A stretch of DNA of 64,000 nt from assembly GCA_036925085.1 (NCBI GenBank), contig JAUPFP010000001.1, positions 8,457,502 to 8,521,501 on the forward strand. The letters run 5' to 3'. Within the stretch, counting starts at the first letter, position 1, and every line of letters starts with the position of its first letter. This document shows positions 1 through 64,000 of the stretch, in pieces. The notes below the pieces were generated by a model. The model saw nothing but the letters and a program-made list of their open reading frames with translations, did not search any database and had not been told where the DNA came from. The position numbers and the translations under genes are program-made. This DNA comes from Brachycybe producta. Lineage: Eukaryota > Arthropoda > Diplopoda > Playtdesmida > Andrognathidae.

Positions 1-640
1 CTGATAGTTTTTCTTGTTTTTTCTCTCTTTCTCATTCTCTTAAACAGTACCTACATAACTCATTTTGTCCCAGAACCATATTAGATGCTCAACTAAGCAA
101 TTTTTCAGATAGTCGCCAACTACAGCATGCAGTTGCATGCTGCCCCAAACCACCATGTGGAACATTCTATCCGAGAAACAACCCACATGCTGCATACGCA
201 CCAGCACAATGCCACCATTTATTGAAGAAAACTTAAATGGTCATGCTTCACCATACAATTGAACACATGTTGTTTACCACAAAGTATGCTGGCAAATGAA
301 GACACCTCAGTGGTGTCTGAATGTCACGTGAGCACGTTATTCCCCTTGTTCCTTCTGTCACCGCATAGAAAAAGTTCTCGGTTTTACTCTTGACTTCTGG
401 CATAGAACTTGTGGAAGTTCTACAAGCCAGTTTTGCATGTTGCAGCATGCCACCTTATAGTGCACATTGCACAATTTGATTTCATATGATGCATGCATGA
501 ACCTTATTAACCCCCCTCCTCTTCACCGAAAGGTTTAAGGGCTAAATGTGATGCATACAATGGAAAGTTGTAGTCTGTGATTAGCTTAATTCTGAAAAAA
601 TAATTTTGAACCCCCATAAAAAAATCCTGGCTACGCCACT
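1..640. repeat. Dispersed repeat, copy A
   Basis: This stretch is closely repeated at 1853-2440: a T-rich start followed by ctcattttgtccca, then the block containing acagcatgcagttg, then ggtttaagggctaaatgtg. Its last 90 bases (from about 550, ending in ctacgccactg) recur again at 10503-10640. Such endings are typical of interspersed non-autonomous elements. The element class is not identifiable and no coding capacity is seen. Confidence 0.8.
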
Positions 641-1174
641 GAACGAAAGTCAATAGAAAAAATGCATGCCACGTGGTCAGAACTGTCAATAATAGACTTT
701 GATCGTTCTGATGTTTTAAGGTATTTAGAAACATGTGACATCATAAAATATGCAAAAATAAAAAAGCAGTTTGTGTGACTTCACTCGTATAGTGACAAAT
801 GATGTTTATTGGTAACCATTGAGAGGAATTTTAATAACCAGTACTCACAGTGTAATTCATGTTATACGGGGACAATATAGGGTTGGAATCTCGTACAGTA
901 TGGCAAGCCGTTTTACTTTTTATTCGAGTTTTGTTGAATATTTAGAATTTAATTCTATTCTTTGTGCTCAGTAATAGATGGACAAAAAGTAAAAAAGGAC
1001 TTCCCACATGCTTTGTTGTGAATCTTTGTGAATCTTGTATGGGATTTTCTTCTATTTCATTCCCCTTGTGAATATCCCCTTAGTTCTTAATGAGCAATGT
1101 ATTTATTCCTTGAAAACAACATTTAATAAAGCATGAACAAAATATCTGAAATAATGTATGTTTAATTATTATCA
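641..1174. other. No gene seen
   Basis: AT-rich sequence without a recognisable coding exon or RNA gene. An aataaa hexamer lies near 1124, but nothing upstream looks like a terminal exon. Confidence 0.5.
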
Positions 1175-1800
1175 TGTAACGACCCAGCTAGGCCACTACA
1201 ATACCTTGGCAACTTTTGACCATCTTACCAGACTCCTGACTCCCTTGGGAAGAGATCGAAGCAATAGCTGCCCTCTTGCACCCGTGTCCGTGGGTAGCGC
1301 CGACCAGCGGAAGTCCTCCTCAGAAATATCAACAGTCAGATGACCGCCGAATCCTGATGAGGAACCCATGATCAACCCCCAATAAATCTCACCATGGAGT
1401 CGCATGCGAAGAATAACCGGCCAACAGGACAGTGGTGCACGGTACTCACCGGAAACCCCCACGGTTACTTCCCCAGAATAACAACACAACACCAGTGTAG
1501 TAGTTATAAAATAATAAAAGAGGTTTATTAAACACTTACTCAGTATCCATAATATATACAAATATCTGCTGGCTAACTCAGCCAGCAGAAAATACCAAAA
1601 CAAATTATATCAACCATATAACAATACAACCAAGAACAAAGGGATGCAATGTGGCAGGCCTCCCTGGCCTGCAGCATGATGTTTATGTCTTCACTCTCCA
1701 AGGTATCTACACTGTCCAGTATATAATGGTGGCTTGCCATTATATACTCCCCAGGCTACTCCACGTGGGGAGGACAGTGAAATAACTAAATAAGGGGGTC
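1175..1800 (-). mobile_element. Probable solo LTR, gypsy-like
   Basis: Read on the minus strand, this block has LTR order: a TATA-like stretch near 1740, an AATAAA signal at 1524-1529, then a terminus ending GGGTCGTTACA at 1175. That terminus aligns with the end GGGACGTTACA at 52694-52707, beside the large gypsy-type element, including the preceding attgta. The upstream boundary is not visible and no target-site duplication was found. It may be a solo or truncated LTR of a related family. Confidence 0.45.
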
Positions 1801-1852
1801 CAGACCCACCATTCAAGATTCTATATACATGCCAAAAAGAGCTGTTTATATT

Positions 1853-2440
1853 TGATAGTTTTTTTTGGTCTTTTTTTTCTTTCTCTCTCATTCTCTTTAC
1901 CGGTGCCTTAACTCATTTTGTCCCACCACCATCCATAATAGATGCTCAACTACGCAACTTTTCAGATAGTCACCAACTACAGCATGCAGTTGTATGCTGC
2001 CCCAACCACCATGTGGAACATTCTACCTGAGAAACAGCCCATATACTGCATATGTACCACCACAATGCCACCACTTATTGAAGACAACTTAAATAGTCAC
2101 ACTTCAGCATACAATTGAATGTGTTGTTGTTTACAGCAAAGTATGCTGGCAAATGAAGACACCTCAGTGGTGTCTGAATGTGACGTGAGCGCGTTATTCC
2201 CCTTGCTCCTTCCGTCGCCACATAGAAAAAAAAGTTCTCTGTTTTACTCTTCACTTCTGGCATGCAACTTATGGAAGTTCTACAAGCCAGTTTTGCATGT
2301 TTCAGCATGCCACCTTATAGCACACATTGCACAATTTGATGCATACATGTACCTTATTAACCCCCCTCTTCACTGAAAGGTTTAAGGGCTAAATGTGATG
2401 CATACATAAATATAATTGGTAAGTTCATTATTTGCCCTAA
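1853..2440. repeat. Dispersed repeat, copy B
   Basis: Second direct copy of the repeat at 1-640, differing by small indels and substitutions. The LTR-like block at 1175-1800 lies between the two copies. Open frames here are shared with copy A only because the DNA is duplicated. Confidence 0.8.
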
Positions 2441-2687
2441 CCCGAAGGCTTTGGGCTACATCCCCTCCCCACTTTCTTCCATCGCAGCCACCCATTTCCC
2501 CTGTCAAAGGCGGACTACAATTTATCCACGAATTAAGTAATTCGATTTAAATTTTTAGACTTCTGAACATGATGTTAGACCCCAATGCTTATTAAAACAT
2601 AATTGCCTGATTATTCATTGGAACTATAAACAGTAGGTTACTTAAGAGTAACAGTCATGAGTAATATTTCCTACATTTGCAGAATAT

Positions 2688-3800
2688 TCAATTTACCGTT
2701 GAAACTTTTAACTTTTCCTTGTTATGCAGGTTTAGCCAGTCAGTGCGTTGTTTAGCAGCAGCAACTTTTATTTTAAAAATGGGACACAATGGGTCATGCG
2801 ATGAATGTTGGCGAGTCTGCAGCCCAGCCTTAAGGCAGTTGCTGCAATCTTCCTTCTCAGTTATGCACTCTTTAATTATGTGCTCACCTCCACATCGCAG
2901 ACATCTCTGGGAGGTCTGTTTACAATTGACAGCCACATGTCCAAACTCGTTGCACCTATAGCATCTAAGTATATCTGGTAATTCACTTAACCTGCTTCTC
3001 GTCCAACCCACAGTCATAGTCTCCCTAATCACACAGGCCTTATATATTTGAGAAGATGTGATCACAACAATGTTTGAATGGAGGAAATTTCTGCATTTTC
3101 TTGTTGACAGAATTTTAAAACCTTTTATAAACTCAGTAATACCCCAACACACTGTCCACGAGATCCTTTTACCCGTAGTAATTTTATCCATTATGTTTTC
3201 GGAGTCTTCAGTATCCACTCCCTGGATCAACAATTTCAGCCATCTTTTCTCCAGGTCCTTGGATTGTAAATTATCAATCTTAACTTTTTTTAAATTTCGA
3301 TGTTTGATCCATAGAATAACTTTCTATGATCAGGCCACCACTTTTCGCTTGCCTTATTGACTTAAAACCACCCAATTCCTGGAGCTTTATTTTGTCCTGA
3401 AGTATCTTTTTGATACTTTACTATTACTTTGCTATTAACAATTACTGAGTAACCAATCTCTATGCTTTTCATCTTATCCATAGATATGAGGATGTAGATA
3501 TCGTTAAGATGTTGGTTAGCTCTAGACTCCTTTTCCAAAATTCCTTTTTTTAACTATATCTGCATAATTTATGGTCATTCCCATACTAGGATCTTTACCT
3601 CCTCTCGCCATGTCCAACTCGAGTCTATGGCACCTCTCATTTAATATATGGTACACCTTGACTATGTCATCAACGGCCTTTGCAACAGTAATTTGCTCTT
3701 CTTTATTGAATTGAATTTTCCCTGACTGGTACCAAGTAGTTGCTTTTTTCAACAGTTCTACATGTTGGTAGATTTCCTTCATGATGGAAGTGCTATCCAT
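2688..3800 (-). pseudogene. Non-LTR retrotransposon ORF1 (gag-like) remnant
   Basis: A minus-strand frame (2688-3233) encodes 181 residues ending in a cysteine array: CYRCNEFGHVAVNC, then CLRCGGEHIIKEC, then a third CSNC-type knuckle. Triple CCHC knuckles of this kind are typical of ORF1 proteins of I/Jockey/R1-type non-LTR retrotransposons, where they bind element RNA. An upstream in-family segment (3522-3800) has the motif YADIVKK and a predicted helical region. Stops and frame changes separate the two parts. No reverse transcriptase ORF2 follows toward lower coordinates, so the copy lacks its 3' half. The clade assignment is tentative. Confidence 0.7.
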
Positions 3801-5005
3801 ATAAAATATATCACCTTCCCCATGTTCAACGTCAGTGTATCTTCATTTTTTATTATATGGGCCAGGGGTACTAGTTGTCTCATTACCTCATTGACCTCTT
3901 TGATTTTCCTTAACCCTTGCCTATCTTAGCTCTTCCATTAATTTCTTCTGTTCTACTAATTCAAACTCTTGTATTCTCAAGAACTTATTTTTGCTTTTTT
4001 TCAGCTGAGGACCCATTTGGGTTTCCTAATACATCACTTGTATGCTTCTCCAATGCTGACATCTTGGCCATCTGGGACCTTTCTGTCCACTTCTTGTAAA
4101 ATGCAGTGACGTCCTCATCTGGAATGAGTTCGGCCCTCATTCCAACACTGTACTCTTAAGATACAAAAATACTACCCAAACAATCTAATTTTATTAAAAA
4201 ACAAAAATAACTACAATAAAAAATATAAAACCCTATACCTTAAAAAACCTAAAAATACTAATAAAAACTCTTATGGCAAAACAATAACGAAAAGGCCTCT
4301 GTAGAAAACTTAAAAGTCCAAGAAAATTTCACCAGTACACAAACTCTTATCAATACTTGGCTAACCCAAAATGAATTTATTTATGACCTATTTGGGCCTC
4401 CGTAGCCAACAAAAAAGAGAATACTAATGTTCCTTTCGCTATGGGGCCTCCTTACATTTAGGAGGAACTCCCAAAAAAACACCCAGAAAAACTCCTAAAC
4501 CAACTGCAGTAAATTGAAGAAGTAACAGAAAAAACCATGAAATTCATATCCAGAAGCAACTAGGAGTGAAAACCAAAGCAAATATGCAGAATAATACAGT
4601 AAACAAGAAAAAGGAGCCCTCTTTTCTCTACCTTTTCGAAGTGAGAGAAGTGAATATTAACATTGACTCCTATGGCCAAAAGGCCACACTTGCACTACCA
4701 CCACGCTCTATATATGAATTTTTAAATCTAATAATTCTTAAGTTTGAGACCAGAACCTTTTATAAATTCCAAGCCTAATTAATCAAAATACCTTTTAGAA
4801 TCAGTGAAGATGGAAAAAGCAGCCAATATACCACAAAATCCAGAAAAAAACATCAAAAACAGAAGGAGAGAAAAAACACTACACCAAATCAGTCGGCCAT
4901 CTTGGCTCCCCACAAGGAGTATGTATACTTACTCCAAGGAGAATACATACTACTTGGCTCCACAGTAGCTGTGATGCATAGTACTAGCAAAGAGTATACT
5001 ATATC
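3801..5005. other. No gene seen; probable retroelement flank
   Basis: AT-rich sequence. The first few hundred bases may be the 5' part of the ORF1 remnant on the minus strand, but no conserved motif is recognisable. Nothing coding is supportable from 4200 to 5005. Confidence 0.4.
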
Positions 5006-5147
5006 ACCACAGAATAAGGATATAAACAGAAGGGAAACTCTCCTGCGGCACCTTTGAAGTTGCTGTGATAGAATTTCATGACCTTGGACTGAAAGCTTCA
5101 CTTATTTTAACCGGTTACTTGATGGCCGCCATTTTGAAATGTATTAC
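5006..5147. repeat. Left arm of an inverted repeat pair
   Basis: The reverse complement of this arm matches 6469-6626. Shared blocks include taatacatttcaaaatggc (left arm 5128-5147; right arm 6469-6486), agtttcccttctgt (5027-5039; 6574-6587) and the outer end ccttattctgtg (5009-5020; 6616-6627). Sequence between the blocks is diverged, so the arms are old. Confidence 0.7.
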
Positions 5148-5329
5148 TATGTTTGGTTGTTTTGTGTTATTCATTTGATTAAACGGAAACATGAGGAGTA
5201 AACAAATGCTTTTTAAATGTGAAAAATTTGAAGAAAAAAAATATTTTGAAGAAAATGAATATCGTTTTAAATAATCAAATTCAAATTGTTTTAATCTTAA
5301 TTATTAAAAGTATATGTAATTAAAATAAA

Positions 5330-6340
5330 ATGATAAATGTAATTTTTTTATTCAGATTATTTTTTTAATAAATGTTATTTTTAAATTTCAGTTTTCTTTT
5401 TTTTTTTAATAAATTTCAGTTTTAAATTTTGTTTTTAAATTTCAGTTTTTAATTTCGTTTTTAAATTTTAGTTTTGAATTTTATTTTGAAATTTCAGTTT
5501 TTAATTTTGTTTTTTAATTTTGTTTTTAAATTTTAGTTTTTAAATTTTAGTTTTTAATTTTAGTTTTTAATTTTATTTTTAAATTTTATTTTTAAATTTC
5601 AGTTTTTAATTTTGTTTTTAATTTTATTTTTAAAATTTTATTTTTAAATTTTAGTTTTTAATTATGTTTTTAAATTTCAGTTTTTAATTTTATTTTTAAA
5701 TTTCAATTTTTAATTTCGTTTTTAAATTTTAGTTTTGAATTCTATTTTTAAATTTCAGTTTTTAATTTTATTTTTAAATTTTATTTTTAAATTTCAGTTT
5801 TTAGTTTAGTTTTTAAATTTAAGTTTTGAAATCTATTTTTAAATTTCAATTTTTAATTTTATTTTTAAATTTCAGTTTTTAATTTTATTTTTAAATTTTA
5901 TTTTTAATTTTCAGTTTTTAATTTTGTTTTTAGTTTTGTTTTTATTATTCAGTTTTTAATTTTATTTTTAATTTTTATTTTTAAATTTCAGTTTTTAATT
6001 TCGTTTTTAAATTTCAGTTTTTAATTTCAGTTTTTAATTTTATTTTTAAATTTTATTTTTAAATTTTATTTTTAAATTTTATTTTTAAATTTTATTTTTA
6101 AATTTCAGTTTTTAGTTTAGTTTTTAAATTTTAGTTTTGAAATCTATTTTTAAATTTCAATTTTTAATTTTATTTTTAAATTTCAGTTTTTAATTTTATT
6201 TTTAAATTTTATTTTTAATTTTCAGTTTTTAATTTTATTTTTAAATTTTATTTTTAAATTTCAGTTTTTAATTGTATTTTTAAATTTTAAATTTCAGTTT
6301 TTAATTTTATTGTTAAATTTCAGTTTTATTATTATGTAAA
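5330..6340. repeat. AT-rich tandem repeat tract
   Basis: About 1 kb of degenerate short units, variants of tttttaaatttcag and tttttaattttat, repeated head to tail. It lies between the two inverted arms, as internal tandem arrays do in fold-back elements. No coding potential. Confidence 0.85.
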
Positions 6341-6468
6341 ATAAAATACATTTAAAATATGAAATTTTATAAACACATTTTTAATTTAAAATTTTTCAAC
6401 TTATATTTTTACAATTTGCCAACTTTTGAATCGTTGCTATTGCCACAGATGAACACATATCAAAATGT

Positions 6469-6581
6469 AATACATTTCAAAATGGCAGCAGCTGCTTCAC
6501 GACATAATAGTGACTAAAATTCTGGGGCGGCGCCGCACATGCGCAGAAAAATTCTGTCACAAGTTAATGGCTCAGTTTCCC

Positions 6582-6617
<36 letters not shown>

Positions 6618-6626
6618 TTATTCTGT
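6469..6626. repeat. Right arm of the inverted repeat pair
   Basis: Inverted counterpart of 5006-5147, interrupted by a (TA)n run at about 6585-6615. Its outer end ccttattctgtg coincides with the left terminus of the P-type transposon, so the two elements share or overlap this terminus. Confidence 0.7.
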
Positions 6627-9600
6627 GCTATCACCAAGAGGCACCACTCTCTGTCGGTGCCTTTGATGTCTGTGTGCACTACAACAGCGCCACAAAAATT
6701 AGTGGCAAGTGAGCAAAAATTTTTTTCTATGTATAATTCTAAGTACCTTGCTATTTAGTTTCTATGGGTGGTCATAGACATTGTCCGGCAATTAATTGCC
6801 AAAACGATGATAGAAAAAAAAACCTTATCATTTTTTCGATTTCCAAAAGAAGCAGAAAGGTAAATAATATAATTTTAAAAATAATAGAATTTAAGGATAA
6901 ATTCATAGACACTTTTTACTATTGTTTTTTTTAAAGTTTTTATTTTAAAACATGTTTTTCAGATTTACTATCATATAGTGAAGGTAATTAAAATGACAAT
7001 TCCCAAATCTGACATAATTTATATTCTTAATTCATCAATTTGCATTTCACTGCTAATGTAAACTTTGTATTTTTCCCTTTCCCCATTTTTTATTTCCTGC
7101 CATTAAAAAAAACGTTTTTTAATTTTTTCATTGTTTTTTTTCAAAAAAAAACGAACAAGTTTTTTTTTAATTTACAACACTACAATATGTACAATACATA
7201 TAGCAGAGTTTATCTACTGAGATTTAGGGTAGATAATAAACTATACAACTACCAGGTTAGTAGCAATAGTGGGTTTTTCTGTACCCTAGACTGGCATCTT
7301 TAAGAGGGGTTCAAAATGATAACATACAATACTAATGGGTATAAATTTACAATAACATTTTAAAAAGTTCCTGAAACATTTTATAAGTCACAAATTATTG
7401 TGGTGCAAAACTTATTTTAAATTATACAATGTTTGTTGCTATTCCCAGAACAAAAAAATGGATCATCAATTGCCGTCGAAAAGACTTGGAAAAACGTACA
7501 GTTGACTATTTAAATCGGAATTGCCATATTTGTGAGGAACATTTTGAGACACGTCAATTTATGAATGCTTTGTCTAAAAACTCCCTCATTTGGAATGCAA
7601 TTCCAACATTATTTGATGTTTCAAATAAGCCACCAACAATTGGTTCAAAACGAAAACCTCCACCCATCAGAAACAGTGTGCCATCAAAAAGGAAGAAAAT
7701 TACAGAAAAAGTTAAACAAGAACATGACATGGCCTCTATTCAACAAGATATAGAAGAACAACCTGTTTGTCCAGCCAACACTGAAAATGTGTTTTCAATC
7801 AACAGTGAAACTCCAAAAAAGAAAGCAATGAGAAGAATTAATTCACAACGAATGAAAATACATCGTCTGCAATTCAAAACTAAAAAAGCACAAACCAAAT
7901 TGACATCCATTGAAGAAATTACTGATTCAGCTGCTACATTTTTACCAGATAAAATTTTGAAATTTTTCACTGGACAAATGAAAGCTGGACAGAATAAAAA
8001 AAATGGAAGGAGATGGACAGCTGACATTAAAGCAGTTGCTCTTGGCCTCTATTACCAGAGTCCCAAAACATACAGATCACTCAAACAATTGTATTTTTTT
8101 GGCATCTACAACAAGTTTGCGTCGATATGTTGGTGGCATGAACCTTCAGCCATGATTAAATTTTTTTTTCTTGGAGATTCGACAACAGAGGGTGTCCTAC
8201 GTGAATGAAATTGATAAGTTCTGTGTACTTCTGTTTGATGAAATGAGCTTAAAAGAAAGCCTCACATATGATGTCAAAAATGATTGTATTGAAGGACTGG
8301 ATGATTTTGGTTTACTTGGAAGAACCCAAAATGTGGCTAATCATGTCTTAGTATTCATGGTACGAGGAATTGCTTCTAAATGGAAGTTACCGATTGGTTT
8401 TTTTTGTGAAGAACTCTTGTTAAAGTGGAAAATTGCGGCCATTGGTTCTGCATACAATTACAACTTTAGAAAACATTGGTTTGAACATTAGATGTGTAAT
8501 TTGTGATCTAGGAACAAACAACACAGCAACTATTGCTAAATTAGGAGCCACTGTTGAGCTACCATATTTTCATCACAATGACAGAAAAATATTTGTTTTA
8601 TATGAGTTTCCTCATCTACTGAAAAGCTTGAGAAATAACCTTAAGAAACATGATCTGGACCTGGGTGATGGTCAAATTGCCTCATGGAAACATATTGAGC
8701 AGTTTCATGAGCAAGATTCATGCCAAACCTACCGTATAGCCCCAAGACTCACAAAAAAGCATATTTACCTTCCACCATTTGCACCACTTCGGGTTAAGCT
8801 TGCAACTCAAGTTTTCAGCTATTCAGTAGCATGTGGTATAGAATGTCAACTGCGTAGTGGTGTTCTTTCTAAAACTGCAATGCCAACTGCAAATTTTCTA
8901 CACAAAATGGATAATCTTTTTGACATTTGTAATAGCCATAGTTTCAATGACAAGAGGAAACCAATGAGGAAGCCTCTAAAAAAAGATTCTTCTGTTCAAT
9001 TACAATTTCTGAAGGATATTCTACATGAAATGAAAACTTGGCAGTTCATTGAAAAAAATGGTGTACCTTTAAAATGTCCACCATCACTACTTGGATGGCA
9101 ATTAATTATCAATGGTCTACTGATGATGGCAAGTGACCTGTTTGAAAACCCAACATTTGAATTTCTTATAACAAGCAGGCTCAATCAGGATGCCTTAGAA
9201 AATCTTTTTTCTATTATTCGAGGGTGTGGTGGACAACGTGATAATCCAACATGTGAACAGTTTCGTTATTCATTGCGGTCTGTGATAGTTGCAAAGTTCA
9301 TGGCACCAACATCCTGCAAAACAAACTGCATCGAAGATATACTCTTTTTTGTCAATTTTGGCATCTGCAACTAATAGTGACAAGAAAGAAAAACATGACA
9401 TCCAGACAGGCAACACACAAGAAATGTACATCCCGAGAAACAGCACAGAGGAAAATGAAATTCTGTGTGCCATTTCAATGGCACATGAAATTTCATCTTC
9501 AGAAATAGACATTACAAGCCTTGAAACATCTGGGCTAACATATGTGTGTGGATTCATTGTTAAAAAAGTTTTGGGTAAGATGAACTGCAGTGATTGTGAA

Positions 9601-10484
9601 AACATATTGGTTGAACCAGCAGAAAGTCCCATCCAGGAGCATGAAGTATTTTTAACAATAAAAGCATACAACCAACAAAATTCTCCATTTGGTGGCTTAA
9701 CACGACCAAAGGGGTCTATCATCAGCTGCATTAGCAACATGGAAGCAATCTTTTCAAAACAATTTGAGAAATGTAAACATTTACCAGGAATTATGTTGCG
9801 TCTGTTGATTTTTCTTGTCTGTCAACTAACAACAAGCATGCAGATCATTTAAAAAAATATCTAATAATTTTGTTTTTAAGAGTGAAGATATTTTATTCCT
9901 TAAAAATTTTCAACAGGACCCTTACTAATCGCCAAAAACGAAGCACCAAAAAAAACTAATAAATTCAGTCATTTGTAAAATTTCTTTTATGTAGTTGTAT
10001 TTTGTTTAAAATTTTGTATTTTGTTTGTTGTAATAAATTTTTTTTGGTGCAGGTAAAATTTGTGTTTAATTGTTTTGATATTTACTGAACATAAGCTTGT
10101 ATTTTAGGATTTCTTAGAAAGTAAATTTCATGAAATGTATACTATAAAAACATGCTGAAAACAGGTCATTTTTAAAACTAAACTTTCAAAACTAAATTTT
10201 CATAAAAAATTTTAACATCATCTACTAATATTTTAGTTTTGAAATACATTTATATGCATAAAATAAATTATAAAAGTAATGAAAAGAATAAAAAAATAAA
10301 ATATAAAATAAATCTTCACAGACGTGCTTGTAGAGCTCCTAAAATAACATTACATTTAATCGTGATAAATGTATGCTTGCTCACTTGCCACTTGGCGGCG
10401 CTGCTGATACAAATGCACACATTTTAGCTTGAGTGGTGCCTCTTGGTTGATAATAAACTCTTTGGTACTAGCACATAATAAGGA
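6615..10484 (+). mobile_element. P-type (THAP) DNA transposon, about 3.9 kb
   Basis: The left end reads ccttattctgtgctatcacc followed by aagaggcaccactc (6616-6649). The right end carries the inverse: gagtggtgcctcttggt (10431-10447) and agcacataataagg (10470-10483), with a short insertion between blocks. Sub-terminal inverted segments (cagcgcc and ggcaagtgagcaa near 6685-6715; their complement near 10372-10405) support P-family architecture. Inside is a THAP-type transposase pseudogene. The expected 8-bp target duplication cannot be resolved because the left flank is a (TA)n microsatellite. Confidence 0.75.
6764..9852 (+). pseudogene. P-element transposase (THAP9-like), frameshifted
   Basis: Exon 1 (6764-6859) has the start of a C2CH THAP zinc finger (CPAINC). 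It splices at gtaaat to an acceptor at 7448, giving the finger's Trp (TKKW) and closing CHICEEHF. A basic linker and helical region follow, then the catalytic RNase H-like core: an Asp in LLFDEMSL, an Asp in VICDLGTNN, and a late Glu probably in NQDALENLF. The motif RGCGGQRDNPT is typical of P transposases. The C-terminal part (to 9852) matches the family tail. Apparent frameshifts lie at or near 6814-6822 (A9), 8094-8100 (T7), 8161-8169 (T9), 8398-8405 (T8) and near 9345, so it is not functional as read. Confidence 0.85.
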
Positions 10485-10490
10485 GATATA

Positions 10491-10640
10491 TCTCCTTATT
10501 CTGTGGTAGTATGCATACAATGGAAAGTTTTTTAGGCAGTGTGGTGCGGCACAGCACGCTGTAGTCTGTGATCACTGAATAGCTTTATTATGAAAAAATA
10601 ATTTTGGACCCCCCCCATAAAAAAACCTGGTTACGCCACT
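10491..10640. repeat. Dispersed repeat, copy C (3' part)
   Basis: Matches 555-640: tgcatacaatggaaagtt, then tagtctgtgat, then aaaaaataattttg, a C-run and cataaaaaa, ending ttacgccactg. The copy begins immediately right of the P transposon with ccttattctgtgg, so the transposon may have inserted into or next to this repeat. Confidence 0.75.
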
Positions 10641-10982
10641 GTGGTGGACAAACTGGCATCATGTCAGTGTCTTCACATCTGAAATTCACTTTTTTACTTT
10701 GTTCTTGACTTCCACCAAATTTGGTCAGATGTTGACAGAAAGCGTGAATGGTGACAATGTTTACCAGAGCATGTGCATGATGCACTGCTGTCATCATGTC
10801 CACCTACACAGGACTGCCTGCGCAGGCATAAATAAACAGGCTTACCGGAATGTGTGGGTTGACCTGCACAAGCATGCCTATGCAGGCATACATGACATGT
10901 TTACCAGAAGATGTGTAGCAGCCTTAAAGAGTGTTTTTGAAAAATAATTACAATAAAACATTGTGGAGTATGTGAGGATCAT

Positions 10983-11049
10983 GTTACATTCATGCAGCTA
11001 ATGCACCACATACAGGCTGTTTTCCGGGCATTAGCTGCATGAACGTAAC
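10983..11049. repeat. Hairpin-forming inverted repeat
   Basis: Arms gttacattcatgcagctaa and the complement ttagctgcatgaacgtaac, 22 bases each including flanking gc, with one mismatch and a 23-base loop. It resembles a short terminal-repeat element or its end. No gene is associated. Confidence 0.7.
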
Positions 11050-11296
11050 AAGAGTATTATATAGGTGCGGTGCACGGCGGAACGAAATCCGAAAAAACAA
11101 GTATTATGGCATTCTACTATACTCAACTCCTGATCTCAGACATTGTATAACAGTGGATGCCCTGTCAGAAACCCCTTTGGAACGTCTGACTTATTATTTC
11201 ATAACGTGGCGATGATGTCTTTCTAAACCTATGTATTGCTTGGCAAATTCTTCTCGACCGCCATAAATACCCCCACCAGCCACCGAGTAAACTTAA

Positions 11297-11728
11297 ATGC
11301 CGCAGTCACACTAGGCTGGTTTCCCAGCTGCTGGTTGCTGCTGGCTGGTTGTAGCACTCTAGCAGCATAGTCTGAACGGCTACTAGCAGCTGCTTTCTCC
11401 AGCGGGCTAGTGATTTTAACAGCGGCTGGTGAAGTTGGACATGTCCAACTTTAGCAGCTACCAGCTGGTCATGTGACTTCCTTCCTGCTGCTACCATCTA
11501 GTGTGAACTTTTTGTTGCTAGTAGTGGCACTAGTGGTAGTTGAAACTCCACTGCTTGGGTTGGTTGTTGTTAGAGTTTGTGTTTTTGCAAGACGGTGATT
11601 GGATGACTTGCACTGCTAATACCAGCAGTGACTGGACAAGTGTGAACCCAAAGCAGCTGCTGCTTGCTATTGCTGCTAATAGCCAGCAGCAACCAGCGGC
11701 TTGTAAACCAGCCTAGTGTGACTGCCGC
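11297..11728. mobile_element. MITE with TTAA target duplication
   Basis: Terminal inverted repeats of about 48 bases share gcagtcacactaggctggtt on the left, with the complement aaccagcctagtgtgactgc on the right. The inner arms are rich in CAGC/GCTG and continue the palindrome. The element is flanked by TTAA at 11293-11296 and 11729-11732, the duplication used by piggyBac-type transposases. No coding capacity. The superfamily call rests only on the TTAA. Confidence 0.65.
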
Positions 11729-11732
11729 TTAA

Positions 11733-12309
11733 CTGCCCAAAATGTCGCTATCCCGTCCCAAAATACCATTTATATATTCAGTGGCAACACTACAAACATT
11801 TATTTGTTCGTTTTTTGGCTATTAAGCAAGCTTTACACAATGATCACTTAGTGGCACTACAAAGTGGTTGACATGGTTTGCTTCACACAGACCACCACTG
11901 ATAATTATTTTTATTTTCTACTTACTTTTATTTATTTGTATTATTTTACATTTATTTTTATTTATTTATATTATTTTACATTTATTCTTATTTATTTATA
12001 TTTTATATTTATTTTTTAGTTATTTTTAATTATTTTTAATTATTTCAATTCATTGTTATTTTTTATTTATTTTTACTTTTTAATTATTTTTATTGATTTG
12101 TATTTATTTTCTTTATGACAATTTATTTTTCATTGTTTTTAATTTTCTCATTGTTTTTATTTCTTTAAAATTCTTTTTGTTTATTTTTAATTATTGATAT
12201 TCAAAATAAAATTTAAAAAGACGTGTGATTTGTTTATTAATAAATTAAGTCAATAGAAAGAAAGAAACGAAAATTCCTCATTAATATATAATAAATACAG
12301 TAGTAACAA
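11733..12309. other. AT-rich, no gene seen
   Basis: Low-complexity tttattttta-type sequence from about 11890 to 12200. The minus-strand AATAAA at 12233-12238 lies about 75 bases past the stop codon of the membrane-protein gene and is its probable polyadenylation signal. Confidence 0.6.
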
Positions 12310-15291
12310 CTATGGCACTGACTCATATATGTTAATATCGTCATTATCATTAAATTGGTTCGATTTTGCGTTACTCTCAGTCAACTTGGGACTCGGGATT
12401 TCCATATCATACAAGTCATTTTCAATCAATTCGAAATTTTCTCCGTCACTTTTTTTGGCAAAAGCGTCTTCATAAACTGCTTCTTCGTAAATCGTTTCCG
12501 ATAACAACTTCCTTTGAGGACTGAAATATATATATATATATATTAAATAAAGAAAATAAGTTCAAGGTTATGGATGAAGCCTAACATTATTTAAACAATT
12601 TAAAATTGATTCCATTATTAAAAATTATAGGATACCGTAGCCTTTTTCGGTAATAATAAAGAGCAATTCCAATTGTGGCCATTATCAAAGTGAACCCCAA
12701 AATGTAACCAAAAGTTAATACTAGAATAAAAATACAAAAAAAAATGGTTATTAATTAGTCAATTTTTTATGAATTTTTTTTTTTCAATTAGGAACCGCAG
12801 AGCCTCAATGTACAAGCTTTTAGAATTGAAACAAACGCCAACTAAATAAGCGCCAAATTGAACAAGCGCCAAATTGAACAAATACCAAGCTGAACAACCA
12901 CTAAACTGAACAAATGCCAAACTGAATAAGTGCCAAGTTGAACCAGCGCCAAGTTGAACCAGCGCCAAGTTGAACCAGCGCCAAATTGAACAAGCGCCAA
13001 GTTGAACCAGCGCCAAATTGAACAAGCGCCAAATTGAACAAATATCAAACTGAACAACCACTAAACAAATGATAAATTGAACAAGCTACCAAACTAAACA
13101 AGCGTTAAGTTGAACAAGCGCCAAACTAAATAACCGTTAAGTTGAACAAGCGCCAAACTAAATAACCGTTAAGTTGAACAAGCGCCAAACTAAATAAGCG
13201 TTAAGTTGAACAAGCGCCAAACTAAATAAGCGTTAAGTTGAACAAGCGCCAAACTAAATAAGCGTTAAGTTGAACAAGCGCCAAACTAAATAAGCGTTAA
13301 GTTGAACAAGCGCCAAACTAAATAAGCGTTAAGTTGAACAAGCGCCAAACTAAATAAGCGTTAAGTTGAACAAGCGCCAAACTAAATAAGCGTTAAGTTG
13401 AACAAGCGCCAAACTAAATAAGCGTTAAGTTGAACAAGCGCCAAACTAAATAAGCGTTAAGTTGAACAAGCGCCAAACTAAATAAGCGTTAAGTTGAACA
13501 AGCGCCAAACTAAATAAGCGTTAAGTTGAACAAGCGCCAAACTAAATAAGCGTTAAGTTGAACAAGCGCCAAACTAAATAAGCGTTAAGTTGAACAAGCG
13601 CCAAACTAAATAAGCGTTAAGTTGAACAAGTGCCAAATTGAACAAACACCAAACTAAATAAGCGCCAAATTGACCAAGTGCCAAACTGAACAAACACCAA
13701 ACTGAATAACCAATAAACCGAACAAGCCCCAGTTCGAACAAACGCCAAGCCGAATAATAAGCACCAAAAGCTTCCCCTCCACGGCTTTAGCGTGGAGGCT
13801 AGTGGCTCCTAATCGAAATAACATACGATTTTTGTTGTTGTTGTTTACTTATGATGCACTGATTCGATTTGCAACTTCCATCAAATAATTCCCTTTTGAT
13901 GGAATTTACATCGTCATGATGGTCGCAAACATTCGTTAAACTGCGTGACAGATGCGCGATATCAGTTTCTTTCGCAAATTTTCTCAGGTTACATTGGAGA
14001 AGCGTCACTTTTTCACTTTGGTCACCTTTTGGATAGTGACAGTAACCTGTTGTCCACTCGAACCATTCTTCTAGATCTACAATTATGAGAAAAAATATTA
14101 TATATATATTAAGCCAATTCTGTGTGTGTGTAACATCGGAATTTATATAAATTTGAATAAATGAACCGCTTTTTTCTCAAGGTCAACTATATGTTGCACA
14201 CTCCCCATCCAAGAACCCCATTGATATTAAATTGGAGAGGGGAAAAGGTTTGGAAAGTGTAGAGTGGGGATAGAGAGAAACGTGGAGGGAGGAAAAAAAG
14301 AGGGAAGGGTTGACTGAAATTGAAATGAAAGGAGTAAAAAAGAAAAAAACGACGCGCATGCGCACACCAGAAAAAATGAAAAACTCATTTTCTCTTTCAA
14401 ATATAAAAAGGGGAGGGGATAATAGTAGCAAAATTAAACCAGAGTTTATCACAGGCAATTGTGCCCAGCATCAGAATTTCTTTTGCTCAGCCCTTTTATG
14501 AACGTCATCAATTTCTAATTGGATTTGTTACTTAATTGGTCTGACGGCATAAAAGGGCGGAGGAAAAGAAATTCTAATGCTGGGCACAATTGCCTGTGAA
14601 TTTTGCTCCCATCATTTATGACGGGTTACCCCACTAGTTAATAATAAAGATATCTTATATATGTACAGTGGCGCCCGCAGGATAATTTCATAGGGGTGGG
14701 GGGCGATTCACAGCACTGCTGCGTGTGTATAAGGCGCTCTTGTGCAAACTCTCAAAGGCGCCCTCGACAAGAAAAAGGGGGACTTCTGAAACCAATTGAG
14801 CTCTCCTGAGGCATTTTTAGAGCTTTTAGAGCATTTAAATATTTTTCGACTTTTGGCCGTTTTCTGAAAAAAAAAGCCAACCATTATAGTCTTGGATTTT
14901 GATCCATTTTTTCGAATTTAAAAAATTCTTGAATCCTTGTGCTTTTCTAAGCTTTTTGGGACTTCTGAAACCAGTTGAGCGCTCCTGAAGCATTTTTAGA
15001 GCTTTTAGAGCATTTAAATATTTTTCGACCTTTGGCCGTTTTTTTTTTAAAAAAAACCATTTTTTCGAATTTTAAAAATTCTTGAATCCTCATGCTTTAA
15101 AAGCTTTTTGAAAAATGGCTTTGGAAAAGAGAGGCGGGGGGGGGGGCGACCGCCACCTCCTTGTCCCTATGCGCGGGCACCCATGCTTATTATATAACTT
15201 ATATGTGACAATAAGTACCTTTAGCATGATGGACATCGATTAAGACAAAACACAATAATACAATCCATTGTAGTAATAATTTCGTACACAT
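12310..15291 (-). CDS. Unrecognised single-pass membrane protein, 198 residues, 4 exons
   Basis: Exons on the minus strand: 15291-15219, 14076-13849, 12720-12636 and 12520-12310. All junctions are GT-AG and phases agree (1,1 / 1,1 / 2,2), giving 597 bases. Exon 1 is a signal peptide (MCTKLLL start, hydrophobic core, Asp-Val-His-His-Ala end). Exon 2 is a short ectodomain with five cysteines. Exon 3 encodes a membrane helix (about residues 102-122) followed by the stop-transfer YYYRKRLR. Exon 4 is an acidic cytoplasmic tail with four tyrosines (140, 145, 166, 194), each followed by an acidic residue: IYEEA, VYEDA, LYDME, IYESV. This pattern suggests kinase substrates or SH2 docking sites, which is an inference. 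I do not recognise the family. The introns hold a minisatellite and a MITE. Confidence 0.7.
12832..13768. repeat. 16/32-bp minisatellite in an intron
   Basis: Units of the type caagcgccaaattgaa (about 16 bases) are degenerate at both edges. Between about 13105 and 13640 they are replaced by about 16 nearly identical 32-base dimers: gcgccaaactaaataagcgt then taagttgaacaa. The array lies inside intron 2 (13848-12721) of the membrane-protein gene. Confidence 0.9.
14100..14210. repeat. Dispersed repeat shared with 62566-62720 in opposite orientation
   Basis: A (TA)n run, then catcggaatttatataaatt, tgaataaatgaaccgctttt and ctcaaggtcaactatatgtt, ending near gcacactc. The reverse complement occurs at 62566-62650, also beside a (TA)n tract. 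Probably a transposon end of unknown class, in intron 1 of the membrane-protein gene. Confidence 0.75.
14450..14598. mobile_element. Short palindromic MITE, 149 bp
   Basis: The left arm cacaggcaattgtgcccagc continues through atcagaatttc to the inner ccttttatg. The right arm is its complement, ending gctgggcacaattgcctgtg. The arms are about 50 bases each with few mismatches. No clear target duplication. It lies in intron 1 of the membrane-protein gene. Confidence 0.85.
14781..15120. repeat. Tandem duplication, about 179-bp unit
   Basis: Two head-to-tail copies begin with gacttctgaaacca at 14781 and 14960 and share gagcatttaaatatttttcg and the later gaatcct. The second copy lacks an internal segment present in the first. 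Non-coding, in intron 1 of the membrane-protein gene. Confidence 0.8.
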
Positions 15292-15639
15292 GGCTCAAGA
15301 GTAAAATAATTACAATTCAATAAATATCTTCTTGTTAGTGGCACAAAATTACAACATAACATTTTCAAACACTTCTTCTTTCTCAAATTTCTATTTCGAA
15401 AAGCAATAATTTTTTCAAAGTAGTGGGGAAGGAAATTAGAATATAACAAGGAACTCAAGGAAGGACCTTTAGAAGTGGCAACGAAAAAAAAAATAACATT
15501 CAGAATAAAAATACAAATAAACATCCGTCCAAATTATTCCGCTTTTATTTTTATGATTAATTTCATGAGAAAAAAAAAAGACGGAAGAGATATGTGACAC
15601 ATTTTATTTTACAAAATTCCTTTGTCAGTCTTCGTAACT

Positions 15640-15895
15640 TATTATTTTCTTCAAAAATATCAAATAAATTCACATTTAATTAGGAATGGGCCATTCGAAT
15701 CATTGGATCACGCGAATCTTGAAAAATATTCGAGATTCGAAAACTCCATTCTTCGCCGCTTTTTTCGCCTTTCGAATCTTTACCTAAAAAAAAAAACTGT
15801 TCAAAACTTTGGCAAAATTAGTTTCAACTTCATTGACGTTCACGGTTGTGGTATCCCGATCACCAAAATCACTTTGCGGCGACCCTGAGTGCCAC
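15640..15895. repeat. Repeat related to the hAT-associated segment at 22010-22145
   Basis: Shares ggcaaaattagtttcaactt-like sequence, cattgacgt, cccgatcaccaaaatcac and gcgaccctg with the segment beside the hAT remnant at 21.9-22.5 kb. Probably a non-coding fragment of the same or a related element, upstream of the membrane-protein gene. Confidence 0.6.
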
Positions 15896-16000
15896 ACTTG
15901 TTTTCAGTTCATTAATAATTTAATATTATTTCATTTATTTGTATCTTCTTAATGAATTAGTAATATAGGGTTTTTATATGAAGGATTCGAGAACCTTTTA

Positions 16001-16326
16001 GGATTCGGACTCGGTTTCGAGAAAATTTAGGATTCGGACTCGGTTTCGAGAAAATTTAGGATTCGGACTCGGTTTCGAGAAAATTTAGGATTCGGACTCG
16101 GTTTCGAGAAAATTTAGGATTCGGACTCGGTTTCGAGAAAATTTAGGATTCGGACTCGGTTTCGAGAAAATTTAGGATTCGGACTCGGTTTCGAGAAAAT
16201 TTAGGATTCGGACTCGGTTTCGAGAAAATTTAGGATTCGGACTCGGTTTCGAGAAAATTTAGGATTCGGACTCGGTTTCGAGAAAATTTAGGATTCGGAC
16301 TCGGTTTCGAGAAAATTTAGGATTCG
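16001..16326. repeat. 29-bp tandem array, about 11 copies
   Basis: Nearly identical repeats of ggattcggactcggtttcga followed by gaaaattta. The homogeneity implies recent amplification. It sits just beyond the repeat at 15640-15895, suggesting it arose inside the same element. Confidence 0.95.
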
Positions 16327-16329
16327 TCT

Positions 16330-18010
16330 TATTTTTTTCTATCAATATAAAACTTTTCTTAGGGAAAAAAAAAAATTCAAATTTTCTTGGCGTAGCCCCC
16401 GCGTATCGACTCGCATACCCCCCCTGGGGTATGCATACTCCACTTTGGAGACCACTGGTCTAGGCTATGTGTTTCAGCACCGAGAGTTCTTTTTAAATAA
16501 AGTAGTTGGGAGAGTGTTGACCGTCTTTTTTTAAAAAAAAAAACAATAAAAAGTTTATTTTTAAAGACATTGTCATAATTTCGAATTCAGCACCAAAATA
16601 CCGATACAAAAAAACCAATCCTTTTACATGCAAAGAGATAAAAAAAAAATCTGAATTTGGAATGATTTTTACTTTGTATTTTTTTTTTTTCTACTTCGAT
16701 TTTTTTTCTAACAGATTACAGATCTCGATTCAGCTCTGAAAAATGTTTACAAAACTGCAATAAAATAGGTTTGGCCAAAATATGGACTTATTGAGTTTTG
16801 AAGAAAAAAAAGCTCCACGTGATGCAAGTAGAAGGACGTAAAATTGTGGAGCGATATTAACATTAATTCATTGTACACTGACATTTTTATTTTTCTAATT
16901 AATGAATAATCCATACATAAGTTCAAAAAGTCATTCAACACGATGATAAGTGATGTCAAATGTTTCTGGCAACAATCTTCAGATAGAGACCATGGTGGAA
17001 TTCGAAACAATAAAGAAACCGAGAAAAAGCTATCTCTCCATTCTCCACTGGCAAAAACCGAATGCAACTTCAAGCTTAGTGTTTTGCAGGAATTGCAACC
17101 TTCATATCTTTGTCTGAATGCGATTAACTGCTTTTTTTTTTAAAAATCCATTCAACACCATCAACTTGGCATTAACAATTGTAAAATACTTTTGTAATAA
17201 ACTTTTTTATTTAAAAGCATTCTCCTTCTTTGTAACGAATATTAATGGTACATAATTACAAATGGTTCCGAATGTCTCCAAGATGTAATTTTCAACACAA
17301 AGTAATAAGTTTTGGACAACATAGCATACATTTGCAATACCATACATGAAGGTTTTATGAAGAAATTTCATAATTTATGCAATAGAGGGTTACATAAATC
17401 CATGTTGGAAAATTGGAGAGAAAAATTACCGCGTTCAACAACTCAGCTGTTCATATTTGTGTATAATAAGAACCAAAAAAAGAATAGATTATGACCTAGC
17501 CGATACAGAACCGATCACACACAAAAAGAAATTGGCATGCCGATCGATTTAACCGAGCCGATCATGCCGATTATTGCTGCTGAAGTTTGTTTTACTGCGA
17601 ATTTCTCTTACAGAAAGTGTCGGCTGTACAAACAGGCATACAAGCTGGGGGAGGGCAATTGCCCCACCCCTCTCTCCAAAGCTGCTCAGACCAAGTCGGA
17701 TTTGAGCAAACGGGGAAAGTACAAAATTTAAATTTTTAATTTTTTACACACATTTTAGGCCTACTGCTGACTGTAGCTTATTTTAATGATCGGAAATCGA
17801 TTAACGTTTGTTCTCCGATCCAATTTTTGCCGATTAGGAGTAAACCGGCAAAAAAAACTGTTCGGCAAAATCGGCTCGGTACAGCCTTATTTAAAATAGT
17901 TGACTTGATGTCACAATGTCTTCTGCTTCACAAGACAGCATCAGCATGTTGAGTGAACAGTACTGAAGGAAGTCCTCACCTTTCATCTCATCGTGGACCT
18001 TTGTATGGTA
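16330..18010. other. No gene seen
   Basis: Weak open frames on both strands have no recognisable domain. A plus-strand AATAAA at 17196-17201 could end a transcript, but I cannot define an exon. From about 17500 to 17900, repeated CCGAT/ATCGG motifs suggest an unidentified interspersed element. Confidence 0.4.
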
Positions 18011-18264
18011 CATATCGCACCTCAGCTGGAAGCGTGGCACAACTCAAAAAAACACTTTTGGGGAAAATCAGTTTAAAGTTAGGAGCAGATTCATGGCTTA
18101 CTTTGCTGAGCTTTTCAAGTGCAAAAACCATTTTAACTATTCACAACATCGGTTTATTTGGCTCCTCTTACAATAGATTGAGATAGAAAAATGCAAATTT
18201 AAACTTTTTTTCCCAAAAAAGTGTTTTTTAAATTGTGTCACTTTTCAATCCGAGGTGCGATATG
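18011..18264. mobile_element. MITE, about 254 bp
   Basis: Terminal inverted repeats start catatcgcacctc and end gaggtgcgatatg. The arms continue as an imperfect palindrome for about 70 bases (aaaaaacacttttgggg against its complement). No coding potential. It lies downstream of NAA25. Confidence 0.8.
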
Positions 18265-18410
18265 GAAATATTTTTTTAAAAAATATTTAGAAAGCGCCGA
18301 ACAGTTAAAATATCCCAATTTATACCGCCCACCCCCCCCCCCCCCCGCAAAGAGTCCCACACCTCCCTCAAGACAACGACACAACAAACTTTCAATTAAA
18401 ACGAATTTCA

Positions 18411-18416
18411 TTTATT
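18411..18416 (-). terminator. Probable NAA25 polyadenylation signal
   Basis: The first clear minus-strand AATAAA beyond the NAA25 stop codon, about 276 bases downstream. Confidence 0.5.
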
Positions 18417-18691
18417 CTCCATATTATTTCATGTAAGACTCGATTTTGGAGTTTTATTTCACTTCAAAAAGAAGTGAATCAGGAAAAAAAAAAACACATG
18501 CAAAAAACGGCTCGTGCGCAGAATTAATCAAAAGAGCTGCACAGCGTTTATGCACTTATAATCATCGACACGCGTTTAAAAATTCATCTGAGCACAATTA
18601 CTTATTTCAGTCACACAATCAAACTTGGTTCCATCCTTCCAAGTGTAAAATTTCAAAAAAACGAAAAATTGGCTAAAGGCTTCGAAATTTG

Positions 18692-21600
18692 TCAACAAAG
18701 CCGTAACAGACTCATGTACTTCAGTTTACTTTTCAACAAATCTCCAATGCCAACTAAAGACTGCCGGTAACTTTTTTCGACTTTTATCGACACTGCAAGC
18801 ATCAGAACGTCGCACTCCTATAAAAACGAACGAATTTATCATCAGTGTTATACGAACAAAACCCAATACACGTGCAAAGCTTACATATAAAAATAAATGT
18901 TAAAACGTTTCTTCACCTGCTGCCGAAAAACCGTGTCGTAGTCCGTGACCCTCAAATGCGAAAGGACATTTTCTAATTGCACAATATTTAGGATAACGTA
19001 CAACTCGTTCGTCAAAATCTCGATTTCGCCCAACAAAGCGTTGTAGTTGTCTACAACTTTCGACTAAAAACAAAAACTGTCATCACTAAAAATTCTTAAC
19101 AAAATTGAAGAAAGTTGCAACTTGAATTATCGCATTTATTACAAGCACGAGGTGGCTTGAATCGAGACCCTGTTTTTGGACTCATTATTTTTCACTTAAC
19201 ATTGTGTCTATGAAATCAGGCCGCACGTGCACGTGCTGCAGTGTAATGGTTCTTAATCGAAACCAAAAAATCGAATCAGAAATCCCTAATAGTTATCAGT
19301 GTTATCACCTAAACAATGTAATTTCGAATGATGTTTGTCTTAAGTTTATGCTTAGCAAATGCTTATGCAAAAGACAATGAGTAATACAAATAAACCCGAG
19401 TACATTCTCCTTTCTCACACCTATTGGAGAGAGTGCTCGTTTTCAGTATCTAGTTTTCAGTACCATACAGTTTTCAGTATCATACATGTATTACAGTATT
19501 GCGATACATGTATCGGTCGTGTGAAAGAGGCCCAAGGATGGCAAAATTTTCGATATTTCAAAAAAAAAAAGTACTCGATATGTCGAAAAATAAAAAAAAA
19601 TAAAAAAAATCGAAAGGTATCAAAATTTTGTTGAAAGGCCAATAGTTTTTTTTAATACTTCAGTATAAAACTGATAGTAAGTCAGGTTAGTTCATGCATA
19701 AGATTGTTATTTACTATTTAGAATTTCAAGCTTTCAAGCATTGAATTGATTAATCACACTGATGACAAAAAGAATAAATATCATAGGTCTACGAGACCTC
19801 AGTTTACTTTATACAAGAAATGAAATAAAAATTGCTCTACATCTTTGATATATATACTCGAGTAGGTCTACAACGATCACTAATATTAGCTTTATTGTGT
19901 CATTTTCGATTTATTTCAATATATCGTTAAAAAGCTTTAATAATCGTTAATTTTTTTTTAAAAAAAATAGCGGACCGATTAAGATTTTTTTAAAACATCG
20001 CCAGCCCTAATTAGAACATCGACAACGATAATTACTGTATATGCAATAATCTGAATTTTATATAAACTCTATAACGTTCAGAATTTCGCAATATAGCAAA
20101 AATATCCCCAAAATTATCAACCTGAAAATCAGATTTGTCATTTTGTGGACACAAGTCAATGGTCTGGGGCCTGTTTCTCAAAAGTACAAGTAATCAAGAC
20201 ATGCTTCCCAAATTCACAATTTGTCATTACACATTTTTTATTTGAAATAATAAATTATGAATTTGGGATGCATTTCCAGAGGTGCTCCGCAAAATTCACT
20301 TGTATTACATGCGGGCGCCTGGTATTACAAACGACATGAAGGGCGACCTCACAAAGATGTTCCTGGGGGAGGGGTCTTTCCTATTGAGCTGCACCTACCC
20401 ACGCCATAATCTCTTTTCGCTTTTACCTTTTAATTTTGAATCAATCCAGCTTCACGATTAAATTTTAAAAGAACAAAACAATTGTTATCCCAAAGATGTT
20501 TAATAGAGTTTACCGTTGTTGATTGTGTTGTTGCCTCTCTCCTTTTCTTTCCTTTCTTGCCGACAACTCCTTTAAAAGATTCCAAGATCCGCCGGCAAAA
20601 CCCCAAAACAATGACCAGAAAACCGACCATCTGAACCAAAACGAAATTCATTCGTCATATACTCAAGGCCTAAAAAACAGCATTCGAAAACGAGAAGAAC
20701 GCACCTCGCTTACGTTGACCAGTTCTTCCAAAATGTGCCCCATGGAAGCCAGATTTTGAAGTCCATCAGCCGATTTCAATTTATTCGTAACTCGGACGAT
20801 ACATTCTAAAAATTTCGACACACACACACACACACTGAGAAACGACAAACCAAATTTAAAAAGATCAACAACGTAAACACACCTTTAATTTCATCCCTAG
20901 TTGACTTTCGAAAAACAACTTCCATTTCTACAAAAAAAAACTTGTTAAAAAAAATATGCATATCGTCACTTACTCGTCTACTTCGAGGGGTTGCAATTGT
21001 TCGAAACTCCAACTTTAAACACTGCAAGTGCAACTTACACTCACCAGCACAATCGCCGTGATCATCGAGTTTACTTAAAGCAATCACATCGTTCAGAACG
21101 CCGATAATTGGAACGATGTAACGGCCTTCGAGATTTAGGACAAGTCTCGACTGAGATGGACCCTGAACTATAACCTTCGCACACAAAAAGTATTTGCTAT
21201 TTTCACGACACAAAAAATCAAAAGCGAAAAGCGAACCGACCTCGGGTAAGTGATACGATTCCACTTTTTGCGCTTCGACGACACTTTCGAGTCTTTTAAC
21301 GAGATCACAGAGAGAATCAACGGGAAGTCGTTTGATTCCATTTGACACGAGACAGACATCCGACTCCGTTTTCGCATCGCAATTTTGCCTTCGACTAACC
21401 GTACAGGCAGCGACTAAAGCACGAACCAAAACATTTCGCATCTGCCACCAAACCACCTAAAATAAAACCGTCCACCGATCTTCAAACAAAAAAAATAACA
21501 AATCTCTTCGAAGGAGTCTACCGACCTCGGCTTCCAGCGACTTTTGTTTCGTCGTAGTCAAAACTTGCCTATAAAAACCATTTTGGAACAGACATTAGAA

Positions 21601-24600
21601 GATTTTCATTTTATAGCTATATTTTCAAGTGATTACTTCTCTGGAGAAGACCAATTAAGCATAATGTGCATATCACGATTGTCTCTAAGATCTTCCGTTT
21701 TTATCGTGTCCACTTCTGGGTCTATTTGTAATCCAGCGATAACCGTTTCGGTGAATTCGTGGCTAACGATACGTAACAAGATATATATTATAAATACTAC
21801 AGTTCGTCACAAGAAAATTTGCGTTAACATAACTAAAATATCACAAAAACAAATGCGATTTCTTAACGGTAATTTTACAAACGCTTTAGACCAGTGATTC
21901 TCAGCCTTTAGGAAAACACAGACCACTGATGCGAAAATTGGATCAGTCATGATTAAAAATTTAGAGATTGGACATTCTAAACCTCAAATCTTGAAAACTA
22001 TTCAAGATGCGAAAGCTCGAGTCCTTGGTAAAATTAGTTTAAACACCATTGACGTCCAATAGAAGCGTTCACTAACAAAAAACCTGGTGATTGTTGCAAT
22101 TTCGGTGGTACCCGGATCACCAATATCACCTTGTAGCGACCCTGTCTGCCACCTTTTAGGATTAGTCCCACCTCTAAAATAAATTAAAACTTCACGGGGT
22201 AGGAATCTCATTGCAATGGTTGCGCTTACATTTGTTTCATTAGCAACGAAAATCTTGGGTTGTTACTGCTGCTCAAAGCATCCAATCGATTCCTTTGCTT
22301 GTTTTTCACCATGAGCAGACAGGAAAATTCCTGTTTGCACAAAAAACTTGTCGAAAACACAAGGTACCACAGATAACTCCTGTTAAATTTTTCTTTTTCT
22401 TTTTGTGACTGACGTTGTGGACAACTTTTCAGGGGACCCACTGCTTTAGAAACTACAATAGTAAATGAATCATTTAAGGGTATTTTTGCGTTCGTACCTT
22501 GTGAACTTTCCGAATTTTCTATTAACGACATTTCTTTTTCACAAGTCGGGTGAAAATCGAAAAAAAGAAATTGTCCGACTATTCACAAACACACAATAAC
22601 AATAAAATCCGTTAAAAAACTATGAGAACTTAACTGAATCACGATCGACTTATTCTAGTTTTTAAATCCCTTTCAAGCTTTTCTTAAAAAGATGTTTCCA
22701 AAACCCAAAGTTGTAGTGTTGGTGTGATGTAAAGCGAGTTTTCAAAAACTCAAAAGTTAGTTAGAAACACAAATAGAATATGTCTGTATTTCCATAATGA
22801 TATCCTTCGAAATAAACTTTTTAACGGCAGAAGTTACCATTTACCATTCCATACTTCCTCATCATTAATTTTTCTCATGTTTTTTTTTTCTTCTTTGTAC
22901 CTATAAAAATGACTCTTCGATCTGTTTTACGAACGTCAAACTCACTTGTCCGCTTCCAAAATTAAGTCCAGAATCGTTCGTTCCACAGAAGCCGTCGCCA
23001 ACTGCAACGAATTACGAAGGCGCTCTCGAAAATTGACGAACTCCCGAATCTGAGCAACGAGAAAAAGAAAACGTGAAAATGTAGCAGAAAACAAGCCGAA
23101 CGACAACATAAAACCAGATCACGGCATTTACCTTTGTAAATGAACCAAACTTATAGGATGCAATTAAATAATCTACTGTCTTGAAAAGAGAACGGACAAA
23201 AGAGTTAGCCACTTTTAAACGATCATCTTTTGAAGCAAAATTCCGAAATAACTAATTACATCTTTATAATTTGAGTTGAAGAATTTGAGCATGTTGCCGT
23301 AAAGAATTGAACCCTGAGAGAAATGACCTTTGGCCACTAAAACGGGCGCCACTAAATAACTATCACAAAAAAACAAATTAAAAACGATAATTAATGTCGT
23401 GATAGATTAGTCAATCAAGTACAAATGAAACAAAACGAAAATATCCTTCGATTCAGAAATTCTTCACATGCTTCGACTATTAATTATGCATTCCTCAACT
23501 AGCATTGAATTGCAGTTAGAGATTAGAATTTCAGTTTACCCAATACCAAAACCGCAAAACAGTCTCCAAAAACCGCAGTTTTCGGTTTTATCAAAAATAA
23601 AATCAAAATCCATCATTATCACTAAATCAGGTATTTGCAATGTTTGAAAAAACAGACGAACCTTGGTCATCTTTACGCAGCACTTCCTCCCATAAAACAA
23701 ACATCAACATATGCCGAAAGAACATTTTTGTTTAGTAATTTTTGTACAAAACCTCATTCAAGATTGGATGATAAATAAATCAGTAAATGCTATTGTTTTA
23801 CAAAAAATATTACTTAACAAAATAAAAATTTTGTTTGATATGATTGTTTTTATCAAAAATTTTAAAGTTAAAAAAAAAAATACAAAACTGAAAAACCGCA
23901 CGGTTTCCCACGGTTTTCAAAAATGAAACCTGAAAAACCACAGTTTTCGAAAATCGCATTTTCCCCAAACTCCAATTGCAGAATATTAAGAGGGCAAACG
24001 GAATAACTCCTAACTTAATAATGAAACCTTCCCTCGCACGGTTTAATAACAGAAAGGACCAAAAAAAATACGATGCCGTTCTTACAAAAATTTCTAATGA
24101 AATTGCATTTCACCAAAAGCTTGCAACAACAAACTACGAAACGAAATTAACTCCATTACAAAACAGGAACTCGTGCAAAATAAAATGCGTAGTTGAGACA
24201 TGACGATAACATTACCCTAAGGCATCTTGAAGAATATGTTTGATATCCATACTGTCGTAAAGACCGTAACAAGGACCCGCAGCTCCGATGCTGCTGTAAA
24301 GCTTCAAAAGAAGAAGTTTTATCTGATGGCTGGATGGACTGTTAACGAGTGCCGCTTCCAATGTCACCAACAACTGATTAAAACTCCGGTCGTCACCTGA
24401 ATTGACGACAAAATGGAAAATTTAAAAATCAGAACCACTGAAATAAAACGCAAGAAGACGTAATTGTCAAAATACCGGTTTCCTTCCATATGTCAAATAA
24501 GATGTGAGAAGCCAAAAGACAATAACCGTCATTAGGTTGAATGTCCGTCGAAAGCAGATCGGCTCCTGAGATTCGTAAAAATAAATAATTCGTAGCGATG

Positions 24601-27600
24601 TTATTATATCGTAGTCATTTCTAACACTTGTCGTTCGAAGACGCACCGAATTTGGAAGCGTGTCGATACTTCTGAAGTAATTCCGAAACTAGCCGATGTC
24701 TTTTGGCTACTTCGAGCTTACAGTGAACATCTAACCGATGGCATAAATGAACGTAACACAAATGACGTTGCATCTGCTTTGCCTGTTAAATGAATAAACA
24801 GAAACCTAATGAATATGTATTACTTAATATATATTAATAAATTACATAAAACAACAGGTTTCATTTAAAATTTTAATTAAATAGTTAATTTCAAAGTGAT
24901 AAACCACCAGCAAAATGAGTTTTCAGTCAAGATCCTGGTTGGTGACCAGTTCTAGTACAGTGGTTATCAGAATTTTAGATGCTAGTTTCACCTCTAGCTT
25001 TTGAATTCTAGCCTCTTAAAGCTACAGTTTCAGATGTGTAAAAAAATACTGCTGAAAACAAACGAAAACGTTTCACATTTTACGTCGTCGTCAATATTAC
25101 ACTGCCTGCGACGTACAAGTGAGCACTCTTGCACAACAAACAGAAAATTTTAAAAAAGGGGTCCATCTATTGGTACGAAGGGGCAACAAACGTGGTGACC
25201 ACGTTAAAAAAATTTAAGGAGGATATCGGGATTGCAGCATACAATTGACACTTGATGTGACCTCCTATTTCTGTGACTACCTTTTCAACAGAAATCGTAA
25301 ACTTCAAAAAACAAAGTTAAAATAAATCTCAACTTTGTTAAGTTCATTTTATGTATTGATTTCCGTTGACGTTTTATGCATGCTAGACCCTCGCAATAAG
25401 CACATACTTTTATTAAAAATCGCATTTCTCTGGTTGCCTTAATGATTAATATACTTAATAAACAATTGAAACATCGTCTCGAACAACGTTGTAACTGACC
25501 AAAACAAATGAAAATTCGTTTTTCGGTAGAAAACGGTTGTGACTTTCTTTGTTAACCCGTGGATGACACCTTCTGTCACCTACAAACACTAAAAAAAACA
25601 GCTGTGAAATGGGATTACTTTCACAGTAGTTTATGTGGAATAACAGTTACAACATTTTCCAAAAAAATTAAAAACTCAAGTTACAACGTTCTTGCAGCCC
25701 ATGCTTCAATTCAGTAAATGATTCTAATTTTTGGTTCATAAATAAAAACAATTTAAACTTTCGTTAACGACAAATTATAAAAACGAGATTTTGAATGTTA
25801 ACAAAATTCGAAACTTGTTATCATATGATGTTTTATAAAGAACCCATTAGTCGAACTCTTTATTCTCCATTTCAGAGCAAAACTATGAAGAAGCTGAAAT
25901 TGTGTTAGAAACTAGAATGGTAGCTGAATTCCATTATGGTATTGCTAAGCGCATATATTCCAAAATAACGTTTTAGTGAAAATTTAAAAAAAAATATATA
26001 TTCAAAGTTTAGCCATTTTCAAACTGGTATAAAAAGCTTCTTAAAGTTGCAACTGAAAGTTAAATGAATAACAAAAAGTTCAACGGGCGTTTACACTAGA
26101 CAAACAACCGTTCACGTACGTCTATCGGATAGTCGATCTCATCTCCATCCAAATTCAGTCCGACAGTTTTCCTCGCAGAAGTAAGAAACTGTAACAAGAA
26201 CCATAAAAAATCGTAACCTTCATAAGAGAAAGACGAGATTTAAAAACTAACGCATAGTTTTTCTTCGTCGTCCAATCGATCGAGAAACAGATTCACGTCG
26301 TTAAAACAACAAGGTTTGTCTCCGAATCGCACGAAATAGTCGTTAAGCAAATCGACGAGAGAATCTGTCACAAAACACAAAAAAGAAACATGAAAACCAC
26401 GAAAAGTCGAGAAACTTCTTTTCATTAACCTCTTAGTTCGTATTTGTTTTCTTGACAAAGACAGCAGAGTTTTATCCGAGCTAAAAAAGGACCACGCAAA
26501 GATCTTCCTTCACTTCCGTTCTGCATCTCAACCACAGAAACGATAAAGTTACGAGCCGATTCGACGGCGTCGTTAACTTTAGCGCTGTCGATCGTCAACC
26601 CGCTTTCGTCCGTCACTTGAAAAGTGGCCGAAAGAAACTCACAATAAAAACTCCAGTTGTCGGGGCTAAAAGAAACAATTCCGACGCGTTTTTTTTATCA
26701 TCAAAGTCGAATTGAATAACAATCGAGAAAACTAAAATTCACTTTGAAGTAATCAATTCCTTATAGGCGTCGATAACTTCCGACCATTTGTGTAATTTCG
26801 ATAAATATTCCGCACATTTCACTCGTTTAAAATCCAAAAACGAAGTAAGTTTGTCTACAAAGGCCAAAAAAAAAAAGTTATTGCTTTAATACTATTATGA
26901 CGATAAACGTATTTAAGGTTAAAAAGTGAGCGGTGACCTCCGAGGGGACTCCTCAACACTTCGAGGGCTTTCTCGTACTTTTGTTCCAATTCGAGAATAA
27001 GTAAATAGAGGTGAACTTCGGCCTCGGCTTCGATACGGTTCTCTCTAGCATATTTCTCGGCCATCCTTTCGGCCAACGGTAAGAACATCTTACACGCCAT
27101 TTCTTCGGAAGCCTCGTGAGCCTTTTAATAAATGAATCAAGACCAAAACAAGAAAATTAAATCAGAAAAAAATGCTTAAGTAAAAAAAGTTTCAATAGAT
27201 GATTTGTACAATGCGAAACAAAATGTTGAAAATACGGAATACATTGAAAATACGATATATTTAAAATTACCTCGTATTTTCAGTCTTATTTTATCGTTAA
27301 GAAAACTTTCTCATATTTCGTTAACACGAAAAAGTCACGCAGGCGTGTTTTCTTCAGATTTCGAGGCAAGTAAGCAAGCTGTAGCAAAAAATGTGGTTTT
27401 TTCCTGTTATTTTATTTTGTTTCGTTTTGACAAAACACAAACAGCTGACGACATTTAGTCATGAAATAAATAAAATATACGTCTTAGATTTTATATCGTG
27501 TTTTTTTTCTGACGAAAAATTGTAAAGCAGCTGATAGTTTAACACGATATGAAAGAAATTAATACTTCTCGTGTTCTTTTATGCTACTTTAAGGGGACAG

Positions 27601-30051
27601 ACCAAAAACAAACATATTGCGTGATACCGCATTAAATGAATTTTGTGTTAAAATACAATTTTAACACTAATCTAAAAAAAGTCCCAACCGAGAACGTTTT
27701 GTTACACAGCTTTAAACGAATTTTTGCGTTAAAAAGACACAACTTTTAAGCTATTCTGAAAAAATGGACTGAAAATATTTTTCTTCTTATACTAATATTA
27801 CCTTGTTTACACTGTATATTTGAAAGTATGATGGATTTCGTTTAACGCGAAATGAAATAATTCGTGCTAAAAGAATTTTTATACTATTCTAACAGATTGG
27901 AATTGAATACGTTATCCGATTTTTCATGGTATCCGAGTTTTATGAGTCCGAGACAAAATCACGACGAAAACGCCACAACAGACAGATTTGAAAAACAAAA
28001 CAAACTTGAAACAACACTCAGCAAAAACTATCAATTTGTGACACAAAAACTTGGGTTTTGTTTTTGTTTCTATAGCTGTCTTATGTAAACTACGCAACTG
28101 TTCTGTTGTTGTTTTAATACCAACTATCCACACTGCACAGACAAAGAGTTGACAAAATGTTGCTTAGTTATGAGACAAAACAAAAACCTTTTGATGATTG
28201 CCGACAGGCGGCAGCGGGGAATGAAATAAGTTTGTGAAACTGCAGACAAAACACGAAAGCCGCATAAACGCTTTCGAAACATTTGAGTTTCTGTTTTGTC
28301 AGCTTGGTGTGGATTCGGCCTAAGGCTGAAAAATTGTAGTGAAAATAATTAAAATTTCACGATAAATTATATTTTAGTAATATCTGAATTTTTTTTGCAT
28401 TTTGTGTTAAACGAATTTCGTTCTGAAAAACATGAATTTATGTCTTGCCTAAGTGACTGTACGAAAATAAATTTCGTGTAATCCCTTTTTGCGTATTATC
28501 CGATTTGTCGTGTTAAAATGAAGAAATTCTATGCTATTCCAACAAACTGAACGACTTTTGTTAACCGTTTTCGTGTTAAACGGTTTAAACTGTAATTCAA
28601 AAAAACTTCAAATTTAATCTTTTTTCAAAAAAAAAAGCTTTCGTTTGAAAAGATAAACGCGAAAACGAAACGAAAAAAGTTTGAAACTGATCATTTATCA
28701 CCTACGTATCTCACTACGTTATCTCACCTGCATGACAATACTCATGATGGCCCAAAAGTAATACGGATTCTTCGATTTGAGCTTATAGAGACTCATCGCC
28801 ACCTGCTGTTGCTTTTTATATTCTCCAATCCGCACGTAAGCCATAAAAAGGTGAGTGAGAAGCTCCTCGTTCGTCGGATCTTTACGCATCGCCGCTTCGT
28901 AAACTTCCGCGATCCAATCAACTAAAAAAACGAAAACAAAACAATTAAAAAGAGGAACCAGTTACGATCGATCGAAAAAGGTGAATTTCGCTTACGCTTT
29001 TGCAACTCTCTGTAACAGATGGTCATCGCTTGAAGTGTCGCATCGTCAGTTGGAACTTCGTCTCGAACTTCTCCGAGAAGTCTCGTCGAGTCTTCGTTAC
29101 GTCCCAATCGTAAAAGCGCCAAAGCCTTGAGAACCTTTTATTAATATTACAAGAAAATACGATAAGTTTTACACTCGTTCGGAACATTATTACTTAAAAC
29201 AAACGCGGCTTAAGCTCACTTTGGCGCACTGAAAGTCCTTTTGCTTCCTTAGAACCTTATCGGCCTCCTGAAGCGCCTTTTTGTTGTTTCCATTGTCCAA
29301 ACAATCTTAAAACGAAAGAAATAACGAAATCGATTAGAAATTTTACCGGATTCGATTCGCTCACTTCGAGGAAGAACTTTTAAAGACTTCAATCTCCACT
29401 TGAAGCCTCCGAGCAGGATCACAACATAAAACAACCCCATCTTTATTGAAGTACTCTCAAATAGGGTTTAATTTTATGAAGCCAAGCCAAAAAAAAAAAA
29501 GGAAATTTTACAAGTTTTTCTCAATTACGAGCTGCTAGCCTCTAACCCTAACGCAGCGAAGTTACACAGACGCGCTATTAGGTGACTATCATCACCTGTA
29601 TAGAGGCTAGGCGGCTGCTAAACGAAAGAATTTTATAAACTAATAAATGAAGACATCAAAACCCACTTTTATTTTAAGTACCCTTTAACCGAGGTCCCCT
29701 TTTTCCGAACCCAACCCTTCGTTTATCCACGAAGAATGGAAACCTTGAAGGTTCAAAGTATTCTCCATATACACTTTTTCGCGTCGTTTACAACTGTTAA
29801 AGGTGTAGAAACGGGTCTTAGGTGGGGGATTGGGAAGTCTAAAAGAAGGAACAATGAAGGACGACGGAGGAAGAGAAAAAAACGACCGAAAATGCGTCAA
29901 AATGGGAACGAACGACGAGGCTATAAAGAAGTCAGTGTAAATTCGTGCATTTTATTTAATAGAAGAGAAAATCCGACGGTAAAAACTAACCGTAAACGGG
30001 TCGAAGTCGCCTTTCGTTCACTCCACTATCAACACGTGAGCGCGCCGCCAT
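18692..30051 (-). CDS. NAA25: N-alpha-acetyltransferase 25, NatB auxiliary subunit
   Basis: Complete 24-exon gene. Exons, high to low: 30051-29991, 29305-29220, 29134-28996, 28921-28728, 27121-26938, 26854-26743, 26665-26430, 26364-26252, 26188-26120, 24782-24647, 24565-24476, 24396-24216, 23359-23260, 23179-23132, 23049-22946, 21762-21637, 21568-21526, 21456-21241, 21162-21045, 20927-20883, 20805-20714, 20630-20514, 19063-18917, 18817-18692. All are GT-AG and phases agree throughout: 2883 bases, 960 residues, against 972 in human. Conserved blocks include ERRLRP at the N terminus, LDNGNNKKAL, FLPLAERM, LRGPFLAR, FGDKPCCF and DLRDNRD (about 642-648). The TPR-rich subunit holds catalytic NAA20 on the ribosome for acetylation of Met-Asp/Glu/Asn/Gln N termini. 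Exon 19's start is the least certain junction. No damage is seen. Confidence 0.95.
19405..19535. mobile_element. Short MITE candidate in NAA25 intron 23
   Basis: Inverted ends cctttctcacac and gtgtgaaagaggcc frame about 130 bases containing the palindrome gatacatgtatc. No target duplication is evident, so the call is tentative. Confidence 0.4.
21888..22531 (-). pseudogene. hAT transposase C-terminal remnant in NAA25 intron 15
   Basis: The minus-strand frame 22531-22226 ends with STSFLCKQEFSCLL, then KNKQRNRLDA and NPRFSLLMKQ. This matches the pattern of the C-terminal dimerisation region of hAT transposases of the Charlie/ZBED type, where a TxLCE.GFS.L block is followed by K.RNRL. About 330 bases beyond the stop lies a hAT-like terminus, cagtgattctcagccttt (about 21892). 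Only the 3' end of the element survives; the rest of the transposase is absent. It is intronic and outside the NAA25 exons. Confidence 0.65.
27560..28620. repeat. Diverged TCGTGTTAAA-type repeats in NAA25 intron 4
   Basis: Intron 4 contains several diverged segments with tcgtgttaaa, attatccgattt and ctattcta/ccaacaga motifs. These also appear at the ends of the palindromic element at 31591-31735. They look like decayed copies of one small element family. Confidence 0.45.
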
Positions 30052-30140
30052 CTTAACAAATCCACCGCCGCGGAGAGACTCCTTTGAAGTATTATTATCT
30101 GTAGCTGATTGAACCTAATAGATGGCGCCACTAGTACTTA
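30052..30140 (-). promoter_or_regulatory. NAA25 5' region with a CTCF-like motif
   Basis: The start codon sits in aagatggcggcgcg, a YY1-like context. About 70 bases upstream is the near-palindrome tagatggcgccactag (30119-30134), resembling the AGATGGCGCC core of CTCF sites. No TATA box is obvious, as usual for a housekeeping gene. Assignment is by motif only. Confidence 0.4.
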
Positions 30141-30340
30141 AGAGATCTATTTTTAAGTTTTTCGACAGCCTAGATCCACGTCCATCTTGTTGTTTTGAGC
30201 AGACGACAACGAGACAAATGAGTGTTCTTATATGGTGTTACTAAAACTGCAAGAAATCGCCTCACAATCGCTCAATTAAAATACAGTAAAGTGCAAAATG
30301 CAATAAAAAGTATTGTTCTTCACGTGCTCGATTTATATAA

Positions 30341-30729
30341 TTTTTGAAAAGGTCCTTTTATTTTTAAACAAGGTTCAAAGTCGTTCGTTTTTTTAACCCC
30401 ATGTTAAATCCCATTGGCCCCAAAACCGTTCCACAAACATTTGAAAAACTCTCGTTAAAACTGATTTAGAACAATAACAAAATAATTAGCACATACATTC
30501 ATGTATTGGCTTCACGATGTTTCCTTTTTATAAATTTTGAAAAGGTCCTTCTATTTTTTAATAACGTTTAAAATCGTACGTTTTTTTTAACTCCATGTTA
30601 AGTCCCATAGGAGCAAAAAACCGTCACCCAAACATTTGAAGAACTCCCGTTAAAAACAACTCAGAACAATAACAAAATAATTATTACGTGCATTAATCTA
30701 CTGGCTTCACAATGTTTTCTTTTTATAAG
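30341..30729. repeat. Tandem duplication, about 194-bp unit
   Basis: Two consecutive copies start with ttttgaaaaggtcctt at about 30341 and 30535 and run through aacaataacaaaataatta and ttggcttcac/ctggcttcac. They are roughly 80-85 percent alike by eye. Non-coding. Confidence 0.85.
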
Positions 30730-31590
30730 GTTAGCACGCGAAATTATTTTTCAATTAATTATTATGTGACTTCGAACCGGGAGAAAAAACGTTAAAAAAC
30801 CGTTTTTCAATCAACAACGATCGCAGCGCCTACATACGGAAAAATTTTGAACTAAATGATGTATCTAGCCTCTTAATAATTGTCTGATATAATAATGATG
30901 ACAATTATTCCTCTTATTAGTTATTTTATGTTCTCCTCCCATTATTATTAAGGCAAAATATGCTTTCTACAACCAAAGGGGCTTGTTGGAGGCTAGAGTT
31001 AACCCCTATTAGCCTAGTTCAGTTATATTTTAAATTCGAGAAGAACTCTAACCTCTAACCAGACTCTTTGATTGCGTAAAGCATAATTAATAATTAATAT
31101 TAATATTTAATTGCATAAAGCTAATTATTTTTGTTATTATTATGACAAGTTTTATGCAAAATTAAAATTGAAAAATATCAATAGGTGAGATTAGTAGGTG
31201 AAAGTGAATTTTGATTAGGTCATTTTTTTAAAATGAAATTGTATTTAAAAAATTAATCAAAAATGTATTTTACTTTATATTTTGACTAAATGGAAACAAG
31301 GCTTTTTATAAGTAACACTTTTTTTTATGAAAAATGTGCCTAAAGTGGTTTTTTTGATATTCCGGTCACGTTAAACACCAAAAGTGGGCGAAAGACAAAA
31401 CTTCAGACAGAGAAGAAATATTTCTTCCATAATTTGACATCAAGAATGTGGATTTTATTCTAGATGTTTTTTTTTTTTAAAAAGTCCCGTTTCTCTGTTT
31501 GATTTTCTTTTAATTATTTTGCAAAATTAATAATGTTACAATGTGAAATGTTAGCCATTTGGTCTGGTCCCTTAGTAGAAAATAGCATAA

Positions 31591-31735
31591 AAATATTCCG
31601 GTTCCATTCATTTCGTGTTAAGCGGTTTTAACTATAGAAAATATTAATTTCTTATTTCTGCAAAATATTAGATATTGTGATTTTAGAATAGCTGAGGAAA
31701 TCGTTTAACACGAAATGAAGAGGACTGGAATATTT
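31591..31735. mobile_element. Palindromic MITE, 145 bp
   Basis: The left arm aaatattccggttccattca continues with tttcgtgttaa. The right arm is its imperfect complement, ending gaagaggactggaatattt. Related motifs are scattered through NAA25 intron 4. Confidence 0.75.
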
Positions 31736-32484
31736 TTTTCATCTTAAAAGAACTTTTTACAGTTTCGAAAAAAATATTTTGTGTTAAAAAAAAACTAAAA
31801 ATTAATGATTGCATATTTTAAAAAAACCCGTTCTAGTGATTTTAGTGAATTACCTTCAATAAATATTTAAAATTGTAAACATTTTTTTTATTGATATTTA
31901 AATGGGATAAGATTTCTCGGTGACATCCCAACTAAATTTGTAATTGAAATTATGTTTGTGTGTTTCAGCCCAAGTACACAACAAAGAAAACCTGTCCCAG
32001 GGAATTTTTAATTTCTTGAACAGGGGAGGGGGGTCATTGTACAAAATTACATTTCTAGAACCTCCTAAAGGCAAAAAAAAAAATTAAACTCTCAAAGAAA
32101 GGGAAACGCCCGATGACTCTCGAGAGTAGAAAACGCAAGATATTTTCGAAAACAACGGAACAAATTGCTCACAACAATCCTTTTATTAATTATTTTATAA
32201 ATTAAAACGCTTCTCTTTCTTAGAAGAAACTTGAAAGTATTTTAGAAACTAGAAGGGTAACTCCATCACTTATAGCTATTTTTATGTTGCTATTTTTCAA
32301 AAATAAGCTTTGATCAACTTTAAGCAGACGATATTTTTAAATTTACAATTACAAAACGTACTCTGCTAGCAGCCCAAAAGGCCTATGACAGAGGAACATA
32401 AAAGTCCAAGTGCAGCATTAAGCATTGTCGAGCAGCTACACCAAACATGCACATACATAAAAAACAATTAGTATACAAATTGTC

Positions 32485-32583
32485 AATCCCACAAAATCAA
32501 AATTATCCCTAATCACCATTTCCTCAGGAAGAGAGTTCCATTGTCTTATAACCCTAGGAACTGCTGCCCGTCTAGTTTCTAAT
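32485..32583 (-). pseudogene. Non-LTR reverse transcriptase C-terminal tail
   Basis: A minus-strand frame reads RRAAVPRVIRQWNSLPEEMV and continues with IRDNFDF. The pattern R.....V...WN.LP..V is the hallmark end of many CR1/RTE/Jockey-type reverse transcriptase ORFs. Only about 33 codons are recognisable and nothing upstream is conserved, as expected for a heavily 5'-truncated copy. Confidence 0.7.
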
Positions 32584-33712
32584 ACAATTTCAATTTATTT
32601 GTAGTGTTGTTCATAAAATATCCCACCAGAATAATTTATTCATTTATTATTTTGATGAAAAGATAGATCTTTTTTTTCAAGAATTACTTAAACTGTATTT
32701 TCAGGTATGAATTTTATGAAGAATTTAAAAACAGGTTTTAACTAACACTAAAACAAAGTTCTCAAATCAAGTTTTTTTTAAAAATCTATTTTAAGTATTG
32801 AAAATGATTGTGAAAGTAATGCAATTTTATTGCAACTTTTTATCTTTTTCTACCCCTGATTATGCATTTTAAGCAATGCCCTTTGTCACCTGTTTAGAGG
32901 GTAATTCAACCCGATTTGACTTTCTTTCCTCAATTTCAAGTCAGGGTATTTGCTCCTAATAGAATATTAGGCATTGCTCATGAAGAAGAAGAGGAGGTAC
33001 TGTTCGAGTTGCCTGTTTGGGCCTCATTCAATTGAGGGCACCAGACCACAAAAGTGGGTCAATCTTCCCGTAAGGCACATACACAATTCTTGAGAGCAAA
33101 AAAAAAAAATGAGAAATTCTCTCTTAAGTTAGATATTATACTTTAATATTATTCTAAGCAAAATACAGGAATGTGACACCAACTGATTTCAGGTGCACCT
33201 GAGATTGTCAAGGGGTCAAAACAATGGTAAAAAAATTATTATTCTAGTCCTGAGTCCTGGCGAGTTCAACCTAAGTTTAATTTCATGCACCTCACGTATA
33301 GAAAACTAAACCTAACCAATACTGCAACCATTGAAATTGATTTAATTACTCTGTAATCACAGTATTTTTTGATAATTAAGGGAGATCGATGGCAATTAAT
33401 GAAGTAGGGTATCCGACTTTCTCTCTCTCTCTCTCTTTTGAAAATTATTGAAATTGATTTTAAAATTGGTAAAATGTCATTTCTATTGAGGTTTTTATTT
33501 TTAGTGATGTTCAAAAGTAAAAAAAAAAATGCACCTTGAAAGCAATTTTGATTTTATCCGAGGATATTATTTGGCCTTTATTAATTTTAACCTAGTTGTC
33601 ACCAAATTAACCAACTAACTTAACCTAACCTAACCAGTTTTTACCTTTTTGGAGGCCTTAAACCAATTGCACTAATTATTGAATGTAAGGTGAAAAAATG
33701 ATTGATTTCAGA

Positions 33713-33747
<35 letters not shown>

Positions 33748-34190
33748 AAGGTATTTCAAGGAGTGTTTGGTTTGATTGTTCATTTCGAAATTATTTCACG
33801 ACATTAACAAATTTAGAAATGTTAAATTTTTCGACTTACGCAATTCTAATTCTATAATTGTGATTGGAGGGAGAAATAGTCTACTGACTTAAGAACAAAT
33901 TAAAGCAAGTTTTTTTTTTATTTTAAAGGATTTTTTTAAGGTGGTTTTTTAAAAAAAAACCGGGTGAGTGGTTTATAGGAGAATTGCGCATGCTCCGATT
34001 CCTGTGAACTGGTTCCCGAATTGGGACAGGGGCGGGGGGTTTCTTTGAACACACGTATGTCTATGTCTATATGTAAAATACACAGGCCAGGTAAGAAAAA
34101 AGACACCTGAGAATAATTGCACACAAGTAGAAAGAGGTAAGAAGGAGCCACAACTTTAAAAGAAGTGCTCCTCCAATAGACAGTACAATA

Positions 34191-37100
34191 ATGACACCTG
34201 TGGCACTTCTACTCTTCTTGTGCTTTGCTGGTGTTTCTCATTTAGGTAAGTGCAATATTGCAATTTACAATTTTAATATATTACTTTATTATCCATTAAT
34301 TGCCACTGCGAAAATTAATTTAATTCGGTTCAGGTAGAATGTTGCATTGCCAAACACATACATGTATTGCTATGAAAGTTGCGAGCAATTTGCAAAAAAA
34401 TTAAATTAATTTTGAACGAAAAATTATTTATTTTTTTGATTTGCTCCAAAGAAAACTTGAAAATGTAAAACTTTAAATAAAAAAAAAATGAAAAGTAGCT
34501 CACATTAAAATGTAGGCAAACAAGTTTATTTTTTTTGGAACTTCCGGGGTCACCACGAAACAAATACTTCTTCTAGAATTGACATAGAAAAAGCGTACAC
34601 AAAAATGATTGTCCCCTCAGGTAGAATGTCTAGAGTAATGGTTCCCAAACTTACTTTTATAACGGCACGGTATTTGTGTTGCCTGCAGAAATTGCGGCAC
34701 ACCTAGTAAAACGCACAGTGCACTTAGCAATATGCATGGCACACTTAGCAAAACTCATGGCACACTATAGTGGCACCTTTGGGAAACATGCACACTGATC
34801 TAGAGAAATGACAAAAAAAGAATAAATGGCCCAGGATAATGCAAAGTGACATAAAACACCTAAATCTTGCAATTAAATCAATTGTGGCGAATAGGCACCT
34901 ACAATATTTGTTGAGTGACCACCTAAAAAGATATATTCTTTAAAATTATCTCTCAGGTTTTTGGATTTTTTTTTTAAATTTTTCATTAAAATTTCCATTT
35001 TAAAATTGCTAGTCCAAGTTTTTTTTTCTGGGAAGTTTAGAAATGTAGAACAATGCAGTTGGCGTTTTTTTTTCCTTCTTCTACCCACTTGTTTGAGGTG
35101 CCACCCAGAAAAGTTGCGTCTACTGACTGGGTCAATATGAACAAGTTTTGTAGATATCAAACACCAATGAAATCATTTTTTGAAAATATCCCTCAATTTT
35201 ATATGCATATTTTCATAAAAAAAAGGTGTTCGTCAAAAAAAAAAAAAAACGTCACGACCCAATGCTATTGTTATTATTCGGGTTGTGTTCAGTGGTGTAA
35301 AGCCTTCTAGCTTCTAGGTGTGCCACTTTGGGGGGGGGGGGAGGAGGAAACCGACTACCCAATTTCTCCCCAATTCGTCTCCCCGTCCTTGGCACAGTTT
35401 TAAATTTTATTCATTTTAGCAAAATTACAGACACACAATATATTCATATAATTTAATAATTAAAATTTCAAAGTGTGGAGTGCGACGCTTTTGCGGGAGA
35501 AACGTCAGGATGCGAACGGAATCAATGATCAAGACCTTTGCGATGGAAGACAAGCGGGAGAATATTTCCGTCTGACCGGAGACGACGACTGTCGCGATGT
35601 CGTTCGTTGTTCCGTTCAAGGTCTATTGGCTTTGAGGTGTCCTTCTGGACTTGCATTTGACATTGACAAACAGACATGTACCTGGAAGGACCACGTCAGC
35701 AATTGCGAACTTCTAGACAGTAAGCAAACCGATCTATCATATCCAAGTATATCTTATTAATCCGTCCACCTTTTTGTGAAACAGAACCGAAGAAGGCTCA
35801 GCCTTTGCTTGTTACGGACGAGCCTTTGTGTCCTGAAGGTAAACTTTCTTGTGGAAATGGCGAATGCGTCAATAAGGAGTTATTCTGCGATGGCAAACCA
35901 GATTGTCCGGATGAATCCGATGAAGGAGCATGCAGTGAGTATAATGGCGGCCACCTTGCGACACCTGCAGACACCACAGTCGCCGCATTTACCAATCCAT
36001 CTCTTTTTCTGTTTTCAGATGTGGATCAGGATCCGAACCGCAGTCCTCCTTGCGATCTCAGCGTTTGCATTTTGCCCGACTGTTTCTGCAGTTTCGACGG
36101 CACTCGTATTCCCGGCGATCTCGATCCGATAACGGTTCCACAGATGGTGACCATCACTTTTGACGACGCCGTCAACATCGACAACATGGACCTTTACGAT
36201 GACATATTTCATCCAGACAGAAAAAACCCCAACGGATGTGGCATCAAAGGGACTTTCTTCGTTTCTCACAAGTACACTAATTACAGTGCCGTCCAGGAAC
36301 TCCACAGAAGAGGCCACGAAATTGCGGCTCATTCCATCACGTAACAGTTCTTCCAAAGATGTCATCATATCTAACAAAATAAATTAAATTGTGCTCCTAT
36401 TTCTTTTAATTAGTCACAAGAACGATGAAAAATTCTGGACAGAAGCGTCCGTAGAAGAATACGTTCAAGAGTTTGCCGGTAACCGTTTAATTATCGAGAG
36501 ATTCGCTAACATAACGGACAGTTCGGTAATCGGACTGAGATCACCCTACTTGAGAACGGGAGGCAACAACCAGTTCACTATGATGGAAGAGCAGGGATTC
36601 CTTTACGATTCGACAATTACGGCACCCTTGAGTAACCCACCTCTGTGGCCGTATACTCTGTACTTCCGAATGCCTCACAAGTGTCACGGTAACGGGCACG
36701 CATGTCCCAGTCAGTCTCACGCCGTCTGGGAAATGGTGATGAACGAAATGGATCGTCGTGATGATCCCACTTTCGACGAGGATCTTCCCGGCTGTGCCAT
36801 GGTCGATTCCTGCAGCAATATCAATCAACCGGATCAGTTTTACAATTTCCTGAATCATAATTTCAATCGCCATTACAACAGTAATCGAGCTCCATTCGGA
36901 CTTTATTTTCACGCTTCTTTTCTCAAGAAGAATAACGAATTCCGAAAGACTTTCATCAAGTGGATCGGCGAAACTCTGACCAAAGGAGACGTTTATTTTG
37001 TGAGCATGACCCAAGTGATTCAGTGGATGCAAGAACCGCAGAGTGTCGAGGTCATCAAGGAATTCGAGTCGTGGAAGGACCGTTGCGACGTGAAGGGGGT

Positions 37101-37242
37101 TCCTTATTGTAGTCATCCGAACGCCTGTCCACTGACTACTCGAGAACTTCCCGGAGAGACACTTCGATTGCACACCTGCTTGCAATGTCCCAACAATTAC
37201 CCTTGGCTTTTGGACCCAACAGGTGAAGGACTCGTCAAATGA
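34191..37242 (+). CDS. CDA1: Group I chitin deacetylase (serpentine/vermiform type)
   Basis: Five exons: 34191-34245, 35474-35719, 35785-35934, 36019-36340, 36414-37242. All are GT-AG with matching phases, giving 533 residues, the usual group I length. Exon 1 is a signal peptide. A six-cysteine CBM14 chitin-binding domain (about 40-98) is followed by an LDL-receptor class A repeat (116-149; [13 protein letters not shown]). The CE4 deacetylase domain has TFDD at 197-200 (catalytic and metal Asp), HSITH at 255-259 (metal His pair), RSPYL at 300-304, and GLYFHA near the catalytic His. All key residues are present. The secreted enzyme deacetylates chitin in cuticle and tracheal matrix. Group I comprises CDA1 and CDA2; CDA1 is my best guess. 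Confidence 0.95.
34636..34798. mobile_element. hAT-like MITE in chitin deacetylase intron 1
   Basis: A 163-bp element with ends taatggttcccaaact and the complement-like tttgggaaacatgcacactg, flanked by tctagag at 34629-34635 and 34799-34805 (seven of eight bases of a hAT-type duplication). Internal direct repeats of cacacttagcaaaac-type units. No coding capacity. Confidence 0.75.
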
Positions 37243-37400
37243 GCAACAATTTAAAATTCACAATTTAAAACAAAATTGTAACATTTTTGTAAAAAATACA
37301 GCTTTTTTTATTCGAAAAAACATGATTATGATGTCTTCCTTTTGCCATAAATGGTACCCCTTTTTTTTGTATGCACTGGAAGGAATGTTTGATTTTGAGC

Positions 37401-37406
37401 AATAAA
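37401..37406 (+). terminator. Chitin deacetylase polyadenylation signal
   Basis: AATAAA about 160 bases after the stop codon, followed by T/GT-rich sequence (tttttgttgttgtttg), the usual downstream element. Confidence 0.7.
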
Positions 37407-38159
37407 CAAACGATTTGCTTTTTGTTGTTGTTTGTTTGTTTGTAAAATCTATTTCATTTAAATATTACAGTTCTTTTAGATGAAATTTTCTGAATTGTCT
37501 TAATATTAAATGTGAAGTTTTATCATTTTTGAAATTTATTCTTAAGGTCAATTACATCTAGTTCTGGTCAGTTTATTTCATATTTTTTTTATCCAAACTG
37601 TGGGAAGTCTTTATCAAATCTGACTTTTGTCTGCGAGGGGATTTAGCACTGTGTTTTTACAATTGTAGAAAATGTGTTCACATGCTGCTTTTTACTTTTG
37701 TTCCCCCCCCCCTCATTCTAGGCCTATAATACAGTATGATAAAAAATCTCCATTGTCCCCCACTATCAACATCAGTTTATAAATTGTTATTTAAATGGTA
37801 AGTCTATATGTTTTTCATGGAAAATATGTTGCATATTATGCAGATATGACAAAATCTTATTTTTTGCAATTTATTTTCTATTCAGAAATAGTATAGTTGA
37901 AGAAATGCAAAAAATACAGATTGTAGAAATGTGCTGTTATTGCAGAACACCCTATTTAATGGACCACATTTAAAATTGAATAACTTTGAAATCAAATATC
38001 TAACTCCAGGCTTAAAATTATTTTTTCTGTTACAGTGTTTATTGGGAACATTTTGCATTCAAGAAATTTCTTGTCGCTCTTCCCGTTCAAGTCTACTGAA
38101 TTTCCGAACTTGTGATTCCATAAACCAAAAAACTTTGTAATTCCCGCCTCAAATACAAG
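37407..38159. other. No gene seen
   Basis: AT-rich 3' flank of the chitin deacetylase gene, with a C-run near 37705. No exon or element is recognisable. Confidence 0.5.
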
Positions 38160-38559
38160 AAAGAGATTTCAAATGACGTCTTATTATGACGTCATACATG
38201 TAACTGAAGGCGTTATTATTTTAACCAATGAGAAACAACCACACTAAAGGTGGTAAATAAATAAAACAAGAACAAATATGGCGCCTCCACTCAAAGTTCT
38301 GTCACGAGAGAGACGAAAAGCAACCGGAAATGGATAAATCAAGAGCGTCAAAACCGGAAGTGACGTCCTCTAAGATGGACGAGCAATACTTCGAAATTGC
38401 CACCAGATGGCGTATGCAGACGTCCAATAATTTGAAATTGCCACCAGATGGCGAATGCAGACGTCTAATAATTTGAAATTTCCCACCATTATGCTTTAGC
38501 CAAGATGACATGTTTATTGTGTCTTGTTTCTGGATAAAAATTTATATTTTTGTGAAAAA
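38160..38559 (+). promoter_or_regulatory. Housekeeping-type promoter with CRE, ETS and CTCF-like motifs
   Basis: Contains a perfect CRE, tgacgtca (38187-38194), and an ETS plus half-CRE composite, accggaagtgacgtc (38353-38367). There are YY1-like AAGATGG/ATATGGCG sites and two copies of ccaccagatggcg (38400-38412 and 38441-38453) within a 41-bp direct repeat. The motifs match the CTCF core CCASYAGRKGGC. No TATA box. It directly precedes the ATG at 38560. Confidence 0.5.
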
Positions 38560-41185
38560 ATGGTTAAACTTCGAGGAAGAACAACTTATAATTCTACATT
38601 ACAACCTCCCAAGAAAAAGGCCAAAACTGTTAACACAGGCAAGAATTTATTCATAACAAGAGTTAAAAAATGTGCATATATTTTTTTTAACTTGAAATTA
38701 TAGATCAAGAAACAAACGACGCTTTGCAGCAAAATGAAAACATATATGAAAATCAAATCAATGTTATACATCTAGAAAGTGATGAACATCCCATAATTAC
38801 ATGCGCGACTGATGAGCCTGTAACCAATGAAAATGAGGAAGTTGACAAACGACCACAAAGACACAGCACAATGACGTCCGTTGGACATCCAATGGGTTTA
38901 GTCAATGGATTATCATGATATCCAGTGGACCTCCATGAATATCCCAATTGCCTTTATTAGATGTCCTGTGGATGTCCGTATGTCCCACCTATGGATGTAG
39001 ATAGAACATCCATTATGGATGACTGTGGATATCCAGTGTGCATGCCATGGATGTAGGTAGAACATCCATCATGCATGACTGTGGATATTCAGTGTGCATG
39101 TTATGGATCTCTAAAGAATTTCTCCCAGAACATTGTTATTACATCCAGAAGATGCACAATGGATGTCCAAGGCTTCATGTAGAGCAGTGTTTCTGAAACT
39201 GTGGTCTGTGGCCCTCCAGTGGACCATGAGGTTCCTTCGGGTGGGCTGCAAACAAATCCAAAAAATGATCAATGTAAGTTGATCAATTTTTGGATTCTTC
39301 TGCAGCCGAATAAATATATTCATTGTGAGTGTAAATTGTCAATGACAAAACATTTGATACATGAATTTCACACTATAGTAAAATTATTCACCTTATTATT
39401 CTTTTATTTTCATATAAGAGTAAGAGCATAGATAAGTAGTTACAACTTCCTACTAGGCAAGAAACAATTCTAGAGCACATGTATTAACATTCGTTATCAC
39501 TTGTGTTCATTCATTCAGTAATTATTTTTCCTTGTTTCACATTCAAATCTTAAGTGCCAGTTAGTTTACTGTAACTTGCAAAAGGTTTAATGTCATGATT
39601 AATTTATGAACAAAAAAATTCCAAACTCCTTATTCTGCATTTCAGGATTAACACTATAAAAAGAAATTGATATTATTTTAGAAAATAGAATTTTTGAGAC
39701 TAAGCTTAGTTTGTTAGCATTTATTTCAGATCATAATGTTATGAATCTTTATGATCTTAAATAATTGCTAACAGACCAAGCTTAGTCTAAAGTTCTATTT
39801 TCTAAATTAATATCAAATCTAAAAGAATATCAACATGAAAATATTGTCTGTTTAAAGTTAACATACAAACATATAAGCCAGATGTAAAAATCATTACCTT
39901 AAAATTGCTGTTAAGTGATTAAGATACCCCTTCTGGTTTCTAAAATAATTTCAAGCTTTTCTTAATTTTACTCCTGAAAGACTGAATAACCAGAGTTGGG
40001 TTTGGTGTTCACAATTTAAAAGAACAACAAAAGGGAGAAAAACTAGCTAGCATAAAGAACTGACAATGTTCCCTTGAACTTTTAGACCTTTAGCATAAAT
40101 AATATTCTGGGGAATTCAATTTTAAAAAATCGAATTTTAGTTTTCCTAAGTTCGATTTTTAAGATTTTCTACTGCCATTGGCCAAGCACATTGAGGTACC
40201 TGAATGTGCTTGGCCAATGTGTTTATAAATGCAATGAATTTAGTAATCATAGCACAATATGGGAAGCAAAGGACTTAATAAAGAAACTGAAATACAAATG
40301 AATAATGAATGTCAACTTACACATGAAATTAAAAGACTTTTTCCATGAACCATCAATATGTAAAACCATTTAAAATGCTTCTTTTTTAAAAGTTTGCAAA
40401 CTTTGAAGTCACTTCTGTGCTCTTTTAGCAAACATACACCCTTTTATGATCCAACATTCCATAAGCCTTACCCAAACCCTCATTGCTTTTCCAAAACAGG
40501 ATTATAGGGTAGTACAGGTGGTACTTTTGCCACCCACTTAATGAAAACTTCCTTTTACAATCCTATATTACCTTAGGCCTTAGTTTACCTTAGTCAACAT
40601 GTATATACACTATACTTGTATAAGCAGTTGCTATAGATATCCATAAGACATCTTGTGGATATCTTCTAAAATGAATATTTAATATCCAGAAGATGTCCTT
40701 TAGATATCATAACGATGTACACTTTTGATATTCACAGGATGTCCTGTGGACATGCTGTGGTATATACATAAAATTAGTGTAATATTTAAATCACTATGAT
40801 ATAAATAGTTAGATATTTTATTATAACCTTAAAATTCATTAATAATGATAAAATTAAGTAAAAAAATTTTAAAATTTGATTTTTTTTGATGACATCAGTG
40901 GGATGTCTTAAGGATGTCCAAATTATCCCAGGACGTCTTGGACTTATTGTGGACATAACAGGACGTCCTGTGGATATTTTGTGCTGTGTGGGCAGTGCCT
41001 CTGAACACAGTAAAGGTAGACCAAAATGTACACCTACAAAGTTGAATAACCAAATAAAAATGTACTGCAACCAAATATTTCGGGCGAAGAAAAAGATTCT
41101 ACAGCTTCAAAAACAAATGGCTACTGTCAAATTACAAGGATTAAAAAGACATTTTAAATTGGAGACTGCCAGGGCCGTGCTTTGA
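38560..41185 (+). CDS. Unrecognised coding gene split by a transposable element
   Basis: Exon 1 (38560-38638, 26 codons) encodes a basic start with PPKKKAK, a nuclear-localisation-like motif. It ends CACAG followed by gcaag, a GC-AG type donor. Exon 2 starts at 38704 in matching phase and encodes an acidic stretch (NENEEVD). That frame runs into an inverted-repeat element at 38864. Just beyond the element, at about 41000-41185, an open stretch reads GRPKCTPTK then a lysine- and leucine-rich segment predicted as coiled coil, ending at a TGA at 41183-41185. The two parts may be one protein interrupted by the insertion, or the element may be intronic; no donor before it is convincing. A THAP-transposon-like or DNA-binding protein is possible, but I recognise no family. 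Confidence 0.4.
39667..39816. repeat. 150-bp palindromic element
   Basis: Arms ttgatattattttagaaaat...gactaagcttag and their complement ctaagcttagtc...ctaaattaatatcaa, about 45-50 bases each. Probably a MITE nested inside the 38864-40989 element. Confidence 0.8.
40176..40219. repeat. Near-perfect hairpin
   Basis: cattggccaagcacatt followed by gaggtacctg and the exact complement aatgtgcttggccaatg. The stem is 17 bp. Confidence 0.9.
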
Positions 41186-41616
41186 TACAAAGAGGCGGCC
41201 GCATCAGGTGGCACTGTAAGAGGGCAATCAAAATACAATTTGAACCATTCAATAATTAAAAATCTTTACGCAACGCTTTCCTATATCGGTCTGTTATTCC
41301 GATATTGATGTATAAGATTTATGATTTATCGCACGCCTTGGCGAGCACTCGCCGAAAGACTTTGGATCTGACAGCGCAAAGCTATTATTTTTGTTTGTAA
41401 CATACCACACGGCCACTCCTAAAAGCTGAGGCAGCAATTATCACAAAAGACAATTGCACGTGTTACGTGTTAATAGTTCTTTAAACTTACAATTATTGAC
41501 AATATTTGATTGTAATGTTAGTTTGTCTTGAGAAGGGCAAGCGGCCGTTCTGTGTTTAAATCAGGAAATCAGATATATAATATATCTGTATCAGTATAAT
41601 ATTTTTGCATTTATAC
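41186..41616. other. No gene seen
   Basis: Unique-looking sequence after the stop at 41185. No recognisable exon, RNA gene or element ends. Confidence 0.4.
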
Positions 41617-42127
41617 TGCGACGGACCTTTTTCCACGGGTAAAATCTGCGCGTTTCAAAACTAATCCAATGCGAAAAGAATAACAAGAATAAGTAAAGAT
41701 GGAAGTTTTATTCCAAGTAAAAATGAAAATGCGAACTGGTATTAAAATCACAACACAAAAAATAAATAATAACTTTGAGAAATTAAATTGAAGAACCTAG
41801 CCAAAATTGGGCATAGGTTGGGTGTTTAGAAAATTGGCCCCAAACAGAAAAATACAACTCTTTATATACCCTGAGAATCCAGAAGTCGGATTCTCATGGC
41901 ACAAACTTCTGATTGGTTAAATTAAGCTTTTTGGCTCGAATAGACCCATCAATGGATCGGACTATTTGGCCAAAATCCCTGACTCATCTTCTGTTATCAC
42001 ACTTATGTGATAACAGAAGAAAACAAACAAAGCAATTAAAAATTAACAAACCCACTCATGTGGAAAAAAGGGGAAATGTGTGATGACCCTATCATTTTCC
42101 CTTAGCAACAGTGCCCGTGATGTCACA
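41617..42127 (-). mobile_element. Candidate solo LTR
   Basis: On the minus strand it starts TGTGACATCACGG (42127), has TATATAAAG at 41860-41868 and AATAAA at 41707-41712, and could end GTCCGTCGCA at 41617. The TG...CA ends and the U3-R-U5 order fit an LTR. There is no matching target duplication and no second copy in the window, so the boundaries are provisional. Confidence 0.4.
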
Positions 42128-42990
42128 CCCTGACGTCATTGCCTCTGTTCTCTCCTCTCGTTAGCCTCTTAGTTCTTGGAAATAAGAATGAATGTTTGTA
42201 CGTGATGTTGCAACGCTATGGCTGCTTAAGGGTTAAACAGGTTTTATAGAAGCATGTTCTTTTGAGGCAGTTCTTTTTACCGCCAATTAAAACTGAACAC
42301 TTCACACTTTAATTATTTACTTTTCCAATTAAAATTCTCTTTTTGTTTCTAACTCTCTTGTATTTTCGAATATTTTATTAATATTGCATAGCCCAACATT
42401 GGAACATTGGCCCAATGTTGAGCATAGCAATTGAGTATTTTTAATGTCTTTTCTGTGGTTACAATAGAGTAACATTGGGACCCAGAATTCATTATTCATT
42501 TGCATACTGTGTAATGATTGGCCAATGTATATCACATGACCTATGCTTACATGTGTATATAAGTTGGGCTCTCATAAAATTTGGGTTCCAAGTTGTTCTG
42601 TTTCTGATATAGTTTCAGCCGGAAGCTATGCCCGGTTGAGTGTCTGCTCTGTTTCCGCTTGTCAACTGGAGGTGGACTGCCCGGTTGAATTCTGGTCTGC
42701 ACTCTGTTATAGGTGACCAGAAGCTATGAGCCTGGTTACACCTGGGTTTTGATCCCTGAGGGTCGTCAGAGGAAGGCAACTGCCAGGAAGATGCAGTGGA
42801 GCCACTGATTAGGGATCATCAGACCGACAGTTGGATGCAACAGACAGCATGGAAACAAAGTGATGGAACCAACAACGTCACGATTCATGATCGATTAGAA
42901 TAGTAGAATCATACTCAGATCCAACTTGTATTAATAATTGGCTGTATTGTGGAAACTCCACATAAGGTCTGTAAATAAAGATAACAGTAA
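42128..42990. other. No gene seen
   Basis: Contains imperfect repeats of tgcccggttga and ggaagctatg at 42620-42740, and short frames without recognisable domains. Nothing supportable as a gene. Confidence 0.4.
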
Positions 42991-42992
42991 CA

Positions 42993-43435
42993 CGTGGGTT
43001 AGGGTGTCCCAAAAAATCTTCTAAAACATTTCTCCCTTGTGAAATAATAATACCTGTAAAATTCCAGCTCATTTGAGCTATATTTAGAGGTCCCCCAATG
43101 GCTCACAAATCTATATGGCTATTACCATAGTTTTTTTTATATTACAAATGACAAATTTAAATTTAAAATAGAAATATTCACAAAAACTTATGCATTATTT
43201 AATTTTACAACATATTACTTATATCAAGTGTATAATGTATTGAAATTAAAATAATAATTTTGAAAAAAATAACCATACCAACTTGGAGACCCTTGGGGGA
43301 CCTCTAAATATTGTTCAAATTATCAGAAATTTTAATAATGTTACTATCTATAAATAAACTTTTCAGTGGGTATGCATTCACAGATTCTTAATTTTAATTT
43401 TCGACATTTTTAGGACACGCTAACGTGGGTTTGTC
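42993..43435. mobile_element. Mariner-like MITE candidate
   Basis: Ends carry gttagggtgtcccaaaaaat and, inverted, the complement of attttaggacacgctaac. Inner inverted repeats are exact: tatttagaggtcccccaa (about 43080) and ttgggggacctctaaata (about 43292). GGGTGTCCCAAAA-type ends are common in Tc1/mariner elements. No transposase is present. Confidence 0.55.
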
Positions 43436-43484
43436 ATTCTTTCAATAAGCCATATAGTAGGTCAATGCCACTGGTTGAACGTGT

Positions 43485-43785
43485 AGGTAATTTGCATAGG
43501 CTGCGCTGAAAAAGAATAGTCGACAGCCGGTTCTCCATCCCCTAGAGAAACTAGAGGACTACCTTGTAGTGTAGGGGTAGCTTTGGTAAGGGGCCCACCT
43601 GAGGTTATACAAATACATGTACCAATCACCTGCAACATTGTCTCCTATTTTCTAGCAGACGACACTTCGGCCGGTATTGGAAGTAAAAGCTGTCTGGAAA
43701 ATCGTCAGCTTTCCAATAGCAGACGACACTTTGGGCAACATTACACGATAAAATGAGGTGGAAGTGCGGGGTATGCAAATTACCT
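43485..43785. mobile_element. MITE candidate, about 300 bp
   Basis: Inverted ends aggtaatttgcata (43485-43498) and tatgcaaattacct (43772-43785), extending as imperfect arms. Inside is a direct repeat, tagcagacgacactt, at about 43658 and 43720. Confidence 0.5.
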
Positions 43786-44280
43786 GGAATTGGAAAGTTT
43801 GTTTGATTGGTGTTTGCCTACATTGTTACCGCGAAATTTAAAAATTCGGCTAAAGGTTAAAAGTCCGCGAAATTTTAATTTGGAATCAGTTTGAAAAAAT
43901 GTATCAATACGTGAATTCTACATTTTGGAAGTTTTAACCTTTGAATTGGAAGTGCTTCGCAAATCAGCTGGATCTGTAAGATTCCAGATCCAATCTTGCA
44001 TTTGATGGAGATCTGAGTTTTACTTGGAATTTAGAAATTTACACTTGAAAAAGGTGCATCGAAATTTGAATACTATAAATGGTGAGTTTCGATTTTTGTT
44101 TTCGAACCATTTTTGCCGCAAAATTTAAAATTCTTCTGCTTTATGGATAAAAGTTAATAATGTCAATAAATGTTGGATCGTCACATTAATTTTGAATTTG
44201 TTGAATCGACACGTGAATTTCGAGTTTTTAAAGTATTAACATTACGAGTTTGAGTGAAAATACAAAGTTGTTGTGAAGTA

Positions 44281-44440
44281 CACCGTGGGAAACGGACTTT
44301 TGTCCGTTATACCGCGGTAGAAACCGGTAAGGTCAAACTATGACCGTTCCTCACCGTGGGACACGAACTTTTGTCCGTGATACCACGGTTTTGCACGGTT
44401 CCATCCGTACGGTATTTTACGGACTTTTGTCCGTGAATTT
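44281..44440 (+). repeat. Triplicated hairpin in the retroelement leader
   Basis: The palindrome acggacttttgtccgt occurs at 44292-44307 and 44419-44434, with a near copy cacgaacttttgtccgtg at 44362-44379. They are embedded in repeats of caccgtggga and taccgcggt/taccacggt. They lie just ahead of the gag start. Confidence 0.75.
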
Positions 44441-44511
44441 ACCGTTTTCGACGGTGGAAACCCGCTATCTGGTGGCTTTGTCCAGATTTTACGGTTCATT
44501 TACGGTGAAAA

Positions 44512-45867
44512 ATGGAGCCAGCCCCAAAAGTACCGACGGAAGGTAGGGAAATTGGTGCGGATGCGGGTTTGGAGTTACGCAGCCGCGTAGTCGACCGTCC
44601 CCTTGGGATGCCGAAGGCGGAGTCCCCCTGGAGACAGGCGGCAAGGCGGTAGCGTGGACGGGAATTTCCCGGATGAATGGGTCACTGTGCGGAAACACCG
44701 CAGTGACATTCTCTTGGGAGAATACCCGTTAGAAGACAGTGGATCCGATGGTGATCTCATTGGGGAGGACGATCGGCCATGGCCGAATGTCCAAGTTTTC
44801 ACCGTTGCCTGTCCGGTTGGGCATGGGTTAGTGCCGCTGCTTGGACGCCTGCTCCAGCGGTTCCAGTGGAGGTTCAGGCGTTCGGGTTCTTTAACCCGGT
44901 CCACTCATTTGCTCGTTACGACGGTAGAGGACTTGGCGCCTTTTCTCCGCAAGTTCGAAGCGAAAGCCCGAGCTCAGCGCTGGACAGATGAGTCCTGTTG
45001 CAGTTTCTTTACGTTTCTGCTGGACGGTCCGGCGGAAGAGTACTACGCCACTTTGGTGGAAACTCTTCCTGACGTGACCTGGACTGAGCTGAAGGACGCT
45101 ATGCGTAGCCGCTTCAGCACAAGTAACCAGGATCGCCTCTGTTTCGGCGAATATGAGTCGATGAAACGGGGCTACCGAGTCTGTGCAGGCATTCTACTGG
45201 CGGTTCTTGGAACTGTCTGACCGAGAGCTGTCAGCTCATACGCTTCAAACGGAAACTCCTGGCGGCCATCACTGATCAATTGATCGGTTGTAAGGCCGGT
45301 ATGGTAGAAGCATATGCCAGAAAGGCACGGCTGGTGGAAGCCGACTTGCTTCTAACAGGTAAATTACCTAACCGTACTAGAGGGGTTCCTCAGGACAGGG
45401 CTAGCGCTCAGTCCTCGGGAACCACGGCTAGCTCTGGGAGCTCTGCCAAGGCTTCCTCTCCAAACCAAACAGGTGCGAAGGCTGCTGCACCGTCCAAGTA
45501 GGACAAAGCAGGAGCCAAGACCGGAGGCAAGAAGAGGAAGACGGCAGGCTCTGGTGGAGGTCAGCTGGCGGCAACGCCTCGAAGTACGGACTGTACAGGA
45601 GACTCACTCAGGCGACTAGGTCCTTGCTACGGGTGTAACCAGATGGGTCACCTGAAGAAGGATTGTCCGAAGGCTTCGGCCAAAAGACAGGTTGCCGGGG
45701 TGATGCCTGGCGAAAGCCAGAAGCTCCAGCCAACCACTGGCATTGCGCCGGTTTGGCTGGAGGGTTGTAAGTACCTGGCCACCATTCATGATGGCCAGTT
45801 CTACTATCGACTCGTGGAGGACGAAGAGAAATCTTCGGGAAACCGCCGCCGGTCGCCACCGAACTGA
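44512..45867 (+). pseudogene. Gag of gypsy-type element 1
   Basis: Starts at ATG 44512, then shifts frame twice. The capsid-like part around 44960-45180 has the retrotransposon gag signature: LLDGPAEEYYATL, then TWTELKDAMRSRFS. A later frame (from about 45240) continues RKLLAAITDQLIGC into a low-complexity Ser/Ala/Lys stretch with a TAG at 45499-45501. It ends with the nucleic-acid-binding knuckle CYGCNQMGHLKKDC (45625-45666). Capsid assembly and RNA packaging would be its role; frameshifts and the stop make it a pseudogene. Confidence 0.8.
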
Positions 45868-45932
45868 GTGGTGGGCGACCGGTTAAGCTTCAAAGCTCAG
45901 GTGCCTGTCAGGGCCTGGGTTCTGAGCGAGGG

Positions 45933-47580
45933 ATGTACCTCCGGGTGGTCTCCAAATATGTGGATGTCCTGCGTAAGGCAGGGGTGCCTCTGGCGAGGTC
46001 TGCGGACCCGGAAATTACCCAGTGGGTATTTCCATCGCCATGCTCCACATTGGAGGCCGTGTTCAGCCAGCTGGATCGCTGGTTTGCCCCCTCACCCTAC
46101 ATGCCTAGTGGTGAGGTGCTGGATCGTGCGCTCATCGAGCAGGCGGGAGGAGTTGGTGCGCCCATACCTCCTGCTGTGCCTGGGAAGTCTCTGGTTTCTG
46201 AGACAGTGTCCCAGCCTTCTGCACGTCTGGGATTACCGTCCGGTGTGGACGGTAAGGTGGACGGGATGCAGAAGGTCGATGGTGGGAACCCGCGGGTTCC
46301 CATTCCTGAGCTTCAGAGCCGGGCCTACGATGTAGGTTCACCACGGGTGTGGGTGTCGATTGGCAATCGTTTCTTGGAGATGATCGTAGACACCGGGGCC
46401 GACGTGTCGGTCTTAAGCATTGCGGTGGCACGAGTGATGGAGTTGCCTATAGAGGAACTAGCAGTTCCTTCATTCCTTCTTGGAATGGGTGGGCACTCCA
46501 TCGAGGTAGTAGGGGTCACAAATGTGGAATTGACCATCCACAAGAAAACCATCAAGGTGCCTCTCATTTTGGTGAAGGGAGTTGGGCGTTGATCGTGCAC
46601 CGGAAGGTTTACTTCCGGGAGAATGTCTGGACAGCACATCCGGACGTCCTCCAAGCTGCATTCACCGATCAAGCACTTGAAGAACCTAGGGAGGTGGAAG
46701 CAATTCCACCGCCGATACCAGGGGCTTTGCCTCCGGGACGGCAACTCCCAGTGGTTCCGCCTGCACTCGAGAAGGTCGACGGGTGGGTGAACATTGTTTC
46801 ACCAGAGCTGCCCGAGACCAGAACCTCTATTGGGCATGGAGAAGTTTGTTCTCTGCGACTGAGGAAGAATGTCTGGCTACCAGCCCACGTACGACGTGTC
46901 GTATCTGTGATGCTGGTAGAGCATGCCGGCCCTGGCCAGCTGCTTCTCGTGGAGCTGCACCGGAAAGCCTTAGGTGGACGTGGTGTGTTAGCCGTGGCAG
47001 GTATTGCCGCAGCTAACTGGCTTGGCATGTATGATATCTGGCTTGAAAACGTGGGAAATGCACCTATTGCCCTGGAAACAGGAGAGGGTGTAGCCACGGC
47101 TCAAGCTGTGGAGGCTGCCATCGTGGTAGGGCTGGAAGAGCCCTCTAAGTTGAGAAGGAGAGACCCCACTCAGGTGACGGTTCGACCAGGGGAGGCCTCG
47201 TCTAAGTTGAGAGGGGCGTCCGGAGACGGACGCCAAGTGCTCAATGTGACGACAGCTCCAACTCTCGAAGAGTGTCTTAAGATTGGGCCCAATCTGAAGC
47301 CTGAAGAGGCGAGACAGCTTCGGGAGTTCCTGCTGGCATGCCGGGATCATTTCGCGTTCGACTTTACAGAGTTGGGTGAAACCTCTCTGGTCGAACATAC
47401 GATCGATACCGGTGGGCAACCTCCAGTGCAAGAAGGATTGCATCGAACCGCTCCAGCGGCCAGAGCAGTCGAGAAAGAAGAGGTGGCGAAGATGTTGGAT
47501 GCAGGGGTTATCCAACCTTCGCATAGTCCCTACGCGAGCCCTATCTTGCTTGTTCGCAAGAAGGATGGTGGCCCCCCACG
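45933..47580 (+). pseudogene. Protease and start of reverse transcriptase, gypsy-type element 1
   Basis: The retropepsin active site VDTGADVSVL (Asp codon at 46389) lies in one frame that stops at 46592. A +2 frame takes over from about 46349 and continues to the pre-RT region FAFDFTELGE and then SPYASPILLVRKKDGG, the entry to the reverse transcriptase palm. The sequence then breaks off at about 47575, before the YxDD box. The polymerase core and most of RNase H are absent. Confidence 0.8.
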
Positions 47581-47585
47581 CTCTT

Positions 47586-48927
47586 TGCTATCTGCAGACA
47601 ACCAAAAACCTGCAAGGCAGGTTGGGGCATTGGCAGATGCAGCTACAAGAGTACCGGTTTAAGGTTCAGTATAGGAAGGGGACACTGCACGTGGATGCCG
47701 ACGCTTTAAGTCAGTATCTTGTTCGTGATGTGGCGGACCTTTCCTTGCCTGAATTCGTCAAAGCCGATGTAGGTGAGGTAATTTACCATATCCGTTCCGA
47801 GGTAGATTGGGTCAAGGAGCAAGAGGCCGATGGCTGGTGCTCCAAGGTGAAGAGTGAAATCTTCCGTGACCCCAACTCGAACCTCCGGTTCAAGTTTGTG
47901 GTGGCAGATGACTTCTTGTTTGCCATCAGGTCCATCCAGGATCGGTTGAGAACTGTACTGGTAGTTCCGAAGTCATGCAGGGCTTTCTGTCTAAGGAAGC
48001 TATATGACGTTCCCGAAGCTGGTCACATCGGGATGTTTAAGACCTACCAGAGACTGCGCTCACGCTTCTACTGGATCGGTATGAAGCGGGACATGGCCGA
48101 ATATGTTAAGTCATGTTTGGTGTGTCAAAGAGCGCGACAGTTCGCTCGAAGTCAGGGATTTCTCCAACCGATTGTGCCGGAGTACCCAGTTGATACCTGG
48201 GGAATGGACTTCGTTGGACAGTTTCCTGCCTCCGTGGGTGGAGTCACCTATGTGCTTATCATGGTTGACTATTTCACCCGGTATGGTGTGGCAAGGGCGG
48301 TACGAAGGGCCACGGCCGCCTGTGTTGTGAAGTTAATGAAGGACGAGATCCTTTCGGTGTATGGCACGCCGAAAGGTCTTGTCTCGGACTGTGGGTCCCA
48401 GTTCTCCAGCAAAGTCCTGCTGAAGTTCCGGCCGCGCTATAACATAGCGCATCACTTCACGACGGCGTACCATCCGCAAGCTAATGGGTTTACGGAGCAT
48501 ACGAACAAAACCGTAATGGAAACCATCAAGCGGTACCTTCATCCCCTTAAGGAACAGCGTGACTGGTGGGATAAATTACGGCCCGCCGTGTGGGCTTATA
48601 ACACAGCTGTCCAGGAGAGTACACAGGTCTCTCCGTATCAGTTGTTGTTTGGCCGTGAGCCTCGGATGGAGATTGATAACCTCCTTCTGAACGGTCCAGT
48701 CCGCGACTTGCCTGACCAGCAAGCCGTGGAAGAGCAGGCTCGTCAACGTTTGACGGCTGCTCAACGAAGGCAAAAAGAGCGGTATGACGCTGGCCGTGTG
48801 GAGCCTCCTCTGTATTAGCCTGGATTAGAGACCAGGCTGGGAAGCTCAGCCAGGCGAAGAAATGGAGCTTGGCTTATAAAGCTGAGAGGTGTACGGTGGT
48901 CGTGCGGTATTCTGACCTAGTCTACGA
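47586..48927 (+). pseudogene. RNase H tail and integrase of gypsy-type element 1
   Basis: Begins with the end of RNase H (YRKGTLHVDADALSQ). The zinc-binding domain has GH and CLVC, but its first zinc His is replaced by Tyr (LYDVPEAGH). The catalytic core is complete: Asp in WGMDFVGQF, Asp in VSDCGSQF and Glu in GFTEHTN, spaced as DX35E. An in-frame TAG follows at 48816-48818. The C-terminal domain resumes in another frame from about 48869, reading YSDLVYEIGTGR up to the repeat array. Integrase inserts element cDNA into the host genome. Confidence 0.85.
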
Positions 48928-48929
48928 GA

Positions 48930-51900
48930 TAGGAACCGGAAGGGAGGGACCGGACGGAAGGGAGGGAGGGACCGGACGGAAGGGAGGGAGGGAGGGACCG
49001 GACGGAAGGGAGGGAGGGAGGGACCGGACGGAAGGGAGGGAGGGAGGGACCGGACGGACGGGAGGGAGGGAGGGACCGGACGGACGGGAGGGAGGGAGGG
49101 ACCGGACGGACGGACGGGAGGGAGGGAGGGACCGGACGGACGGACGGACGGACGGGAGGGACCGGACGGACGGACGGACGGACGGGAGGGACCGGACGGA
49201 CGGACGGACGGACGGGAGGGACCGGACGGACGGACGGACGGACGGGAGGGACCGGACGGACGGACGGACGGACGGGAGGGAGGGAGGGACCGGACGGACG
49301 GACGGACGGACGGGAGGGAGGGAGGGACCGGACGGACGGACGGACGGACGGGAGGGAGGGAGGGACCGGACGGACGGACGGGCGGGAGGGAGGGACCGGA
49401 CGGACGGACGGGCGGGAGGGAGGGACCGGACGGACGGACGGGAGGGAGGGAGGGACCGGACGGACGGACAAGAGGGAGGGAGGGACCGGACGGACGGACG
49501 GGAGGGAGGGAGGGACCGGACGGACGGACGGGAGGGAGGGAGGGACCGGACGGACGGACGGGAGGGAGGGAGGGACCGGACGGACGGACGGGAGGGAGGG
49601 AGGGACCGGACGGACGGACGGGAGGGAGGGAGGGACCGGACGGACGGACGGGAGGGAGGGAGGGACCGGACGGACGGACGGGAGGGAGGGAGGGACCGGA
49701 CGGACGGACGGGAGGGAGGGAGGGACCGGACGGACGGACGGGAGGGAGGGAGGGACCGGACGGACGGACGGGAGGGAGGGAGGGACCGGACGGACGGACG
49801 GGAGGGAGGGAGGGACCGGACGGACGGACGGGAGGGAGGGAGGGACCGGACGGACGGGAGGGAGGGAGGGAGGGACCGGACGGACGGACGGGAGGGAGGG
49901 AGGGACCGGACGGACGGACGGACGGGAGGGAGGGAGGGACCGGACGGACGGACGGGAGGGAGGGAGGGACCGGACGGACGGACGGGAGGGAGGGAGGGAC
50001 CGGACGGACGGACGGGAGGGAGGGAGGGACCGGACGGACGGACGGGAGGGAGGGAGGGACCGGACGGACGGACGGAAGGGAGGGAGGGACCGGACGGACG
50101 GACGGAAGGGAGGGAGGGACCGGACGGACGGACGGAAGGGAGGGAGGGACCGGACGGACGGACGGAAGGGAGGGAGGGACCGGACGGACGGACGGAAGGG
50201 AGGGAGGGACCGGACGGACGGACGGAAGGGAGGGAGGGACCGGACGGACGGACGGAAGGGAGGGAGGGACCGGACGGACGGACGGAAGGGAGGGAGGGAC
50301 CGGACGGACGGACGGAAGGGAGGGAGGGACCGGACGGACGGACGGAAGGGAGGGAGGGACCGGACGGACGGACGGAAGGGAGGGAGGGACCGGACGGACG
50401 GACGGAAGGGAGGGAGGGACCGGACGGACGGACGGGAGGGCGGGAGGGACCGGACGGACGGACGGAAGGGAGGGAGGGACCGGACGGACGGACGGAAGGG
50501 CGGGAGGGACCGGACGGACGGACGGAAGGGCGGGAGGGACCGGACGGACGGACGGAAGGGCGGGAGGGACCGGACGGACGGACGGAAGGGCGGGAGGGAC
50601 CGGACGGACGGACGGAAGGGCGGGAGGGACCGGACGGACGGACGGAAGGGCGGGAGGGACCGGACGGACGGACGGAAGGGCGGGAGGGACCGGACGGACG
50701 GAAGGGCGGGAGGGACCGGACGGACGGAAGGGCGGGAGGGACCGGACGGACGGAAGGGCGGGAGGGACCGGACGGACGGAAGGGCGGGAGGGACCGGACG
50801 GACGGAAGGGCGGGAGGGACCGGACGGACGGAAGGGCGGGAGGGACCGGACGGACGGAAGGGCGGGAGGGACCGGACGGACGGAAGGGCGGGAGGGACCG
50901 GACGGACGGAAGGGCGGGAGGGACCGGACGGACGGAAGGGCGGGAGGGACCGGACGGACGGAAGGGCGGGAGGGACCGGACGGACGGAAGGGCGGAAGGA
51001 ACCGGACGGACGGAAGGGCGGAAGGAACCGGACGGACGGAAGGGCGGAAGGAACCGGACGGACGGAAGGGCGGAAGGAACCGGACGGACGGAAGGGCGGA
51101 AGGAACCGGACGGACGGAAGGGCGGAAGGAACCGGACGGACGGAAGGGCGGAAGGAACCGGACGGACGGAAGGGCGGAAGGAACCGGACGGACGGAAGGG
51201 CGGAAGGAACCGGACGGACGGAAGGGCGGAAGGAACCGGACGGACGGAAGGGCGGAAGGAACCGGACGGACGGAAGGGCGGGAGGAACCGGACGGACGGA
51301 AGGGCGGGAGGAACCGGACGGACGGAAGGGCGGGAGGAACCGGACGGACAAAAGGGCGGGAGGAACCGGACGGACGGAAGGGCGGGAGGAACCGGACGGA
51401 CGGAAGGAAGGGAGGAACCGGACGGACGGAAGGAAGGGAGGAACCGGACGGACGGAAGGGCGGGAGGAACCGGACGGACGGAAGGGCGGGAGGAACCGGA
51501 CGGACGGAAGGGCGGGAGGAACCGGACGGACGGAAGGGCGGGAGGAACCGGACGGACGGAAGGAAGGGAGGAACCGGACGGACGGAAGGGCGGGAGGAAC
51601 CGGACGGACGGAAGGGCGGGAGGAACCGGACGGACGGAAGGGCGGGAGGAACCGGACGGACGGAAGGGCGGGAGGAACCGGACGGACGGAAGGGCGGAAG
51701 GAACCGGACGGACGGAAGGGCGGAAGGAACCGGACGGACGGAAGGGCGGAAGGAACCGGACGGACGGAAGGGCGGAAGGAACCGGACGGACGGAAGGGCG
51801 GAAGGAACCGGACGGACGGAAGGGCGGAAGGAACCGGACGGACGGAAGGGCGGAAGGAACCGGACGGACGGAAGGGCGGAAGGAACCGGACGGACGGAAG

Positions 51901-52465
51901 GGCGGAAGGAACCGGACGGACGGAAGGGCGGAAGGAACCGGACGGACGGAAGGGCGGAAGGAACCGGACGGACGGAAGGAAGGAAGGAACCGGACGGACG
52001 GAAGGGCGGAAGGAACCGGACGGACGGAAGGAAGGAAGGAACCGGACGGACGGAAGGAATGAAGGAACCGGACGGAAGGGCGGAAGGAACCGGGCGGAAG
52101 GAACCGGGAGGAAGGAACCGGGAGGAAGGAACCGGGAGGAAGGAACCGGGAGGAAGGAACCGGACGGGCGGAAGGAACCGGACGGGCGGAAGGAACCGGG
52201 AGGAAGGAACCGGGAGGAAGGAACCGGACGGACGGAAGGAACCGGGAGGAAGGAACCGGGAGGAAGGAACCGGGAGGAAGGAACCGGAAGGAAGGAACCG
52301 GAAGGAAGGAACCGGAAGGAAGGAACCGGAAGGAAGGAACCGGAAGGAAGGAACCGGGAGGAAGGAACCGGGAGGAAGGAACCGGAAGGAAGGAACCGGA
52401 AGGAAGGAACCGGGAGGAAGGAACCGGGAGGAAGGAACCGGAAGGAAGGAACCGGAAGGAAGGTG
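48930..52465 (+). repeat. 3.5 kb G-rich minisatellite inside integrase coding sequence
   Basis: Tandem units change along the array: mixed units to about 49420, 30-bp units (ggagggagggagggaccgga plus cggacggacg) to about 50700, 26-bp units (gaagggcgggagggaccgga plus cggacg, then aaggaacc variants) to about 52060, and 14-bp units (ggaaccggaaggaa and ggaaccgggaggaa) to 52465. I find only one T on the plus strand, at 52060. No T means no stop codon on either strand, so the 1259-codon plus-strand frame and the similar minus-strand frames are unavoidable. The array lies between YEIGTGR and RKVCDRCHVDNLKPY of the integrase C-terminal domain and preserves frame. Confidence 0.95.
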
Positions 52466-52648
52466 TGCGACCGGTGTCACGTAGATAACCTGAAGCCGTA
52501 CATACCCACCTGCACTGTGAGACAGGAAGATAGACTTGGTGTCACCGTCAAGAGAAGCTCCGCACCGGCACCACCCAAGGGGTCCACCATGGGAGAGGTG
52601 GCTGCGGGTACGGTCCCGTCCTTGTCGTCGGAGCTCTGTTACCGGTAA
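52466..52648 (+). pseudogene. End of integrase C-terminal domain, gypsy-type element 1
   Basis: Continues in the same frame as the segment left of the array: VCDRCHVDNLKPY, matching the HVDxLKPY ending of gypsy-type integrase C-terminal domains, then about 40 residues to TAA. It shows the array sits inside one domain rather than between genes. Confidence 0.8.
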
Positions 52649-52803
52649 GTGGGAACATTTTAAAGTTTTCGTTTAACGCGCATTGTAACGGTCTGGCGGG
52701 ACGTTACAGACATCCATCTCACCTGGTACATGATGGTAGGGTGAGTTTAACGATTTAAATTACCTCACATGGTGCTATGAATATGGAGTAGGAGGTTTCC
52801 GCT

Positions 52804-54050
52804 ATGGGCCTTTTGATGCTGAAATATACCCCAGAGCAGCGAGCATTTTTGGTTGAAAATTTGATGAATTGTTTTGGGCCTGTACATCGTTCGTCACCTC
52901 GTGCTGTGACACCAATGGCAGCAGAAGCGAGTTTAGGACCTCTGAATTTGGAACCAGAGCCAACCACGTCAACCCGAACAAATGCACAGAAACCGATAGA
53001 AAGAATTGAGCAAACTGTAACGCCTGTACCCTTGAATGAACTGGAATGGACGCACGCTCCTCCCTGCAACCAACAATGGAAACAGACTGGCACATGGCAC
53101 CCTCTTCAAGACATTAAAAGCATCTACACCAATGGTCTGACAATGAGCACTGCAGTTATTTCTCTTTGTGTCTAGAAGGTTATGCTTTAAGATTTTTGAA
53201 TTCGTTAATGGAGACAGCCAATCACAACATGGGTCGAAATGAGAGCGCACATTGTTAAAAAATTCGGAAGAGCCAACCACGGAAGGCAATGGATGAAACA
53301 ACTCCAGAGCTTGATTCAACGTGATGATGAGCCCTTCTATCAATTTGGGTATAAATGTATGAAGCTGTGACCGAATTACTCCAAATGAAGATGAATTGCG
53401 CAAAAAATTCTCTGCAAAACTTTGTGGATTAGCCCCGATGACAGCTGAAGAGTACATGGAGCGAACGTATTGTATGGAGCAGGATTTGATTGCTATGGGT
53501 CAACTGTCCATGAAGAGCAGGAGTACTCCCAAGAATCAACAGCCTAACCCAACAGCAGCAACTGACTCCGCAAACTTGCGGAACGCAAACTCAGATGAAT
53601 ACGAATCAGCAGATGGGAGGACAACAACCGCAAACGCAGCATAGCAGTTAGAAGAAACATAAGAAGTTATGGTCAGGGACCACAGCAGCATCTGAATCTG
53701 CAAACGCATCTCCAACAACAGCAGCAGCAGCGGCAGAACCATGTGAATAAAGGAAGAAATTATGGGCAAAACAAGAATTTTCAAGGACCATATACGCGAC
53801 ACTGTTTTATGTCGGAAAACTGGACACTTGGTTAAAGATTGCCCTGAGCATCAGAACAGACCTCCGCATTCTGCAGTAAGGCACATTATGGAGGCTTAGA
53901 AACAACAGCAGGAAGTCGAGAAGGCAGCCGCAGTTGCCGCAACTAGTGCCATTACCGCCCCACCTGCTGCCCATCACCTGACACAAGAAGAGATGAAGTA
54001 TGCGAATCTACATGGAGTTAGAGGATGAACTGAGTCGGACTGCCTGTACC
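52804..54050 (+). pseudogene. Gag of gypsy-type element 2
   Basis: The N-terminal frame from ATG 52804 is followed by a capsid-like segment (about 53225-53370) with TWVEMRAHIVKKFGRANH and FYQFGYKCM. A later frame (53396-53644) is rich in Asn/Gln/Ser. A zinc knuckle remnant near 53805-53850 reads LCRKTGHLVKDCPEHQ, with the first cysteine displaced by a one-base shift. Several stops interrupt it. Confidence 0.65.
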
Positions 54051-54459
54051 TGAACCCTCAACCTTGGATAGAATGATGGTAAAGGATGTCATGCCTGGAA
54101 AAGTAACCGTGAGAGTCCCGCAGGATGAGAGAATTGAGCACCTGCAGATGATGAAGTTAAGTAGAGGCAGAATGAAAGAAAGTGGCTTGTGGAAGCACCC
54201 TTCATCGGATGTCCTGCAGATTAGCGGATCCACATTGAACAACCCGAGAGGCACGAGAGATAGTGAATCGGTGACAGTAGCCAAGATAGCTCGTCTACCG
54301 ACACAGTCCATAACCTCAACTTTGATTGATGTGGTCCAGAAGCTTACAGAGGTATTGAATTCATTCCCAGCAAGAGTGGTAACAGAACAGTGTGATAAAG
54401 AGGAAACTGTTGGAGGACATGATCTAGATGCAATTGAAAGACAAAAAATTGTGATGACG

Positions 54460-55160
54460 ATACCAGAACCGGTGGCAATTCAGTTAAGAATTCCCGAATA
54501 TGAACGTTCGAGAATTTTCGTTACGCTGAATGGAATAGCTGTATAAATGATGGTTGATTCAGGGGCTGACATAAGCATACTAAGCGAAAAAGTTGCAAAG
54601 ATGATTGGCCTGAAAATCGACCCGGCTCCAGCTGAAGAAGCAGTAAATGCAGTTGGTGGATCGAGAATCCGAATTGTTGGATCAGCAGGGGTCAATGTAC
54701 GACTACAAGAAACTGGCAACGACGCGGATTATGATTATCGATGAACTCGAGGCTTTGTTAGGAAACAACCTCGGAGCTGCGTTCCGATTGATGATTGATA
54801 TGGAGAACCGAGCGATCTACTTCAAGGAGAATATGATGGAGGGAGGAACTTCTGGAATTATTGAGAGTACCGACCCCATATATACCTATGTTCTGATTGA
54901 AGATGAAATGGCTGAAGTGCCAAGGATTTACAAGAGAGTAGAGGGAGATGGGAAGATCAACTCATCTAGGAGACAATCCGATTATGGTTCGATGATCGTA
55001 CCCACCACCCCGACTGCAAATGGAAAACCCTTGACGTTGCACTTGATTAAGAAAATTCGTCTTGATCCCTGTGAGGAACAAATTGTTCAAGTTCGATGCA
55101 AAGACTGCCCTAAGAAAGGAGAAATGGTCTTGATTGACGTAAACCCAGAAACTTGAGAGA
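54460..55160 (+). pseudogene. Protease and spacer of gypsy-type element 2
   Basis: The aspartic protease site MVDSGADISIL (Asp codon at 54555) is preceded by a TAA at 54544 and followed by a frame change at about 54700. The downstream frame to 55156 has the inter-domain layout seen in element 1, ending with RLDPCEEQIVQVRCKDC. Retropepsin would process the polyprotein; this copy cannot be translated through. Confidence 0.7.
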
Positions 55161-55375
55161 AGAAAGGAATCATGACTGCACACGAAATAATGGAGATTGA
55201 TGATCGTCGGAAGATAAAGGTACTGGTGCGCAATACCACTTCAAGGACTCTGACGCTTGGTGCCATCAAGGAGTTGGCACTGCAGAAGTACTTGACATGG
55301 CCCTTCACATGACCAATGAATAGACTTTGAATAGTAATCTACCTCAAGGATCAATGATCGAGGCGGAGTCTACAG

Positions 55376-55905
55376 TTCAAAGTGTACATGAAAATGGCGA
55401 ATGTTATGGAGATCTACGCCCAGTCCATACAGAAATGGTAGACAGGAAGATCACCTGAGGGACCATTAGTAAATGAAGAGAACTTGGCGAACGAATTGGA
55501 GATCTAAACCCAATCTAAAGTAACGGTAGACGGGTAGAAGACCAACCGAGAGACTATTAGTAATTGAAGAGAAAGTAACGGTAGATGGGGAGAAGACCAT
55601 CAGAGGGACCATGAGTAATGGAGAATGTAGCTCAAGTGGAGACCTGTCTGGAAATATAGGCCCAATCCATAAAGAAATGGTAGATGGAGAGAAAGCCATC
55701 AGAGGGACCATTACTAATCCAAAAGAACTTGGCGATGGATTTGGAGATCATCACGCAATCCGTAAAGAAACGGTAGATGGGGAGAAGACCAACCGCGGGA
55801 CCATTAGCAATTGGAAAGAACTTGGTGAATGTAATGGAAATCTACACCCAACCCAAAAATGGTAGCTGAGGAAAAGACCAGCAGAGGCACCATGAGAAAT
55901 GAAGA
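55376..55905 (+). repeat. 93-bp coding tandem repeats between protease and reverse transcriptase
   Basis: Five to six diverged units of about 93 bases contain gtagatggggagaagacca, gagggaccattagtaat and aacttggcgaatg/gatgg. In the best-preserved units (55611-55865) they read as a 31-residue repeat with KELGDGFGDHHAIRK and VDGEKTNRGTISN. Outer copies carry stops. Confidence 0.8.
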
Positions 55906-56100
55906 AAGATTTGAGGATTGTTTAAATCTGCGACCTAACCTCAATGCTGAGCAGAAGAAGGCTATGAAAGCTTTACTCTTTGAATTTCGAGAATCGTTTG
56001 CTTTTGATCTGAGTGAGTTGGGAGAAACCAACCTGACGGAGCATGCGATTCATACTGGTGATGCACGTCCAGTAAGGCAGCCATTGTGACGCACGGCACC
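55859..56100 (+). pseudogene. N-terminal reverse transcriptase region, gypsy-type element 2
   Basis: Reads FEDCLNLRPNLNAEQK, then ESFAFDLSELGETNL and HAIHTGDARPVRQPL. This closely parallels the corresponding region of element 1 (LGETSLVEHTIDTG). A stop (TGA) follows at 56087-56089 and similarity decays after RTAPEA. No catalytic motifs are present. Confidence 0.75.
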
Positions 56101-57530
56101 CGAAGCATGAAAAATCATGAAATATATGTTGAAAACGATACGTTGAAAACAGAAGATGACTGCGTGGACCTGAAAGAAAACCCCCAGGCGCAAGGAATGT
56201 ACTGCACAGGCACAGTAGAAACAGATGATAAGTTGAAACAAAGAAATGATGAAGTAAAAGACAAACAGGAAATTGAACAGTTTGGACAAAGCAACGTCAC
56301 CAGTGAAAGCAGCCAATAAGACGCGATATGTTGGCAGTTTCAAAAGGAGACGCCGCTATTAACAAAAATATCTTTAAATTTGTGGAGAGCTGCTTGGACA
56401 CGCCATAATTTAATTCCTAACAAAGGTGACAAAAGGTTCTATACTTTGTCAACTCTACAATTGATAAATGGAGTGTGAAAAGCAATCGCGGAAAAGAAAC
56501 GGAAAAATAACGGTTCCTTTTGAACAAGATATGCGAAGTAGGAAAAAGTTATAATTTCGTTTCTTAAAAAAACGCGTAGTTCAGAAATTTTGATATCAGG
56601 AGCAAGAATGGCTGAAGCCAATACATAATCAAATTCGTTGGAGATGGACGCGATTAGTGTAGCATCTGGAAAAATGGACGACAGTCCCAAACAAACACCA
56701 CCTTCCTCTCCGACGATAAGAGTTGAAACTCCGACATATGTATCTCAATTAGAGACTGCACTGAGAGCTGGGAACCTTAACCTCTCATGCGCTTCAAGGC
56801 CTATAACCACGGAGAACAATCTTGGCTTTGGCCACGGCAGTTAATGACCGGACGAACTGTTGTGGCCCCTATGGGAACGCAAGGCATCGTAACACCATTA
56901 ACTGCCTTTACAACTGAGGTGGAGTTAATGGAAGCGACGACCGATGAGTTAAAAAGGATTATCTCGTTAGAAAAAAAGCGGCATAATTGCCCTACAACCG
57001 TCCTCAGGAATATCCGAATTGTGGTCCCCTGGACCGAGTCCTGAACAACTGTTGGGTTTACCTTCAAGAAGCAACCGCCAGTGCAAGAGACATCTTCCAG
57101 TACCAAGGGTCTTTTTACCTGGAAAACAATGTACCGCCTCTTTGGAGTAGTACAGCAACCTGGAAGATAACACGTCGTGGTTCTTCGCTACGGAACTGAA
57201 TTCGCAATGGTATGGGTCGATACCAGGATCGGGTCTTGTTTGGTATACACCAACCCCAACCCGGCACCGATGAAGCTTGTACCTCTACCCCATCAAACCA
57301 TGGTTTACGACCTTAATAGAGATGTCCAGTTATGGAACTCCTACCCTACAGTATTTCTATGGGAATGAACATGGCACAGCTGAAGAGCGTATCACAACGA
57401 CATTCTTTGCCGTAAGGAACATCATCCAATCGCCTCTACATTTTCAACAGGGTGAGCCCCAGGAAACGTGGACGGAGATGTGCGGTACCAAAAGTACTGA
57501 GTGACCCAGAAGCCACACAAAATACAGGGT
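56101..57530 (+). other. Retroelement-like but unassigned sequence
   Basis: A run of medium open frames on the plus strand (56086-56319, 56638-56844, 56787-57044, 57177-57504) overlap or abut in different frames, as in a decayed polyprotein. One begins MEMDAISVASG and is Ser/Pro/Thr-rich like a gag N terminus. No conserved motif is recognised. The mariner-like word acagggtgataaaaaa occurs near 57525. Confidence 0.4.
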
Positions 57531-57723
57531 GATAAAAAAATAATGGAGGACCCAAAACATCTCAATACTAATTCAGATTTTGTGTTTAAAAAGTAGATCA
57601 GGTAAGAGAATTGTTTTTTTACAGCAATTGTAGTTACTTATTATCATTGAAAATGGTTGTTATGACTATAGGAACTCGAATTAAAAAGTAGCATTTGCAT
57701 GGACATTTTTTAAATCACAATCG

Positions 57724-58150
57724 AAGATTATTTTAAAGAAAAGACATTTAAGAAAGTGGCATTTCGAAGACTTGCATCATACTGAGAAAATCTACCGCAA
57801 GGCCCTGGAGACTGCTGTTAAACAAATAGAAAAAAATGCATCTTTAGGAATGGTTAAAGCTTGCTTTTTACTAGATGCAATTGTAAACTATAAAACAAAA
57901 AATCCAAGATGGAGTCAAACTACTATACAACACTCATTGATTTGGCGTTTAATGTCTCCAAAAAGCAATGAATTTGGTTGCACATCATTGTTAAAGCTAC
58001 CTTCAAAATCTACATTACAACATTACACATTCAGCAGTAGTGGAGAAGTTGGTGTCACATCACTGGTTAAGAAAAAAAAGGCTTGAAGGTGAATCACAAT
58101 TACTACAACCTGACCAGCATATTGGCAGTTTAATTGGAGTGAGGCTACAA
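57724..58150 (+). pseudogene. Transposase fragment, probably P/THAP-type
   Basis: An open frame from 57724 reads RHLRKWHFEDLHHTEK and later NPRWSQTTIQHSLIWRLMSP and LLKLPSKSTLQHY. The pattern W....I..SL..R..SPK.....LLKLPS..TL..Y resembles the helical region before the catalytic core of P/THAP-type transposases, as in the element at 8010-8130 of this window. The frame breaks at an A8 run (58071-58078). No catalytic residues follow. The family call is by pattern only. Confidence 0.5.
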
Positions 58151-59941
58151 TTAGAACGTACTGTTGTGGTTTTGATTACACACAACTGTTGTGGTTATTG
58201 CACAACTTTTATTAATAAATTGAATATTGAATAATCTCAACACGAACACTGCAAATTGCATTTGAATGGCTTTATTTATTTGCTGCATCAATTTATTTAC
58301 TTGCATCGACCATGAGGTCCACCACTAGAGTTGCCAGAGGAATTGCCTGAGGTCGAAACCTGCAGAACAACACCTAAGCTGGTCCAAATGACCAAGTGTC
58401 TGTTTATGATCCAGAGGAACACTGGGGTTCAACGTGACAGTTAGATGACTAGCAAGACAAACTGTCCACATCGATAGAGCCGCTGAAGGCACCCCAAATT
58501 TGCCCGTAAGCACTGCCTTTGCAATGAGAAGGCTGGAAGGATATGGAGGGTTAGTGACCATTGCTGTAGTGGTGAACGTGGATGCATTGGTACATGATAA
58601 TGAATTGCAAAGTACATGAAATTATACACAACCAGAAAACACATTGTCAAAAACAACCTAAACAAGATAATCATAACGTAGATAAACTATAAGTAAAGAC
58701 ATAACAATATTTACACTAAATAATGCGTGCGCGGTTGTAAACATGCACAGTCATGCATGAAGTTAATGAAAACGGTTTTAAAAGAGAAAATGAATAACTA
58801 CTGATCACCACAGTACCTTGTTTGGCGAATGAAATCTCCAAAAAGTTATCAGCTTGTCAGAAAAACATTGCTGAAGTTGCCTTGCAGGTAATATCATCAC
58901 TACTATATTTGTGTAACAGAAACAAACCTTAAACTTTTCAGTACAGGTCCACACATCTTGGTTATACTGTGTGAGCTTTTGACATCAACCAATATTTTAT
59001 TACCAACCTTTAGATGACATTTTCTACTTTTCGTTTCTTCTCTGAGCAGTATGACACCTGCACAGAGAAGATCCGAGCTGTAGAGAGAGCTGGATGGAGA
59101 TAGATTGTAGTCACTCTTCTGCATGGGGGTGTAATCGATGCAGGAGAGTGGCGGCCATCTCTCTCTCTTCCGGTTGATGCTGATATACATCTTCTCCATC
59201 GGTATTCCGACTAGAGAAGATGTTGTAGCTGCTGAGAATCGTATAGCTCCTGCCCTATGAAACCTCCGGCCTCTGAAGAGAAGTTATTAACATAAAGACA
59301 TAGAGACAACGCTACTTCTTGTTACAACACTTTTATTCATTCCTTGTAAGAAGTACAGATACAAGGGTGAATAGTAAAATACTAACTGGAAATCCTCAGG
59401 CCCATGATTTCGAATGTATCGCAAAAACAGGCAAAGGAAAGAACTGAGGAACAAAGAGGAACATGGTCCTTTTATATCTTGGACCTGTGTACACCTGCGA
59501 GGTGTAACCAGGTCCAAGTGACCATGGTCCCTTATGTATCAATCCGCCGCTTGTGCATGAGTCAGAAAGGTGAGTCAGAGAGGAGGGAGGGACGGTTGAG
59601 AGTTGTTTACCCCCCAGGCTATGGTTTTGGCGGGATCACGATTTACAGGGTGTTACAACTGGTAGCACCTCTGGTGAGGTTGGGATAATATTGTTGCAAG
59701 AAAAAATAAATTTATCTTAGGTGGACAATCAATATATTAATTACATATTCATAAACATTTTTTTAAAAAAAAATTGTGGTTAATTTGGATGCCAATGACA
59801 TGATAATAAACACAAAATATTTTTTATTGACTATCCTTAATTTGTGACTGAAAGGGTTAAATCAATTCCAATTCTTCGGGAACTTTTAGAGCACAAGATT
59901 TTTTCTGCAGGCACATTGTCAATAAACAGAGCTGGAAAAAT
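58151..59941. other. No gene recognised; possible LTR-like part near 59.3-59.66 kb
   Basis: Minus-strand frames at 58325-58561 and 58903-59199 have no recognisable domain. Near 59478-59518 is a hairpin (cttggacctgtgtacacct against aggtgtaaccaggtccaag). At 59651 the sequence tgttacaactggtagcacc could be an LTR end followed by a tRNA primer site, but no matching LTR start was found. Confidence 0.35.
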
Positions 59942-60345
59942 GTGTCAATGCAAGAGTATAACAACACCATTATCTACAAGGTTGGTGTGACACATGTGGA
60001 TGCAGATGATATATCGAGGCAACTAGTGGATGTGCCACAGAAGTGGGAGTTACAACCGACTCCTGAAGACCTGAGCGACGATGTCATTTTCAGGATCCGA
60101 CAATGGGATTGGGCTGCAGAGCAGCAGGAGGATCCTCATTTAATAAAAATCATCCGTGAGATTGAGAGCACCGCATAGTCTACTTTACGGAAGCGTTACG
60201 TGATGGTGGATGAAATCCTCTGTGCAATCATTCACCAGGAAGGGGAGCGAATCGCACTTCTACATGTTGTGCCAAGACAACTCACTTTAGCGATAAAGGA
60301 GATGCTGCATGACAGCCTGGAGACTGGGCATCTTGGACAAACAAA
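59942..60345 (+). pseudogene. RNase H end and integrase zinc domain fragment of a gypsy-type element
   Basis: Reads YKVGVTHVDADDISRQ, the conserved end of RNase H, then a linker similar in layout to element 1 (VIFRIRQWDWAAEQQEDP against VIYHIRSEVDWVKEQEAD). After a TAG at 60176-60178 it continues to the start of the integrase zinc domain (MLHDSLETGHLGQTKT). The two histidines of the HHCC motif are present, but the CxxC half and the core are missing. It may be the detached 3' portion of element 2. Confidence 0.75.
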
Positions 60346-60922
60346 AACTATAGAGTTTCCCGACGATTTTAATAGTTAAGAGTTCAAAACTTGCTTCTAT
60401 TGTCTGAATCATGTGATTGACCTATTGTTTCAAACTATAAAAGTGAACGCAAATTGTGACTTGGTCTTCTGTTTTGACATAGCGATTGAACTAAGAGGTT
60501 TAGATTGGTCACTCTAGCTATGGCCGGACACCCTCTCTTCTCGTCTTTAGTTTTTAGGGTTAATTCTCAGGATGATGGTCATACCAAACTCATTCTAGAA
60601 TTATTTTGTACGATTTTTACGAAAGTTTTATGTTAATAACTCAAATTTTACATTTCAATCTCTTGGTTTTAAGTCGTATTTCTCAACGAACGACATAAAT
60701 ATTACGACGACATTTGACGACAAAGGTTTAATCAATGGAGCCCATTGATTAATCCCATTGACCACAACGACTATGAGGTGTATGTTCGGCTGGACCCAGT
60801 ATACGGATCCCCCGATGGGAAAAGGTCATATCTAAGGGGTAATCGACGTGCGACTAAGCTGCTGCCTCACGCTTCGCGAATACCGTACATCATTAACACT
60901 ACCCTAAAGATATATTTTTGTA
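60346..60922 (+). other. Probable LTR/leader of gypsy-type element 3
   Basis: Precedes the gag at 60923. It has a TATA-like aactataaaagtgaac near 60425. The 60745-60993 frame has no recognisable motif. Boundaries and the primer-binding site could not be defined. Confidence 0.35.
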
Positions 60923-62221
60923 ATGGAAACCCCCACCCCCAAGGGTACGTTACAAAATGGTGGAGATGCGGGGTATACTGCCAACACCAATGATCCTATA
61001 CCGGATAACGCAACTAGACAAGGAGTAGCGAGTGAAACAAGACAACGGACAGCATCGGCAAAGGAGACGACAGCGGAACAAGAGCATCAAAAGGCGGAGA
61101 ATCAATTAATCGAACTTCTCGAAAAAGGCCTGACATCCAAAACCAGACGGCAATAGATAATGACACTGCTGAGAGTCCAAGCTTCTACAGAGACGAAAAA
61201 GAAAGGGCGACCCATGAGTGTAGAGAGGACACCGACCTTCATGACAACGCAAGATCTGCCGCCACCACAACCGAAACTTGAACCAAAAATGGAACTACAA
61301 GCACCAACTATTGCCAAATTGGAGAAGTGATATGGCGGATGTCACCCACTGTACGGAGTACGAAAGTTCAACGGAACCGGGTCCATCCACCAGTACTTAG
61401 AATTATTTGAAGACATAGCAGACGTAGAGGAATGGAACGACGCCCATAGACACCACTACATGAGGTCCCGTCTAGAGGGTGAGGCACACGAATTTTACGC
61501 AAAATGTTTTCGAGAAGAGCACGCACGAACCTGGATTGAACTTAAGGCCGAACTTATAAGGGCTTTTGGACACCCAAATGAACTTGGCATGCTGAAAGAA
61601 GATATGGACAGCATGAAGCAAAACAAAGAATCGACTGCTACCTTCATCAGAAAATTAACGCGGCTAATTCAAAAAGTCATTCCAATGATGCCTGAGTTCC
61701 TACAGATTTCGCATATATTGAAAGCATTAGATCCAACAATACGTGAAGCACTACAGGCCACACCACTACATACGCTACGAGAATTCACTTTGTACGCAAC
61801 GGAAGTAGAAGGCATCTTGACTGGCCCAGGACTCTACAGACGACGCACTTCTTCAAAGGACAAGGTGGATAAAAAGTCCAAAAAGTAGAGGAAAAATCGA
61901 GTGGTGAACAGACGAGCCTATGCCGTGACCGCTTCAGACAATCAAGCAAACTCTAATAAGCATTACCAGAGTAAAGGTCAGAGTCAGAGCAACGGAGGCA
62001 AAGGTCAGAATGGACTCCATTCTGGTAACAGCAACAGCTACCAGAAGAATCAAAAGAAAGATGATGCTAGACCACCATGGCATCTGACTAAACTTAAATG
62101 TTTCCAATGTAATAAAATAGAACATATAGCACATCAATGCCCATCGTCTGCATCTGGTACTGGAAATCAGTCCAGAGTAGAAAAAGTCAAAGATAAAAAT
62201 GGCAAAGATTTCTACGTTTAA
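60923..62221 (+). pseudogene. Gag of gypsy-type element 3
   Basis: The N-terminal frame (from ATG 60923) is Lys/Glu/Thr-rich. The central capsid-like part (61345-61888) reads YMRSRLEGEAHEFYAKC, then TWIELKAELIRAFGHP, the retrotransposon gag pattern, and continues through a leucine-rich helical region. After a TAG at 61886-61888 comes a basic Gln/Ser/Asn-rich segment and the zinc knuckle CFQCNKIEHIAHQC (62099-62140), which lacks the usual Gly before His. Stops at 61154, 61328 and 61886 interrupt the frame; no protease or reverse transcriptase follows. Confidence 0.75.
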
Positions 62222-62565
62222 GGGATGGAGGTCAACTAAAGTACTTACCAGTAAACTCCATCATACCAGATTTAAACTGATTGGGGTGATGAGCAAGTGG
62301 GGTAATCCGCCCGCCTTAACAACAACCTCTCAATAATGACCACGGAAATGAAATTGATAACGGAATCAATTGAGACTCGCATTGCAGAGGCCGCATTAAA
62401 CCCTGACACCTAGCCTTGGCACGACGGAGATGTATGCACCCTAGAAGAAATAGAAGCTGCAATCAAGGAGCAACTTGTTGCTCAAGTTGAAGTTAAACCA
62501 AGAGATGTATGAAAAATGCTAAAACTGGAAAAGTAGAACCAAAGAAGAGCGATTGGGGGTTAGAT
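62222..62565 (+). other. Decayed continuation of gypsy-type element 3
   Basis: Interrupted open stretches (EIEAAIKEQLVAQVEV near 62448-62495) with no recognisable domain, ending at the dispersed repeat at 62566. Confidence 0.35.
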
Positions 62566-62720
62566 TGGGAGAGTGCAACATATAGTTGACCTTGAGAAAA
62601 AAAAGCGGTTCATTTATTCACTTAAATTTATATAAATTCCGATGTACTTCAAGGTTTGAACAGCGTTAAACACACACACATACATACACAGACCTCACTT
62701 AATATATATATATATAATTT
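62566..62720. repeat. Dispersed repeat, inverted copy of 14100-14210
   Basis: gagtgcaacatatagttgac, then cggttcatttattcac and aatttatataaattccgatg, is the reverse complement of 14133-14206. It is followed by (CA)n and (TA)n runs, paralleling the (TG)n and (TA)n on the other side. Confidence 0.75.
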
Positions 62721-63259
62721 TGCCTGCTGAACATGCTGGTGTAATCAAATTGAAAATCTCAACATTGGTTTGAGAGATATCAATGTTTGCCAAAAAAATG
62801 CTAATTTATCATTGTTTTGCATTGAAGAAGCCATACTGGATTTCTGTTTGGAGAAGCCATACTAGGTAAGTACAAATCAAACTTCTTAAATTTCTCTTAT
62901 TTCTCTTACTGCCATTTTATTTTGAATCTAGTTTCTAATTCAGAGTTTTTAGAAACTAAATTTGTTAGAAAGTTATAATGGTTAATACTTGGTATGGGAA
63001 GCAAGATCAGGTTGGGAGACTAGTTGAAACTGTTAGGAGAGTTAAGATTGGGAAGTAGGTAGAGTCTGGGAAGGGTGTTGAAGATGAGTTGAGGGAGAAG
63101 GTGGTGCAGCTTGAGGTAGAGGTGGCTTGGCTGAGGGAGAGGCTGGCTGTGTTTTAGTCATAGCCAGGCCCTTCTCACACCCCTTAAGCATAATATTGGG
63201 GGTGTAGGTTAGGGAGTTGTTTTAGAAAAAGAGAGAAGAAAGGTTAAGCCAGCTCTAGC
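62721..63259. other. Leader region of the following retroelement ORF, or no gene
   Basis: From 62978 a frame beginning MVNTWYGKQDQVGRL, interrupted by stops, gives a heptad-rich ELREKVVQLEVEVAWLRERL (63090-63150), a likely coiled coil. It probably belongs to the same decayed element as 63260-64000. Nothing is seen before 62970. Confidence 0.4.
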
Positions 63260-64000
63260 TTCAGAATGTACTCCAGTAAAAAACAGGTTTATTTTTTTAG
63301 AGAATTATCAGTGGGATCTGTGGAGGTAGTAGAAAGTGTAAATGTAGAGCAGAGGTGCAAGGGGTCTGGGAAGTCTAAGAAAGCAAGTGTAGTTAATGTA
63401 AATGCAGCTCAGGAGGGTGTTAGCAAGGGTAAGAAGCATGGTGTTAGTTAGGGTAAGAAGAATGATGCTAGACAGGGTAAGAAGTATGTTAGTAAGGCTG
63501 AGGAAAGAAATGAGGGTGGGGTTATTTTCAAAGGGGTGCAGAGCAGATCAGTAACTTTTGTAGGTGATAGTAATGTCAAAAGGCTTGATAAGTGGGTGGT
63601 GGGTGAAGATAAGAGGAAAAGTGAGTGTAGCTTGTTTACCAGAGGTTCAGATTAAAGATGTTAAGGAACATATCAAGAGAATAGTATGTGGGGGAAAAAG
63701 CGGAGGAGGCCTTAGTTGTTCTGCAAGTGGGGGCTAATGATGTGTGTAGACAGTTTGGAGGGGAAGTTTTAGATGGGCTAGCTGACTTAGCAAAGCATAC
63801 TTTTTGTTGTAGGGCTGGAGTTACTGTTAAAGTTAGTGCTATTCCTGAGAGGTGGGATAGGGGGGATATAGTTACTCGTAAGGCACGTTATGTAAATGAT
63901 AATTAATTGAAGCATGTAGTAAAGTGGGGGCTCATGTAACAGACTGGAGGGCAGCTATGCTCAATTTTGGAAGTTCCTCGAGCATGGATGGGGTTCATTT
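63260..64000 (+). pseudogene. Retroelement ORF with SGNH-hydrolase-like signature, partial
   Basis: A Lys/Gly/Ser-rich segment is followed by VTFVGDSNVKRL (GDSN, 63563-63574), then after a frame change VVLQVGANDV (GAND, 63730-63741), and at the window edge SSSMDGVHF (DxxH-like, 63987-63998). The order GDS...GxND...DxxH is that of SGNH/GDSL hydrolases. Such domains are known in ORF1 of some CR1/L2-type non-LTR retrotransposons and in some other retroelement-linked ORFs. Several stops and at least two frameshifts make it a pseudogene as read. It continues beyond the window. Confidence 0.55.

Follow-up and report, generated by a model that had tools for sequence, protein, structure and literature searches.

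A 3.5-kb minisatellite array probably born within one dead copy of a Ty3/gypsy-type retrotransposon

Hypervariable GC-rich minisatellites consist of G-rich units, whereby neighbouring units are alike and variants lie in blocks. Minisatellites are also described from retrotransposons: in the portions available of the reports on soybean Gmr9/GmOgre (PMC3305785) and Lathyrus Ogre (PMC7004042), Ogre/Tat Ty3-gypsy elements of plants carry minisatellites past the end of the coding part and ahead of the 3′ LTR, and those of Lathyrus Ogre are occasionally expanded in length (PMC7004042). No description of an array inside the integrase coding region was found in the titles and abstract starts of a partly covered literature. 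Here we report an array at such a position in Brachycybe producta, in a stretch of 64,000 nucleotides that is referred to below as the window. The window sits in a 22-Mb contig, and the assembly searched comprised 295 Mb in 442 contigs.

For delimitation of the array, TRF output was combined with a comparison of copies of the surrounding element. By TRF, the array spans 48951-52447, with several rows of periods 26, 52, 60, 130 and 8 that overlap one another. The edges set by comparison with the other copies were wider, at 48933-52457 (plus strand), and the 3,525 bases between them comprised 1926 G, 970 A, 628 C and a single T, at 52060. Units were then obtained by cutting the array at each CCGG, which gave 138 complete units of the form CC(GGNN)n; this count omits the final CCGG piece, which enters the right flank, and the few bases preceding the first CCGG. 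All 138 complete units had a length of 4n+2, at 14, 18, 22, 26, 30, 34 or 38 bases. A GG start was seen in 807 of the 810 tetramers of these units, and those 807 were exclusively GGAC, GGGA, GGAA or GGGC. With variant units of 14-38 bp arranged head to tail, the array falls within the usual definition of a minisatellite (units of about 10-60 bp).

The units are also ordered along the array. Read from right to left, they form blocks of mostly 14-mers, then 26-mers, 30-mers and three 38-mers, with shorter units again at the left end. Neighbouring units were identical in 93 of 137 pairs, where shuffling of the order (1,000 shuffles) gave a mean of 11.3 and a maximum of 21. Similarly, the tetramer steps summed over neighbouring units came to 59, compared with a mean of 452.5 and a minimum of 386 in 1,000 shuffles. 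A block order of this kind is left behind when neighbouring units duplicate step by step, and together with the 4n+2 rule it can be explained by slippage at two scales; this two-level regularity is the sole slightly unusual part of the array. When 40-bp windows were scored for one dinucleotide held in 4-nt phase, only 1 of 349 scored in the array, and most of 13 other arrays from the genome scored higher. We attribute this low score to the 2-base shift in register that the CC of each unit introduces; within units, the 4-nt register was kept in 807 of 810 tetramers. The three off-pattern tetramers lie at 49470-49473 (AAGA), 51350-51353 (AAAA) and 52060-52063, the first two being GG to AA double changes, i.e. 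CC to TT on the other strand.

Hairpin formation was considered as a driver of the expansion and rejected. When four stretches of the array were folded as single-stranded DNA, using a model that leaves out G-quadruplexes, their stability was not clearly above that of shuffles (z = +1.35, +0.60, −1.11 and −1.26), with 178, 141, 34 and 22 of 200 shuffles, respectively, folding at least as well. A regular expression for four G3 runs matched 32 non-overlapping stretches in the array.

The element that surrounds the array was characterized by Pfam searches and by alignment with other copies. Upstream of the array, the matches follow the Ty3/gypsy-type order of gag-like, protease, integrase zinc-binding and integrase core domains. 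Homology to other members starts at 44275, and the left part of the broken element extends from there to 48932 on the plus strand. In the same orientation, this part contains a gag-like match at 45005-45136 (residues 139-182 of the frame 44591-45220), for which the Retrotrans_gag score of 23.4 bits is just below the Pfam cut-off of 24.1, an aspartyl protease match at 46353-46571 (residues 188-260 of the frame 45792-46592; Asp_protease_2 and gag-asp_proteas), and integrase H2C2 zinc-binding and rve core matches at 47964-48476 (residues 223-393 of the frame 47298-48818). No Pfam match to reverse transcriptase or RNase H was obtained before the integrase in the window frames scanned, and about 0.96 kb of pol that is present in other copies is missing there, at 47572/47576. 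The frame of the core closes with a stop codon at 48816-48818, just after which 13 bp present in seven other copies are deleted (the two together at 48816-48821, plus strand), and the core and C-terminal segments are therefore in different frames.

To the right of the array, what remains of the integrase C-terminal segment, KVCDRCHVDNLKPY onward, occupies 52458-52541 (plus strand). This integrase end abuts 170 bp at 52539-52708 (plus strand), which we infer to be the 3′ end of an LTR from the same or a related family, because in other loci it stands ahead of the leader; relative to locus L010, about 0.7 kb is absent at the 52541/52539 junction. This 170-bp end is all that the window copy retains of two LTRs: no 5′ LTR was found in 38001-44700 by comparison with six loci that have an LTR end, where L035 alone gave any matches, two short and weak ones of 31 and 23 bp. 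By descent, the window copy is a broken Ty3/gypsy-type member. A second Ty3-type gag lies downstream, at 61331-61888, where Ty3_capsid and Retrotrans_gag both exceed the cut-off.

Sequence divergence was compared over the integrase region. The window copy was 94.5-94.8% identical to the seven aligned copies, which were 95.5-98.3% identical among themselves. In the frame used, six of these seven contain no stops over this region, and the seventh (L007) loses the frame and shows 26. The count of private changes was confined to the 1,262 columns on which all seven other copies agree, where the window copy had 39 (3.1%), spread 14:9:16 over codon positions 1, 2 and 3. This spread is close to even and counts for a neutral expansion in a dead copy, the test being a weak one with 39 changes. 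For the six open-frame copies, the 29 private changes in total fell 5:9:15, which is only a moderate lean to third positions.

To establish the state of the site in other copies, the left flank was used as a search term. Of 1,062 candidates, 40 matches were scored, the window itself among them, and the remaining 39 were read together with L010 and L032 to give 41 sites. Between the homologues of window positions 48932 and 52458, 21 bases were found in 39 of the 41 sites, with 20 in L032 and 23 in L088. None of the sites read contained an array of any size; the earlier note's question whether other copies have shorter arrays is thereby answered in the negative for these 41 sites. A pattern for the uninterrupted site, applied genome-wide with up to 3 mismatches, gave 678 matches (331 forward and 347 reverse), a figure that may include some related families and misses copies whose divergence or truncation puts them beyond the pattern. 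The left junction pattern had one exact match in 295 Mb, at the window, and one further place with 3 mismatches; the right junction pattern likewise had one exact match in 295 Mb, at the window, and the four places with 3 mismatches show the uninterrupted form. Within this assembly, the array looks private to one copy.

At the protein level, the seven translated relatives have EFVDGYG between YEI and RKV and read YEIEFVDGYGRKV here, where the window copy reads YEIGTGR, the array and then GRKV. The claim that the two halves of the integrase C-terminal segment lie in one frame around 3.5 kb of tandem repeat was borne out, with the array at 48933-52457. Some 21 bases have thus given way to 3,525, which lengthens the copy by a net 3,504 bases (3 × 1,168) or 1,168 codons; the array is a replacement and not a simple insertion.

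CGGAAGG, into which the array runs at its right edge, stands in exact context in 39 of 41 relatives and occurs 114 times within the array, and GGAACCGGAAGG is present at both edges. With 3 off-pattern tetramers in 810, as against 39 private changes in 1,262 flank columns, the low off-pattern rate suggests an array younger than the insertion of the copy, although homogenisation could mimic youth. We consider it very probable that a neutral minisatellite without protein function arose locally in one dead copy of this high-copy Ty3/gypsy-type retrotransposon. A small rearrangement would have exchanged about 21 bases for a short duplication of the GGAACCGGAAGG type, with the resident CGGAAGG as its anchor; we infer this founding step, and the bases replaced held no full repeat unit. 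Strand slippage or unequal exchange would then have acted at two scales, that of one tetramer within a unit and that of whole units of 14-38 bp, and new variants would have spread to neighbouring units, leaving the block order. A point against this account is that the flanks keep their frame, as would happen by chance only one time in three. The suggestion of a neutral expansion in a dead copy, made before these comparisons, fits the tests, with the array found in this copy only and the copy broken in several places. The array is most likely an ordinary junk-DNA expansion, and the event is of a known sort in an uncommon place, namely the birth of a minisatellite within a dead copy of a transposon. 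As such, it would provide a clean case of a large tandem array born in a single dead copy, for which hundreds of uninterrupted sites serve as controls.

Local growth has to be weighed against the import of a ready-made array, copied from elsewhere during break repair with the 7-bp CGGAAGG as the right microhomology. The replacement of about 21 bases and the CGGAAGG common to the right array edge and the element would both fit such a patch, as would the other GG- or CC-rich tetranucleotide arrays present in the genome. A genome-wide search for a donor nevertheless returned only the window array when two unit patterns taken from separate parts of it were used, all 55 matches with up to 1 mismatch and all 23 with up to 2 mismatches falling inside it. 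When the whole array served as a DNA query, 16 other matches were obtained, at only 67-76% identity; because that search skips simple repeats, the absence of a donor is drawn from the two pattern searches. Edges were read for 13 of the 16 loci, and these are tetranucleotide-type or G- or C-rich arrays. The CC-marked unit (at least 3 GGNN tetramers followed by CCGG), sought on either strand, was found in none of the 16 similar loci, and in the window array it was counted 135 times. Neither the DNA search, the unit patterns nor the check for CC-marked units thus produced the separate satellite that had been envisaged as inserting here. A donor array could be unassembled, masked or lost, and a patch of this kind is judged improbable. 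An error of assembly, in which the flanks were misjoined across the repeat or the array length is wrong, gains something from the fact that tandem arrays are often mis-sized in assemblies. It is nonetheless very improbable, given that both flanks, within a contig of 22 Mb, belong to a single integrase segment whose two sides have the order, orientation and reading register to be expected, and that the unit blocks are ordered and not collapsed to one type.

The remaining alternative is an integrase variant in which translation of the array yields a low-complexity insert of about 1,170 codons. In its favour, YEIGTGR to the left of the array and RKVCDRCHVDNLKPY to its right share a frame, and an open stretch of 1,286 codons (48788-52648) links both C-terminal halves. 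Over the array, however, five of the six frames are open throughout, and the sixth (48916-52062) is cut at the single T. Because plus-strand stop codons need a T and minus-strand ones an A, to which a T on the plus strand corresponds, and there is one T in 3,525 bases, the frames of the array are nearly forced open on both strands. The open frame is a composition effect, and the register kept between the flanks is a 1-in-3 chance event, so that being in frame carries little weight; a T-free repeat always looks like a giant open reading frame, and an in-frame array is consequently no evidence of translation. Furthermore, no continuous frame leads from the integrase core through the array, as the core stops at 48816-48818 and the array frame differs, and no ATG occurs in the array frame before 52589. 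The loss of about 0.96 kb of pol, the failure to find a 5′ LTR and the lack of an array in all 41 relatives read point the same way. The translated insert of about 1,180 codons raised in the earlier note is left without support, and we regard translation as scarcely conceivable.

Beyond local, neutral growth in this copy, it was speculated that the genome has a recurrent process by which long arrays grow from seeds of a few bases, in strict 4-nt register and with a conserved GG (or CC). The window array would then be a young and unusually readable record, with two coupled slippage scales, the tetramer and the CC-marked unit, in the order of change. Lag-4 identity was 0.55-0.85 in 12 of the 13 other genome arrays tested and 0.37 in L046; since these arrays were picked by similarity to the window array, their 4-nt periodicity is no proof of a genome-wide process, and this broader reading is offered as a doubtful one. 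For comparison, lag-4 identity in four further window arrays was 0.13-0.56. At L044 (G000:C132, around 13375), a tetranucleotide-type array was noted by eye directly after the apparent 3′ end of an LTR from this or a related family, and the element there may have inserted at the edge of another array or may have seeded it.

The region covered by the window is rich in minisatellites. Further tandem arrays were placed by TRF at 5371-6327, 11910-12195, 12829-13748 and 15997-16326, with periods of 26/39, 10, 32 and 29, respectively, the last comprising 11.4 copies that match at 100%. Away from these arrays, neighbouring frames at 7387-9374 matched THAP, TNP-like GTP-binding and RNase H domains, with an RNase H N-terminal match just under the cut-off, and by these matches appear to represent a split P-element-type transposase. 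At 35724-36344, an LDL-receptor class A domain was found together with a polysaccharide deacetylase match just under the cut-off, as in animal chitin deacetylases; this is probably an exon of a host gene.

As in the plant Ogre/Tat elements, so far as the portions available of the two reports describe them (PMC3305785, PMC7004042), the window locus has its tandem repeats within a Ty3/gypsy element. In those portions, the plant arrays are downstream of the coding region and common to many elements, whereas the window array lies in former integrase coding sequence of a dead copy, and none of the 41 relatives read has an array at this site. For tandem repeats derived from transposable elements in human, in Drosophila (Tetris) and in maize centromeric retrotransposons, it is reportedly parts of the element itself that are repeated. 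The present case resembles these, in what is available of their descriptions (PMC3389668, PMC4079207 and PMC3648361, respectively), in that an element hosts repeat growth. It departs from them in that the window unit resembles its element only in the short CGGAAGG. With the hypervariable GC-rich minisatellites, the array, as read from a single assembly, shares G-rich units of 14-38 bp, like neighbours and variant blocks; unlike theirs, each of its units is a run of GG-anchored tetramers, hence the 4n+2 lengths.
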